Source: Bacteroidetes bacterium GWF2_33_38
Lineage (GTDB): Bacteria; Bacteroidota; Bacteroidia; Bacteroidales; GWF2-33-38
Assembly (NCBI GenBank): GCA_001769505.1
Contig: MEOF01000009.1
Span: forward strand, 1 to 37,395
DNA length: 37,395 nucleotides
Reading direction: 5' to 3'
Shown here: positions 1 through 37,395 of the stretch, in pieces
Numbering within the stretch: position 1 is the first letter of the stretch
Layout of the letters: each line of letters starts with the position of its first letter
Translations under genes and position numbers: made by a program
Notes under the pieces: model-generated
Told to the model about the DNA's origin: nothing
The model's database searches: none
What the model saw: only the letters and a program-made list of their open reading frames with translations

Positions 1-198
1 GTTTTTGATTTTAAACACCAATGGTGCTTCGTTGGTAACTCCTATGAATTCGGATTCTGCATTTATGGTATTTCCTCCGGTTGACCACTTTTGTCCTTGC
101 TGGGCAAATACCGATGTTTGATTTAACAGTGTAATTATGCTTACCATTACGATAATTAAAGCAAGTTTTACATGGGGGGGGGTAGAAAATCGTTTCAT
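1..198 (-). CDS. Exported surface protein with tail-fibre-like repeats, 5' end only
   Basis: The reading frame opens at an ATG at 198 and runs off the left edge (66 codons seen). The product starts with a basic n-region (MKRFSTPPHVK), a hydrophobic stretch (LALIIVMVSIITLL) and a plausible signal-peptidase I site at VFAQ. The mature part contains WSTGGNTIN and GVTNEAPLVFKIKN. This W..GGN...G(T)TN..PLVFK pattern is, from memory, typical of long Bacteroidota surface proteins with tail-fibre-like repeats and often a C-terminal S74-type chaperone domain. The rest lies outside the window, so that assignment is tentative. A run of nine C (174-182 on the minus strand) falls inside codons 6-9, and the frame is open with exactly nine. 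No clear promoter box was found upstream. Confidence 0.7.
   Translation of the reverse strand, partial: MKRFSTPPHVKLALIIVMVSIITLLNQTSVFAQQGQKWSTGGNTINAESEFIGVTNEAPLVFKIKN
174..182 (-). repeat. Nine-base poly-C (minus) / poly-G (plus) tract in signal-peptide codons
   Basis: Nine consecutive C on the coding strand, within ACC CCC CCC C of codons 6-9 of the partial exported protein. It is the longest G/C homopolymer I noticed in this AT-rich window; the next are five or six bases. Losing one C would put ATG TAA directly in frame. Tracts of this type mediate phase variation in other bacteria. Confidence 0.8.
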
Positions 199-314
199 AT
201 TTTTGTGGGGTTAGTTTTTTTTTATAAAGTCATTCTACGGAATAAAATTAAAAAATGTTTCGGCAAAAAACATGTTTTACGACAATTGTTATTTAGACTG
301 AATTAACGGTCAAG

Positions 315-329
315 AAAAGCAAAGCTTTT
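315..329 (-). terminator. Weak candidate terminator hairpin, minus strand
   Basis: AAAAGC-AAA-GCTTTT is a perfect 6-bp stem with a 3-nt loop, lying between the helical-repeat gene (ends 458) and the surface-protein gene (starts 198), both on the minus strand. The T run is mostly the stem itself, so termination is uncertain. The rest of 199-457 shows no gene. It also contains the palindrome AAAACATGTTTT and a GTTATTGA-A-TCAATAAC palindrome at 449-465 covering the stop codon of the upstream gene. Confidence 0.3.
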
Positions 330-457
330 TGAATATTATTAAAATTCCACGAAATTATCTAAGAAATGTTGTTGTCAGGTAAAATACTTAACAAAGGCAT
401 TAAAAACTACCTATTAACTCGAACTCAGGTTAATAATATAAACCGCAGGTTATTGAA

Positions 458-973
458 TCAATAACTTTCAATTATTTTAACGAGTTCATTTACCAGACCT
501 CTTTTTTCAGTAGGAATAGATTCAATACTTGAATTAAGTTTATCGAGACAAAGTTCTACATCATTTTGCGATAAATTGTGAAGTAAATTTTCGATTACAG
601 TCAACGATTCAAATGCAATTTGATAATCCTCTTTCAATACTACATCAATAAAAATTGAATGGTACTTACTATAATCTAGACCCGAAATCCAACATGAAGA
701 AACCAAATAATACAAATATTCTTTATATAATGGATTTTTAATTGCATCAACAACATGAATTGTTGCATCATTATTTTTCGAATCGTTTAAAAGCTGAGAA
801 ATTAGCTTTATAATATTGCTGTTTGGCTTATTTTTGAATAGCTCAAAAACGTATGGTAAATAATTCGAATTATTACTATCGCTAATGCTGTTAATAGCAT
901 TGATAATATTTTTTTCATCCTTAGAGTTTAATTTATCTAAAATATTTTTCGATAATTTGTTTTTATTTTCCAT
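458..973 (-). CDS. Small HEAT-like helical-repeat protein, unknown function
   Basis: 171 residues, no signal peptide or membrane segment, so probably cytoplasmic. The protein is almost wholly predicted helix with short amphipathic repeats such as NIINAINSISDSNNSNYLPYV, IIKLISQLLNDS, ATIHVVDAIKNPLYKEYL and VELCLDKLNSSIESI. These resemble HEAT/ARM helix pairs, in which one helix asks whether a region or neighbour is present. This suggests a protein-interaction scaffold, but no partner can be named. The start ATG at 973 follows a good promoter (TACCTTTG with ATTG 19 nt upstream). It is divergent from the lipoprotein gene at 1147. A 17-nt palindrome overlaps its stop codon. I do not recognise a named family. 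Confidence 0.75.
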   Translation of the reverse strand: MENKNKLSKNILDKLNSKDEKNIINAINSISDSNNSNYLPYVFELFKNKPNSNIIKLISQLLNDSKNNDATIHVVDAIKNPLYKEYLYYLVSSCWISGLDYSKYHSIFIDVVLKEDYQIAFESLTVIENLLHNLSQNDVELCLDKLNSSIESIPTEKRGLVNELVKIIESY

Positions 974-997
974 ACATTTTAAACCATTATTGAATCA

Positions 998-1028
998 CAA
1001 AGGTATAAAATAAGTCTATTTTTTCAAT
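998..1028 (-). promoter_or_regulatory. Bacteroidota-type promoter for the helical-repeat gene
   Basis: On the minus strand TACCTTTG (998-1005) matches the TAnnTTTG -7 box perfectly. ATTG (1025-1028) lies 19 nt upstream, matching the TTG core of the -33 box. It ends 24 nt before the ATG at 973. Confidence 0.6.
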
Positions 1029-1067
1029 GATTATCAATAATCAAAGGGTTAAAAAAATTTTATAGTT

Positions 1068-1097
1068 TTTGTAATTTAAAAAAAAGTATTACTTTTA
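1068..1097 (+). promoter_or_regulatory. Candidate promoter for the lipoprotein operon
   Basis: TTTG (1068-1071), an 18-nt spacer, then TACTTTTA (1090-1097), which matches TAnnTTTG at seven of eight positions (final G replaced by A). It sits about 50 nt before the ATG at 1147 and is divergent from the promoter at 998-1028. Confidence 0.45.
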
Positions 1098-1146
1098 TCG
1101 CAAGTATTTACGAAATTTAGTTATAAACGATAAACTGAATATTTTC

Positions 1147-2064
1147 ATGAACAGCAAATTTTTAACACTTAAGACATTAGGAATATTTGTAGTAATAGTT
1201 TTTACTGCATTTATTTTTGCTTGTAACTCAACTGATAACAAAGTTACAACAGAAGATGATTTAGAAGTTAATCCAGAATTGATGGAGGACTTAAACAAAG
1301 CAAAGCAAGTCTTTTATTCTTTGCCATCGCCAATTGAAACAGCCATGCTAATAAAAAGAGCAGGTGCTAAGTACAACGAAGAATTCTTAAATAAAATTGA
1401 GAATATTTCAAAATACTCAACAAACAAGAGCATGGCTTTAAACCTTGGAGTATATAGTGCAGACTTGAGTTTCGCAAGCATGTTCGATCAACCTCAAGCA
1501 TCAATAAAGTACTTATCAACATGTAAAAAACTTGCTGACGATTTAGGCATTTTAAATGCTATTGATAAAGGAATTATCGACAGAATGGATAAAAATGTGA
1601 ACAATAGAGACTCTTTAATGGAAATTATTTCGGAAACATTAATGAACTCTAACTCTTTCTTAAAAGAAAATGACAGACCAGAAACTGCTGCTATAATTTT
1701 AGTAGGTGCATGGGTTGAAGGTTTATATATTGCAACCAAAATTGCAAAAACATCAAATTCAAACAAAGAATTAGTTGATAGAATAGTTGACCAACGATTG
1801 TCATTAAATACACTTTTAAGTCTTTTAGAAGAGTATAAAGACGGTAACTCAAAAGAAACTGTTAACGAATTACTCTCAAAACTTGGTGAAATAAATTCGG
1901 TATTTGAAAAAATTCAAATTACGACAACTAAAGTTGAAACTTCAGTTGATAATACAACAAACGTTACAACCTTGAATAGCAAAACAAAAATTGCTATAAG
2001 CCCTGAGGTTTTTGATACATTATGTGTTAGAGTTGATAATTTTAGAACAGAAATAACAAATTAA
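1147..2064 (+). CDS. Lipoprotein of unknown function
   Basis: 305 residues starting at ATG 1147. The N-terminus is a lipoprotein signal peptide: basic start, hydrophobic core (LGIFVVIVFTAFI) and FACN, with Cys as the likely lipidated residue about 26 in. The mature part is helical and highly charged. It includes a segment about LGVYSADLSFASMFDQPQ and a KYLSTCKKLADDLGI helix, ending in a Thr/Asn-rich stretch before a final helix. I do not know a named family, though I believe similar lipoproteins occur in other Bacteroidales. The next gene starts 7 nt after the stop, so the two are probably co-transcribed from the promoter near 1068-1097. A terminator follows the pair at 2555. Likely location is the periplasmic or outer surface of a membrane; function unknown. 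Confidence 0.8.
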   Translation: MNSKFLTLKTLGIFVVIVFTAFIFACNSTDNKVTTEDDLEVNPELMEDLNKAKQVFYSLPSPIETAMLIKRAGAKYNEEFLNKIENISKYSTNKSMALNLGVYSADLSFASMFDQPQASIKYLSTCKKLADDLGILNAIDKGIIDRMDKNVNNRDSLMEIISETLMNSNSFLKENDRPETAAIILVGAWVEGLYIATKIAKTSNSNKELVDRIVDQRLSLNTLLSLLEEYKDGNSKETVNELLSKLGEINSVFEKIQITTTKVETSVDNTTNVTTLNSKTKIAISPEVFDTLCVRVDNFRTEITN

Positions 2065-2071
2065 CGATACT

Positions 2072-2533
2072 ATGAAGAGAATAATCTTATTAATCGTAGC
2101 GACAGCAATTACTTTTGCATTTGCAACAGAAAGCAATGCACAATGTAAGAATTTTGCTCAGAAAATATGCAAACTTGAATTATTGCCATACATACATGAT
2201 GGTATTTATAATGCAACAACCCTTGCTGAAGGCGAAACAGCTGAACTTTTTAAAACATTCTACTCTGGTCAAGAATATCGTTTAGCAATATGTGGTGATG
2301 ATATGTTACCTAGAGTTGAGTTTGAAGTTTTAGATGGCGAACGTAATGTTTTATTTAGCAATAAAAACAACAATTATTCGAAAGTTTGGGATTTTAAATT
2401 AGAATCAAGTCAACAATTAATTATTTCTATTCAAGTTCCAACTAATGATAAAATGTCTGACCAACTAGCTAGCGGATGTGTGGCTGTTTTAGTAGGTTTT
2501 TTAAACAACGAAAATTCATTCGACCAATTTTAA
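2072..2533 (+). CDS. Small exported protein, unknown function
   Basis: 153 residues with a classical signal peptide (MKRIILLIVATAITFAFATESNAQ; cleavage after NAQ likely). The mature domain is mostly beta strand: TAELFKTFYSGQEYRLAICGDD, RVEFEVLDGERNVLFSN and LIISIQVPTN. Cysteines lie near the start (CKNFAQKIC), in ICGDD and in SGCVAVL, compatible with disulfides after export. The compact beta-rich shape could be a small sandwich binding domain, but I cannot name one. It begins 7 nt after the lipoprotein gene and ends just before a strong intrinsic terminator, so the two genes form one operon and may act together in the envelope. Confidence 0.78.
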   Translation: MKRIILLIVATAITFAFATESNAQCKNFAQKICKLELLPYIHDGIYNATTLAEGETAELFKTFYSGQEYRLAICGDDMLPRVEFEVLDGERNVLFSNKNNNYSKVWDFKLESSQQLIISIQVPTNDKMSDQLASGCVAVLVGFLNNENSFDQF

Positions 2534-2554
2534 TTGGTTGTTTTATATTATATC

Positions 2555-2583
2555 AAAGCGGACTATTTTAGTCCGCTTTTTTA
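2555..2583 (+). terminator. Strong intrinsic terminator after the lipoprotein operon
   Basis: AAAGCGGACTA (2555-2565), loop TTT, TAGTCCGCTTT (2569-2579), then T-rich sequence: a perfect 11-bp stem followed by a T run, 21 nt after the stop codon at 2533. Confidence 0.9.
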
Positions 2584-2650
2584 ATTTTATCGGAACAGTA
2601 ATCACGCAACTAAAATTAGCATTCTAAGAAAATCGGTAATTCAATAGACA

Positions 2651-2802
2651 TTATACCAAATAAGAAATTATATGCTAAAATTTAAAGATTTATTTGACTC
2701 CTTTGGAGTCAAATGGTTATAGCAGAATTGTACAGCTATAACTATTCGACCACTACGTGGTCGAACTATTTGAATTTTTCTCTAAAAAATTATTCGGTAT
2801 AA
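2651..2802. mobile_element. MITE-like element: three hairpins between 13-bp terminal inverted repeats
   Basis: This 152-bp stretch fills most of the gene-free region 2534-2849 between two convergent genes. Its ends are TTATACCAAATAA (2651-2663) and TTATTCGGTATAA (2790-2802), inverted repeats with one mismatch. Inside are three separate stem-loops. The first is ATTTGACTCC-TTT-GGAGTCAAAT (2692-2714, 10 bp perfect). The second is GTTATAGC with an 11-nt loop and GCTATAAC (2716-2742, 8 bp). The third is TTCGACCAC-TAC-GTGGTCGAA (2745-2765, 9 bp perfect). No coding frame is seen. The architecture suggests a non-autonomous mobile element or complex extragenic palindrome. Copies elsewhere in the genome cannot be tested here. 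Confidence 0.55.
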
Positions 2803-2849
2803 ATCCTAATAGCAGCACTGATTTTTTCAATTATTGTCAAGCAAAAGAT

Positions 2850-4454
2850 TTATTCTTTACAATATTTCACACCTGTTTTTAAATTGATATAACATTCATC
2901 ATAAAATGAATTTCCATCTTTTAGTTTATTTGCTAAAGCCAATCCGAATGAATATAATTGAATATTGTAATATTCGGCAGGAATAATTACATTCAAATTT
3001 TTATCTACAATACCATTTCCTGTTGGGCTTTCAAATATTCGGTAATCAGCAATCCATAAATTATTTTTGTCAAAACTGTATGGCAAAATTTCTCCTTTTT
3101 TGTTAATTATTTGTGTGTTTCTATCGTCTTCTTCGTTGAAAGAAAGTTTTGCATAAGAATTTTTAAAAGTTGAAACTTCGGCAAATTGAATTGGAATAAT
3201 TTCTTTTCCAGTTTTATCAATAAAACCATATTTTCCATCTTTTTTTACACGGCACAAACCTTCGTGAAAAGCATCAACTTCGTCATATTCTAAAGTTATT
3301 GGAATAATTTCTTTACCTTTTGCATCAATAAATCCATAATTTCCGTTCAGTTCAACTCTGCACAAACCTTCCGAAAAATCGCCAAGCGAATTGTATGATT
3401 TTTTCAAAACTAATTGAACACCTTCTTTGTTTGTGATTGAATATTTTCCATTCAATATTTCTACTTTTGTAAAACCACCGCTAAAATTACTTGGTTCAAT
3501 ATCATAATATTTTACAATTATTTCTTTGCCTTTTGAATTTATAAAAAACACTTTTTCATTCAAATATACTTTTGCCATACCATCAGAAAACTCTTCAATT
3601 TTATCATATTTTCCGAAAGGCACAATTACATTTCCTAAACTATCTAAAACGCCAACTTTTCCATCTTTTTCGAGAATTGCAACTCCATTTTTTATAGCAC
3701 TTGGGCAAATGTGCCAACCAAAATTAGTGTTCGTAAAATCAGGATTTTTACATTCATAAACATTTCCGTTTTTATCCATAAATTTTTCAACTGTTCCATC
3801 AAAAACTAAATGAGCAAAGGCATTTTTAAATTCGTGTACGTGTTCAGGGCGAACAATTATTTGATGATTTTTATCGAACAAACCATTTTTTTGAACATCG
3901 TCGCAATTGGCTTCGGCAATTTCTTTAGCTGAATAATCTAGCAAAAAGCAATTATTTTCGGTTTGGGCATACAAATATCCATTTTTTAGAAATTCAATTA
4001 TATCGTATTTAGTTATTTCCGTTTTATTTTTATGAATATCAACAATGTAGTATTTTTCTTTTTCCATAGTCATTAAATCTAAATTGTATTCTCCAATTTC
4101 GATAATTAAAACAGAAGTATCGCTCAATGTGAAAATTGCAGGAGTTTGGCTAAATTCAATTATTGTTTCATCTTTTGGCGTAATTAATTTTGTGAGATTT
4201 TTGTCGTTCAAATTTTCCATAACAACAGCAATTTTGCCATAAAAAAAGCAAGCTGTAAAATATTTTGGAGCAATTATAATTTTTCCTGAAACGTCAGAAT
4301 ATCCCCAAACATCGCCAACTTTAAATGGAATTAATTCGGGCATCGAAATTGGCGGAAATTGCATTGGCAAAGGAACTTGCGAATATAATTTATTTGTAAT
4401 CGAAGTAAATAATATTGTTAAAATTACAACTATTGAGAAAAGTTTATTTTTCAT
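2850..4454 (-). CDS. Exported WG-repeat protein
   Basis: 534 residues, ATG at 4454. A signal peptide (MKNKLFSIVVILTILFTSITNKLYSQ) precedes a body of WG/KWG beta-repeats. Recognisable units include VWGYSDVSGKIIIAPKYF near residue 49, KVGVLDSLGNVIVPF, KVFFINSKGKEI, NYGFIDAKGKEIIPI and KYGFIDKTGKEIIPI. They are interleaved with the typical FSEGLCRV/FHEGLCRV strand. Repeats in the middle are poorer, and the last ends in NGIVDKNLNVIIPAEYY. WG repeats are thought to form propeller-like binding surfaces; no enzyme motif is visible and the ligand is unknown. The mature protein should be periplasmic or surface-exposed. It is transcribed alone, convergent with the operon ending at 2533 and divergent from the gene at 4606. 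Confidence 0.88.
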   Translation of the reverse strand: MKNKLFSIVVILTILFTSITNKLYSQVPLPMQFPPISMPELIPFKVGDVWGYSDVSGKIIIAPKYFTACFFYGKIAVVMENLNDKNLTKLITPKDETIIEFSQTPAIFTLSDTSVLIIEIGEYNLDLMTMEKEKYYIVDIHKNKTEITKYDIIEFLKNGYLYAQTENNCFLLDYSAKEIAEANCDDVQKNGLFDKNHQIIVRPEHVHEFKNAFAHLVFDGTVEKFMDKNGNVYECKNPDFTNTNFGWHICPSAIKNGVAILEKDGKVGVLDSLGNVIVPFGKYDKIEEFSDGMAKVYLNEKVFFINSKGKEIIVKYYDIEPSNFSGGFTKVEILNGKYSITNKEGVQLVLKKSYNSLGDFSEGLCRVELNGNYGFIDAKGKEIIPITLEYDEVDAFHEGLCRVKKDGKYGFIDKTGKEIIPIQFAEVSTFKNSYAKLSFNEEDDRNTQIINKKGEILPYSFDKNNLWIADYRIFESPTGNGIVDKNLNVIIPAEYYNIQLYSFGLALANKLKDGNSFYDECYINLKTGVKYCKE

Positions 4455-4478
4455 ATCAAGTTTGTGTTAAGATTGTAT

Positions 4479-4486
4479 CAAAAATA
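4479..4486 (-). promoter_or_regulatory. -7 box upstream of the WG-repeat gene
   Basis: On the minus strand this reads TATTTTTG, a perfect TAnnTTTG, 24 nt before the ATG at 4454. No -33 TTTG at the right spacing was found, so it is only a candidate. Confidence 0.35.
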
Positions 4487-4561
4487 GAAAAAAAATTGAA
4501 ATTATAATTGAACTAATTCTTTTTAAATCAATTATAACCGATTTTAATTGCAGTTTTTATT

Positions 4562-4569
4562 TAACTTTG
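4562..4569 (+). promoter_or_regulatory. -7 box upstream of the 4606 gene
   Basis: TAACTTTG is a perfect TAnnTTTG box 36 nt before the ATG at 4606. A TTG at 4548-4550 is only 11 nt upstream, too close for the usual -33 spacing. Confidence 0.4.
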
Positions 4570-4605
4570 TTAAGGGGGTTTATAATATAAATAAAATAGA
4601 ATACT

Positions 4606-5361
4606 ATGATTAACAAAAAACCAATCGCAACATGGAAAGTATTTGCAGTTTTTTTTGTCTCTGCATTTGCTTTATTTTATTTTATGTTTGCCGATCATTC
4701 ATCAAATGTAAAAATTATAATTCCTCGCCGTGCAATTCCAGAAGTGAAAATTGAACAAATTTTTAACGATACCATCGAACTTGAACAAAAAGCAAAAATT
4801 AAGTTTGAAACAATTTATTCAATGTTAAAAGATACTTTAACGGATGTTGAAGAAGGCGAAATTTTGAAAATTGTTGAGGACGCTAAAACCGATAGTTCGT
4901 TAAACTTACTTCTTATTAAACTGGGAGAAAATGATTTGATGAAAAATTTTATTTACCGATGGGAAGAACAAGCTTGGTGTTACGATGAACCCGGAATGTT
5001 CAAAAAGTTTTTCGCAAATTTATCGGGTTCAAAACTTAAAGAAAGACCTAAAAATATAAATTTTGAAGGTCATTTTTTCGAGAAAATTGTGTTGTATAAA
5101 TATCTAACACGTGAAGCAGGAGTTGAACTTTTGAGTGCATTTAATTTGAGATTTCATTCTGGCGATTATACCGGAACAGAAAGTGCAAACGCATCTTTAC
5201 AATCAGAATTTGTTAATATTTTATTGGAAAACGAATTAAGCGATTTTTCACCATCAACAATTGAATTAGCAAAAGAAATTTTTAGTAAAGTTGATGGTAT
5301 TCATTCGTTTTACAAAATCTCAAACGTTGGACGACGAAAATTAGGAATTCCTGAAATTTAA
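4606..5361 (+). CDS. Single-pass membrane-anchored protein, unknown function
   Basis: 251 residues. One N-terminal hydrophobic segment (residues about 10-28, TWKVFAVFFVSAFALFYFMF) preceded by a short Lys-containing tail suggests a type II membrane anchor or uncleaved signal, with the rest in the periplasm. The remainder is helical and acidic/basic, with segments such as TIELEQKAKIKFETIYSMLKD, GEILKIVEDAKTDSS and a C-terminal SPSTIELAKEIFSKVDG. No catalytic motif or known family is recognised. The gene has a perfect -7 box upstream and ends 38 nt before the GTG start of the large CAP-domain gene, with no terminator between, so the two are probably one transcript. Confidence 0.7.
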   Translation: MINKKPIATWKVFAVFFVSAFALFYFMFADHSSNVKIIIPRRAIPEVKIEQIFNDTIELEQKAKIKFETIYSMLKDTLTDVEEGEILKIVEDAKTDSSLNLLLIKLGENDLMKNFIYRWEEQAWCYDEPGMFKKFFANLSGSKLKERPKNINFEGHFFEKIVLYKYLTREAGVELLSAFNLRFHSGDYTGTESANASLQSEFVNILLENELSDFSPSTIELAKEIFSKVDGIHSFYKISNVGRRKLGIPEI

Positions 5362-5399
5362 TAATTATGAAATAGTCCGTAAAAATAGAATTAAAAAAA

Positions 5400-7691
5400 G
5401 TGAAAAAATCAATTCTAATTATATTCATATTCACTTGTTTTTTGGGAGCAAAAGCCCAACAGGCAAAATATGTTGACGCTTATAATTTAGGCAAATTCGA
5501 CAAGTGTATTGAGCTAAGCAAAAAAGCTGAAAATAAAAATAGCAAAGACTTAAACGCATTTCTTTATGAAGCATTGGCTTGGGTCGAAATTTCAAAAATT
5601 GCGGAAACCGATTTAAACTACAAACCCGAATACAAAAGAGCAAATGATAAAATTATTTCAACTCTTTTAAATTTAAAGAAAAAAGATTTAACAGGAAAAT
5701 TCATAAAAGAAAACAGCTTTTTTTACAATAAAGCTCGATTAGCACTTTTCGAAAAGGGCGACCAATATGCAAAAACAGGCGATTTTGAAAAAGTAAAAAC
5801 TTACTACGAAAAAATCTTAAATTCATTTAACGATAAACGTGATTTTTTCTACATCGGGCGTTCATACTTACTTTGCGGACAAACAAATTACGGAATTAGA
5901 TACATAAACACCGGATTAGAAGAATATTACAAACTTTTCACAAAAGGCGAAAAACCCGACAGCACATTTTTAAATCATATTCTTGCCGTAACCGATATTC
6001 TAATAAATGAAAATCTTCAACGCCACACTTACCGTTTATTCACATTTATAAACCTCATTTTTCCTGATGATGCAAAAAAAGTAAGTGACCATCATTTACA
6101 AATTATCGAAAAGGCAAATCAATTATCTTCGTTTTGTTGCGATGATGCAAAATTGAATATTCGCGAAGCGTTAAAAGCTTACAATCAATATGGTACAGAC
6201 AGTCGATTTCTCGAAACAATTAAAAATGGAATAACGCAAGCTTCAAACAATATTTCAGAATATGAATATGCCGACACCATAACTTTTCAAAAACTCGATA
6301 GCCTTTATTGTTTTGCAATGGATAGCGTTCCCGAAAGTAAAAATACATTGATTACGATTAATAATAGTCTGAAATTTAATATTTTAAAGTATTATCCCGT
6401 TTCCGAAAAAATTGGAATTTCTCTTTACAAAGAATTTCTTAAAATCAATGAAAAATACGATAAAATTCTTACGCAATACCTTGTCGTTAAGTTAATTGAA
6501 GAAAATTCAACTAATTACTTAAATCAAGGTTATGCAATTTTATTGCAACGACAACAATTTGGAATTTCATTAAAACTAAAAACGCTTTATTCCAGTTTTG
6601 AAACTAATTTAATTCGTGAATTAAATAAATTTGGATCTAGCGATGAAGAACTTTTGAAAATAAAATTTTGGCTATTGCATTTTCCTGATTTTAAACTTCT
6701 TGAAAGTAATTTGTTGACATATTATATTCGAAATATTCGAAATAAAATTGACGAAAATGATTTTTCATCGGCACAAAAAATTCTTGGTTATGCTACAAAA
6801 TTTTATCCAACCGAAAAAAATATATTAGAACTTAAAAAAGAATGTGTTTCTAAAGATTATAAACTAAATTATTCTGGAAGTTATTTCACTTTAGACGAGT
6901 TAAATTGGACAGGAAATACCGGTGATTGTGATCCAGGTACAATTTCACAACTCGCACAAACAAAAACGTTGCAACGATTAAATTTTTTCCGTAGGATGGC
7001 TGGCTTACCAGACAAATGTATTTTTGACACAACTAAAAACCGCTATTGTCAAGCAGCTGCACTTTGTATGTTTGCACAAGGATATTTAGATCATCATCCA
7101 AATGCTTCGTGGAAATGTTTTTCTGAAGATGCATTGAAAGGAGCAAGTCATTCAAATTTGGGTTTAGGTTCTGCAACGTCTTATAGCGTTGATCAACAAA
7201 TTGAAGACGGTGGCGATAACAATAAAGAAGTTGGACACCGAACTTGGTTATTGACAACAGAGAAAAAATGTTATGCTTATGGAGCTTCTCAAAATACTGT
7301 TGCTTTTTGGACTTTAGGCTGCGGCGAAAGTTATTCTGACACAATAATTAATAGTTATAATACTGAATTTGTTGCTTGGCCCCCACCCGGTCCTGTTCCA
7401 AATAATTTGGTTTTTGATAGATGGTCATTTACTTCGTATAATAATAACTTTTCGTTCGAAAATCCAAAAATAAAATTGACATTAAATGGAAAACCTATTC
7501 AATTTAAAATTGATTATCAAACCTCAACTATGCTTGTTTTTGTACCACAAAAACTCAATTATTATTCTCCCACAGAACAAATTGTAAAAGTTAGCATTAC
7601 GTTCGATATGCGTAAATTTGAAGTCTATGGAACAGACAAAACTGAAAAAAAAACAATAAATTATGATGTAATTATTTATCAGGAAGAATAA
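5400..7691 (+). CDS. Exported protein with helical repeats and a C-terminal CAP (SCP) domain
   Basis: 763 residues. The start is a GTG at 5400: the frame has no usable upstream ATG (one at 5367 is out of use, followed by TAG), and GTG gives a proper signal peptide (MKKSILIIFIFTCFLGAKAQQ). Residues about 25-490 are helical, TPR-like (FDKCIELSKKAENKNSKDLNAFLYEALAW and similar). From about 505 a CAP domain follows, with LQRLNFFRRMAGLP at its start, a LDHHPNASWKCFSEDAL segment and the signature NNKEVGHRTWLL. Two His (HH and GHR) are in the positions that normally line the CAP cavity. A beta-rich tail with WPPPGPVP closes the protein. CAP domains bind lipids, metals or peptides in secreted proteins; the role here is unknown. 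Another CAP gene lies just downstream. Confidence 0.85.
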   Translation: MKKSILIIFIFTCFLGAKAQQAKYVDAYNLGKFDKCIELSKKAENKNSKDLNAFLYEALAWVEISKIAETDLNYKPEYKRANDKIISTLLNLKKKDLTGKFIKENSFFYNKARLALFEKGDQYAKTGDFEKVKTYYEKILNSFNDKRDFFYIGRSYLLCGQTNYGIRYINTGLEEYYKLFTKGEKPDSTFLNHILAVTDILINENLQRHTYRLFTFINLIFPDDAKKVSDHHLQIIEKANQLSSFCCDDAKLNIREALKAYNQYGTDSRFLETIKNGITQASNNISEYEYADTITFQKLDSLYCFAMDSVPESKNTLITINNSLKFNILKYYPVSEKIGISLYKEFLKINEKYDKILTQYLVVKLIEENSTNYLNQGYAILLQRQQFGISLKLKTLYSSFETNLIRELNKFGSSDEELLKIKFWLLHFPDFKLLESNLLTYYIRNIRNKIDENDFSSAQKILGYATKFYPTEKNILELKKECVSKDYKLNYSGSYFTLDELNWTGNTGDCDPGTISQLAQTKTLQRLNFFRRMAGLPDKCIFDTTKNRYCQAAALCMFAQGYLDHHPNASWKCFSEDALKGASHSNLGLGSATSYSVDQQIEDGGDNNKEVGHRTWLLTTEKKCYAYGASQNTVAFWTLGCGESYSDTIINSYNTEFVAWPPPGPVPNNLVFDRWSFTSYNNNFSFENPKIKLTLNGKPIQFKIDYQTSTMLVFVPQKLNYYSPTEQIVKVSITFDMRKFEVYGTDKTEKKTINYDVIIYQEE

Positions 7692-7778
7692 TCTCAAATC
7701 AATTAATCAACTCTCTTTTTTCATTTGAATAAGATATCCAATCATTAATCAACGTATTATTTTATTAATACTTCGGTC

Positions 7779-7862
7779 AACTCTGACAAAGTTGTTTTTG
7801 ATAAAATTATAAGTGTCTAATAATCAATAAGATAAATGACACATGGTAACTTTATCAAAGTT
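7779..7862. repeat. Pair of related 15-nt palindromes in a gene-free stretch
   Basis: The 345-nt stretch 7692-8036 between the two CAP genes holds no convincing gene apart from a possible upstream extension of the next frame. It contains AACTCTGACAAAGTT (7779-7793) and AACTTTATCAAAGTT (7848-7862). The second is a perfect 6-bp hairpin with a 3-nt loop; the first is an imperfect version of the same sequence. Between them lies GTGTC (7813-7817) facing GACAC (7838-7842). The cluster looks like a degenerate extragenic palindromic element. Confidence 0.4.
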
Positions 7863-8036
7863 CTGATTATCAAATTAATATGAAAAATTAACGAACTATT
7901 GATAATATGTAAATATTTTGAAATTTAATATGGTTCATAAATTATTAACTGATGTTACGATAATCAAAATAATAAAATTTCGGAACTTAAACAAGAATGG
8001 GACACATTAACAAATACTTATGTAAATGTATCTCTC

Positions 8037-8627
8037 GTGAAATATTATTACAAAAAAGCTAATAATGTTAAAAAAATGGAACCCGAAAAAATTCAAGAAA
8101 CTTGGTTGCCCGAACAATTTGCAACTTCAAATACAGCAAAAGACATTGCGTATTTAACTCAAGATGAAAAAGATGCAATAATGTATATAAATCTTGCTCG
8201 TTTATATCCAACACAATTTATTTCAATTGAAATTGAAAATTACACTGGTCCAAAAGAAACCGAATTTTATTTATTAGGTTCAAAATTCAAACAATCGTTA
8301 ATTGATACAATGAACACAATGAAATCTTGCAAAGCTTTAGATTTTGATGAAGAACTTTACGAAAGTGCAAAATGTTTTGCTATTGAAAGTGGCGAGAAAG
8401 GAATTGTTGGTCACGAACGAGTAAAATGTGCAAAATCTGATTATTCCGAATGTTGTGCTTACGGAATGCAATTGGGCAAAGATATTGCCATACAATGGTT
8501 AATTGACCACGGAGTTGAAGGTGTTGGTCATCGACACGCTTGTTTAGATAAAAAATTCTCTAAAATTGGTTTAAGCAAACATATTCACAAAACTAAAAAG
8601 TTTTGTGCTGTAGCTGAATTTAATTGA
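8037..8627 (+). CDS. CAP-like protein lacking a signal peptide, probably 5'-truncated
   Basis: 196 residues from GTG 8037; ATG 8076 is the alternative start. The sequence matches the CAP fold as found in Bacteroidota. It has DEKDAIMYINLARLYPTQF at the domain start, LDFDEELYESAKCFA, SGEKGIVGHERV, ECCAYGM, IAIQWLIDHGVEGVGHRHACLD and a final FCAVAEF strand. Four or more Cys suggest an exported, disulfide-bonded protein, yet no signal peptide is present with either start. The same frame stays open upstream to 7953 (after a TGA at 7950) and reads plausibly as protein (KISELKQEWDTLTNTYVNV), but has no ATG/GTG/TTG there. The gene therefore looks as if it lost its 5' end, and may be a decaying copy. 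It lies downstream of the large CAP gene. Confidence 0.7.
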   Translation: MKYYYKKANNVKKMEPEKIQETWLPEQFATSNTAKDIAYLTQDEKDAIMYINLARLYPTQFISIEIENYTGPKETEFYLLGSKFKQSLIDTMNTMKSCKALDFDEELYESAKCFAIESGEKGIVGHERVKCAKSDYSECCAYGMQLGKDIAIQWLIDHGVEGVGHRHACLDKKFSKIGLSKHIHKTKKFCAVAEFN

Positions 8628-8657
8628 TTATATTTATAAAATATAAAATATCCGAAT

Positions 8658-9149
8658 ATGAAAACAAAACTAAATTTACTCCTAATTTTTTCAGTAATTA
8701 CTTTTAGCTTAAAAGCTCAAGTAACTGAAAAAAGCATTCAAGAATTGCTTAACAATAAAGTAAACATCGATAGTTTGAAATGGCAAATGCCCAAAGAAGG
8801 TGATTATTTGCTAATCTCGAATGAGAAAATATCATTCGGAAGTATAATTTTCAAAAAAAATAGTGAAATTTACTATGGTTATGATTTTGAAACAAAAGTT
8901 GCCGAAGCATCTTATGAAGGTGATAAAAAAAGAGTAGAAAAACTATTCGAATTTGCTGATAGTTTAAATTTAGAAAGAGTAAAAATTGATTTGCAAAAAA
9001 ATACAATCAAAAATGAAATCGATAATTATGCAATAATTGTTTACAAAAAAGGCGAACAAACAACAATTATTTGTTGGAACAAATTTGATGAAGATGAAGC
9101 TTCAAAAAAAATGAACGATTTATATATGCAAATGGGAAGTTTTTGGTAG
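8658..9149 (+). CDS. Small exported protein, unknown function
   Basis: 163 residues with signal peptide MKTKLNLLLIFSVITFSLKAQ. The mature part alternates beta strands and helices: DYLLISNEKISFGSIIFKKN, a YGYDFETKVAEASYEG strand, the helix KRVEKLFEFADSLNLERV, then YAIIVYKKGEQTTIICWNKFD and a final helix ending in MGSFW. It is probably a single small alpha/beta domain in the periplasm. No motif assigns a function, and I do not recognise a named family. It starts 30 nt after the CAP-like gene and is likely co-transcribed. Confidence 0.75.
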   Translation: MKTKLNLLLIFSVITFSLKAQVTEKSIQELLNNKVNIDSLKWQMPKEGDYLLISNEKISFGSIIFKKNSEIYYGYDFETKVAEASYEGDKKRVEKLFEFADSLNLERVKIDLQKNTIKNEIDNYAIIVYKKGEQTTIICWNKFDEDEASKKMNDLYMQMGSFW

Positions 9150-9162
9150 AAAACGATTCTGC

Positions 9163-9190
9163 TTTTGTGAGGAAAAAACTCCTCACAAAA
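9163..9190. repeat. Perfect 11-bp inverted repeat after the 8658-9149 gene
   Basis: TTTTGTGAGGA (9163-9173), loop AAAAAC, TCCTCACAAAA (9180-9190), 13 nt past the stop codon. The position suits a terminator. However, on either strand the T-rich arm is on the 5' side and no T run follows, so it may instead be an RNA end-stabilising hairpin. The remaining 9191-9296 shows no gene. Confidence 0.5.
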
Positions 9191-9296
9191 AACTAAGAAA
9201 AAACAAAATAAATTCAAGCTAAAAAATATTTCTCAGAAATGGATTTAGCACACTAAATATATTAATGTTTTGTTGGGAATTTCGTTTTGATTTTTT

Positions 9297-9551
9297 TTAT
9301 AAATCAAATTTATCTTGATGTTCCATTTCATCGATAAAGAAATTGAACGCTAATTTTTGAAATTCCGTAATTTCTTTTTCACTTTTAGGTTTTTCATCAA
9401 ACCAGAAAAAAACTGGAGTTTCTTCAAAATCGTCGAGATTAAATTTCACTAAAAATTTAGGCGTTTGAGCATGTAAAACAAATATTGAATCAGGTTCTTC
9501 TTGCGAATTATCAGCAATAAGAAATTTTGGAAGAGTTGATTTTTTATTCAT
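9297..9551 (-). CDS. Small conserved acidic protein, unknown function
   Basis: 84 residues, no signal peptide, strongly acidic. It begins MNKKSTLPKFLIADNSQEEPDSIFVLH, a start I recognise as typical of a short conserved hypothetical family in Bacteroidales whose members run to roughly this length. The rest contains VKFNLDDFEETPVFFWFD and a C-terminal acidic helix (ITEFQKLAFNFFIDEMEHQD). It is probably a cytoplasmic single-domain protein. It is divergent from the D-Ala-D-Ala carboxypeptidase gene, with 76 nt between the start codons. No function is known to me. Confidence 0.78.
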   Translation of the reverse strand: MNKKSTLPKFLIADNSQEEPDSIFVLHAQTPKFLVKFNLDDFEETPVFFWFDEKPKSEKEITEFQKLAFNFFIDEMEHQDKFDL

Positions 9552-9627
9552 TATTTTTTAATTTAAATTTATTGTGTAAAATTTGTCATATTTTTCGATA
9601 TTTCAAAGAATTAATAATTTAATATTT

Positions 9628-11094
9628 ATGCGGTATTTTTTAACAAGCATTTTTCTCATTTTCACCATAGTTCTTTCCTTTTCGCAAGTAAAACCAACCG
9701 AATTACCTTTTGCAAAAGTTTTCGAAGATTTTGTAAAGCACGAAGATTTTAAAAACGCATCAATCGGTTTAATTGCAATGGACTTTGAAAATGGCGAAAT
9801 TCTTGGAAATTACAATTCTCATTTAAGCTTAACTCCTGCATCTATTCTCAAAATAGTTACAACAGCAACAGCTCTGGAAATATTGGGGGCGAAAACACAA
9901 TTTAAAACATCGCTTTATTACAAGGGAGAAATTGACTCAAACAAAGTGCTTCACGGCGATTTAATAATTATTGGAGGAGGCGACCCTGCACTTGGCTCCG
10001 AAATATTTGATAAAATATACAACAAGCCTTACTTTTTTAGCACTTGGGCAGACTCTATAAAAAAACTCGGCATTGATTCTATTGATGGATTTATTATTGG
10101 AGACGACAGTTATTTCAATAACATTGACGTTCCTTCAACATGGATTTGGGGTGATATGGGAAATTATTATGGTGCTTTTGCTTCGGGTTTAAGCATTTTT
10201 GAAAATACTTACAAAATTAAATTTGAGCCGGAAGATTCGACTGGAGCTAACGCTAAAATATCGGAAATCGTACCCAAGATAAATTCCTTAATTATTGAAA
10301 ACGAAGTAACTATTTCTGATACAAACAAAGACCTAGCGTATATTTATGGAGCACCTTACCAAAACGAAAGAAAGATCGAAGGCACTATTCCAAAACACAA
10401 AAACGAATTTATTGTTAAAGGCTCAATTCCTAATCCTGCAGAAGTAGCCCTTAATGAAATTAAAAGCGAATTAAACAAAATAAACGTAATTTGTAATAAG
10501 GGAACCAAAATCGAAAAAATAATTACTGACTCATTGCTTCATTTTATAACCGAAATAAAATCGCCAACAGTAGAAGAAATTGTTAAAATAACAAATCTAA
10601 GAAGTCATAATTTATTTGCTGAACATCTTGCTTTGCAAGTTGGAAAAGCAAGAAACAAAAACCTAAATTACAATATTGCTGTAAACACCATAGTTGAATT
10701 TTGGAAAAGCAAAAATATCGAAACATCTGGCATGTCGTTGTACGATGGCAGCGGTCTTTCTCGATACAACATCATCACCCCAAAACAAATGGCTGACGTA
10801 CTTTTTTATATGAAAAATAGCAAAAATTACTCATCTTTTTATAGTTCATTGCCAACAGCTGGTGAATCAGGAACCCTTTCGGGCATGTGTAAAAATAGTA
10901 TAGCAAAAGGACGAGTTAATGCTAAAAGCGGATATATTACTAGAGTAAGAAATTATGCTGGTTACATGACTAGCATCTCGGGGAAAAAAATAATTTTTGT
11001 TGTAATGCTCAATAATTTCAATTGTTCGGCTGCCGATTCAAAAAATCATGTCGAAAAATTATTCGACAAAATGGTTACAGTTCCAATTCATTAA
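9628..11094 (+). CDS. dacB: D-alanyl-D-alanine carboxypeptidase/endopeptidase, PBP4 family (S13)
   Basis: 488 residues. An open frame extends upstream to a TTG at 9583, but ATG 9628 gives a proper signal peptide (MRYFLTSIFLIFTIVLSFSQ) and is preferred. All three penicillin-binding motifs are present: SILK (catalytic Ser72, Lys75), SHN (326-328) and KSG (433-435). The large insert between the first and second motifs is the hallmark of the S13 family, and the length fits (E. coli PBP4 is 477 residues). The enzyme trims D-Ala from peptidoglycan stems and/or cuts 4-3 cross-links in the periplasm. It stands alone, with a hairpin terminator about 35 nt downstream. Confidence 0.93.
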   Translation: MRYFLTSIFLIFTIVLSFSQVKPTELPFAKVFEDFVKHEDFKNASIGLIAMDFENGEILGNYNSHLSLTPASILKIVTTATALEILGAKTQFKTSLYYKGEIDSNKVLHGDLIIIGGGDPALGSEIFDKIYNKPYFFSTWADSIKKLGIDSIDGFIIGDDSYFNNIDVPSTWIWGDMGNYYGAFASGLSIFENTYKIKFEPEDSTGANAKISEIVPKINSLIIENEVTISDTNKDLAYIYGAPYQNERKIEGTIPKHKNEFIVKGSIPNPAEVALNEIKSELNKINVICNKGTKIEKIITDSLLHFITEIKSPTVEEIVKITNLRSHNLFAEHLALQVGKARNKNLNYNIAVNTIVEFWKSKNIETSGMSLYDGSGLSRYNIITPKQMADVLFYMKNSKNYSSFYSSLPTAGESGTLSGMCKNSIAKGRVNAKSGYITRVRNYAGYMTSISGKKIIFVVMLNNFNCSAADSKNHVEKLFDKMVTVPIH

Positions 11095-11127
11095 ATTGTT
11101 TTTTCGATACTGTCTTAATGTAAATGA

Positions 11128-11154
11128 AAAAGGATGGAAAAAATCCATCCTTTT
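11128..11154 (+). terminator. Terminator after dacB
   Basis: AAAAGGATGGA (11128-11138), loop AAAAA, TCCATCCTTTT (11144-11154): a perfect 11-bp stem ending in T residues, 34 nt after the dacB stop. The stretch to 11338 holds no convincing gene; it includes an A7G-CA-CT7 palindrome near 11254-11271 that might terminate the minus-strand gene ending at 11339. Confidence 0.75.
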
Positions 11155-11338
11155 AACTTCATGTTTATATCAACTTTTTTGCTATCGAGTTGCTCCTCAG
11201 CAGAACTCGGTTCCTCTTATGTTGATAAGTAAATTTAATTAATTGTTTTCGAGAAAAAAAGCACTTTTTTTGCCAAATTACCTAAAACGATTATAATAGC
11301 CAATTAATTCAAAAAATGATTTTTTTTACACTCTTTTT

Positions 11339-11704
11339 TTACTCTTTATGATGTTCTTCTTTGTGTTCTCCATCTTCGTGGTTACAAGCCTTTTTAATCT
11401 CTGTACCTTCTACACTTAGTTCTGTTTTGTAACCAATAGTTTCAATAGCTTTATTTAAACTTTCTTTGCTTTGTTTATTTACATCAAATTTAATAGTAAC
11501 TACTTTAGTTTCAAGGTCTGCAATGACTTCTTTAACACCATCAACTTTAAGCATTTCTTTTTCAATTAATGCTTTCCCGTTTGCACAATGAAAAAAAGTT
11601 TTGATAGCCACTTTGTCTAATTTTACTGCATCTTGTGCAAAAGAACTTGATAAAAATAATAATACAAAGCTCAAGGCTAAAGTTAAAGATTTGAATGTTT
11701 TCAT
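11339..11704 (-). CDS. Exported heavy-metal-associated (HMA) domain protein with His-rich tail
   Basis: 121 residues with signal peptide MKTFKSLTLALSFVLLFLSSSFAQ. The mature part is one HMA (ferredoxin-like) domain: VAIKTFFHCANGKALIEKEM, then the conserved VDGVKEVIADLETKVVTIKFDV and a closing IETIGYKTE. The usual metal-binding CxxC is reduced to a single Cys (HCANG). The C-terminus is rich in His and Glu (CNHEDGEHKEEHHKE) with a second Cys and may provide an alternative metal site. A periplasmic metal-binding or metal-sensing role is likely; Cu, Zn or Hg cannot be distinguished. A near-ideal promoter lies upstream, and the gene precedes no transporter within the window. Confidence 0.85.
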   Translation of the reverse strand: MKTFKSLTLALSFVLLFLSSSFAQDAVKLDKVAIKTFFHCANGKALIEKEMLKVDGVKEVIADLETKVVTIKFDVNKQSKESLNKAIETIGYKTELSVEGTEIKKACNHEDGEHKEEHHKE

Positions 11705-11729
11705 TTTGATTTATTTTAATTAATTTGAA

Positions 11730-11761
11730 CAAATTTAACAAAGCTTTTTGTTAAATGCAAA
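11730..11761 (-). promoter_or_regulatory. Canonical Bacteroidota promoter for the HMA-domain gene
   Basis: Minus strand: TTTG (11758-11761), 20-nt spacer, TAAATTTG (11730-11737), both matching the -33/-7 consensus exactly. The -7 box ends 25 nt before the ATG at 11704. This is the best promoter in the window. Confidence 0.75.
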
Positions 11762-11771
11762 AATTAAAAAA

Positions 11772-12329
11772 TTACCACTTAATCTGACTGTGATTTTTAT
11801 AAGGAGATTGAGATAAATTATTAACGAAAGGAGTATCGGAATTACTTAATTCAATTCCAAACGACATTCCATTTTTCAATTTATAGTCAGCGGCAATCGA
11901 GTAGCGTTGACGCTGTGAGTTATTATTAGGGATTTTATTCACCAGCTGATAAACTGTCCCTGAAATAGACAAATGCTCGTTAACAGAATAAGAAGCTTGA
12001 ACAAATAAAAAATTTTGATTAAATGCTGTTGAGTAATGATTATTGATTTCTGATGTTGAATTTACAAATATTGAAGGTTGAAAATTAGTTCGCATCAAAA
12101 TACCTCCTAAACTTAAACCGAACTTAGGTGAAATCTGATAGCTAACTTTAGGTGCTATGAACGAATTAAAATAGCTGCTTTTATTAAATACAGTTACACT
12201 AGTTCCCATTTGAAGACTATAATTTAACTTTTTTGATTTAAGAATCTCAACAGTATCTATTTGCTGAGCAAAAAGAAATAAACTCAAAAAAGTTAATAAA
12301 ACTGTATGTAAAATCTTGAAAATATTCAT
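11772..12329 (-). CDS. Small outer-membrane beta-barrel protein
   Basis: 185 residues with a signal peptide (MNIFKILHTVLLTFLSLFLFAQ). The mature part is a series of alternating amphipathic strands: LNYSLQMGTSVTVFN, SFIAPKVSYQISPKFGLSLGGILM, NFLFVQASYSVNEHLSISGTVYQLV, RYSIAADYKLKNGMSFGIEL. They are joined by Asn/Ser-rich loops, as expected for an 8- to 10-stranded outer-membrane barrel. Ligand or role cannot be told from the sequence. Upstream lies a promoter with perfect -33 and -7 boxes whose -7 box ends only 4 nt before the ATG, so the mRNA may have almost no leader. It reads in the same direction as the HMA gene, 67 nt away, but each gene has its own promoter. Confidence 0.75.
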   Translation of the reverse strand: MNIFKILHTVLLTFLSLFLFAQQIDTVEILKSKKLNYSLQMGTSVTVFNKSSYFNSFIAPKVSYQISPKFGLSLGGILMRTNFQPSIFVNSTSEINNHYSTAFNQNFLFVQASYSVNEHLSISGTVYQLVNKIPNNNSQRQRYSIAADYKLKNGMSFGIELSNSDTPFVNNLSQSPYKNHSQIKW

Positions 12330-12333
12330 AGTT

Positions 12334-12365
12334 CAAATATAGTTTATTTTTGATTTGCAGCCAAA
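12334..12365 (-). promoter_or_regulatory. Canonical promoter placed directly at the start codon of the barrel gene
   Basis: Minus strand: TTTG (12362-12365), 20-nt spacer, TATATTTG (12334-12341). Only AACT separates the -7 box from the ATG at 12329, implying a leaderless or nearly leaderless transcript if the promoter is used. Confidence 0.6.
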
Positions 12366-12533
12366 TAATTGACATTAATCTTTCAAATTAAGCAAATAAT
12401 CAATTAATAAATACCATTCAACAAAAGCTTATAATGTTTATCTGAAATATAATTGCGATGGTCATATTTGCTAGCAAAATATGAAGAAAGCAAAAAGAAT
12501 TAGTTAAATTTTTTATTTTTAAGTAATTAGTTT

Positions 12534-12541
12534 TATTTTTG
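12534..12541 (+). promoter_or_regulatory. -7 box upstream of the PorE-like gene cluster
   Basis: TATTTTTG is a perfect TAnnTTTG box, 25 nt before the ATG at 12567. The sequence upstream is T-rich with no TTTG at 18-21 nt. Confidence 0.4.
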
Positions 12542-12566
12542 CTGATTGACAAAAAACTGTATAATA

Positions 12567-14951
12567 ATGAAATTATTAAATTTATTCTTATTTGTGTGTG
12601 TATTTTCGACTTACATTGCTGCTCAAAATACATCCCTTGATATAAAAGACAAATATCTTCAAGCTGAAACATATATGGACGATGGAGACTTTAGTGCTGC
12701 ACTCGAAATATATAAAGAACTTGTGAACACAGACCCTGAAAATGCAAATTTTAATTTCAAACTTGGTTTTTGTTACTTAAACATCGTTCTTGAAAAAGAA
12801 AAAGCGTTGGAATACTTAAAAAAAGCGATAACAAGCACATCTGTTGATTACGACCCCATTTCCACTAAAGAACGCAATGCTCCTATTGATGCATTTTTCT
12901 ATTTAGGAAAAGCGTATCACGTAAACGAAATGTTTAAAGAAGCCATTGATGCGTTAAATGAATTTAGAGGTGAAATTCTTAAAAATAATCCAGATTTACT
13001 AGAAGAAGTAGATAGAACAATAAATTATTCAATGAATGGAATGGAATTGGTTAAATATCCAGTTAATTTTACAATTACAAATCTTGGAGCAAGTATAAAT
13101 TCTGAATATAGCGAACATAGTCCTGTGTTTTCTGCCGATGAATCTGTTTTAATTTATACATCTAAAAGAGCAGGTGGAGTTGGCGAATTAAAAACCGACG
13201 ACGGACAATTTTACGAAGATATTTATCTTTCTACCAAAGATGAAAGTGATATTTGGTCGAAACCAAAATCAATAGGAACAAATATTAACACCGAAGGACA
13301 CGAAGCAACGATTGGACTTTCTGTTGACGGACAAGAACTTTTCATATATAAAGATGATAATGGCGACGGAAATATATATCGAAGTTTATTGAATGGAGAA
13401 GAATGGTCAGCCCCTGAAAAATTAGGAGCTAACGTAAATTCAAAAAATCGCGAAACTCACGCTTCTATATCTGCTGATGGAGGATATTTGTATTTTACGA
13501 GCGACAGACCTGGTGGATATGGCGGATTAGACATATATGTTAGCAAAAGACTACCAAATGGAGATTGGGGAAATCCTCAAAATTTAGGTCAAAAAATTAA
13601 TACAAAATATAATGAAGAAGGTCCTTTTATTCATCCTGACGGAGTAACATTATTTTTTAGTTCCGAAGCACACAACAGTATGGGGGGCTATGATATATTT
13701 TATGCAACAATCGACAATGAAACTAGAACTTGCTCTGAACCTACAAACATTGGATATCCAATTAACTCAACTGATAACGATGTATTTTATATGCCAACTC
13801 CTGATGGAAAAAGAGCATATTACGCTTCACATAAAGCCGATGGACTTGGAAATCCTGATATTTATCTAATTACGTTGGCTGACAGTAAAGAAAAACCTCT
13901 TACGGTTATGACAGGAGTAGTTACATTAAGCAACGGTGCACCAATTACCGATATTTCAATTACCGTTACCGATTTAAAGAAACAAGAAGTTGTTGGTATT
14001 TATACACCGAACAGCAAAACAGGAAAATATCTTTTCATATTAACTCCTGGGATATATAATATCTTGTTTGAATCAGCATCTAATGATTTATACCATTCTG
14101 AAAATATTACTGTAGACGAGGGTTCTTCGTACAAACAAATTAACAAACCGATAGAACTTAAACCAATTTTAATTGGAAATACTAACGAAAAATATTTTGC
14201 CGAATTTCTCAAAAAAGAAAGCGAAGTAGATGACGTTGTAAAAGAAAAACTTAATATTGTTGCTGATATGCTTAACTCAAGCAAGCACCTAATCGTTGAC
14301 ATTGAAACATTAAGCGAATTCAAAAAAGATGCAGTTTTAGCTAAAAAAAGAGAACAAGCCGTTAGTAACTACCTTGTTAGCAAAGGTATTGATTTGTATA
14401 GAATAATGACAGGCTTACCAATTGCTCCGGATCAAGACAATGTTATTGAAATTGCTATTGGAGAACGACAAGAACTTGTTGCTGCTAATAATCAGCAGAC
14501 AAATCAAAGCAATAATCAAGACAATGTAGGAGCAAAAACTACTGCACCAACAAATCCTAATGATGTTACCATTTCAAATATTTTCTTCGATTTCGACAAA
14601 GATCACACATCAGAATACTATAATAACATGGATAAATTAGCTAGTTATTTAGTAACAAATACTGAATCTAAAGTCGAAATTCATGGCTATACCGACGCAC
14701 AAGGTGATGAGGAATATAACAATCAATTATCGATTCGTCGTGCTAAGTTTGCCAAGGATTATTTGGTTGAAAAAGGTTGCAATAAATCCAATATTAGCAT
14801 CAAAGGATTTGGCGAAAGCAAACAGATTTCAAACGACTCATGCCCCGATTCAAGAAAATATAATCGTAGAGTAGAGTTTATAATCATTAAACAAGGACAA
14901 TACAAATTAACAGTTGAACCTGTCAACGTACCTGATAAATATAAGCTATAA
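12567..14951 (+). CDS. PorE-like envelope protein 1: TPR, PD40 propeller, CRD and two OmpA-like domains
   Basis: 794 residues from ATG 12567 (an upstream in-frame TTG at 12546 would spoil the signal peptide MKLLNLFLFVCVFSTYIAAQ). Domains: TPR-like helices about 20-135 (FSAALEIYKELVNTDPENANF); PD40 propeller about 175-440, with repeats such as YLYFTSDRPGGYGGLDIY and TLFFSSEAHNSMGGYDIFYA; a carboxypeptidase-regulatory-like domain about 448-535; a degenerate OmpA-like domain about 540-634; a Gln/Asn linker; and a canonical OmpA domain about 668-775. The last has GYTDAQGDEEYNNQLSIRRA and NRRVEF, which supply the Asp and Arg that bind diaminopimelate. The order TPR-PD40-CRD-OmpA is that of PorE of the type 9 secretion system, but there is no lipobox. 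It heads a cluster of paralogues. Confidence 0.9.
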   Translation: MKLLNLFLFVCVFSTYIAAQNTSLDIKDKYLQAETYMDDGDFSAALEIYKELVNTDPENANFNFKLGFCYLNIVLEKEKALEYLKKAITSTSVDYDPISTKERNAPIDAFFYLGKAYHVNEMFKEAIDALNEFRGEILKNNPDLLEEVDRTINYSMNGMELVKYPVNFTITNLGASINSEYSEHSPVFSADESVLIYTSKRAGGVGELKTDDGQFYEDIYLSTKDESDIWSKPKSIGTNINTEGHEATIGLSVDGQELFIYKDDNGDGNIYRSLLNGEEWSAPEKLGANVNSKNRETHASISADGGYLYFTSDRPGGYGGLDIYVSKRLPNGDWGNPQNLGQKINTKYNEEGPFIHPDGVTLFFSSEAHNSMGGYDIFYATIDNETRTCSEPTNIGYPINSTDNDVFYMPTPDGKRAYYASHKADGLGNPDIYLITLADSKEKPLTVMTGVVTLSNGAPITDISITVTDLKKQEVVGIYTPNSKTGKYLFILTPGIYNILFESASNDLYHSENITVDEGSSYKQINKPIELKPILIGNTNEKYFAEFLKKESEVDDVVKEKLNIVADMLNSSKHLIVDIETLSEFKKDAVLAKKREQAVSNYLVSKGIDLYRIMTGLPIAPDQDNVIEIAIGERQELVAANNQQTNQSNNQDNVGAKTTAPTNPNDVTISNIFFDFDKDHTSEYYNNMDKLASYLVTNTESKVEIHGYTDAQGDEEYNNQLSIRRAKFAKDYLVEKGCNKSNISIKGFGESKQISNDSCPDSRKYNRRVEFIIIKQGQYKLTVEPVNVPDKYKL

Positions 14952-14954
14952 TTA

Positions 14955-15506
14955 ATGAAAATATTTATCATATATATTTCTCTATTTTTGATTTCTTGTG
15001 AAGCAATGTTCTCGCAAGAAGTAACTTATCATTTACTTTTATTAAATCAAAAAAGCAAATCGGGATATTTCGATAAATATAACAACGGTTCCCAAAATGT
15101 AAGATCTTATCGAACAAAAGATGGCTATGTGTTTGTTGCAGGAAGTTTTAAAACAATGCAAGAAGCAGAAGCTCAACTCGAAAAAATCGGAGAATTAGGG
15201 TTAAAAGAAATTCGAGTGATTGATAGCAAAGAACTTATTAAGTTGCTAGGGGGCGATTCTTCGCAAGACATAATATTTACAATACATTTAGGAACTTTCA
15301 GCACAAAACAAAATATTAATTCTTTCGAGAATATTCAGCAAAATGATATTCTCGAGCAACAAGATGAAAACGGAAATTTCATATATATTTACAAGCGTTT
15401 CTACAACTATTTGATAGCTAAAGAAGAATGGTTAAGAGTATTAAAATCAGGCTATGATAACGCTTTTGTTATGAACATTAATAGATACAATTTTAAAAAT
15501 GATTAA
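14955..15506 (+). CDS. Free-standing double-SPOR-like exported protein
   Basis: 183 residues. After an N-terminal signal (MKIFIIYISLFLISCEAMFSQ), two SPOR-like repeats fill the protein. Repeat one is about 24-95 (VTYHLLLLNQ, then DGYVFVAGSFKTMQEAEAQL and LKEIRVIDSKEL). Repeat two is about 103-178 (IIFTIHLGTFSTKQ, then YIYKRFYNYLIAKEEW and YDNAFVMNINRY). They closely resemble the repeats at the C-termini of the two following PorE-like proteins. The signal offers two readings: LISC followed by Glu fits a lipobox (lipoprotein), while MFSQ fits signal peptidase I. It starts 3 nt after the previous stop and overlaps the next gene by 8 nt, so it is translationally linked to both. It probably binds peptidoglycan or a cluster partner. 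Confidence 0.82.
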   Translation: MKIFIIYISLFLISCEAMFSQEVTYHLLLLNQKSKSGYFDKYNNGSQNVRSYRTKDGYVFVAGSFKTMQEAEAQLEKIGELGLKEIRVIDSKELIKLLGGDSSQDIIFTIHLGTFSTKQNINSFENIQQNDILEQQDENGNFIYIYKRFYNYLIAKEEWLRVLKSGYDNAFVMNINRYNFKND

Positions 15507-18500
15507 AAGATATATATTCGGGATACTTATTATTTTAGCTTTCGGGCAGGTTTATTCACAGAAAATCATAAAGAGCAAATTCATTGATGCAGAATATTAT
15601 TTTCTATTTGATGAATATTCAAAAGCTCTTCCTCTATATTTATCATTGATTGATAAAGACCCTAGCAATGCAAATATAAATTATAGAATATCCTTATGTT
15701 ATATGAATATGGTTGGACAAAAATACAAAGCCATTCCATATTTAGAAAATGCGGTTAAAAATGTTTCAGAAACTTATAACGAAGGTTCATACAAAGAACT
15801 ACAAGCTCCTTTCGAAGCATACTTGTACTTGGGCGACGCCTACCGAATTAACGAAGATTTAGATAAAGCAATTGAAGCATATAGCACTTTCAAAAGCTTA
15901 TTAAATCCTCGTGAAATATACTTCTTAGATATTGTTGAACGACAAATTGAATCTTGCCAATACGCAAAAGAATTGTTTTTTGAACCCGTGATGGTGGAAG
16001 AAATTCCAATGGGAGATATTATAAATACTCCATTTTATGAATACAATCCAGTTTTGAATGCTAAAGGTGATATGATTATTTTTCAACAATCGAAATCAAA
16101 AGAATCAATATTTATTTCCAAATTCGTAGATGGAGTTTGGGAAAAACCAAAAAATATAACGAGTGCAGTAAAATCTGATGGTTTTTGTAAAGTAGTTTCT
16201 ATTTCGCCAGATGAAAAAAGTATTTTTTTAACCGATGATAATTTGGATAACGAAGGAGATTTATACGTTTCTCAATTGAAAAAAAGCAAACCATATCCAA
16301 TGGAAAAACTCAATCGAAAAATTAATTCGAAATATAGCGAAACACATGCTTGTTTGTCGCCCGATGGAAAAACACTTTATTTTACAAGCGATAGAAAAGG
16401 TGGATTTGGAGGCTTAGATATTTATAAATCAAACCTTAATGATAAAGGAGATTGGGAAGAACCTATAAATCTTGGATCAACTGTAAACTCAAAATATAGC
16501 GAAGATACGCCTTTTATGCTTGAAGACGGAAAAACGATGTATTTCAGTTCAGAAGGACACAATAGCATGGGTGGATTCGATTTCTTTGTTACAACTTTAC
16601 TTGATGACCAAACATGGTCGGTTCCTATGAATCTAGGATATCCTATAAATACAACCGATGACGATTTATTTTATTCCCCTGCTCGAAATGGAGAGTTCGC
16701 ATATTGTGCTAGAATTAAAAACTTTGGAGATGCTCAAAGTGACATTTATAAGATTACACCTAGTCAGACGAATATTCCTAAAGAGTTTACTCTTAGCGGA
16801 AATGTTATGTTTGCTGACGGAAGAATTGACAACATGTCAAAAGTTAACATCTCGGTTTCTAATTCTAGTAATCAAGAAAAACTAGCAACAATTAAACCCG
16901 ACTCTCTTGGAGATTTCTCACAAGTTTTACCAGTTGTTGACTGTAAAATAATAGCAGAAGTAGAAGGATATAACAAAGTAATTGAAAATATTGTAATCCC
17001 AAGAGTAATTACAAAATTAGAATTTAAGTACAACTTAGAATTTACTCCTATACTGTTAGCCACAACAGAAGTTGTAAGTAAAAAAGATTCGATTACTATT
17101 CAAAATTCTGATACAGCAATCGTTGCCTCAAACAAAACCATCGAAGCAAATATTGATACAACAAGTCAAATAATTGCTGAAAATTATACAGATTCAATAC
17201 ATCAAGAAACAACCAACTTGATTGCCGAAAATACTGAACAAATTGTAACTGAGAATAATAATGCTACAACTGTAAATGGTCAAAACAATCAGCTTGTTTC
17301 AGAAAAAAAAGATAGCTTAATTGCTGAAAATACAGTAAACAATCAACATAATGTTACAAATACAGAAACCAATAATAACAATGTTGTTGCAACAAATAAC
17401 ACCGAAAATTCAGCACAAATAAAAACAACAGAAAATACAAATAATTCCCAATCTAATAATACACAAAACATTGTAGCCAATAATAATGCAAATACGAATC
17501 AAGTTGCTACAAATAATAGTAATTCAGTCGCAAATAAAGATATTTATGTTGCCAAAAGCATATTCTTCGACTTTGCTAGTTATAGCTTAAACAATAATTC
17601 AAAAACCGACATTGAAAGATTGTACAATACATTGAAAGCTAATCCTGAATTAACTGTTGAAATTAGCGGACATACTGATTCAAAAGGAAATCCAGAGTAT
17701 AATAGAATATTGTCTGAGCAAAGAGCAAAAGCGGTTCTTACGTATCTTTCATCAAAGGGAATTGCTAAGGGTAGAATTATAATCAAAGCTTTGGGCGAAG
17801 AGCAACACATTGCAATTAATGAAAATCCTGATGGATCCGATAATCCTAACGGACGTCAATTAAACAGAAGAGTTGATGTAAACCTTATTGGTTCTCCGAA
17901 TCAAAATATCGTAGTCGAAAATGTAGCAGTTCCTGATAATTTAAAATTTAGTCAAGATACTAAATTTTATATATTACTTGGAGAAGTTAAAGAAAAATAC
18001 AATAATGATTATTTTTCAAAATATAATATCAACGAACTTAAAAATGCAAAAACCTATACCACAAGTAATGGATTTGCATATATAGCTGGAGAATTTTCAA
18101 AAAAACCAGATGCATTAAAACTACTTAACAACTCTATAGATGCAGGGTTCGAAGAAGCCAAGATTATAAATAGTTTTGAATTAAACACTTTAATAGCAGA
18201 TGCGAAAACAAAAGCTCCTGAACAAAATACTCTCGCTAATTTTGAAAGTAAAAGTGTTAATAGCTATACAGTTCAAATTTCTGCAATTCGAAGCAAAGCC
18301 GACCACAATAAATTTGCTGGAATTACTGAACTTCAAGAAGTTTACTGCAACGATGGTTATTACAGATACGTTGTTGGAGAGTATAGCGATTACATTACAG
18401 CTCGAAGCAAACGTAACGAACTTGCACAAATGGGCTATCCAGATGCATTCGTGATAAAAACGGCCTTACTGTCAAGTAAAGTTGAAAATAAAACAAACGC

Positions 18501-19050
18501 AAGCATCGAAAGTAAAAAAGATTCTGCACCAAACACAAATTCATCAAGTGGAGATATTTTCACGATACAAATTAAAGCGATGAATACCCCTATAGGTGTT
18601 GATAATTTTAGTAATTTAGAAAATGTTGTTGAACGCAAATGCAGTAATGGAAGTGTAAAATATACAGTCGGAGAATATCCGAATATACAAGTAGCTACAT
18701 TCGATTTAGATAAAATTAAACAAGCAGGATACCACGATGCATTTATTGTAAATGTTAATACATTCAATCAAGTTAATAATACAACTTCGGCTCCATCATC
18801 AGAAAATAAAAATGCAATTAATAGTAACAAATATACCGTTCAAATCAAGGCTTCGAAAGAACGAATAAAAATAAAAGAATTTGATAAATATAAAAATGAA
18901 GTCATTGAATTTATTGGTCAAGATGGCTATTACAGGTATGCTGTTGGAGAATATTCCTTGTATTCAGAAGCAAAAGAAGCATGGATGAACATATTAATTG
19001 ATTACGAAGATGCATTTATCACAAAAATTGATTCGTATCAGAATAAATAG
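15499..19050 (+). CDS. PorE-like envelope protein 2: TPR, PD40, CRD, OmpA and four SPOR-like repeats
   Basis: 1183 residues, signal peptide MIKRYIFGILIILAFGQVYSQ. Domains: TPR-like helices about 22-150; PD40 propeller about 175-422 (TLYFTSDRKGGFGGLDIYKS, TMYFSSEGHNSMGGFDFF); carboxypeptidase-regulatory-like domain about 427-520; an Asn/Thr/Gln-rich linker about 523-680; an OmpA domain about 680-800 with GHTDSKGNPEY, SEQRAKAVLTYL and NRRVDV intact, so peptidoglycan binding is expected; then four SPOR-like repeats at about 815-898, 921-992, 1018-1090 and 1110-1183. The last three share YTVQI(S/K)A and a Y(R/K)Y.VGEY core and end in DAF(V/I). The protein could grip peptidoglycan both by stem peptides (OmpA) and by glycan (SPOR). 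It overlaps the SPOR-pair gene by 8 nt. Confidence 0.9.
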   Translation: MIKRYIFGILIILAFGQVYSQKIIKSKFIDAEYYFLFDEYSKALPLYLSLIDKDPSNANINYRISLCYMNMVGQKYKAIPYLENAVKNVSETYNEGSYKELQAPFEAYLYLGDAYRINEDLDKAIEAYSTFKSLLNPREIYFLDIVERQIESCQYAKELFFEPVMVEEIPMGDIINTPFYEYNPVLNAKGDMIIFQQSKSKESIFISKFVDGVWEKPKNITSAVKSDGFCKVVSISPDEKSIFLTDDNLDNEGDLYVSQLKKSKPYPMEKLNRKINSKYSETHACLSPDGKTLYFTSDRKGGFGGLDIYKSNLNDKGDWEEPINLGSTVNSKYSEDTPFMLEDGKTMYFSSEGHNSMGGFDFFVTTLLDDQTWSVPMNLGYPINTTDDDLFYSPARNGEFAYCARIKNFGDAQSDIYKITPSQTNIPKEFTLSGNVMFADGRIDNMSKVNISVSNSSNQEKLATIKPDSLGDFSQVLPVVDCKIIAEVEGYNKVIENIVIPRVITKLEFKYNLEFTPILLATTEVVSKKDSITIQNSDTAIVASNKTIEANIDTTSQIIAENYTDSIHQETTNLIAENTEQIVTENNNATTVNGQNNQLVSEKKDSLIAENTVNNQHNVTNTETNNNNVVATNNTENSAQIKTTENTNNSQSNNTQNIVANNNANTNQVATNNSNSVANKDIYVAKSIFFDFASYSLNNNSKTDIERLYNTLKANPELTVEISGHTDSKGNPEYNRILSEQRAKAVLTYLSSKGIAKGRIIIKALGEEQHIAINENPDGSDNPNGRQLNRRVDVNLIGSPNQNIVVENVAVPDNLKFSQDTKFYILLGEVKEKYNNDYFSKYNINELKNAKTYTTSNGFAYIAGEFSKKPDALKLLNNSIDAGFEEAKIINSFELNTLIADAKTKAPEQNTLANFESKSVNSYTVQISAIRSKADHNKFAGITELQEVYCNDGYYRYVVGEYSDYITARSKRNELAQMGYPDAFVIKTALLSSKVENKTNASIESKKDSAPNTNSSSGDIFTIQIKAMNTPIGVDNFSNLENVVERKCSNGSVKYTVGEYPNIQVATFDLDKIKQAGYHDAFIVNVNTFNQVNNTTSAPSSENKNAINSNKYTVQIKASKERIKIKEFDKYKNEVIEFIGQDGYYRYAVGEYSLYSEAKEAWMNILIDYEDAFITKIDSYQNK

Positions 19051-19111
19051 TATTTTGGTCAAAATGTAACCTTATTTGCCCAAATACAGTATAATTAATC
19101 AAAATCAGTTA

Positions 19112-19141
19112 TTTGAACTATTTAGATTTTTTATATTTTTG
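19112..19141 (+). promoter_or_regulatory. Promoter for the third PorE-like gene
   Basis: TTTG (19112-19115), 18-nt spacer, TATTTTTG (19134-19141), a perfect -7 box, 27 nt before ATG 19169. It lies in the 118-nt gap after the second paralogue, so the third gene can be transcribed separately. Confidence 0.55.
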
Positions 19142-19168
19142 ATTATTATTAATTTAAACTTATTTATA

Positions 19169-21766
19169 ATGTCATCATTTAGAATCATTATAATGTACTT
19201 CTTGTTCTCTGTTGCCTTTATAAATATTTCTTCTGCACAGCAACAGTCATTATCTGAGACCGAAGAATTCAAAAAAAAATATATAACTGCGTCATATTAC
19301 TATCTCTACGAAGAATATGAGAATGCGATTCCCCTATTACTTGAATTATACGACATGGCTCCTACCAATGCTGCTGTTAACTATAAACTTGGGGTGAGTT
19401 ATCTGCAAATAAAAGGAGAAAAAGAAAAAGCACTTCCATTTTTAGAATTTGCGGCTAAACATTCATCTCCCAAAGCAAATGAATTTTCATATAAAGAAAC
19501 CTTAGCTCCTGAGTTAGCATGGTATCGTTTAGGTGAAGTTTTTCATGTAATTAACGATTTTGATAAAGCAACAGAATCATACAAGCGTTTTAAATCATTT
19601 TTAAAACCTAATGACATTTACAATCTAGATATCGTTAACCGTCAAATCGAAACATGTAAAAATGCAAAACAACTTGTAAAATATCCAGTAATGGTTGTCA
19701 AAAATAATTTAGGAAGATTAGTTCGAACACCATTTTATGCTTACAGTCCTGTTGTTTCAGCCGACCAATCCACCTTAGTTTTTACGACAGAAAAACTTGT
19801 AATTCCTGATTCTTCAGAACTTGCAAGCGGAGCTTTCGACGAATATATTGAAGAAATTTTTTATTCAAAAAAAGTTAATGGCGAATGGACCGAAGCGGTT
19901 AATATTACAAATGAAATTAATTCTAATGGATATTGTTCTTCTGTATTCATTTCATCAGATGGCACACACCTTTTACTAATGAAAGATGATTATTTTGATG
20001 GAAATATTTACGAGACCAAATATATTGACGGAAAATGGACTCCAATCACAAAACTGCATAAAAACGTGAACTCAAAATCATGGGAAATGCATGCTTGCCT
20101 GACAAAAGACGGAAAAACATTGTATTTCTCAAGCGATAGAAAAGGCGGTTTTGGAGGCTTCGACATCTACAAATCAAATTTGCAAGAAAACGGAGAATGG
20201 GGAAAAGCCATAAACTTGGGTCCTACCATTAATACTAAATACGACGACGATACTCCATTCATTTTAGAGGATAATCGTACTCTATATTTTAGCTCCGAGG
20301 GACATTATAATATGGGAGGTTTTGATATTTTCCACACTAAGCTATTGGATAATAATAAGTGGTCTGTGCCTTTAAACTTAGGTTATCCCGTTAATACGGC
20401 AGATGATAATTTATTTTATTATCCTGTTAAAAACGGAGAATACACTTATTTTTCAGATGCAAAAATTGATGGAAACGGAGGAACCGAAATATACATGATG
20501 AAACTCTTACTTCCTGAACACCCAAACCAATTTGAGATAAACGGAACAATCACATTTGCGGATAATCCAAAATCAAATTCCGTTGTTACGATAAGTATAA
20601 TTGACTCATTGTCGAAAAACGATACTGTTGCTACAGTATTTTCAAACCTCGAAACAGGAGAATACCAAGGCATAGTTCCATCTGGAAATTATAAAGTTGC
20701 ATTCGTAGCTGAAGGCTACAAAAAACGTTGCGAAGAGTTATTTATTCCACAAATCCTCTCACGACAAGAATTTGTTTTAAATACAGAACTCAGTCCCGAA
20801 GAACTCCTATCTTCACATGATTTGATTGCTCAAAATCAAGAAAGTAAAGACGGTTATGTTGCTATAAAGAATATTAATTTCAGCACAAAAGAACAGACAT
20901 TGGATTTTGATTCTCAAGTAGAATTGGAACGAATGTATAAAATTTTAGCATCAAACCCTAGTTTATCAATTGTATTAGAAGGAAAAACTAAAACAGAATT
21001 TGGCGAAGCATACGATCAAAAACTTAACGAAAAACGCCAAGAAACCATTATAAATTATTTAGCCAAAAAAGGAATTGATAAGAGCCGTTTTGTAATTAAT
21101 AATCAGGAAATTGCACAAAACAATGCCCTAAGTGAAGCCGTTGAAATAAAATTATTAAAATCAACTAACGACTCAATTTTGATGAACGAAGAAATATATT
21201 TACCTGAAAATGTTCGATTCAAAAATGAATTGGTGTACACTGTAATTCTACTAGGAACAAACGGACAGTTAGCCGATAACTATTTTGAAAAATATAAAGA
21301 TATTTTAACCGTTACTCCTTACACAACTCAAAATGGATATATTTATACAAGCGGCAAATTTGACAAATTATTTGATGCTGTTAAATACATGAACTCAGCC
21401 ATCGACATGGGATTTCTCGAAGCAAGCATAGTCGATAATTTTGAACTTGAAAACATACGCAGAAGTTCTTACTTAGCCACAAGTGAAAGCACCACTCATA
21501 ATACTAAGGTTGATACAACGTCTTCAACTATAGTTTCAAAGGGCGAATTTTTGTTTGTCATTCAAATTGGTGCTTATGAAAATTCTGTTGGAATTGAACA
21601 CTTCAAAAATCTTGAAGGTATAGTCGAACATAAAGGAAGCGACGGAAAATATCGTTACTTATTCGGAAAATTTGCAACGTACAAAGAAGCAAAGGAAAAG
21701 AGAATGGATTTAATTCGTAATGGGTATTCTGATTCATTTATCATGAACTATGAAAGATACAAATAA
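19169..21766 (+). CDS. PorE-like envelope protein 3: TPR, PD40, CRD, degenerate OmpA domain and two SPOR-like repeats
   Basis: 865 residues from ATG 19169. The open frame extends to a TTG at 19076, but 19169 gives a normal signal peptide (SSFRIIIMYFLFSVAFINISSAQ) and follows a promoter. ATG 19193 is a possible later start. Domains: TPR-like helices about 30-165; PD40 propeller about 188-449 (TLYFSSDRKGGFGGFDIYKS, TLYFSSEGHYNMGGFDIF); carboxypeptidase-regulatory-like domain about 451-545; OmpA-like domain about 564-670; SPOR-like repeats about 687-770 and 792-865. In the OmpA-like domain the GHTD motif has become GKTK and the NRRVE motif is SEAVE. The key Asp is therefore lost and peptidoglycan stem binding is doubtful, although NEKRQETIINYL keeps the Arg helix. 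It overlaps the following acetyltransferase gene by 17 nt. Confidence 0.88.
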   Translation: MSSFRIIIMYFLFSVAFINISSAQQQSLSETEEFKKKYITASYYYLYEEYENAIPLLLELYDMAPTNAAVNYKLGVSYLQIKGEKEKALPFLEFAAKHSSPKANEFSYKETLAPELAWYRLGEVFHVINDFDKATESYKRFKSFLKPNDIYNLDIVNRQIETCKNAKQLVKYPVMVVKNNLGRLVRTPFYAYSPVVSADQSTLVFTTEKLVIPDSSELASGAFDEYIEEIFYSKKVNGEWTEAVNITNEINSNGYCSSVFISSDGTHLLLMKDDYFDGNIYETKYIDGKWTPITKLHKNVNSKSWEMHACLTKDGKTLYFSSDRKGGFGGFDIYKSNLQENGEWGKAINLGPTINTKYDDDTPFILEDNRTLYFSSEGHYNMGGFDIFHTKLLDNNKWSVPLNLGYPVNTADDNLFYYPVKNGEYTYFSDAKIDGNGGTEIYMMKLLLPEHPNQFEINGTITFADNPKSNSVVTISIIDSLSKNDTVATVFSNLETGEYQGIVPSGNYKVAFVAEGYKKRCEELFIPQILSRQEFVLNTELSPEELLSSHDLIAQNQESKDGYVAIKNINFSTKEQTLDFDSQVELERMYKILASNPSLSIVLEGKTKTEFGEAYDQKLNEKRQETIINYLAKKGIDKSRFVINNQEIAQNNALSEAVEIKLLKSTNDSILMNEEIYLPENVRFKNELVYTVILLGTNGQLADNYFEKYKDILTVTPYTTQNGYIYTSGKFDKLFDAVKYMNSAIDMGFLEASIVDNFELENIRRSSYLATSESTTHNTKVDTTSSTIVSKGEFLFVIQIGAYENSVGIEHFKNLEGIVEHKGSDGKYRYLFGKFATYKEAKEKRMDLIRNGYSDSFIMNYERYK

Positions 21767-22289
21767 TATACTTGAAGGAACTAAAGTAACTCTGCGTGCT
21801 TTAGAGCCTTCAGATATTAACTATCTGTACGAATGGGAAAATGACTCGGATTCTTGGTTTGTTAGCAATACCCTTACGCCCTATTCAAAATATATTCTTC
21901 AAAAATATATCGAAAATTCGCATTTAGATATTTATCAAACTAGGCAACTCAGATTAATGATTATTTGTAAAGAAACAAATTTACCTATCGGAACTATTGA
22001 CTTGTTCGATTTTGACCCTTTTCATAATCGAGCTGGAGTTGGAATTTTAATAGCCAAAAAAGAGATGCAACAAAAGGGATTTGCAAGCGAAGCAATGGAA
22101 ATTTTGATAAATTATTCATTTAATCATTTGAATCTCCATCAGTTGTATTGTAATATTACAACAAATAATACAAAAAGCATTAGCCTTTTTAAAAAGTATA
22201 ATTTTAAAATATCTGGCGAAAAAAAACAGTGGCTAAAATATGGAGAAACTTGGGTTGATGAATATTTTCTACAGCTAATTCACGCTTAA
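21750..22289 (+). CDS. GNAT-family N-acetyltransferase (RimJ/RimL/SpeG type)
   Basis: 179 residues, cytoplasmic. It begins EGTKVTLRALEPSDINYLYEWENDSD, the usual start of RimJ/RimL-type acetyltransferases. The acetyl-CoA binding region is AGVGILIAKKEMQQKGFASEAMEILINYSF, with a Q-x-x-G-[FY]-A/G pyrophosphate-binding loop. It ends with the expected LHQLYCNITTNNTKSISLFKKYNF and a KYGETWVDEYFL segment. Its ATG lies inside the last codons of the third PorE-like gene (17-nt overlap), so the two are almost certainly co-translated. The acceptor could be a ribosomal protein N-terminus, a polyamine or another amine; sequence alone does not decide. Confidence 0.9.
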   Translation: MKDTNNILEGTKVTLRALEPSDINYLYEWENDSDSWFVSNTLTPYSKYILQKYIENSHLDIYQTRQLRLMIICKETNLPIGTIDLFDFDPFHNRAGVGILIAKKEMQQKGFASEAMEILINYSFNHLNLHQLYCNITTNNTKSISLFKKYNFKISGEKKQWLKYGETWVDEYFLQLIHA

Positions 22290-22319
22290 TTTTTTTCTTC
22301 TAGATTTGAATTAATTTGT

Positions 22320-22327
22320 TAACTTTG
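22320..22327 (+). promoter_or_regulatory. -7 box upstream of ygeY
   Basis: TAACTTTG is a perfect TAnnTTTG box in the 154-nt gap before ygeY. No -33 match was seen at the right spacing; use would give a leader of about 110 nt. Confidence 0.35.
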
Positions 22328-22443
22328 ATTCCCTTTTTTTAATTTTTATGAATAACATATTTGCCGAGATGAATTGGACTAGTGTTACGAAAAATAAAAT
22401 ACACTTCAACCTCAATCATTCGACATAAAAAAAACATTATAAT

Positions 22444-23643
22444 ATGAACGAAATCGCAAAAAAAATCAATGAACTTGCAGAAAAGTATAGAGATTACACT
22501 GCAAAAAACCTTTCAAAAATGGTTCAAATTCCATCAGAAAGTCTTCAAGAAAAAGACGTTTGTTTAGAAGCTAAAAGACAAATGGAAGAAGCTGGTTTTG
22601 ACGAAGTTTGGATTGACGGATTAGGAAACGTAATTGGTAGAATTGGTAATGGTAAAAAAATTCTTGCTGTTGATGGTCACATTGATACAGTTGGAGTTGG
22701 TAACATTGCAAACTGGACTTCAGATCCATTTTCAGGCGAAATTAAAGATGGTTTCGTTCACGGACGTGGAACAGTTGACCAAGAAGGTGGTATTGCTTGT
22801 GCAATTACTGCTGGAAAAATTTTAAAAGAAATGGGCTTCGATAAAGATTTAACTTACTATGCTGTAGCAAGTGTTATTGAAGAAGATTGCGACGGATTAT
22901 GCTGGAAATATATTGTTGAAGAAGGAAAATTGAAACCAGATTTCGTAATTTCTACTGAACCAACAAACTGCAACATTTACAGAGGTCACCGCGGACGTAT
23001 GGAAATTAGAGTTTCTTTTAGAGGAATTTCTTGTCACGGATCAGCTCCAGAAAGAGGAATAAATGCTGTTTATATGGCATCAAAAACTGCTTTGAAAGTT
23101 GAAAAATTAAACGAAAATTTAGCTTTTGACGAATTTTTAGGAAGAGGTTCAGTAACCGTTTCTGAATTCAAATCAGGAAGTCCATCACTTTGTGCAGTAG
23201 CTGATTATGCTCACTTACATTTAGATAGAAGATTAACTTGGGGCGAAACTAAAGATTCTGCAGTTGCTGAAATTCAAGAATTAATAAACGAATTTGGCGA
23301 TAAAGCTAAAGTTGAAGTTTTAACTTACGAAGAAGTTGCTTACACAGGTTTGAAATACGGAATGGAAAAATATTTCCCAACTTGGAAAATTCCAGTAGAA
23401 CACGAAACAGTTCAAGCAGGTGTTAAATCTTACAAAGAATTGTTCAACAAAGAACCAAAAGTTGACAAATGGACATTCTCAACAAATGGCGTTACAATTA
23501 ACGGATATTATGGAATTCCTTTGATTGGTTTCGGACCAGGAAACGAAGTAAATGCACACGCACCAAACGAAAAGTGTCCAGTTGACGATTTAGTTACTTG
23601 TGCTGCTTTCTACGCAATGTATGCTTACAATATTGCAAAATAA
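22444..23643 (+). CDS. ygeY: YgeY-family M20 metallohydrolase
   Basis: 399 residues, cytoplasmic. M20 (ArgE/DapE-type) motifs are complete: DGHIDT (His79, Asp81), GTVDQEGG (metal-bridging Asp112), the catalytic EE pair (146-147 in VIEEDCDG), STEPTN (Glu172), CHGSAPERG in the lid domain, and HAPNE (His372). The overall sequence, including WTSDPFSGEIKDGFVHGRGTVDQ, is that of the YgeY subfamily, long annotated as selenium-metabolism-linked hydrolases and found in anaerobic purine-degradation clusters with YgeW. The substrate is not settled by sequence; a carbamoylated or acylated diamino compound is plausible. The ygeW gene follows after 32 nt and a terminator ends the pair. No ygeX, hyuA or xanthine dehydrogenase gene is present in the window. 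Confidence 0.92.
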   Translation: MNEIAKKINELAEKYRDYTAKNLSKMVQIPSESLQEKDVCLEAKRQMEEAGFDEVWIDGLGNVIGRIGNGKKILAVDGHIDTVGVGNIANWTSDPFSGEIKDGFVHGRGTVDQEGGIACAITAGKILKEMGFDKDLTYYAVASVIEEDCDGLCWKYIVEEGKLKPDFVISTEPTNCNIYRGHRGRMEIRVSFRGISCHGSAPERGINAVYMASKTALKVEKLNENLAFDEFLGRGSVTVSEFKSGSPSLCAVADYAHLHLDRRLTWGETKDSAVAEIQELINEFGDKAKVEVLTYEEVAYTGLKYGMEKYFPTWKIPVEHETVQAGVKSYKELFNKEPKVDKWTFSTNGVTINGYYGIPLIGFGPGNEVNAHAPNEKCPVDDLVTCAAFYAMYAYNIAK

Positions 23644-23675
23644 TTTTTAGAAACTATTAATAAAAAAATCATAAT

Positions 23676-24878
23676 ATGGATAAGAAAAAATTTGAAAAAA
23701 TTATTAGTGAAATAAAAGGATTAAAATCTGATCTTTTTGGAAAAGACTTTTTACTAACTTGGGAAAAAACTCCAGACGAGTTAAAACAAACTTTGTTGGT
23801 TGCTGAAGCATTAAAATTTTTAAGAACTAATAATGTTTCTACAAAATTATATGATTCAGGTTTAGGAATTTCTAACTTCCGTGATAATTCAACTAGAACT
23901 CGTTTCTCATTTGCATCAGCTTGCAATATGTTAGGAATTGAAGTTATGGATTTAGACGAAGGAAAATCGCAAATTGCACACGGAGAAACTGTTCGTGAAA
24001 CTGCAAATATGATTTCTTTTATGGCTGACGTTATTGGTATTCGCGATGATATGTATCTTGGAGCAGGAAATGCTTATATGAGAGAAGTTGGCGAAGCTTT
24101 AGACGAAGGACACAAAGAAGGAGTTTTGGAACAACGTCCATCAATCGTAAACTTACAATGCGATATTGACCACCCAACACAATCAATGGCTGATTTAGCT
24201 CATTTGAAACAAATGTTTGGTTCGTTAGAAAACTTAAAAGGTAAAAAAATTGCAATGACTTGGGCTTATTCACCAAGTTATGGTAAACCACTTTCAGTTC
24301 CACAAGGAATTATTGGATTAATGACACGTTTCGGAATGGACGTAGAATTAGCTTTCCCAGAAGGTTACGGATTAATTCCAGAAGTTATTGAAGTAGCTAA
24401 AGCAAATGCAAAAGCAAGCGGTGGAAGTTTCAAAATTTCTAACTCAATGGAAGAAGCATTCAAAGATGCTGATATAGTTTATCCAAAAAGCTGGGCTCCA
24501 TTTGAAGTTATGGGAAAAAGAACTGAATTACTTCGTGCAAAAGATATGAAAGGTTTGGACGAATTAGAAAAAGTTTGTTTAACTAACAATGCAAAATTCA
24601 AAAATTGGGAATGCACTGAAGAAAAAATGAAACTTACAAAAGGTGGAAAAGCTCTTTATATGCATTGTTTACCAGCTGACATTACAGGAGTTTCTTGTAA
24701 AGAAGGTGAAGTTGCAGGTTCAGTTTTCGAAAGATACAGATTAGATACTTACAGAGAAGCAAGTTGGAAACCATATATTATTGCTGCAATGATAGTAAAC
24801 AGTCAATTTGAAGATGCTGCTAAAGTATTAGAAAAATTAGCTGATAAAGATAAATCAAGAGTGAAAACAAAAAAATAA
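23676..24878 (+). CDS. ygeW: Knotted carbamoyltransferase YgeW
   Basis: 400 residues, cytoplasmic. It belongs to the aspartate/ornithine carbamoyltransferase superfamily: STRTR (72-76, carbamoyl phosphate loop), HPTQ (166-169) followed by SMADLAHL, and HCLPAD (330-335). The extended length (family enzymes are about 310-340 residues), the segment GAGNAYMREVGEALDEGHKEG and the DIDHPTQSMADL block mark the YgeW subfamily. The second substrate of YgeW is not established to my knowledge, so ornithine or aspartate should not be assumed. The C-terminus is Lys-rich. Together with ygeY this would transfer and/or hydrolyse a carbamoyl group in nitrogen or purine metabolism. As in ygeY, Arg is encoded by CGT and AGA with no CGA seen. 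Confidence 0.93.
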   Translation: MDKKKFEKIISEIKGLKSDLFGKDFLLTWEKTPDELKQTLLVAEALKFLRTNNVSTKLYDSGLGISNFRDNSTRTRFSFASACNMLGIEVMDLDEGKSQIAHGETVRETANMISFMADVIGIRDDMYLGAGNAYMREVGEALDEGHKEGVLEQRPSIVNLQCDIDHPTQSMADLAHLKQMFGSLENLKGKKIAMTWAYSPSYGKPLSVPQGIIGLMTRFGMDVELAFPEGYGLIPEVIEVAKANAKASGGSFKISNSMEEAFKDADIVYPKSWAPFEVMGKRTELLRAKDMKGLDELEKVCLTNNAKFKNWECTEEKMKLTKGGKALYMHCLPADITGVSCKEGEVAGSVFERYRLDTYREASWKPYIIAAMIVNSQFEDAAKVLEKLADKDKSRVKTKK

Positions 24879-24900
24879 TCAATTTTGATTTTTAAATATG

Positions 24901-24931
24901 AAAGAGGTTAACACAAATTAGCCTCTTTTTG
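24901..24931 (+). terminator. Intrinsic terminator after ygeW
   Basis: AAAGAGGTTAA (24901-24911), 6-nt loop CACAAA, TTAGCCTCTTT (24918-24928) with one G-T pair, followed by more T. It begins 22 nt after the ygeW stop. Confidence 0.85.
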
Positions 24932-25049
24932 CTTTTATTCCAATACTTCATTCATCTAACAGCTATACATAAAGCGATTGTCATAAAATTTATATCAATA
25001 TTTGTTTAAGGCTGATACATGTTATAAGGTATAAACTCTAATAATTAAA

Positions 25050-25057
25050 TATCTTTG
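25050..25057 (+). promoter_or_regulatory. -7 box of the efflux operon
   Basis: TATCTTTG is a perfect TAnnTTTG box, 19 nt before the ATG at 25077, in the gap between the ygeW terminator and the efflux operon. No convincing -33 box. Confidence 0.45.
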
Positions 25058-25076
25058 TTCAAAATTTATGTAAGCA

Positions 25077-26138
25077 ATGAGAAAACTTATTTTATTCATA
25101 ATTGTTCTGGTCGTAATTTCGGCACTCGCATTTGTTAAGATCTGGTATTTTTCATCAGACGAAAATCAAGCGAAAGATATGGCGAAAGGCAAATCCAAAA
25201 TTGCACTAGTTACCGCAATGATTGCTAAATCAGAGAAACTTGAGAATAAAATTTTCATTTCAGGAAATGTTGTTGCCAACGAATCGGTTGACCTTGTTCC
25301 TGAAACAGCAGGAAAAATCGTACAAATCAATTTTAAAGAGGGAAGTCGCGTAAACAAGGGCGATTTACTCGTAAAAATTAACGATTCAGAACTGCAAGCA
25401 CTGCTTAAAAAATATATTCTTAAAGAAAAGCTTTCTTCGGAAAAAGAAGCACGTCAAAAAAAATTACTCAATATTAACGGTATTAGTCAGCAAGAATATG
25501 ATGCAACTCTTACCGAATTGAATTCTTCACAAGCCGATATTGAACTTACAAAAGCTCAAATTGCAAAAACCGAAATAATTGCACCATTTAGCGGAATTAT
25601 TGGGCTGCGAAGTGTTAGCGAAGGAAGTTACGTGAGCCAATCGACCAAAATTGCGTCTATTCAACAGAACAACCCATTGAAAATTGACTTTTATATTCCC
25701 GAAAAATATTCGAATGCTATAAAAATTGATGATTCAATTAAATTTACCATCGAAGGAATTAACGATACACTCAATGCAATGGTATCGGCTGTTGAACCAA
25801 AAGTTGATGACCTTACCCGAACAATACAAGTGAGAGCAATTACTCAAAATAATTCCGGAAAAATAATTCCAGGAGTTTATGCTCAAATTTTATTCTCGCT
25901 CGAAAAAACAGATAATGCGATATTAATTCCAACACAGTCAATTATTCCAATTCTAAAAGGACAAAAAGTGTTTATCTGTAAAAATGGAATTGCCGAAGAA
26001 GTTAAGGTAAAAACTGGACTTCGCTCCGAAACAAAAATCGAAATTCTTGATGGAATCCAAGCTGGCGATACAATTATTACCACTGGAATTATGCAGTTAA
26101 AGGCAGGAATGCCACTAAAAATTACAGCAATTAAATAA
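25077..26138 (+). CDS. RND efflux periplasmic adaptor (membrane fusion protein)
   Basis: 353 residues. An N-terminal membrane anchor (about 3-26, LILFIIVLVVISALAFVKIWYF) is followed by a lipoyl half-domain (ESVDLVPETAGKIVQINFKEGSRVNKGDLLVKIND). Next come a short alpha-hairpin, shorter than in AcrA (about 105-155), then the second lipoyl half (TEIIAPFSGIIGLRSVSEGSYV), a beta-barrel and a membrane-proximal domain ending in ITTGIMQLKAGMPLKI. It bridges the inner-membrane pump encoded 15 nt downstream and the outer-membrane channel encoded after that. It is the first gene of the operon and no regulator gene is adjacent. Confidence 0.93.
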   Translation: MRKLILFIIVLVVISALAFVKIWYFSSDENQAKDMAKGKSKIALVTAMIAKSEKLENKIFISGNVVANESVDLVPETAGKIVQINFKEGSRVNKGDLLVKINDSELQALLKKYILKEKLSSEKEARQKKLLNINGISQQEYDATLTELNSSQADIELTKAQIAKTEIIAPFSGIIGLRSVSEGSYVSQSTKIASIQQNNPLKIDFYIPEKYSNAIKIDDSIKFTIEGINDTLNAMVSAVEPKVDDLTRTIQVRAITQNNSGKIIPGVYAQILFSLEKTDNAILIPTQSIIPILKGQKVFICKNGIAEEVKVKTGLRSETKIEILDGIQAGDTIITTGIMQLKAGMPLKITAIK

Positions 26139-26153
26139 ACGTTCGAGCTTATA

Positions 26154-29100
26154 ATGAGTAGTTTATCAACCATCAGTGTAAATCGCCCGGTGTTGGCAGT
26201 TGTAATGAACTTGCTAATTGTGCTTTTTGGCTATATCGGATATACTTTTTTGGGAGTCCGCGAATTACCATCAATCGACCCACCAATAATTACGGTTCGA
26301 ACTTCGTATCCGGGAGCAAATGCAGGAGTTATCGAATCTGAAATTACCGAACCGCTCGAAAAATCAATCAATGGAATTGCAGGTATTCGAACCATTTCTT
26401 CGTCAAGCAATTTAGGTTCAAGTGTTATAACTGTCGAATTTGAGCTTGATGTTGACCTCGAAGCAGCGGCTAACGATGTTCGCGATAAAGTATCGCAAGC
26501 CACTAGGCAATTACCAAAAGATATTGACGGACTTCCGGTTGTAACAAAATCTGACGCAAATTCTGATGCAATTATTTCAATGACTGTCGAAAGTGATTCT
26601 CGCAGCCATCTTGAAATCAGCGATTTTGCAGAAAATGTTATTGCTCAGCGAATACAAACCATTCCAGGAGTCAGTACCGTTCAAATTTGGGGGCAGAAAA
26701 AATATTCGATGCGACTTTGGTTATATCCTGAAAAATTGGCCTCTTATGGATTGGTGTCGCTAGATATTATTCGTGCTCTAGATAGAGAAAACATTGAACT
26801 TCCTTCAGGAAAAATTGCCGGAGATAATACAGAACTAACGGTAAAAGTTTTGGGACGATTAAAAAACGAAGATGATTTTAAAAATCTAGTGATTAAAAAT
26901 ATTGGTAAAAAAGTAATACGATTCAAAGATATTGGCGATGCAAGACTTGGAGCCGAGAACGAAGAAACAATCCTTCGACAATCAGGCGTTCCTATGATTG
27001 GGATTGCCATTGTGCCACAGCCTGGTGCAAATTACATTGAGATTGCCGATGAGTTTTACAAACGCCTCGATCATTTAAAAAAAGAACTTCCTCAAGATTA
27101 TAAACTCGATATCGCACTCGATAACACTGTTTTCGTTAAACGCTCAATAAGCGAAGTTCAGGAAACTCTCTTAATTGCAATAACTCTAGTAATTTTAATT
27201 ATTTACTTGTTTTTTCGCGATTGGCTAATCGCCATTCGCCCATTAATTGATATTCCGGTTTCGCTTATCGGGACATTTTTTGTAATGTATTTATTTGGTT
27301 TCTCAATAAATGTTCTCACACTTCTAGCTATTGTTTTGGCAACGGGTTTGGTCGTTGATGACGGAATTGTTGTAACCGAAAATATTTTTAAAAAAATCGA
27401 ACAAGGTTTATCTCCAAAAGAAGCTGCGATAAAAGGTTCATCCGAAATATTTTTTGCAGTTATATCAACTTCTGTTACTCTATCAGCGGTATTTTTACCA
27501 ATTATTTTTCTCGAAGGTTTTGTAGGCAAACTCTTTATGGAATTTGGAATTGTAATGGCAACGGCTGTACTTATTTCAGCTTTTGTATCCTTAACTTTAA
27601 CTCCTGTACTTAACTCAAAATTGATAAGAAAAAACCAAAAGAAAACTTGGTTTTATGAAAAAACCGAACCGTTTTTTGAAAACCTAATTTCGGGATATCA
27701 AAACTCATTGATTTCGTTTATGAAACGCCGATATTGGTCATTCATCATCATTGCAATTTCCATTATTATGATCTTCGGTATCGGAAGTTTAATCAAATCT
27801 GAACTCGCTCCATTAGAAGATAGAAATTGGATGCGACTTTCAATAACAGCTCCCGAAGGTGCTTCGTATGAATACACCGATAATTTTGTTATGAAGCTGG
27901 TAAAATTGGTTAGCGATTCAATCCCCGAGAAACAAGTATTGTTATCTGTAACTGCACCCGGACATGCCGGTTCAGGAGCTGTTAATACTGCATTTGTAAG
28001 ACTTCGACTGACCGATGCAAGCGAACGAAAACGAAGTCAACAACAAATTGCAGCTTATATTACAAAAATTACACAACCATTGACAGAGGCAAAAACATTT
28101 GTAATTCAAGAACAAACAATCTCAGCCGGAGGTATTCGTGCAGGACTGCCTGTACAGTTTGTATTACAAGCACCGAATTTTGAAAAACTTCAAGAAGTGT
28201 TGCCTAAATTTTTGGATGAAGCGACAAAAGATCCTACATTCACTGCTGTTGATGTAAATTTGAAATTTAATAAACCTGAACTAAATATTATTCCTGATAG
28301 AGAAAAAGCAAATGTAATGGGCGTTTCAGAACTAGACATTGCACAAACTTTGCAATTTGCTTTGAGTGGTCAGCGTTTTGCTTATTTTACAATGAATGGT
28401 CGTCAATACCAAGTTATCGGTCAGTTAAGCCGTGAAAACCGCGACGACCCAATTGATTTAAAATCACTTTACGTAAGAAGCAGCAACGGAAAGCTAATCC
28501 AACTCGACAATCTTGCGAGAATAGAAGAAATGAGCAGTCCACCCCAATTGTATCATTACAATCGTTACCAATCGGCAACAATTTCAGCATCGTTGGCAGA
28601 AGGAAAAACCATTGCAGACGGAAATATCGCAATGCGTTCAATAGCAGATAGAGTTTTGGACGATTCTTTTTCAACAGCACTTACCGGAACATCTCGCGAT
28701 TTTGAAGAAAGTTCATCAAACGTACTCTTTGCTTTCGTACTAGCACTTATCATTATTTATTTAATTCTTGCTGCACAATTTGAAAGTTTTATCGATCCGT
28801 TTATAATTATGCTTACCGTTCCCTTGGCTATTTCTGGAGCACTTCTTACACTTTGGTATTTCAACCAAACGCTAAATATTTTCAGCCAAATTGGAATTAT
28901 TATGCTCATTGGTTTGGTTACCAAAAACGGAATTTTAATTGTCGATTTTTCAAATAAATTGAAAAAACAAGGCAAAAATGTTCAGGAAGCTATTGTAGAA
29001 GGTGCTACAGCTCGTTTTCGTCCAATTCTTATGACAAGTATTGCTACTGCATTGGGAGCGTTACCTATTGCACTTGCATTAGGGGCAGGTGCCAAAAGTA

Positions 29101-29249
29101 GAATGGGAATGGGAATCGTGGTAGTTGGAGGTGTTTTATTTTCGCTTATTCTTACACTTTACGTAATTCCAGGCATTTATTCGTATTTGTCACGAAAAGT
29201 TAAAAAGCCAGTGATTAATGAAAATTTTATTGAAATTGAAGAAAATTAA
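26154..29249 (+). CDS. RND multidrug efflux permease (AcrB/MexF-like, HAE1)
   Basis: 1031 residues, the normal length for an HAE1 pump. It starts with a first transmembrane helix (SVNRPVLAVVMNLLIVLFGYIGY) and has the usual two large periplasmic loops and 12 helices. The proton-relay residues are present: the Asp pair in VVDDGIVVTEN (402-403) and Lys in GLVTKNGILIV (924). Further family markers are VEFELDVDLEAAANDVRDKV and the C-terminal ARFRPILMTSIATALGALPIAL. Substrates cannot be told; HAE1 pumps export hydrophobic and amphipathic drugs, dyes and bile salts using the proton gradient. The stop overlaps the ATG of the TolC-like gene (TAATG), giving tight translational coupling. Confidence 0.96.
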   Translation: MSSLSTISVNRPVLAVVMNLLIVLFGYIGYTFLGVRELPSIDPPIITVRTSYPGANAGVIESEITEPLEKSINGIAGIRTISSSSNLGSSVITVEFELDVDLEAAANDVRDKVSQATRQLPKDIDGLPVVTKSDANSDAIISMTVESDSRSHLEISDFAENVIAQRIQTIPGVSTVQIWGQKKYSMRLWLYPEKLASYGLVSLDIIRALDRENIELPSGKIAGDNTELTVKVLGRLKNEDDFKNLVIKNIGKKVIRFKDIGDARLGAENEETILRQSGVPMIGIAIVPQPGANYIEIADEFYKRLDHLKKELPQDYKLDIALDNTVFVKRSISEVQETLLIAITLVILIIYLFFRDWLIAIRPLIDIPVSLIGTFFVMYLFGFSINVLTLLAIVLATGLVVDDGIVVTENIFKKIEQGLSPKEAAIKGSSEIFFAVISTSVTLSAVFLPIIFLEGFVGKLFMEFGIVMATAVLISAFVSLTLTPVLNSKLIRKNQKKTWFYEKTEPFFENLISGYQNSLISFMKRRYWSFIIIAISIIMIFGIGSLIKSELAPLEDRNWMRLSITAPEGASYEYTDNFVMKLVKLVSDSIPEKQVLLSVTAPGHAGSGAVNTAFVRLRLTDASERKRSQQQIAAYITKITQPLTEAKTFVIQEQTISAGGIRAGLPVQFVLQAPNFEKLQEVLPKFLDEATKDPTFTAVDVNLKFNKPELNIIPDREKANVMGVSELDIAQTLQFALSGQRFAYFTMNGRQYQVIGQLSRENRDDPIDLKSLYVRSSNGKLIQLDNLARIEEMSSPPQLYHYNRYQSATISASLAEGKTIADGNIAMRSIADRVLDDSFSTALTGTSRDFEESSSNVLFAFVLALIIIYLILAAQFESFIDPFIIMLTVPLAISGALLTLWYFNQTLNIFSQIGIIMLIGLVTKNGILIVDFSNKLKKQGKNVQEAIVEGATARFRPILMTSIATALGALPIALALGAGAKSRMGMGIVVVGGVLFSLILTLYVIPGIYSYLSRKVKKPVINENFIEIEEN

Positions 29250-30550
29250 TGAAGTATTTTAGTGTTTTCATATTAGTAATTGTTTGTTTTATCTCGGTAT
29301 CAGCACAACAAATTTTGACTCTAGACAGTGCAATATCAATTGCCTTAAAAAACAATTATAGTATTCTGATTTCAAAAAACGAGTCTGAAATTAGTAAAAA
29401 TGATGCAACAATTGGAAATGCAGGGATGCTGCCACAATTGAGTCTAAATGCTTCGGGAACTTTCGCCGACAATAATACCAAACAGGAATTTTCAACTGGT
29501 ACTGTAGTAAGTGAAACTGGAGCTATATCAACTGGTTTAAATGCTGGTGCAGCATTGAGTTGGACTATTTTCGATGGATTTAAAATGTTTATTTCTTACG
29601 ACAAATTGCGAGAAATAAGCAATATGAGCGAAATTTCTTTAAAACTAGAAATTGAAAATACAATTGAGAAAATTTGTACTGAATATTTTCAAATTGTGAA
29701 ACAGAAACAATTACTAAAAGCGATTGAACAAAATCTCGAATTGTACGATGAAAGAGTTAAAATTGCTGAAACAAAATGGAAAATTGGCTCAGGTTCAAAG
29801 CTCGATTATCTTCAAGCAAAAGTTGACATGAATAGTCAGACTTCAAATTATCTCACACAAAAAAATGCGATGAAAGAATTGAAAATTTCACTGAATAATC
29901 TTTTGGCAAATAATCCTGAAAACGAACTCGATGTCGAAGATAGCATATCCATTATTTATTCTCCATTATATGAAGAACTTAAGACGAGCGTTCAAACTCA
30001 AAATGTACAATTATTGCTTCAACAAAAAAATATTGAAATAGAAAAGTATTCATTACGTGAATTGCAATCTCAAGCTTATCCCAAATTAATTTTAAACGGA
30101 GCATACAATTTTTCTCGTACCGACAATCAAGTTGGGATGATTCTTTATAATCGAAATCTTGGACCAAGTGCAGGGCTTACTTTATCATGGAATATTTTTA
30201 GTGGAAATGTGCTCAAACAACAAGTCGCAAATTCTAAAATTTTGATTGAGAATTCTGAGTTATTATTCAACGAAACAAAATCATTTGTAGAGAGTTCATT
30301 GCTAAAAGCTTTCAATGATTTTAATAATGCAAAACAAATACTCGAACTCGAAGAGGAAAATATTATGTTTGCAAAAGAAAATATTGATGTAGCACTCGAA
30401 AGCTTTAGACTTGGAAGCAGCAATGCAATTGAATTAAAAGAAGCTCAAAAAAGCTATGAAGACGCACAGTCAAGGCTTGTAAATGCTCGCTATGCAACAA
30501 AACTTGCAGAAATTCGTCTGATGAAACTGAACGGAATGTTAGTAAAATAG
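29249..30550 (+). CDS. TolC-like outer-membrane efflux channel
   Basis: 433 residues with signal peptide MKYFSVFILVIVCFISVSAQ. Two homologous halves show the outer-membrane efflux protein pattern. In the first half are LDSAISIALKNNYSILISKNESEIS, DATIGNAGMLPQLSLNASGTFAD and EKWKIGSG-type coiled helices (AETKWKIGSGSKLDYLQAKVDM). In the second half are LRELQSQAYPKLILNGAYNFSR and DVALESFRLGSSNAIELKEAQKSYEDAQSRLVNARYATKLAEIRLMKL. It completes a tripartite pump with the two preceding genes; its ATG overlaps the permease stop. A weak hairpin (AACAAT/ATTGTT near 30571-30590) lies downstream but is not a convincing terminator. Confidence 0.95.
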   Translation: MKYFSVFILVIVCFISVSAQQILTLDSAISIALKNNYSILISKNESEISKNDATIGNAGMLPQLSLNASGTFADNNTKQEFSTGTVVSETGAISTGLNAGAALSWTIFDGFKMFISYDKLREISNMSEISLKLEIENTIEKICTEYFQIVKQKQLLKAIEQNLELYDERVKIAETKWKIGSGSKLDYLQAKVDMNSQTSNYLTQKNAMKELKISLNNLLANNPENELDVEDSISIIYSPLYEELKTSVQTQNVQLLLQQKNIEIEKYSLRELQSQAYPKLILNGAYNFSRTDNQVGMILYNRNLGPSAGLTLSWNIFSGNVLKQQVANSKILIENSELLFNETKSFVESSLLKAFNDFNNAKQILELEEENIMFAKENIDVALESFRLGSSNAIELKEAQKSYEDAQSRLVNARYATKLAEIRLMKLNGMLVK

Positions 30551-30645
30551 AATTGTTAACTGACATTGCAAACAATCTTGACAAATTGTTGATTTCTATT
30601 TTTTTTCTTAAATTTATCATATAATTTATTTGAAAAACATATAAA

Positions 30646-32763
30646 ATGCAAAAATATTATATTTTAATTTTAACAGTTATTTTTACTCAGCACGTTTTTT
30701 CTCAAATTCAATATGAGGGGAAACCATATAGTTTTGATTATAAGTCAGATTTATCAACGATTCAGTCGATTGAAATGCCCGAAATAGATGTGCAAAAATT
30801 ACTCGAAGAAGACAAGGAAATTTCACCCATTCGATTTGCAAAAGATTTTGTCGTAAATTATAATTTGAATAATTCGGGAACTTGGGATAAACTTGGCAAT
30901 GGAGATAGGATTTGGCGATTAAAAATTAAATCGAATAATGCTTTAACCTTAAATTTTATTTTCAATAGGTTTTTACTACCAAAACACACAAAACTGTATA
31001 TCTATAACGAAAATAAATCAGAAATTTTAGGTGCATTTACAAACGAAAATTGTATCCCGTCAGCTAAATTTGCAACATCTATTATCAACGGGGACGTCGC
31101 AATCATAGAGTACAATATTCCACATAATGTAACTGAAACTGGAGAAGTCGAATTATTGAAAATTAATCATGGCTATAAAGAGGTTTTTTTCGATTTAAAA
31201 GACGACAGATTTGGTCTTTCGGGAGATTGCAATGTTGATGTAAATTGCGCCGAAGGCTACAATTGGAAAAAGGAAAAGCACGCCGTTTGCAGAATTATCA
31301 TGGGAGGAACTCAACTTTGTACCGGAGCATTAATTAACAATGTGAATAACGATGGAACACCATATTTTCTTACTGCAAATCATTGTACAACAGCTCCGTA
31401 CGACGAATGGGTGTTTTATTTTAATTACGAAAGTCCAACTTGTGGCGGAGAAGATGGCTCAACTGGACAAACAATTTCAGCATGCGAACTTCGAGCAACT
31501 TCAGGAAATCTTGATTTCTGCCTAGTTGAAATGAGCTCTGCTCCTCCAAAAGCCTATCATCCCTACTATGTTGGGTGGAACCACACTATAATTCCCGCTC
31601 AAAATACAACTGGAATCCACCACCCAATGGGCGATGTAAAAAAAATATCAATCGATAACGATTCTCCAATAATTGCCGATTATGGAAATGGCTACGACAC
31701 CGAAAGTCATTGGAAAATTGGAGAATGGAATGTCGGTACAACCGAAGGTGGCTCATCAGGTTCGCCATTGTTTGACGAAAATCATCGACTTATCGGCGAC
31801 TTAACTGGAGGTGAAGCTGCATGTGGAAATTCAGTAAACGATTATTACACTCGTTTCGACTTATCGTGGGATACATACAGCGAAAGTAGTCAACAATTAA
31901 AATATTGGCTTGACCCACAAAATATTGGAGTTGATACAATTGACGGCTACGACCCCTATATGTCAGTTTACTCTTTCGAATGCGACACAAGTAGCAATAC
32001 AAATGATGGCGAAAATATCAAAGCTTATGATTTTAATACAGTTTGGGGATATTGGTCGGGACATAATGAATATGGGTTTTCGAAATTTGCAGATGCTTAC
32101 GAAACAACTAATACTCAATATGTACAAGGTATTCGGCTACCAATACTTCGAGCATACAGTGGTAATACAGATTCGCATATAACCGTGAAAATTTGGGACG
32201 ATAACGGAGGTATTCCTGGAAATGAACTTGCATCAAAAAATGTGTTAATTTCTGAATTTAGTGAAGGCATGTGGAAATATATTGAATTTAATTCATACGT
32301 CGAAGTACAAGGAAAATATTATGTCGGTTACGAAATTTATTACAATACTCCGGTGGATACATTTGTTGTTCACATGGTAGAAGACAGAGGTGAATCAGGA
32401 ATAAATACAGCATTAACATATTACAATAATCAATGGCGATTTTATAATGACATTTCGAGCCTTCATACATCTTTGGCTATCGAAGTTTTAATCTGCACTA
32501 TAACTGGAGAAGAAGATATTTTAGAAACTTCAACATCAGAAGTAAATATTTATCCAAATCCTATGCAATCAAAATTTTATATTAAAACCAATTTTGAAAA
32601 ATTTGACGTAATTATTTATGATATTTTCGGGAGAGTTGTAAAACATGAAAACAATTATCGGAACATTGGTATTGACTGTTCAAACCTTTCAAACGGCATA
32701 TATTTGGTTGAGATAAACGACAAAAAAAATCGTATTATTGAAAAAATATTTATAACTCATTAA
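30646..32763 (+). CDS. T9SS-exported lysyl-endopeptidase-like serine protease (S1)
   Basis: 705 residues. Signal peptide (MQKYYILILTVIFTQHVFSQ), a prodomain to about 190 (WRLKIKSNNALTLNFIFNRFLLP), then a trypsin-fold protease about 205-440. The triad is His246 (LTANHC), Asp290 (NLDFCLVEM) and Ser371 (GSSGSP). Many Cys, including the DCNVDVNC motif, suggest disulfides, and the layout resembles Achromobacter lysyl endopeptidase. Specificity for Lys is not proven. A beta-sandwich module (about 455-620, VKIWDDNGGIPGNELASK, YYVGYEIYY) follows. It ends in a T9SS type A sorting domain (NIYPNPMQSKFYIKT, LSNGIYLVEI). It should be secreted or bound to the cell surface. The neighbour downstream has the same plan. 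Confidence 0.9.
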   Translation: MQKYYILILTVIFTQHVFSQIQYEGKPYSFDYKSDLSTIQSIEMPEIDVQKLLEEDKEISPIRFAKDFVVNYNLNNSGTWDKLGNGDRIWRLKIKSNNALTLNFIFNRFLLPKHTKLYIYNENKSEILGAFTNENCIPSAKFATSIINGDVAIIEYNIPHNVTETGEVELLKINHGYKEVFFDLKDDRFGLSGDCNVDVNCAEGYNWKKEKHAVCRIIMGGTQLCTGALINNVNNDGTPYFLTANHCTTAPYDEWVFYFNYESPTCGGEDGSTGQTISACELRATSGNLDFCLVEMSSAPPKAYHPYYVGWNHTIIPAQNTTGIHHPMGDVKKISIDNDSPIIADYGNGYDTESHWKIGEWNVGTTEGGSSGSPLFDENHRLIGDLTGGEAACGNSVNDYYTRFDLSWDTYSESSQQLKYWLDPQNIGVDTIDGYDPYMSVYSFECDTSSNTNDGENIKAYDFNTVWGYWSGHNEYGFSKFADAYETTNTQYVQGIRLPILRAYSGNTDSHITVKIWDDNGGIPGNELASKNVLISEFSEGMWKYIEFNSYVEVQGKYYVGYEIYYNTPVDTFVVHMVEDRGESGINTALTYYNNQWRFYNDISSLHTSLAIEVLICTITGEEDILETSTSEVNIYPNPMQSKFYIKTNFEKFDVIIYDIFGRVVKHENNYRNIGIDCSNLSNGIYLVEINDKKNRIIEKIFITH

Positions 32764-32824
32764 TTTAGAATTGTAGAATTACAATAGTTTGATTAATTTT
32801 ATTTCCAAAATAAAAAATAAACCC

Positions 32825-35800
32825 ATGAGAAGAATTTACACTTTTATAATCACATTGTTGTTTGTTAATTCTTTTGCTTATTCTCAGATTAGCGAAGGAG
32901 GTACGCCAATTAGTTTTATGAACAAGCAAGTAAACTCCGACATTGAAACTAATTTTGTTGAACCCTTAACCAAACAACAAATTGAAAACACCATTGCCGA
33001 ATCTAATGAAAAAGGAACAATGTACATTATTGGAAAGTCTATCCCTACCGATTTTTCAATCGAAAGTTCAGGTGATTGGACAATTTTAGAAGACGGAGGG
33101 AAACTTTGGCGTTTAAAGATTGAATCTTCAGGAGCCGAAGCATTGAGTATTCACTACGATAATTTCAACTTGCCGGTTGGCTCAAAATTATTTCTTTACA
33201 ACGAAAGCAAAACTCAAGTTATTGGAGCATTTACAGCTTACAATAATTCAGAAAATCAATATTTTGCTACAGAATTAATTGGAGGAGACGTTACCGTTTT
33301 GGAATATTATCAACCTGCATTTGTTACAGAAGAACCACAAATCCACATTCATGAAATTGCATATGTTTTTAGAGATTCTCATATAAAGAGTATTAAAACT
33401 AAGAATTTCGGAGATTCAGGCGACTGCGAAATTAATGTAAATTGCTCTGAAGGAGATAATTGGAAAAAAGAAAAAACCGGAGTTGTTCGTATTTTAGTTA
33501 CAGCTGACGGAGGACAAGGTTGGTGTACTGGGTCTTTAATAGCAAATGTAAAATACGATTGTACCCCTTATATTTTGACTGCAGATCATTGTAGCGACAA
33601 CGAAACTACAGATGATTTAACGCAATGGATTTTTTATTTTAATTACGAAGCAGTAGGTTGTTCTAATCCAACTTCAGAAACAGGGCTTAATTCTCAAACT
33701 ATGACCGGTTGCATGAAAGTAGCAAATATTGGAAACAATTCGGTTGAACAATCCGACTTTTTTCTTACATTATTGCAACAAGATGTTCCAGAAGATTATA
33801 ATGCATATTTTAACGGTTGGAACAGACAAAATTCTCCTGCGGTAAGTGGTGTTGGAATTCATCATCCATCGGGTGATATTAAAAAGATCTCTACTTATAC
33901 AACTGCTCCAACAACCAGCGATTACAACGGAACAGGATTAGAATCTCATTGGAGAATCAATTGGGCTGTTACCGCAAACGGACAAGGTGTAACAGAGCAG
34001 GGTTCATCAGGTTCTCCGTTATTTGACCAAAATCATAGAATCATAGGCGATTTATCAGGAGGTTTATCCGATTGTGCGAATCTAAATGAAGCCGATTTGT
34101 ATGGAAAAATATCATACTCTTGGGAAACAGCTGGCTCCACTTCAACTACACGTTTAAAAAATTGGCTCGACCCAAATAATACTGGAGTACTTACACTCGA
34201 TGGAAGCTATTGTTTACATGCATTTTTTTCAGAATCGGAAACTTCAGTAATTGTTGGTAGATCTGTTGACTTTACCGATGCATCAATAGGAAGTCCAGAT
34301 TCTTGGGCATGGACTTTTGAAGGAGGAACTCCCGCCACATCAACCTCACAAAATCCAACAAATATTGTGTATAATAGTTTAGGAACATTTGATGTCCGAT
34401 TAATTGTTACTAAAGGTAGCAAAAAAGATACTCTCTTAAAATCTGATTTAATCGTTGTTTCTCCTCCCGAACTACATGCTTATTTCAGAGCCGATAGAGA
34501 TACTGTTTTCTTAAATCAATTTGTAAATTTTATTGACACATCTTATACTGATACGACCATTACTTCATGGAATTGGACATTTGAAGCTGGCGACACAACA
34601 GCATCATCTTTACAAAATCCTGCTATATCTTGGGACACTTTAGGACGATTTGACGTAAAATTAATTGTTACCGATCCATTTACAGCCGATACGTTAACTA
34701 AATACTCATATATTACTGTAATTGAAGATAGTGGGGCTGTACCTAACGCTAATTTCGCAGCAAATTACACCGTGATATTTGAAGGAGATGTCGTTAATTT
34801 TACAGGAATTTCGTGGAATACAAACGATTGGGAATGGACTTTTGACGGAGGCGTACCATCGTACTCATTTGAACAAAATCCACTGTCCATTAGATATGAT
34901 TCTGCAGGAACCTATCGGGTTATGCTTCGAGCTCTTAATCCATGGGGTGTTGATTCAGTCATTAAGGAAACGTATATTTTAGTTTTAGACCACGAGTCTC
35001 TTGTTCCACCAATTGCTGACTTTTCCGTTTCAAGACATTTAATAAAAGTTGGAGAGTCGGTTAATTATACTGATTTATCAACTGGAGGATACCCTACTAG
35101 TTGGGAATGGACTCTCGAGGGCGGAACACCATCAACTTCAATCGAACAACATCCACTAAATGTGATATACGACATACCTGGGGCACATAGTGTAACCCTT
35201 ACTGTTGCTGATAGTGCAGGATTTGATACTAAATCAATAGATGAATATATTTTTGTTACAAGTACTCCAATTATAAACATTTGTGATTCAGCAATTTCTA
35301 ATGTTCTTTCTACCGAGATGCTTAAAAATCCTGCCGCAACAAATTCAGGATACATCAGTGGACATAACGGAGATAATATTTCTGTATTTGCCGAATATTT
35401 CGATTATTATATTTACACAAAAGTTAACGGACTTATATTCCCTGTAGCTAAAGCTCATGCAACAACTGATAATTCTAAAGTAACATTTAAGGTATGGTCT
35501 AGAGATAGTTTGGGTTTACCTGGTGCTGAACTTGGGAGTCAAGACATTAAGATAAACACTTTAGTGGAAACATATTTCCAAGTTGTTGAATTTGATGAAC
35601 CAGTTGATGTTTACGGAAGTTTCTTTATTGGTTACGAAATTTCATACGCAAGTGCAGATACTTTTGCAGTCTATCTTGCAGAAGACAGAGGAAATGAAGG
35701 AATCAGTACTTTTTATGTAAAAGATGGCACTACTTGGGAAAACTCTGCTGACTATTATTCGTACAACACATCTTCAGCAATTAGACCAATTACTTGCGTT

Positions 35801-36073
35801 GTTGGAATTGACAATAGAGAAGAAATTAACGATATCTTTGTCTATCCGAATCCTTCTAATAGTTTGGTTAATGTTGATTTTATGGGCATTTCTTCAAAAC
35901 ACAGAGATATTCAAGTTTATGATGTTATGGGACGCCAAATTTCAATTAATGTTGTGAAATTTTCTGACAACAATTATTCTCTAGATTTTTCAAATAAATC
36001 TGTCGGAATATATTTTCTTAAAATATCAGATTCAAAATCTACTATAACAAAAAAATTATCAATCATTAAATAA
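32825..36073 (+). CDS. T9SS-exported lysyl-endopeptidase-like protease with four PKD domains
   Basis: 1082 residues from ATG 32825; the frame is open to a TTG at 32789, but the ATG gives the signal peptide MRRIYTFIITLLFVNSFAYSQ. Prodomain to about 200, then a protease with His255 (LTADHC), Asp311 (SDFFLTLL) and Ser395 (GSSGSP). The His-Asp interval of 56 equals that of Achromobacter lysyl endopeptidase. Four PKD domains follow (about 470-810), each with a W(A/N/E)WT(F/L)E/DGG core, then the same beta-sandwich module as the upstream protease (VWSRDSLGLPGAELGSQ, FFIGYEISYA). A T9SS type A sorting domain (FVYPNPSNSLVNVDF, SVGIYFLKI) ends it. PKD domains probably aid binding of a polymer or matrix. 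No terminator separates it from the upstream gene (61 nt); a strong one follows. Confidence 0.9.
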   Translation: MRRIYTFIITLLFVNSFAYSQISEGGTPISFMNKQVNSDIETNFVEPLTKQQIENTIAESNEKGTMYIIGKSIPTDFSIESSGDWTILEDGGKLWRLKIESSGAEALSIHYDNFNLPVGSKLFLYNESKTQVIGAFTAYNNSENQYFATELIGGDVTVLEYYQPAFVTEEPQIHIHEIAYVFRDSHIKSIKTKNFGDSGDCEINVNCSEGDNWKKEKTGVVRILVTADGGQGWCTGSLIANVKYDCTPYILTADHCSDNETTDDLTQWIFYFNYEAVGCSNPTSETGLNSQTMTGCMKVANIGNNSVEQSDFFLTLLQQDVPEDYNAYFNGWNRQNSPAVSGVGIHHPSGDIKKISTYTTAPTTSDYNGTGLESHWRINWAVTANGQGVTEQGSSGSPLFDQNHRIIGDLSGGLSDCANLNEADLYGKISYSWETAGSTSTTRLKNWLDPNNTGVLTLDGSYCLHAFFSESETSVIVGRSVDFTDASIGSPDSWAWTFEGGTPATSTSQNPTNIVYNSLGTFDVRLIVTKGSKKDTLLKSDLIVVSPPELHAYFRADRDTVFLNQFVNFIDTSYTDTTITSWNWTFEAGDTTASSLQNPAISWDTLGRFDVKLIVTDPFTADTLTKYSYITVIEDSGAVPNANFAANYTVIFEGDVVNFTGISWNTNDWEWTFDGGVPSYSFEQNPLSIRYDSAGTYRVMLRALNPWGVDSVIKETYILVLDHESLVPPIADFSVSRHLIKVGESVNYTDLSTGGYPTSWEWTLEGGTPSTSIEQHPLNVIYDIPGAHSVTLTVADSAGFDTKSIDEYIFVTSTPIINICDSAISNVLSTEMLKNPAATNSGYISGHNGDNISVFAEYFDYYIYTKVNGLIFPVAKAHATTDNSKVTFKVWSRDSLGLPGAELGSQDIKINTLVETYFQVVEFDEPVDVYGSFFIGYEISYASADTFAVYLAEDRGNEGISTFYVKDGTTWENSADYYSYNTSSAIRPITCVVGIDNREEINDIFVYPNPSNSLVNVDFMGISSKHRDIQVYDVMGRQISINVVKFSDNNYSLDFSNKSVGIYFLKISDSKSTITKKLSIIK

Positions 36074-36080
36074 AATTAAG

Positions 36081-36103
36081 AGCGACTTCGGTCGCTTTTT
36101 TTT
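36081..36103 (+). terminator. Intrinsic terminator with UUCG tetraloop after the protease pair
   Basis: AGCGAC (36081-36086), loop TTCG, GTCGCT (36091-36096), then a run of T to 36103. It lies 8 nt after the stop at 36073 and 11 nt before the next gene, so the next gene needs read-through or an unseen promoter. Confidence 0.93.
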
Positions 36104-36113
36104 AATAGTCAAT

Positions 36114-37395
36114 ATGTCAAAGTTTTTAATGTTTTCTTTTCTTTTCACACTCATTTTTTTGAATGTTTTTGCTCAAGAAGAAAATGGGTATGTCGATATC
36201 AAAGGAACTGTAAAGTTCGATAGAATTAATGTTTCAGGAGCAAAAGTAATCTTGTTCGAGGGAACTAAACAAATATCTTCCGCTATTACCGGAATAAGTG
36301 GAAGGTTTAATTTTAAATTAGATTTTCAAAAAAATTATACAATCGAAGTTTCTGCTCCCGAATTGGTAACAAAAAGAATTAGTATCGATACAAAAATTCC
36401 AACAACCGAATATGGGGTATGGCCTTATAGATTTACTACCGACTTATTTGAAGATTTTCCTGGATTAGATTTGACAGCTCTCAAAAATCCTGTTACAAAA
36501 ATCAGGTATAATGCCGATGAGGAAGATTTTGATTCCGATGCGGCTTATACTGAATTGATGAAAAAAGAAATCGATAAAATTCTTAAACAACTTGAAACCG
36601 TTAGAACTGACCTTTATAAAAATACTATCATAAAAGCAGATAAACTATTTGCAGATAAAAATTACGAAGAAGCTATTAAAGCCTATGAAGAAGCCTTTGA
36701 TATTGATTCATACCAAGACTATCCAGATGAAATGCTTTACGAAATTTCTAAGCTAATTTCTAAAGAAAAATCGGGCGAAATTTCATATAATAACGCAATT
36801 AGCAAGGCCGATAGTTATATGCTAATGAAAAATTATAAAACGGCGAGAACTTATTATGATAAATCATTGTCTTACAAACCTGACGAAAGTTACCCAATTG
36901 GGAAAATTGCTGAAATCGATAAACTATTAGCCGAAGCCGAAAAAGTCGATATTGAATCTGAAAAATTAGAAAAAGAGTACGAAGCTATTATAAATAAAGC
37001 TGATGTTGCTTATCGAGGTAAAAAATATGAAGAGGCAAAAACTAATTATTCCCAAGCATTAAAATTAAGACCTGACGATTGGTATCCTAAAGATATGATT
37101 AAAGAAATTGATGAGCTACTAGCTGAAAACTCACAAACTATAGCAGCTGCAAAAGCTAAAGACGATAGCTACAAAGCTGCTATTTCTAAAGCGGATGGAT
37201 TGTTGGCTTCTAAAAAATACGCTGATGCTAAGTCTGCATATTCCGAAGCTAGCAACATAAAATCGGAGGAAAGCTACCCAAAAACCAAAATTACTGAAAT
37301 CGACAAAACTCTTGCCGACATCGCAAAAGCTGATGCAGATGCAAAAGCCAAGGCGGATGCCGATGCCAAAGCATTAGCGGACGCAAAAGCAAAAG
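36114..37395 (+). CDS. Exported TPR-repeat protein with Ala/Lys/Asp-rich tail, 3' end missing
   Basis: The frame opens at ATG 36114 and is still open at the window end (427 codons). Signal peptide: MSKFLMFSFLFTLIFLNVFAQ. Residues about 25-85 form a carboxypeptidase-regulatory/CNA-like beta domain (DIKGTVKFDRINVSGAKVILFEG, SGRFNFKLDF). After an acidic linker come at least four TPR-like units of about 60-70 residues, each with KAD..(F/Y)..KNY..A...Y..AL..(K/D)P and an aromatic-Pro-x-x-KIxEID closing motif. Near the right edge the protein turns into an Ala/Asp/Lys repeat (ADADAKAKADADAKALADAK), probably a long helix. It is most likely periplasmic or attached to the outer membrane; function unknown. 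It follows a strong terminator, so it belongs to a separate transcription unit. Confidence 0.82.
   Translation, partial: MSKFLMFSFLFTLIFLNVFAQEENGYVDIKGTVKFDRINVSGAKVILFEGTKQISSAITGISGRFNFKLDFQKNYTIEVSAPELVTKRISIDTKIPTTEYGVWPYRFTTDLFEDFPGLDLTALKNPVTKIRYNADEEDFDSDAAYTELMKKEIDKILKQLETVRTDLYKNTIIKADKLFADKNYEEAIKAYEEAFDIDSYQDYPDEMLYEISKLISKEKSGEISYNNAISKADSYMLMKNYKTARTYYDKSLSYKPDESYPIGKIAEIDKLLAEAEKVDIESEKLEKEYEAIINKADVAYRGKKYEEAKTNYSQALKLRPDDWYPKDMIKEIDELLAENSQTIAAAKAKDDSYKAAISKADGLLASKKYADAKSAYSEASNIKSEESYPKTKITEIDKTLADIAKADADAKAKADADAKALADAKAK
37326..37395 (+). repeat. Short tandem repeat encoding Ala-Asp-Ala-Lys units
   Basis: Repeating GCNGATGC(A/C)AAAGC(A/C)-type units reach the right edge and encode alternating Ala with Asp and Lys. 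The DNA repeat may vary in copy number by slippage; its full length is outside the window. Confidence 0.6.

Follow-up and report, generated by a model that had tools for sequence, protein, structure and literature searches.

The available passages of a 2025 paper (PMC12204202) state that there is no tol-pal in Bacteroidetes and propose PorE as a compact form of Tol-Pal, with possible traffic to septa; section 10 gives no targeting signal for PorE. The wider question is how Bacteroidota, in which no Tol-Pal is recognised, constrict and retain their outer membrane. CHU_0125, a relative, keeps the outer membrane intact, according to the available part of PMC5891637, and SPOR domains bind denuded septal glycan, according to an excerpt of PMC6895207. 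Since SPOR is the standard septal-wall targeting module, a SPOR-bearing branch of PorE-like proteins makes the PorE/Tol-Pal idea directly testable.

The window (the whole 37,395-nucleotide stretch analysed, from Bacteroidetes bacterium GWF2_33_38) contains a cluster of five genes, P1 to P5, arranged head-to-tail on the plus strand. P1 (12567..14951, with its ATG at 12567) encodes TPR, a PD40 beta-propeller, a CRD and two OmpA-like stretches; P2 (14955..15506) a protein judged by eye to be secreted, with two SPOR-like folds; P3 (15499..19050) TPR, propeller, CRD, a disordered linker, an intact OmpA domain and four SPOR domains; P4 (19169..21766, the ATG at 19169 being read from the translation) TPR, propeller, CRD, a degenerate OmpA domain and two SPOR domains; and P5 (21750..22289), overlapping P4 by 17 bp, a GNAT N-acetyltransferase that is the constant partner of the array. 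The three large proteins, the free SPOR-pair protein and the overlapping acetyltransferase described in tandem by an initial annotation of this DNA were all present. A secretion signal was read for each large protein (P1, P3 and P4), that of P1 being an N-terminal signal peptide judged by eye. P3 matched P4 (46%, E 4.5e-136) and P1 (35%, E 1.5e-104) at E-values that set the likeness within the cluster apart from chance. No terminator-like site was found on the plus strand inside the cluster; a Bacteroidota-type promoter pattern had six matches in the window versus 3.7 expected, which is not significant, with one at 19112-19141, upstream of P4, and a sigma-70 scan (78 found versus 63.9 expected) was uninformative. 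Our tentative reading, to which we give close to even chances, is that the cluster is a periplasmic scaffold tying outer-envelope proteins to peptidoglycan, a compact, fused, Tol-Pal-like set distinct from PorE and without a tie to the T9SS.

The large proteins have the PorE order TPR-propeller-CRD-OmpA_C (by Pfam, and for P3 in the model), and the initial annotation had counted them as PorE-like. PorE membership was not supported by the scores against the PorE profile NF052230 (P1 273.8, P3 184.5 and P4 187.0 bits, curated cut-off 600) and by a 72-row tree, made with a quick method and outgroup-rooted on the two PorE of this genome, its only PorE rows, in which these two were split from the other 70 rows (SH-aLRT 99). 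The two true PorE genes are on other contigs, C51 (700.3 bits) and C21 (600.7 bits). True PorE was rejected as an identity for P1, P3 and P4 on score, tree and separate PorE genes. The CHU_0125 profile NF053607 gave 273.2, 200.3 and 207.0 bits for P1, P3 and P4, below its cut-off of 620. Within the tree P3 and P4 fell into one 9-row set (support 95), and their ligand residues differ, which bears out the earlier suggestion that genes were duplicated and their products diverged at the end that contacts the wall. P1 is a member of a separate array clade and not a recent copy.

Pfam recognised TPR and four PD40 stretches in P1, with a CarboxypepD_reg match under its cut-off, PD40, OmpA and SPOR in P3, and PD40 with a weak OmpA and a SPOR under its cut-off in P4; in P1 and P4 the CRD did not reach the Pfam cut-off, and in P3 only the model showed it. 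The Asp-Asn-Arg peptidoglycan triad of OmpA_C was scored at the positions of PorE D576, N584 and R591. P1, credited earlier with two OmpA domains, has a first, degenerate copy without the triad (about 14205-14411) and one intact second copy (about 14571-14885); the SPOR numbers given with it (2, 4 and 2 in P2, P3 and P4) stood. The intact, triad-bearing OmpA domain of P3 (17554-17883) follows the Asn/Thr-rich linker (about 17056-17544), and in the degenerate one of P4 (about 20864-21124) K-D-R replaces D-N-R. Across the arrays the triad was intact in 32 of 42 OmpA domains.

The propeller of P3 has five blades by our own count on the AlphaFold model. The best five Foldseek matches of this model were TolB (E 2.7e-9 to 3.7e-8), with a TM-score over the target of only 0.37-0.41 (for 6pnv, E 2.7e-9, 0.40, rmsd 6.9), followed by OmpA-like domains and the PorE C-terminal domain 6top. 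By VIA, P3 matched Pal 4g4w (Z 19.3, 108 residues, rmsd 1.5) and its propeller also matched those of GH43/GH62. Profile searches placed no TolB and no Pal over the curated cut-off in this genome, in searches in which 2/14 controls passed in each case. PorE of P. gingivalis is an outer-membrane lipoprotein. By pattern, no lipobox was found in P1, P3 and P4, whose anchoring in the outer membrane is therefore putative, nor in the two PorE of this genome; the sister P1 of genome G002 reads LLGC.

SPOR counts were set by our own iterated profile (P2, P3, P4) together with AlphaFold models (P2, P3), the two of P4 (21233-21439 and 21554-21754) by profile only. The four of P3 (17962-18174, 18265-18462, 18556-18759 and 18829-19029) were delimited by profile and model secondary structure. 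Pfam placed a single SPOR over the cut-off of 21, at P3 residues 921-987 (33.5 bits), with P2 at 14.3 and P4 at 16.5 bits. The glycan-contact Gln, assigned by alignment to RlpA Q270, is present in the last three of the four SPOR domains of P3, in the second of the two of P4 and in neither of P2. It is kept in the last SPOR domain of 15/17 and 23/25 proteins, and the first domain of a set mostly does without it. P2, which has a possible lipobox (LISC), shows its two SPOR-like folds, of the RNP-like type, at about 15018-15251 and 15267-15488 (model and profile). By whole-model Foldseek, tandem ACT and RRM pairs outrank SPOR for P2 by E-value, with a best E of 2.5e-3, none below 0.001 and low TM-scores; SPOR was singled out only by the single-domain match to 1x60 (prob 1.00, E 0.038) and by VIA, in which CwlC 1x60 (Z 8.0), RlpA 6i09 (Z 7.6), DamX 2lfv (Z 7.0) and DedD (Z 6.0) stand below a top row of 6ozd (Z 8.1, rmsd 7.9).

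In 34 genomes, drawn from 23 families, the neighbourhoods read had one to five PD40 propeller proteins encoded directly 5' of the GNAT. The gap was at most 40 bp, or an overlap, in 32 of the 34, counted from longest-ORF starts, which over-state array/GNAT overlaps. SPOR occurred in 21 of these 34 runs and OmpA in 26. The survey rested on 80 neighbourhoods hand-picked from 150 GNAT-bearing genomes, in the upper score range and mostly one per family, so that, most lower-scoring genomes being omitted, the frequency of the array is over-estimated for the order; a further 80 named loci were the best matches to the GNAT of the window and are likewise biased, and ten more array loci (nine stretches in addition to the window) were selected for resemblance to P3. 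Of 26 loci classed as arrays, L133 and L144, having only a SPOR domain, were excluded from the 34, and G049 (L083) was retained despite its protein being split over several frames. Different families show two array clades of the tree in the same order. Conservation beyond this strain held for the core, a propeller array before the GNAT, and failed for the whole five-gene set: in a search of 60 genomes no free SPOR pair matching P2 comparably was found in the 59 relatives (the one exception, in G031, is a frame of 214 aa with a weak match, E 3.3e-4), a P3 with OmpA and four SPOR domains was seen only in three genomes of the window's family, and two sister genomes carry P1-P3 and P4-GNAT on separate contigs, with other genes beside each. 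In Marinifilum flexuosum DSM 21950 and Labilibaculum sp. K2S the order is E2, PD-SSSS protein, GNAT, and these single-gene versions are in tractable isolates.

The initial annotation missed the GNAT as the constant partner of the array, linked elsewhere to the peptidoglycan genes dapF and mltG. Without an array, the GNAT often lies between these two genes, as far as Flavobacteriaceae: it was found with both in 20/80 surveyed and 19/80 named loci and, outside the order, in 15 of 17 genomes, the other two having one of them (the labels DapF and MltG come from BLAST against the pair at one locus, itself Pfam-confirmed). In Bacteroidales and Flavobacteriaceae alike, a strongly conserved GNAT is now linked to genes of the cell wall. 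Its closest solved relatives are SpeG-type spermidine/diamine N-acetyltransferases. SpeG identity was rejected on score (66.6 bits versus an NCBIfam cut-off of 218) and on a Tyr-to-Phe change, Phe being present in 167/167 sequences at the position where aligned relatives carry Tyr. That Tyr is catalytic in SpeG. The dapF-GNAT-mltG home in other Bacteroidota points to a small amine of wall metabolism as the probable substrate of the GNAT, which is predicted to be cytoplasmic. The open-licence literature searched yielded neither a functional paper on this GNAT nor a report of a SPOR-bearing array or of its GNAT link.

On the scaffold reading, OmpA domains would grip ordinary wall through its stem peptides and SPOR domains would grip the stripped glycan made at division sites. 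P1, with one intact DAP-pocket OmpA domain, would hold ordinary wall; P3, with OmpA and SPOR, may read wall plus stripped wall; and P4, with a degenerate OmpA domain and one Gln-bearing SPOR, may read stripped wall. TPR and propeller would recruit outer-membrane partners, and the set would help to link constriction of the outer membrane, or remodelling of the wall, with the septum. The localisation and wall binding of the cluster proteins and the substrate of the GNAT are what we infer here, and the features support the peptidoglycan-anchored envelope system proposed earlier as a prediction from sequence. Since SPOR is missing from 13 of the 34 array runs and OmpA from 8, the proposed targeting is not universal, and the link between array and GNAT could be positional, as many genomes have this GNAT and no array. 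A bolder extension, which we regard as distinctly unlikely, is that Bacteroidales have no Tol-Pal and in its place use SPOR-guided, fused TolB-Pal-like tethers at stripped septal wall, drawing the outer membrane in, with the co-encoded acetyltransferase altering a wall precursor or wall-linked amine for the tethers to read.

The initial annotation had also offered an accessory type 9 secretion (T9SS) or gliding scaffold, in which PorE relatives would fix additional machinery for secretion or motility to the wall. The domain order that P1, P3 and P4 share with PorE fits this, as do the two proteases with T9SS sorting tails that it had rightly placed in the window (30646-32763 and 32789-36073) and the presence of both SprA and PorE in this genome. 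Moreover, PorE over its curated cut-off was commoner with the array (32/34 genomes versus 22/46 without), and in three array-less genomes PorE lay about 5.4 kb from the GNAT (G137, G128) or SprA about 2 kb from it (G017). However, the cluster proteins score far under the PorE cut-off and do not group with PorE in the tree, matches to PorE of E 1e-130 or better were present in 33 of 34 array and 42 of 46 non-array genomes, SprA (34/34 and 44/46) is, at 78/80 genomes, too widespread to discriminate, and among the matches listed neither PorE nor SprA lay within 20 kb of the GNAT in the 34 array genomes. The suggestion is weakly supported, and we judge the role unlikely. A PorP-linked, PorE-like surface anchor, the role proposed for PorE-like genes beside PorP-like genes in the available part of PMC9143113, is highly improbable: elsewhere in this genome PorP adjoins six PD40 loci, but none of the genome's 15 PorP_SprF (PF11751) matches is on the contig of the cluster (C9), and the reading was rejected on that ground.

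It is unlikely, too, that abundant paralogues have merely piled up in tandem at the E2-GNAT junction by neutral expansion, beside an unrelated GNAT. The genome has some 20 PD40 members, array size varies from one to five, and in four array-less genomes E2 adjoins the GNAT; against this, most OmpA domains and most last SPOR domains retain their ligand residues, the same order of two clades recurs between families, and a small gap to the GNAT, or an overlap with it, is also recurrent. A wall-sensing module, in which the array would report the state of the wall and the GNAT would answer on a signal or wall precursor, could draw on the two different settings in which the GNAT is tied to wall genes and on its residues invariant in 167/167 sequences, but no signalling domain or protein linking periplasm and cytoplasm was matched in the cluster, and we hold it to be very unlikely.

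Among known systems, PorE (PG1058, NF052230) shares the domain order of the large proteins, and its D-N-R DAP pocket recurs in the second OmpA domain of P1 and in P3; the cluster proteins differ by their additional OmpA or SPOR domains and their GNAT partner. CHU_0125 is the best NCBIfam match of P3 and P4, is level with PorE for P1, and has TPR, PD40 and OmpA in common with them, whereas its domains as described in the available part of PMC5891637 are these three only. Unlike SpeG, relatives of the window's GNAT have a dapF/mltG context. DamX, DedD, FtsN and RlpA share the SPOR fold, and most array members keep the Gln in their last SPOR domain, but SPOR is here attached to PorE-like proteins, and P2 is without the Gln. 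In Tol-Pal (TolB and Pal, with CpoB), the modelled propeller of P3 would correspond by fold to TolB and its OmpA domain to Pal, and CpoB, as the available part of PMC12204202 describes it, has TPR as the array proteins do; TolB has six blades in that description versus apparently five in P3, and the array proteins differ from Tol-Pal in fusing these parts in one chain and adding SPOR.

The cluster consists of five forward-strand genes arranged head to tail: P1 (12567-14951), P2 (14955-15506), P3 (15499-19050), P4 (19169-21766) and a GNAT gene (P5, 21750-22289). P1 and P2 are separated by 3 bp and P3 and P4 by 118 bp, while P2 and P3 overlap by 8 bp and P4 and GNAT by 17 bp; a scan found no terminator-like sites on this strand inside the cluster. 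Pfam recognised TPR, PD40 and OmpA domains in each of P1, P3 and P4 and sub-cut-off CarboxypepD_reg (CRD) matches in P1 and P4; in P3 one SPOR domain passed the threshold, and P5 matched GNAT families. The initial annotation had counted two, four and two SPOR domains in P2, P3 and P4, which was borne out by an iterated profile and, for P2 and P3, also by models. The P2 model (mean pLDDT 82) has two SPOR-like domains; its best single-domain VIA-align matches are all SPOR domains, from CwlC (Z 8.0), RlpA with denuded glycan (Z 7.6), DamX (second domain, Z 7.0) and DedD (Z 6.0). The P3 model (mean pLDDT 74) consists of TPR helices (residues 23-161), a propeller (166-421, five blades by our own count), a CRD (429-515), an OmpA domain (682-797) and four SPOR folds, with an Asn/Thr-rich, disordered linker of ~160 residues between CRD and OmpA (window 17056-17544). 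Elsewhere in the window, a few genes upstream of the cluster, 9583-11094 encodes a Peptidase S13 (D-Ala-D-Ala carboxypeptidase 3), which is an enzyme of peptidoglycan. A gene divergent from the cluster (11339-11704) encodes a small protein that looks secreted and combines a heavy-metal-associated domain with a His-rich tail. Two adjoining genes at 30646-36073 encode trypsin-like proteases; both have type 9 sorting tails, and one also carries PKD domains.

P1, P3 and P4 had been likened to the type 9 secretion (T9SS) protein PorE. Their NCBIfam PorE scores (273.8, 184.5 and 187.0 bits) are far under the cut-off of 600, and the genome has two true PorE genes at other loci, on contigs C51 (700.3 bits) and C21 (600.7 bits); scores for the outer-membrane-integrity protein CHU_0125 were 273.2, 200.3 and 207.0 bits against a cut-off of 620. 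A tree of the TPR-propeller region with 72 rows, built by a quick method and with PorE represented by this genome's two copies only, separated the PorE pair with an SH-aLRT of 99. We therefore rejected P1, P3 and P4 as true PorE. Some 20 PD40 relatives, the true PorE pair among them, are present in this genome, and 2 to 13 PorE-like copies per species have been described (PMC5053529). One relative (L009, C19:69408-72197), without a GNAT link, carries a weak SPOR-like stretch near its end, and similar matches exist in the sister genomes G001 and G002. The tree placed P1 in one clade of array proteins and P3 with P4 in another; since P3, P4 and their family orthologues share a nine-row set (95*) with proteins from families f34 and f48, P3 and P4 look like the products of a fairly recent duplication. 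P1 is an older lineage.

The cluster so built is conserved in its core. Using GNAT alignment A1 as anchor, a match at E 1e-25 or better was found in 150 of 168 Bacteroidales genomes, with a single match in each; the one exception had two, both partial and at contig ends. Besides a set of loci read beforehand, we read 80 of these 150 neighbourhoods, mostly higher-scoring ones. Among the 80, a PD40 protein stood directly before GNAT in 24 and only a SPOR domain in 2 more, dapF upstream with mltG downstream in 20, mltG only in 2, a lipoyl acyltransferase (E2) directly upstream in 4, a GT2 gene in 3 and something else in 21, while 2 were cut off by a contig edge and the filter missed GNAT in 2. 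With ten array genomes added (the window's own, G001, G002, G035, G045, G016, G049, G009, G026 and G044; G049 counted although its PD40 protein is split over several frames), PD40 proteins directly before GNAT occur in 34 genomes with 23 family codes, so that the core of the tandem initially proposed as an envelope system is kept beyond this strain. The array meets GNAT with a gap of at most 40 bp or an overlap in 32 of the 34; runs comprise 1 to 5 PD40 proteins, with SPOR in 21 genomes and OmpA in 26. A common order is lysA, GT2, E2, PD40 proteins, GNAT, HSDR_N-like, amn, holA and rhomboid (E2, GT2, HSDR_N and the lysA-type decarboxylase confirmed by Pfam at one locus; the last three genes named by eye); in the window's own flanks other genes replace these neighbours. 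Among 80 named loci, 39 had the array and 19 dapF plus mltG, including 9/9 Flavobacteriaceae records (by record titles). Outside the order, dapF and mltG both flanked GNAT in 15 of 17 genomes and one of them in 2; 130 of 148 phylum genomes gave no GNAT match at E 1e-25. Mapped onto a 166-row GNAT tree, the array label requires 16 changes, against a shuffled mean of 54.4, and the dapF/mltG label requires 5, against a shuffled mean of 40.3. The dapF-GNAT-mltG trio, often overlapping, was seen in Flavobacteriaceae and part of Bacteroidales (L147:12780-15223, L243, L225, L256-L272).

Around this core the arrays vary. Each of the three genomes in the window's family has P1-, P3- and P4-type genes. 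The five-gene unit is not shared by all three, P1-P3 and P4-GNAT lying on different contigs beside other genes in G001 and G002. Nor did the free SPOR pair P2 recur with a comparable match: nine of 60 genomes searched (its own included) had matches, and apart from P2 itself and a weak one in G031 (214-aa frame, E 3.3e-4) these fell in long frames of 386 to 2206 aa. At L242 a contig edge may have truncated the gene for a 159-aa SPOR pair. Outside the family, the gene adjoining GNAT can end in OmpA followed by SPOR, in only one of the two, or in neither, and Marinifilaceae isolates have a single array protein with four or five SPOR domains. At L144 (10797-13688), the gene directly upstream of GNAT encodes a GT2 glycosyltransferase that carries a SPOR domain at its C terminus, as though deletion of the array had left its last SPOR fused to the adjacent gene. 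A short secreted-looking SPOR protein without PD40 before GNAT (L133:4471-5385) may be what is left of an array member. Downstream of GNAT, L186 (10602-12428) and L238 (10936-12939) encode large proteins in which the profile found three SPOR domains and no PD40.

Wall binding by the cluster proteins is predicted from ligand residues. The PorE OmpA domain is described as contacting DAP through Asp576, Asn584 and Arg591 (PMC7192894), a D-N-R triad kept in 32 of 42 array OmpA domains. It is present in the P3 OmpA and the second P1 OmpA and lost in the first P1 OmpA (E-gap-R) and in P4 (K-D-R); both sister genomes have D-N-R in the first P1 OmpA and S-D-K in P4, and the 11 P4-type proteins of other families in alignment A2 (read by eye) keep the motif. 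For SPOR, we transferred by alignment the position of Q270, a glycan contact reported for RlpA (PMC6895207). Among array proteins with at least two SPOR domains, Gln occupied it in the first domain in 1/17 and in the last in 15/17 (2/25, with three gaps, and 23/25 in the named set); P3 has it in three of four domains, P4 in one of two and P2 in neither. Cluster members are therefore predicted to differ in their wall contacts, and P2, with Gln in neither domain, is unlikely to bind glycan as RlpA does.

A T9SS-linked accessory scaffold, as the initial annotation had suggested, seems an unlikely role for the cluster. SprA was found in 78 of 80 surveyed genomes (34/34 with the array, 44/46 without) and PorE at E 1e-130 in 33/34 and 42/46, respectively. 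PorE above the curated cut-off was commoner with the array (32/34 vs 22/46), which speaks for the T9SS role, although the genomes passing only E 1e-130 still had best matches of 476-600 bits. A T9SS gene does lie near GNAT in three array-less genomes, PorE at ~5.4 kb in G137 (L162, contig C88) and G128 (L171, contig C1) and SprA at ~2 kb, upstream of GNAT, in G017 (L157, contig C4), yet no listed PorE or SprA match fell within 20 kb of GNAT in any of the 34 array genomes. None of the genome's 15 PorP genes is on the cluster's contig; a PorP gene adjoins six of its other PD40 loci, and PorE-like genes beside PorP-like genes have been noted (PMC9143113).

In two groups GNAT is flanked by dapF and mltG, and in a third it adjoins arrays with predicted wall binding; these positions point to wall metabolism, a role we infer from neighbourhood. 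The closest solved relatives of GNAT are SpeG and diamine acetyltransferases, although it falls far under the SpeG family cut-off; Phe147, Trp161 and Gln175 are invariant in 167/167 sequences. Our literature search found no functional paper on the GNAT of the dapF-GNAT-mltG trio.

We read the cluster as a branch of the fused Tol-Pal kind proposed for PorE, which a 2025 study presents as an outer-membrane tether that may go to septa (PMC12204202). The SPOR domains would be a likely address label for stripped, division-site wall, and we infer a septal location and outer-membrane partners. This reading follows from the folds, that proposal, the genome's lack of TolB or Pal above curated cut-offs and the role of CHU_0125, a relative of the cluster proteins that is described as required for outer-membrane integrity (PMC5891637). 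The five best Foldseek matches of the P3 model were TolB (TM-scores about 0.4 over target), and the model also matched Pal/OmpA (Z 19.3). The same 2025 study reports finding no tol-pal in Bacteroidetes; compared with Tol-Pal, P3 unites in one chain a TolB-like propeller, a Pal/OmpA fold and a CpoB-like TPR, with SPOR added.
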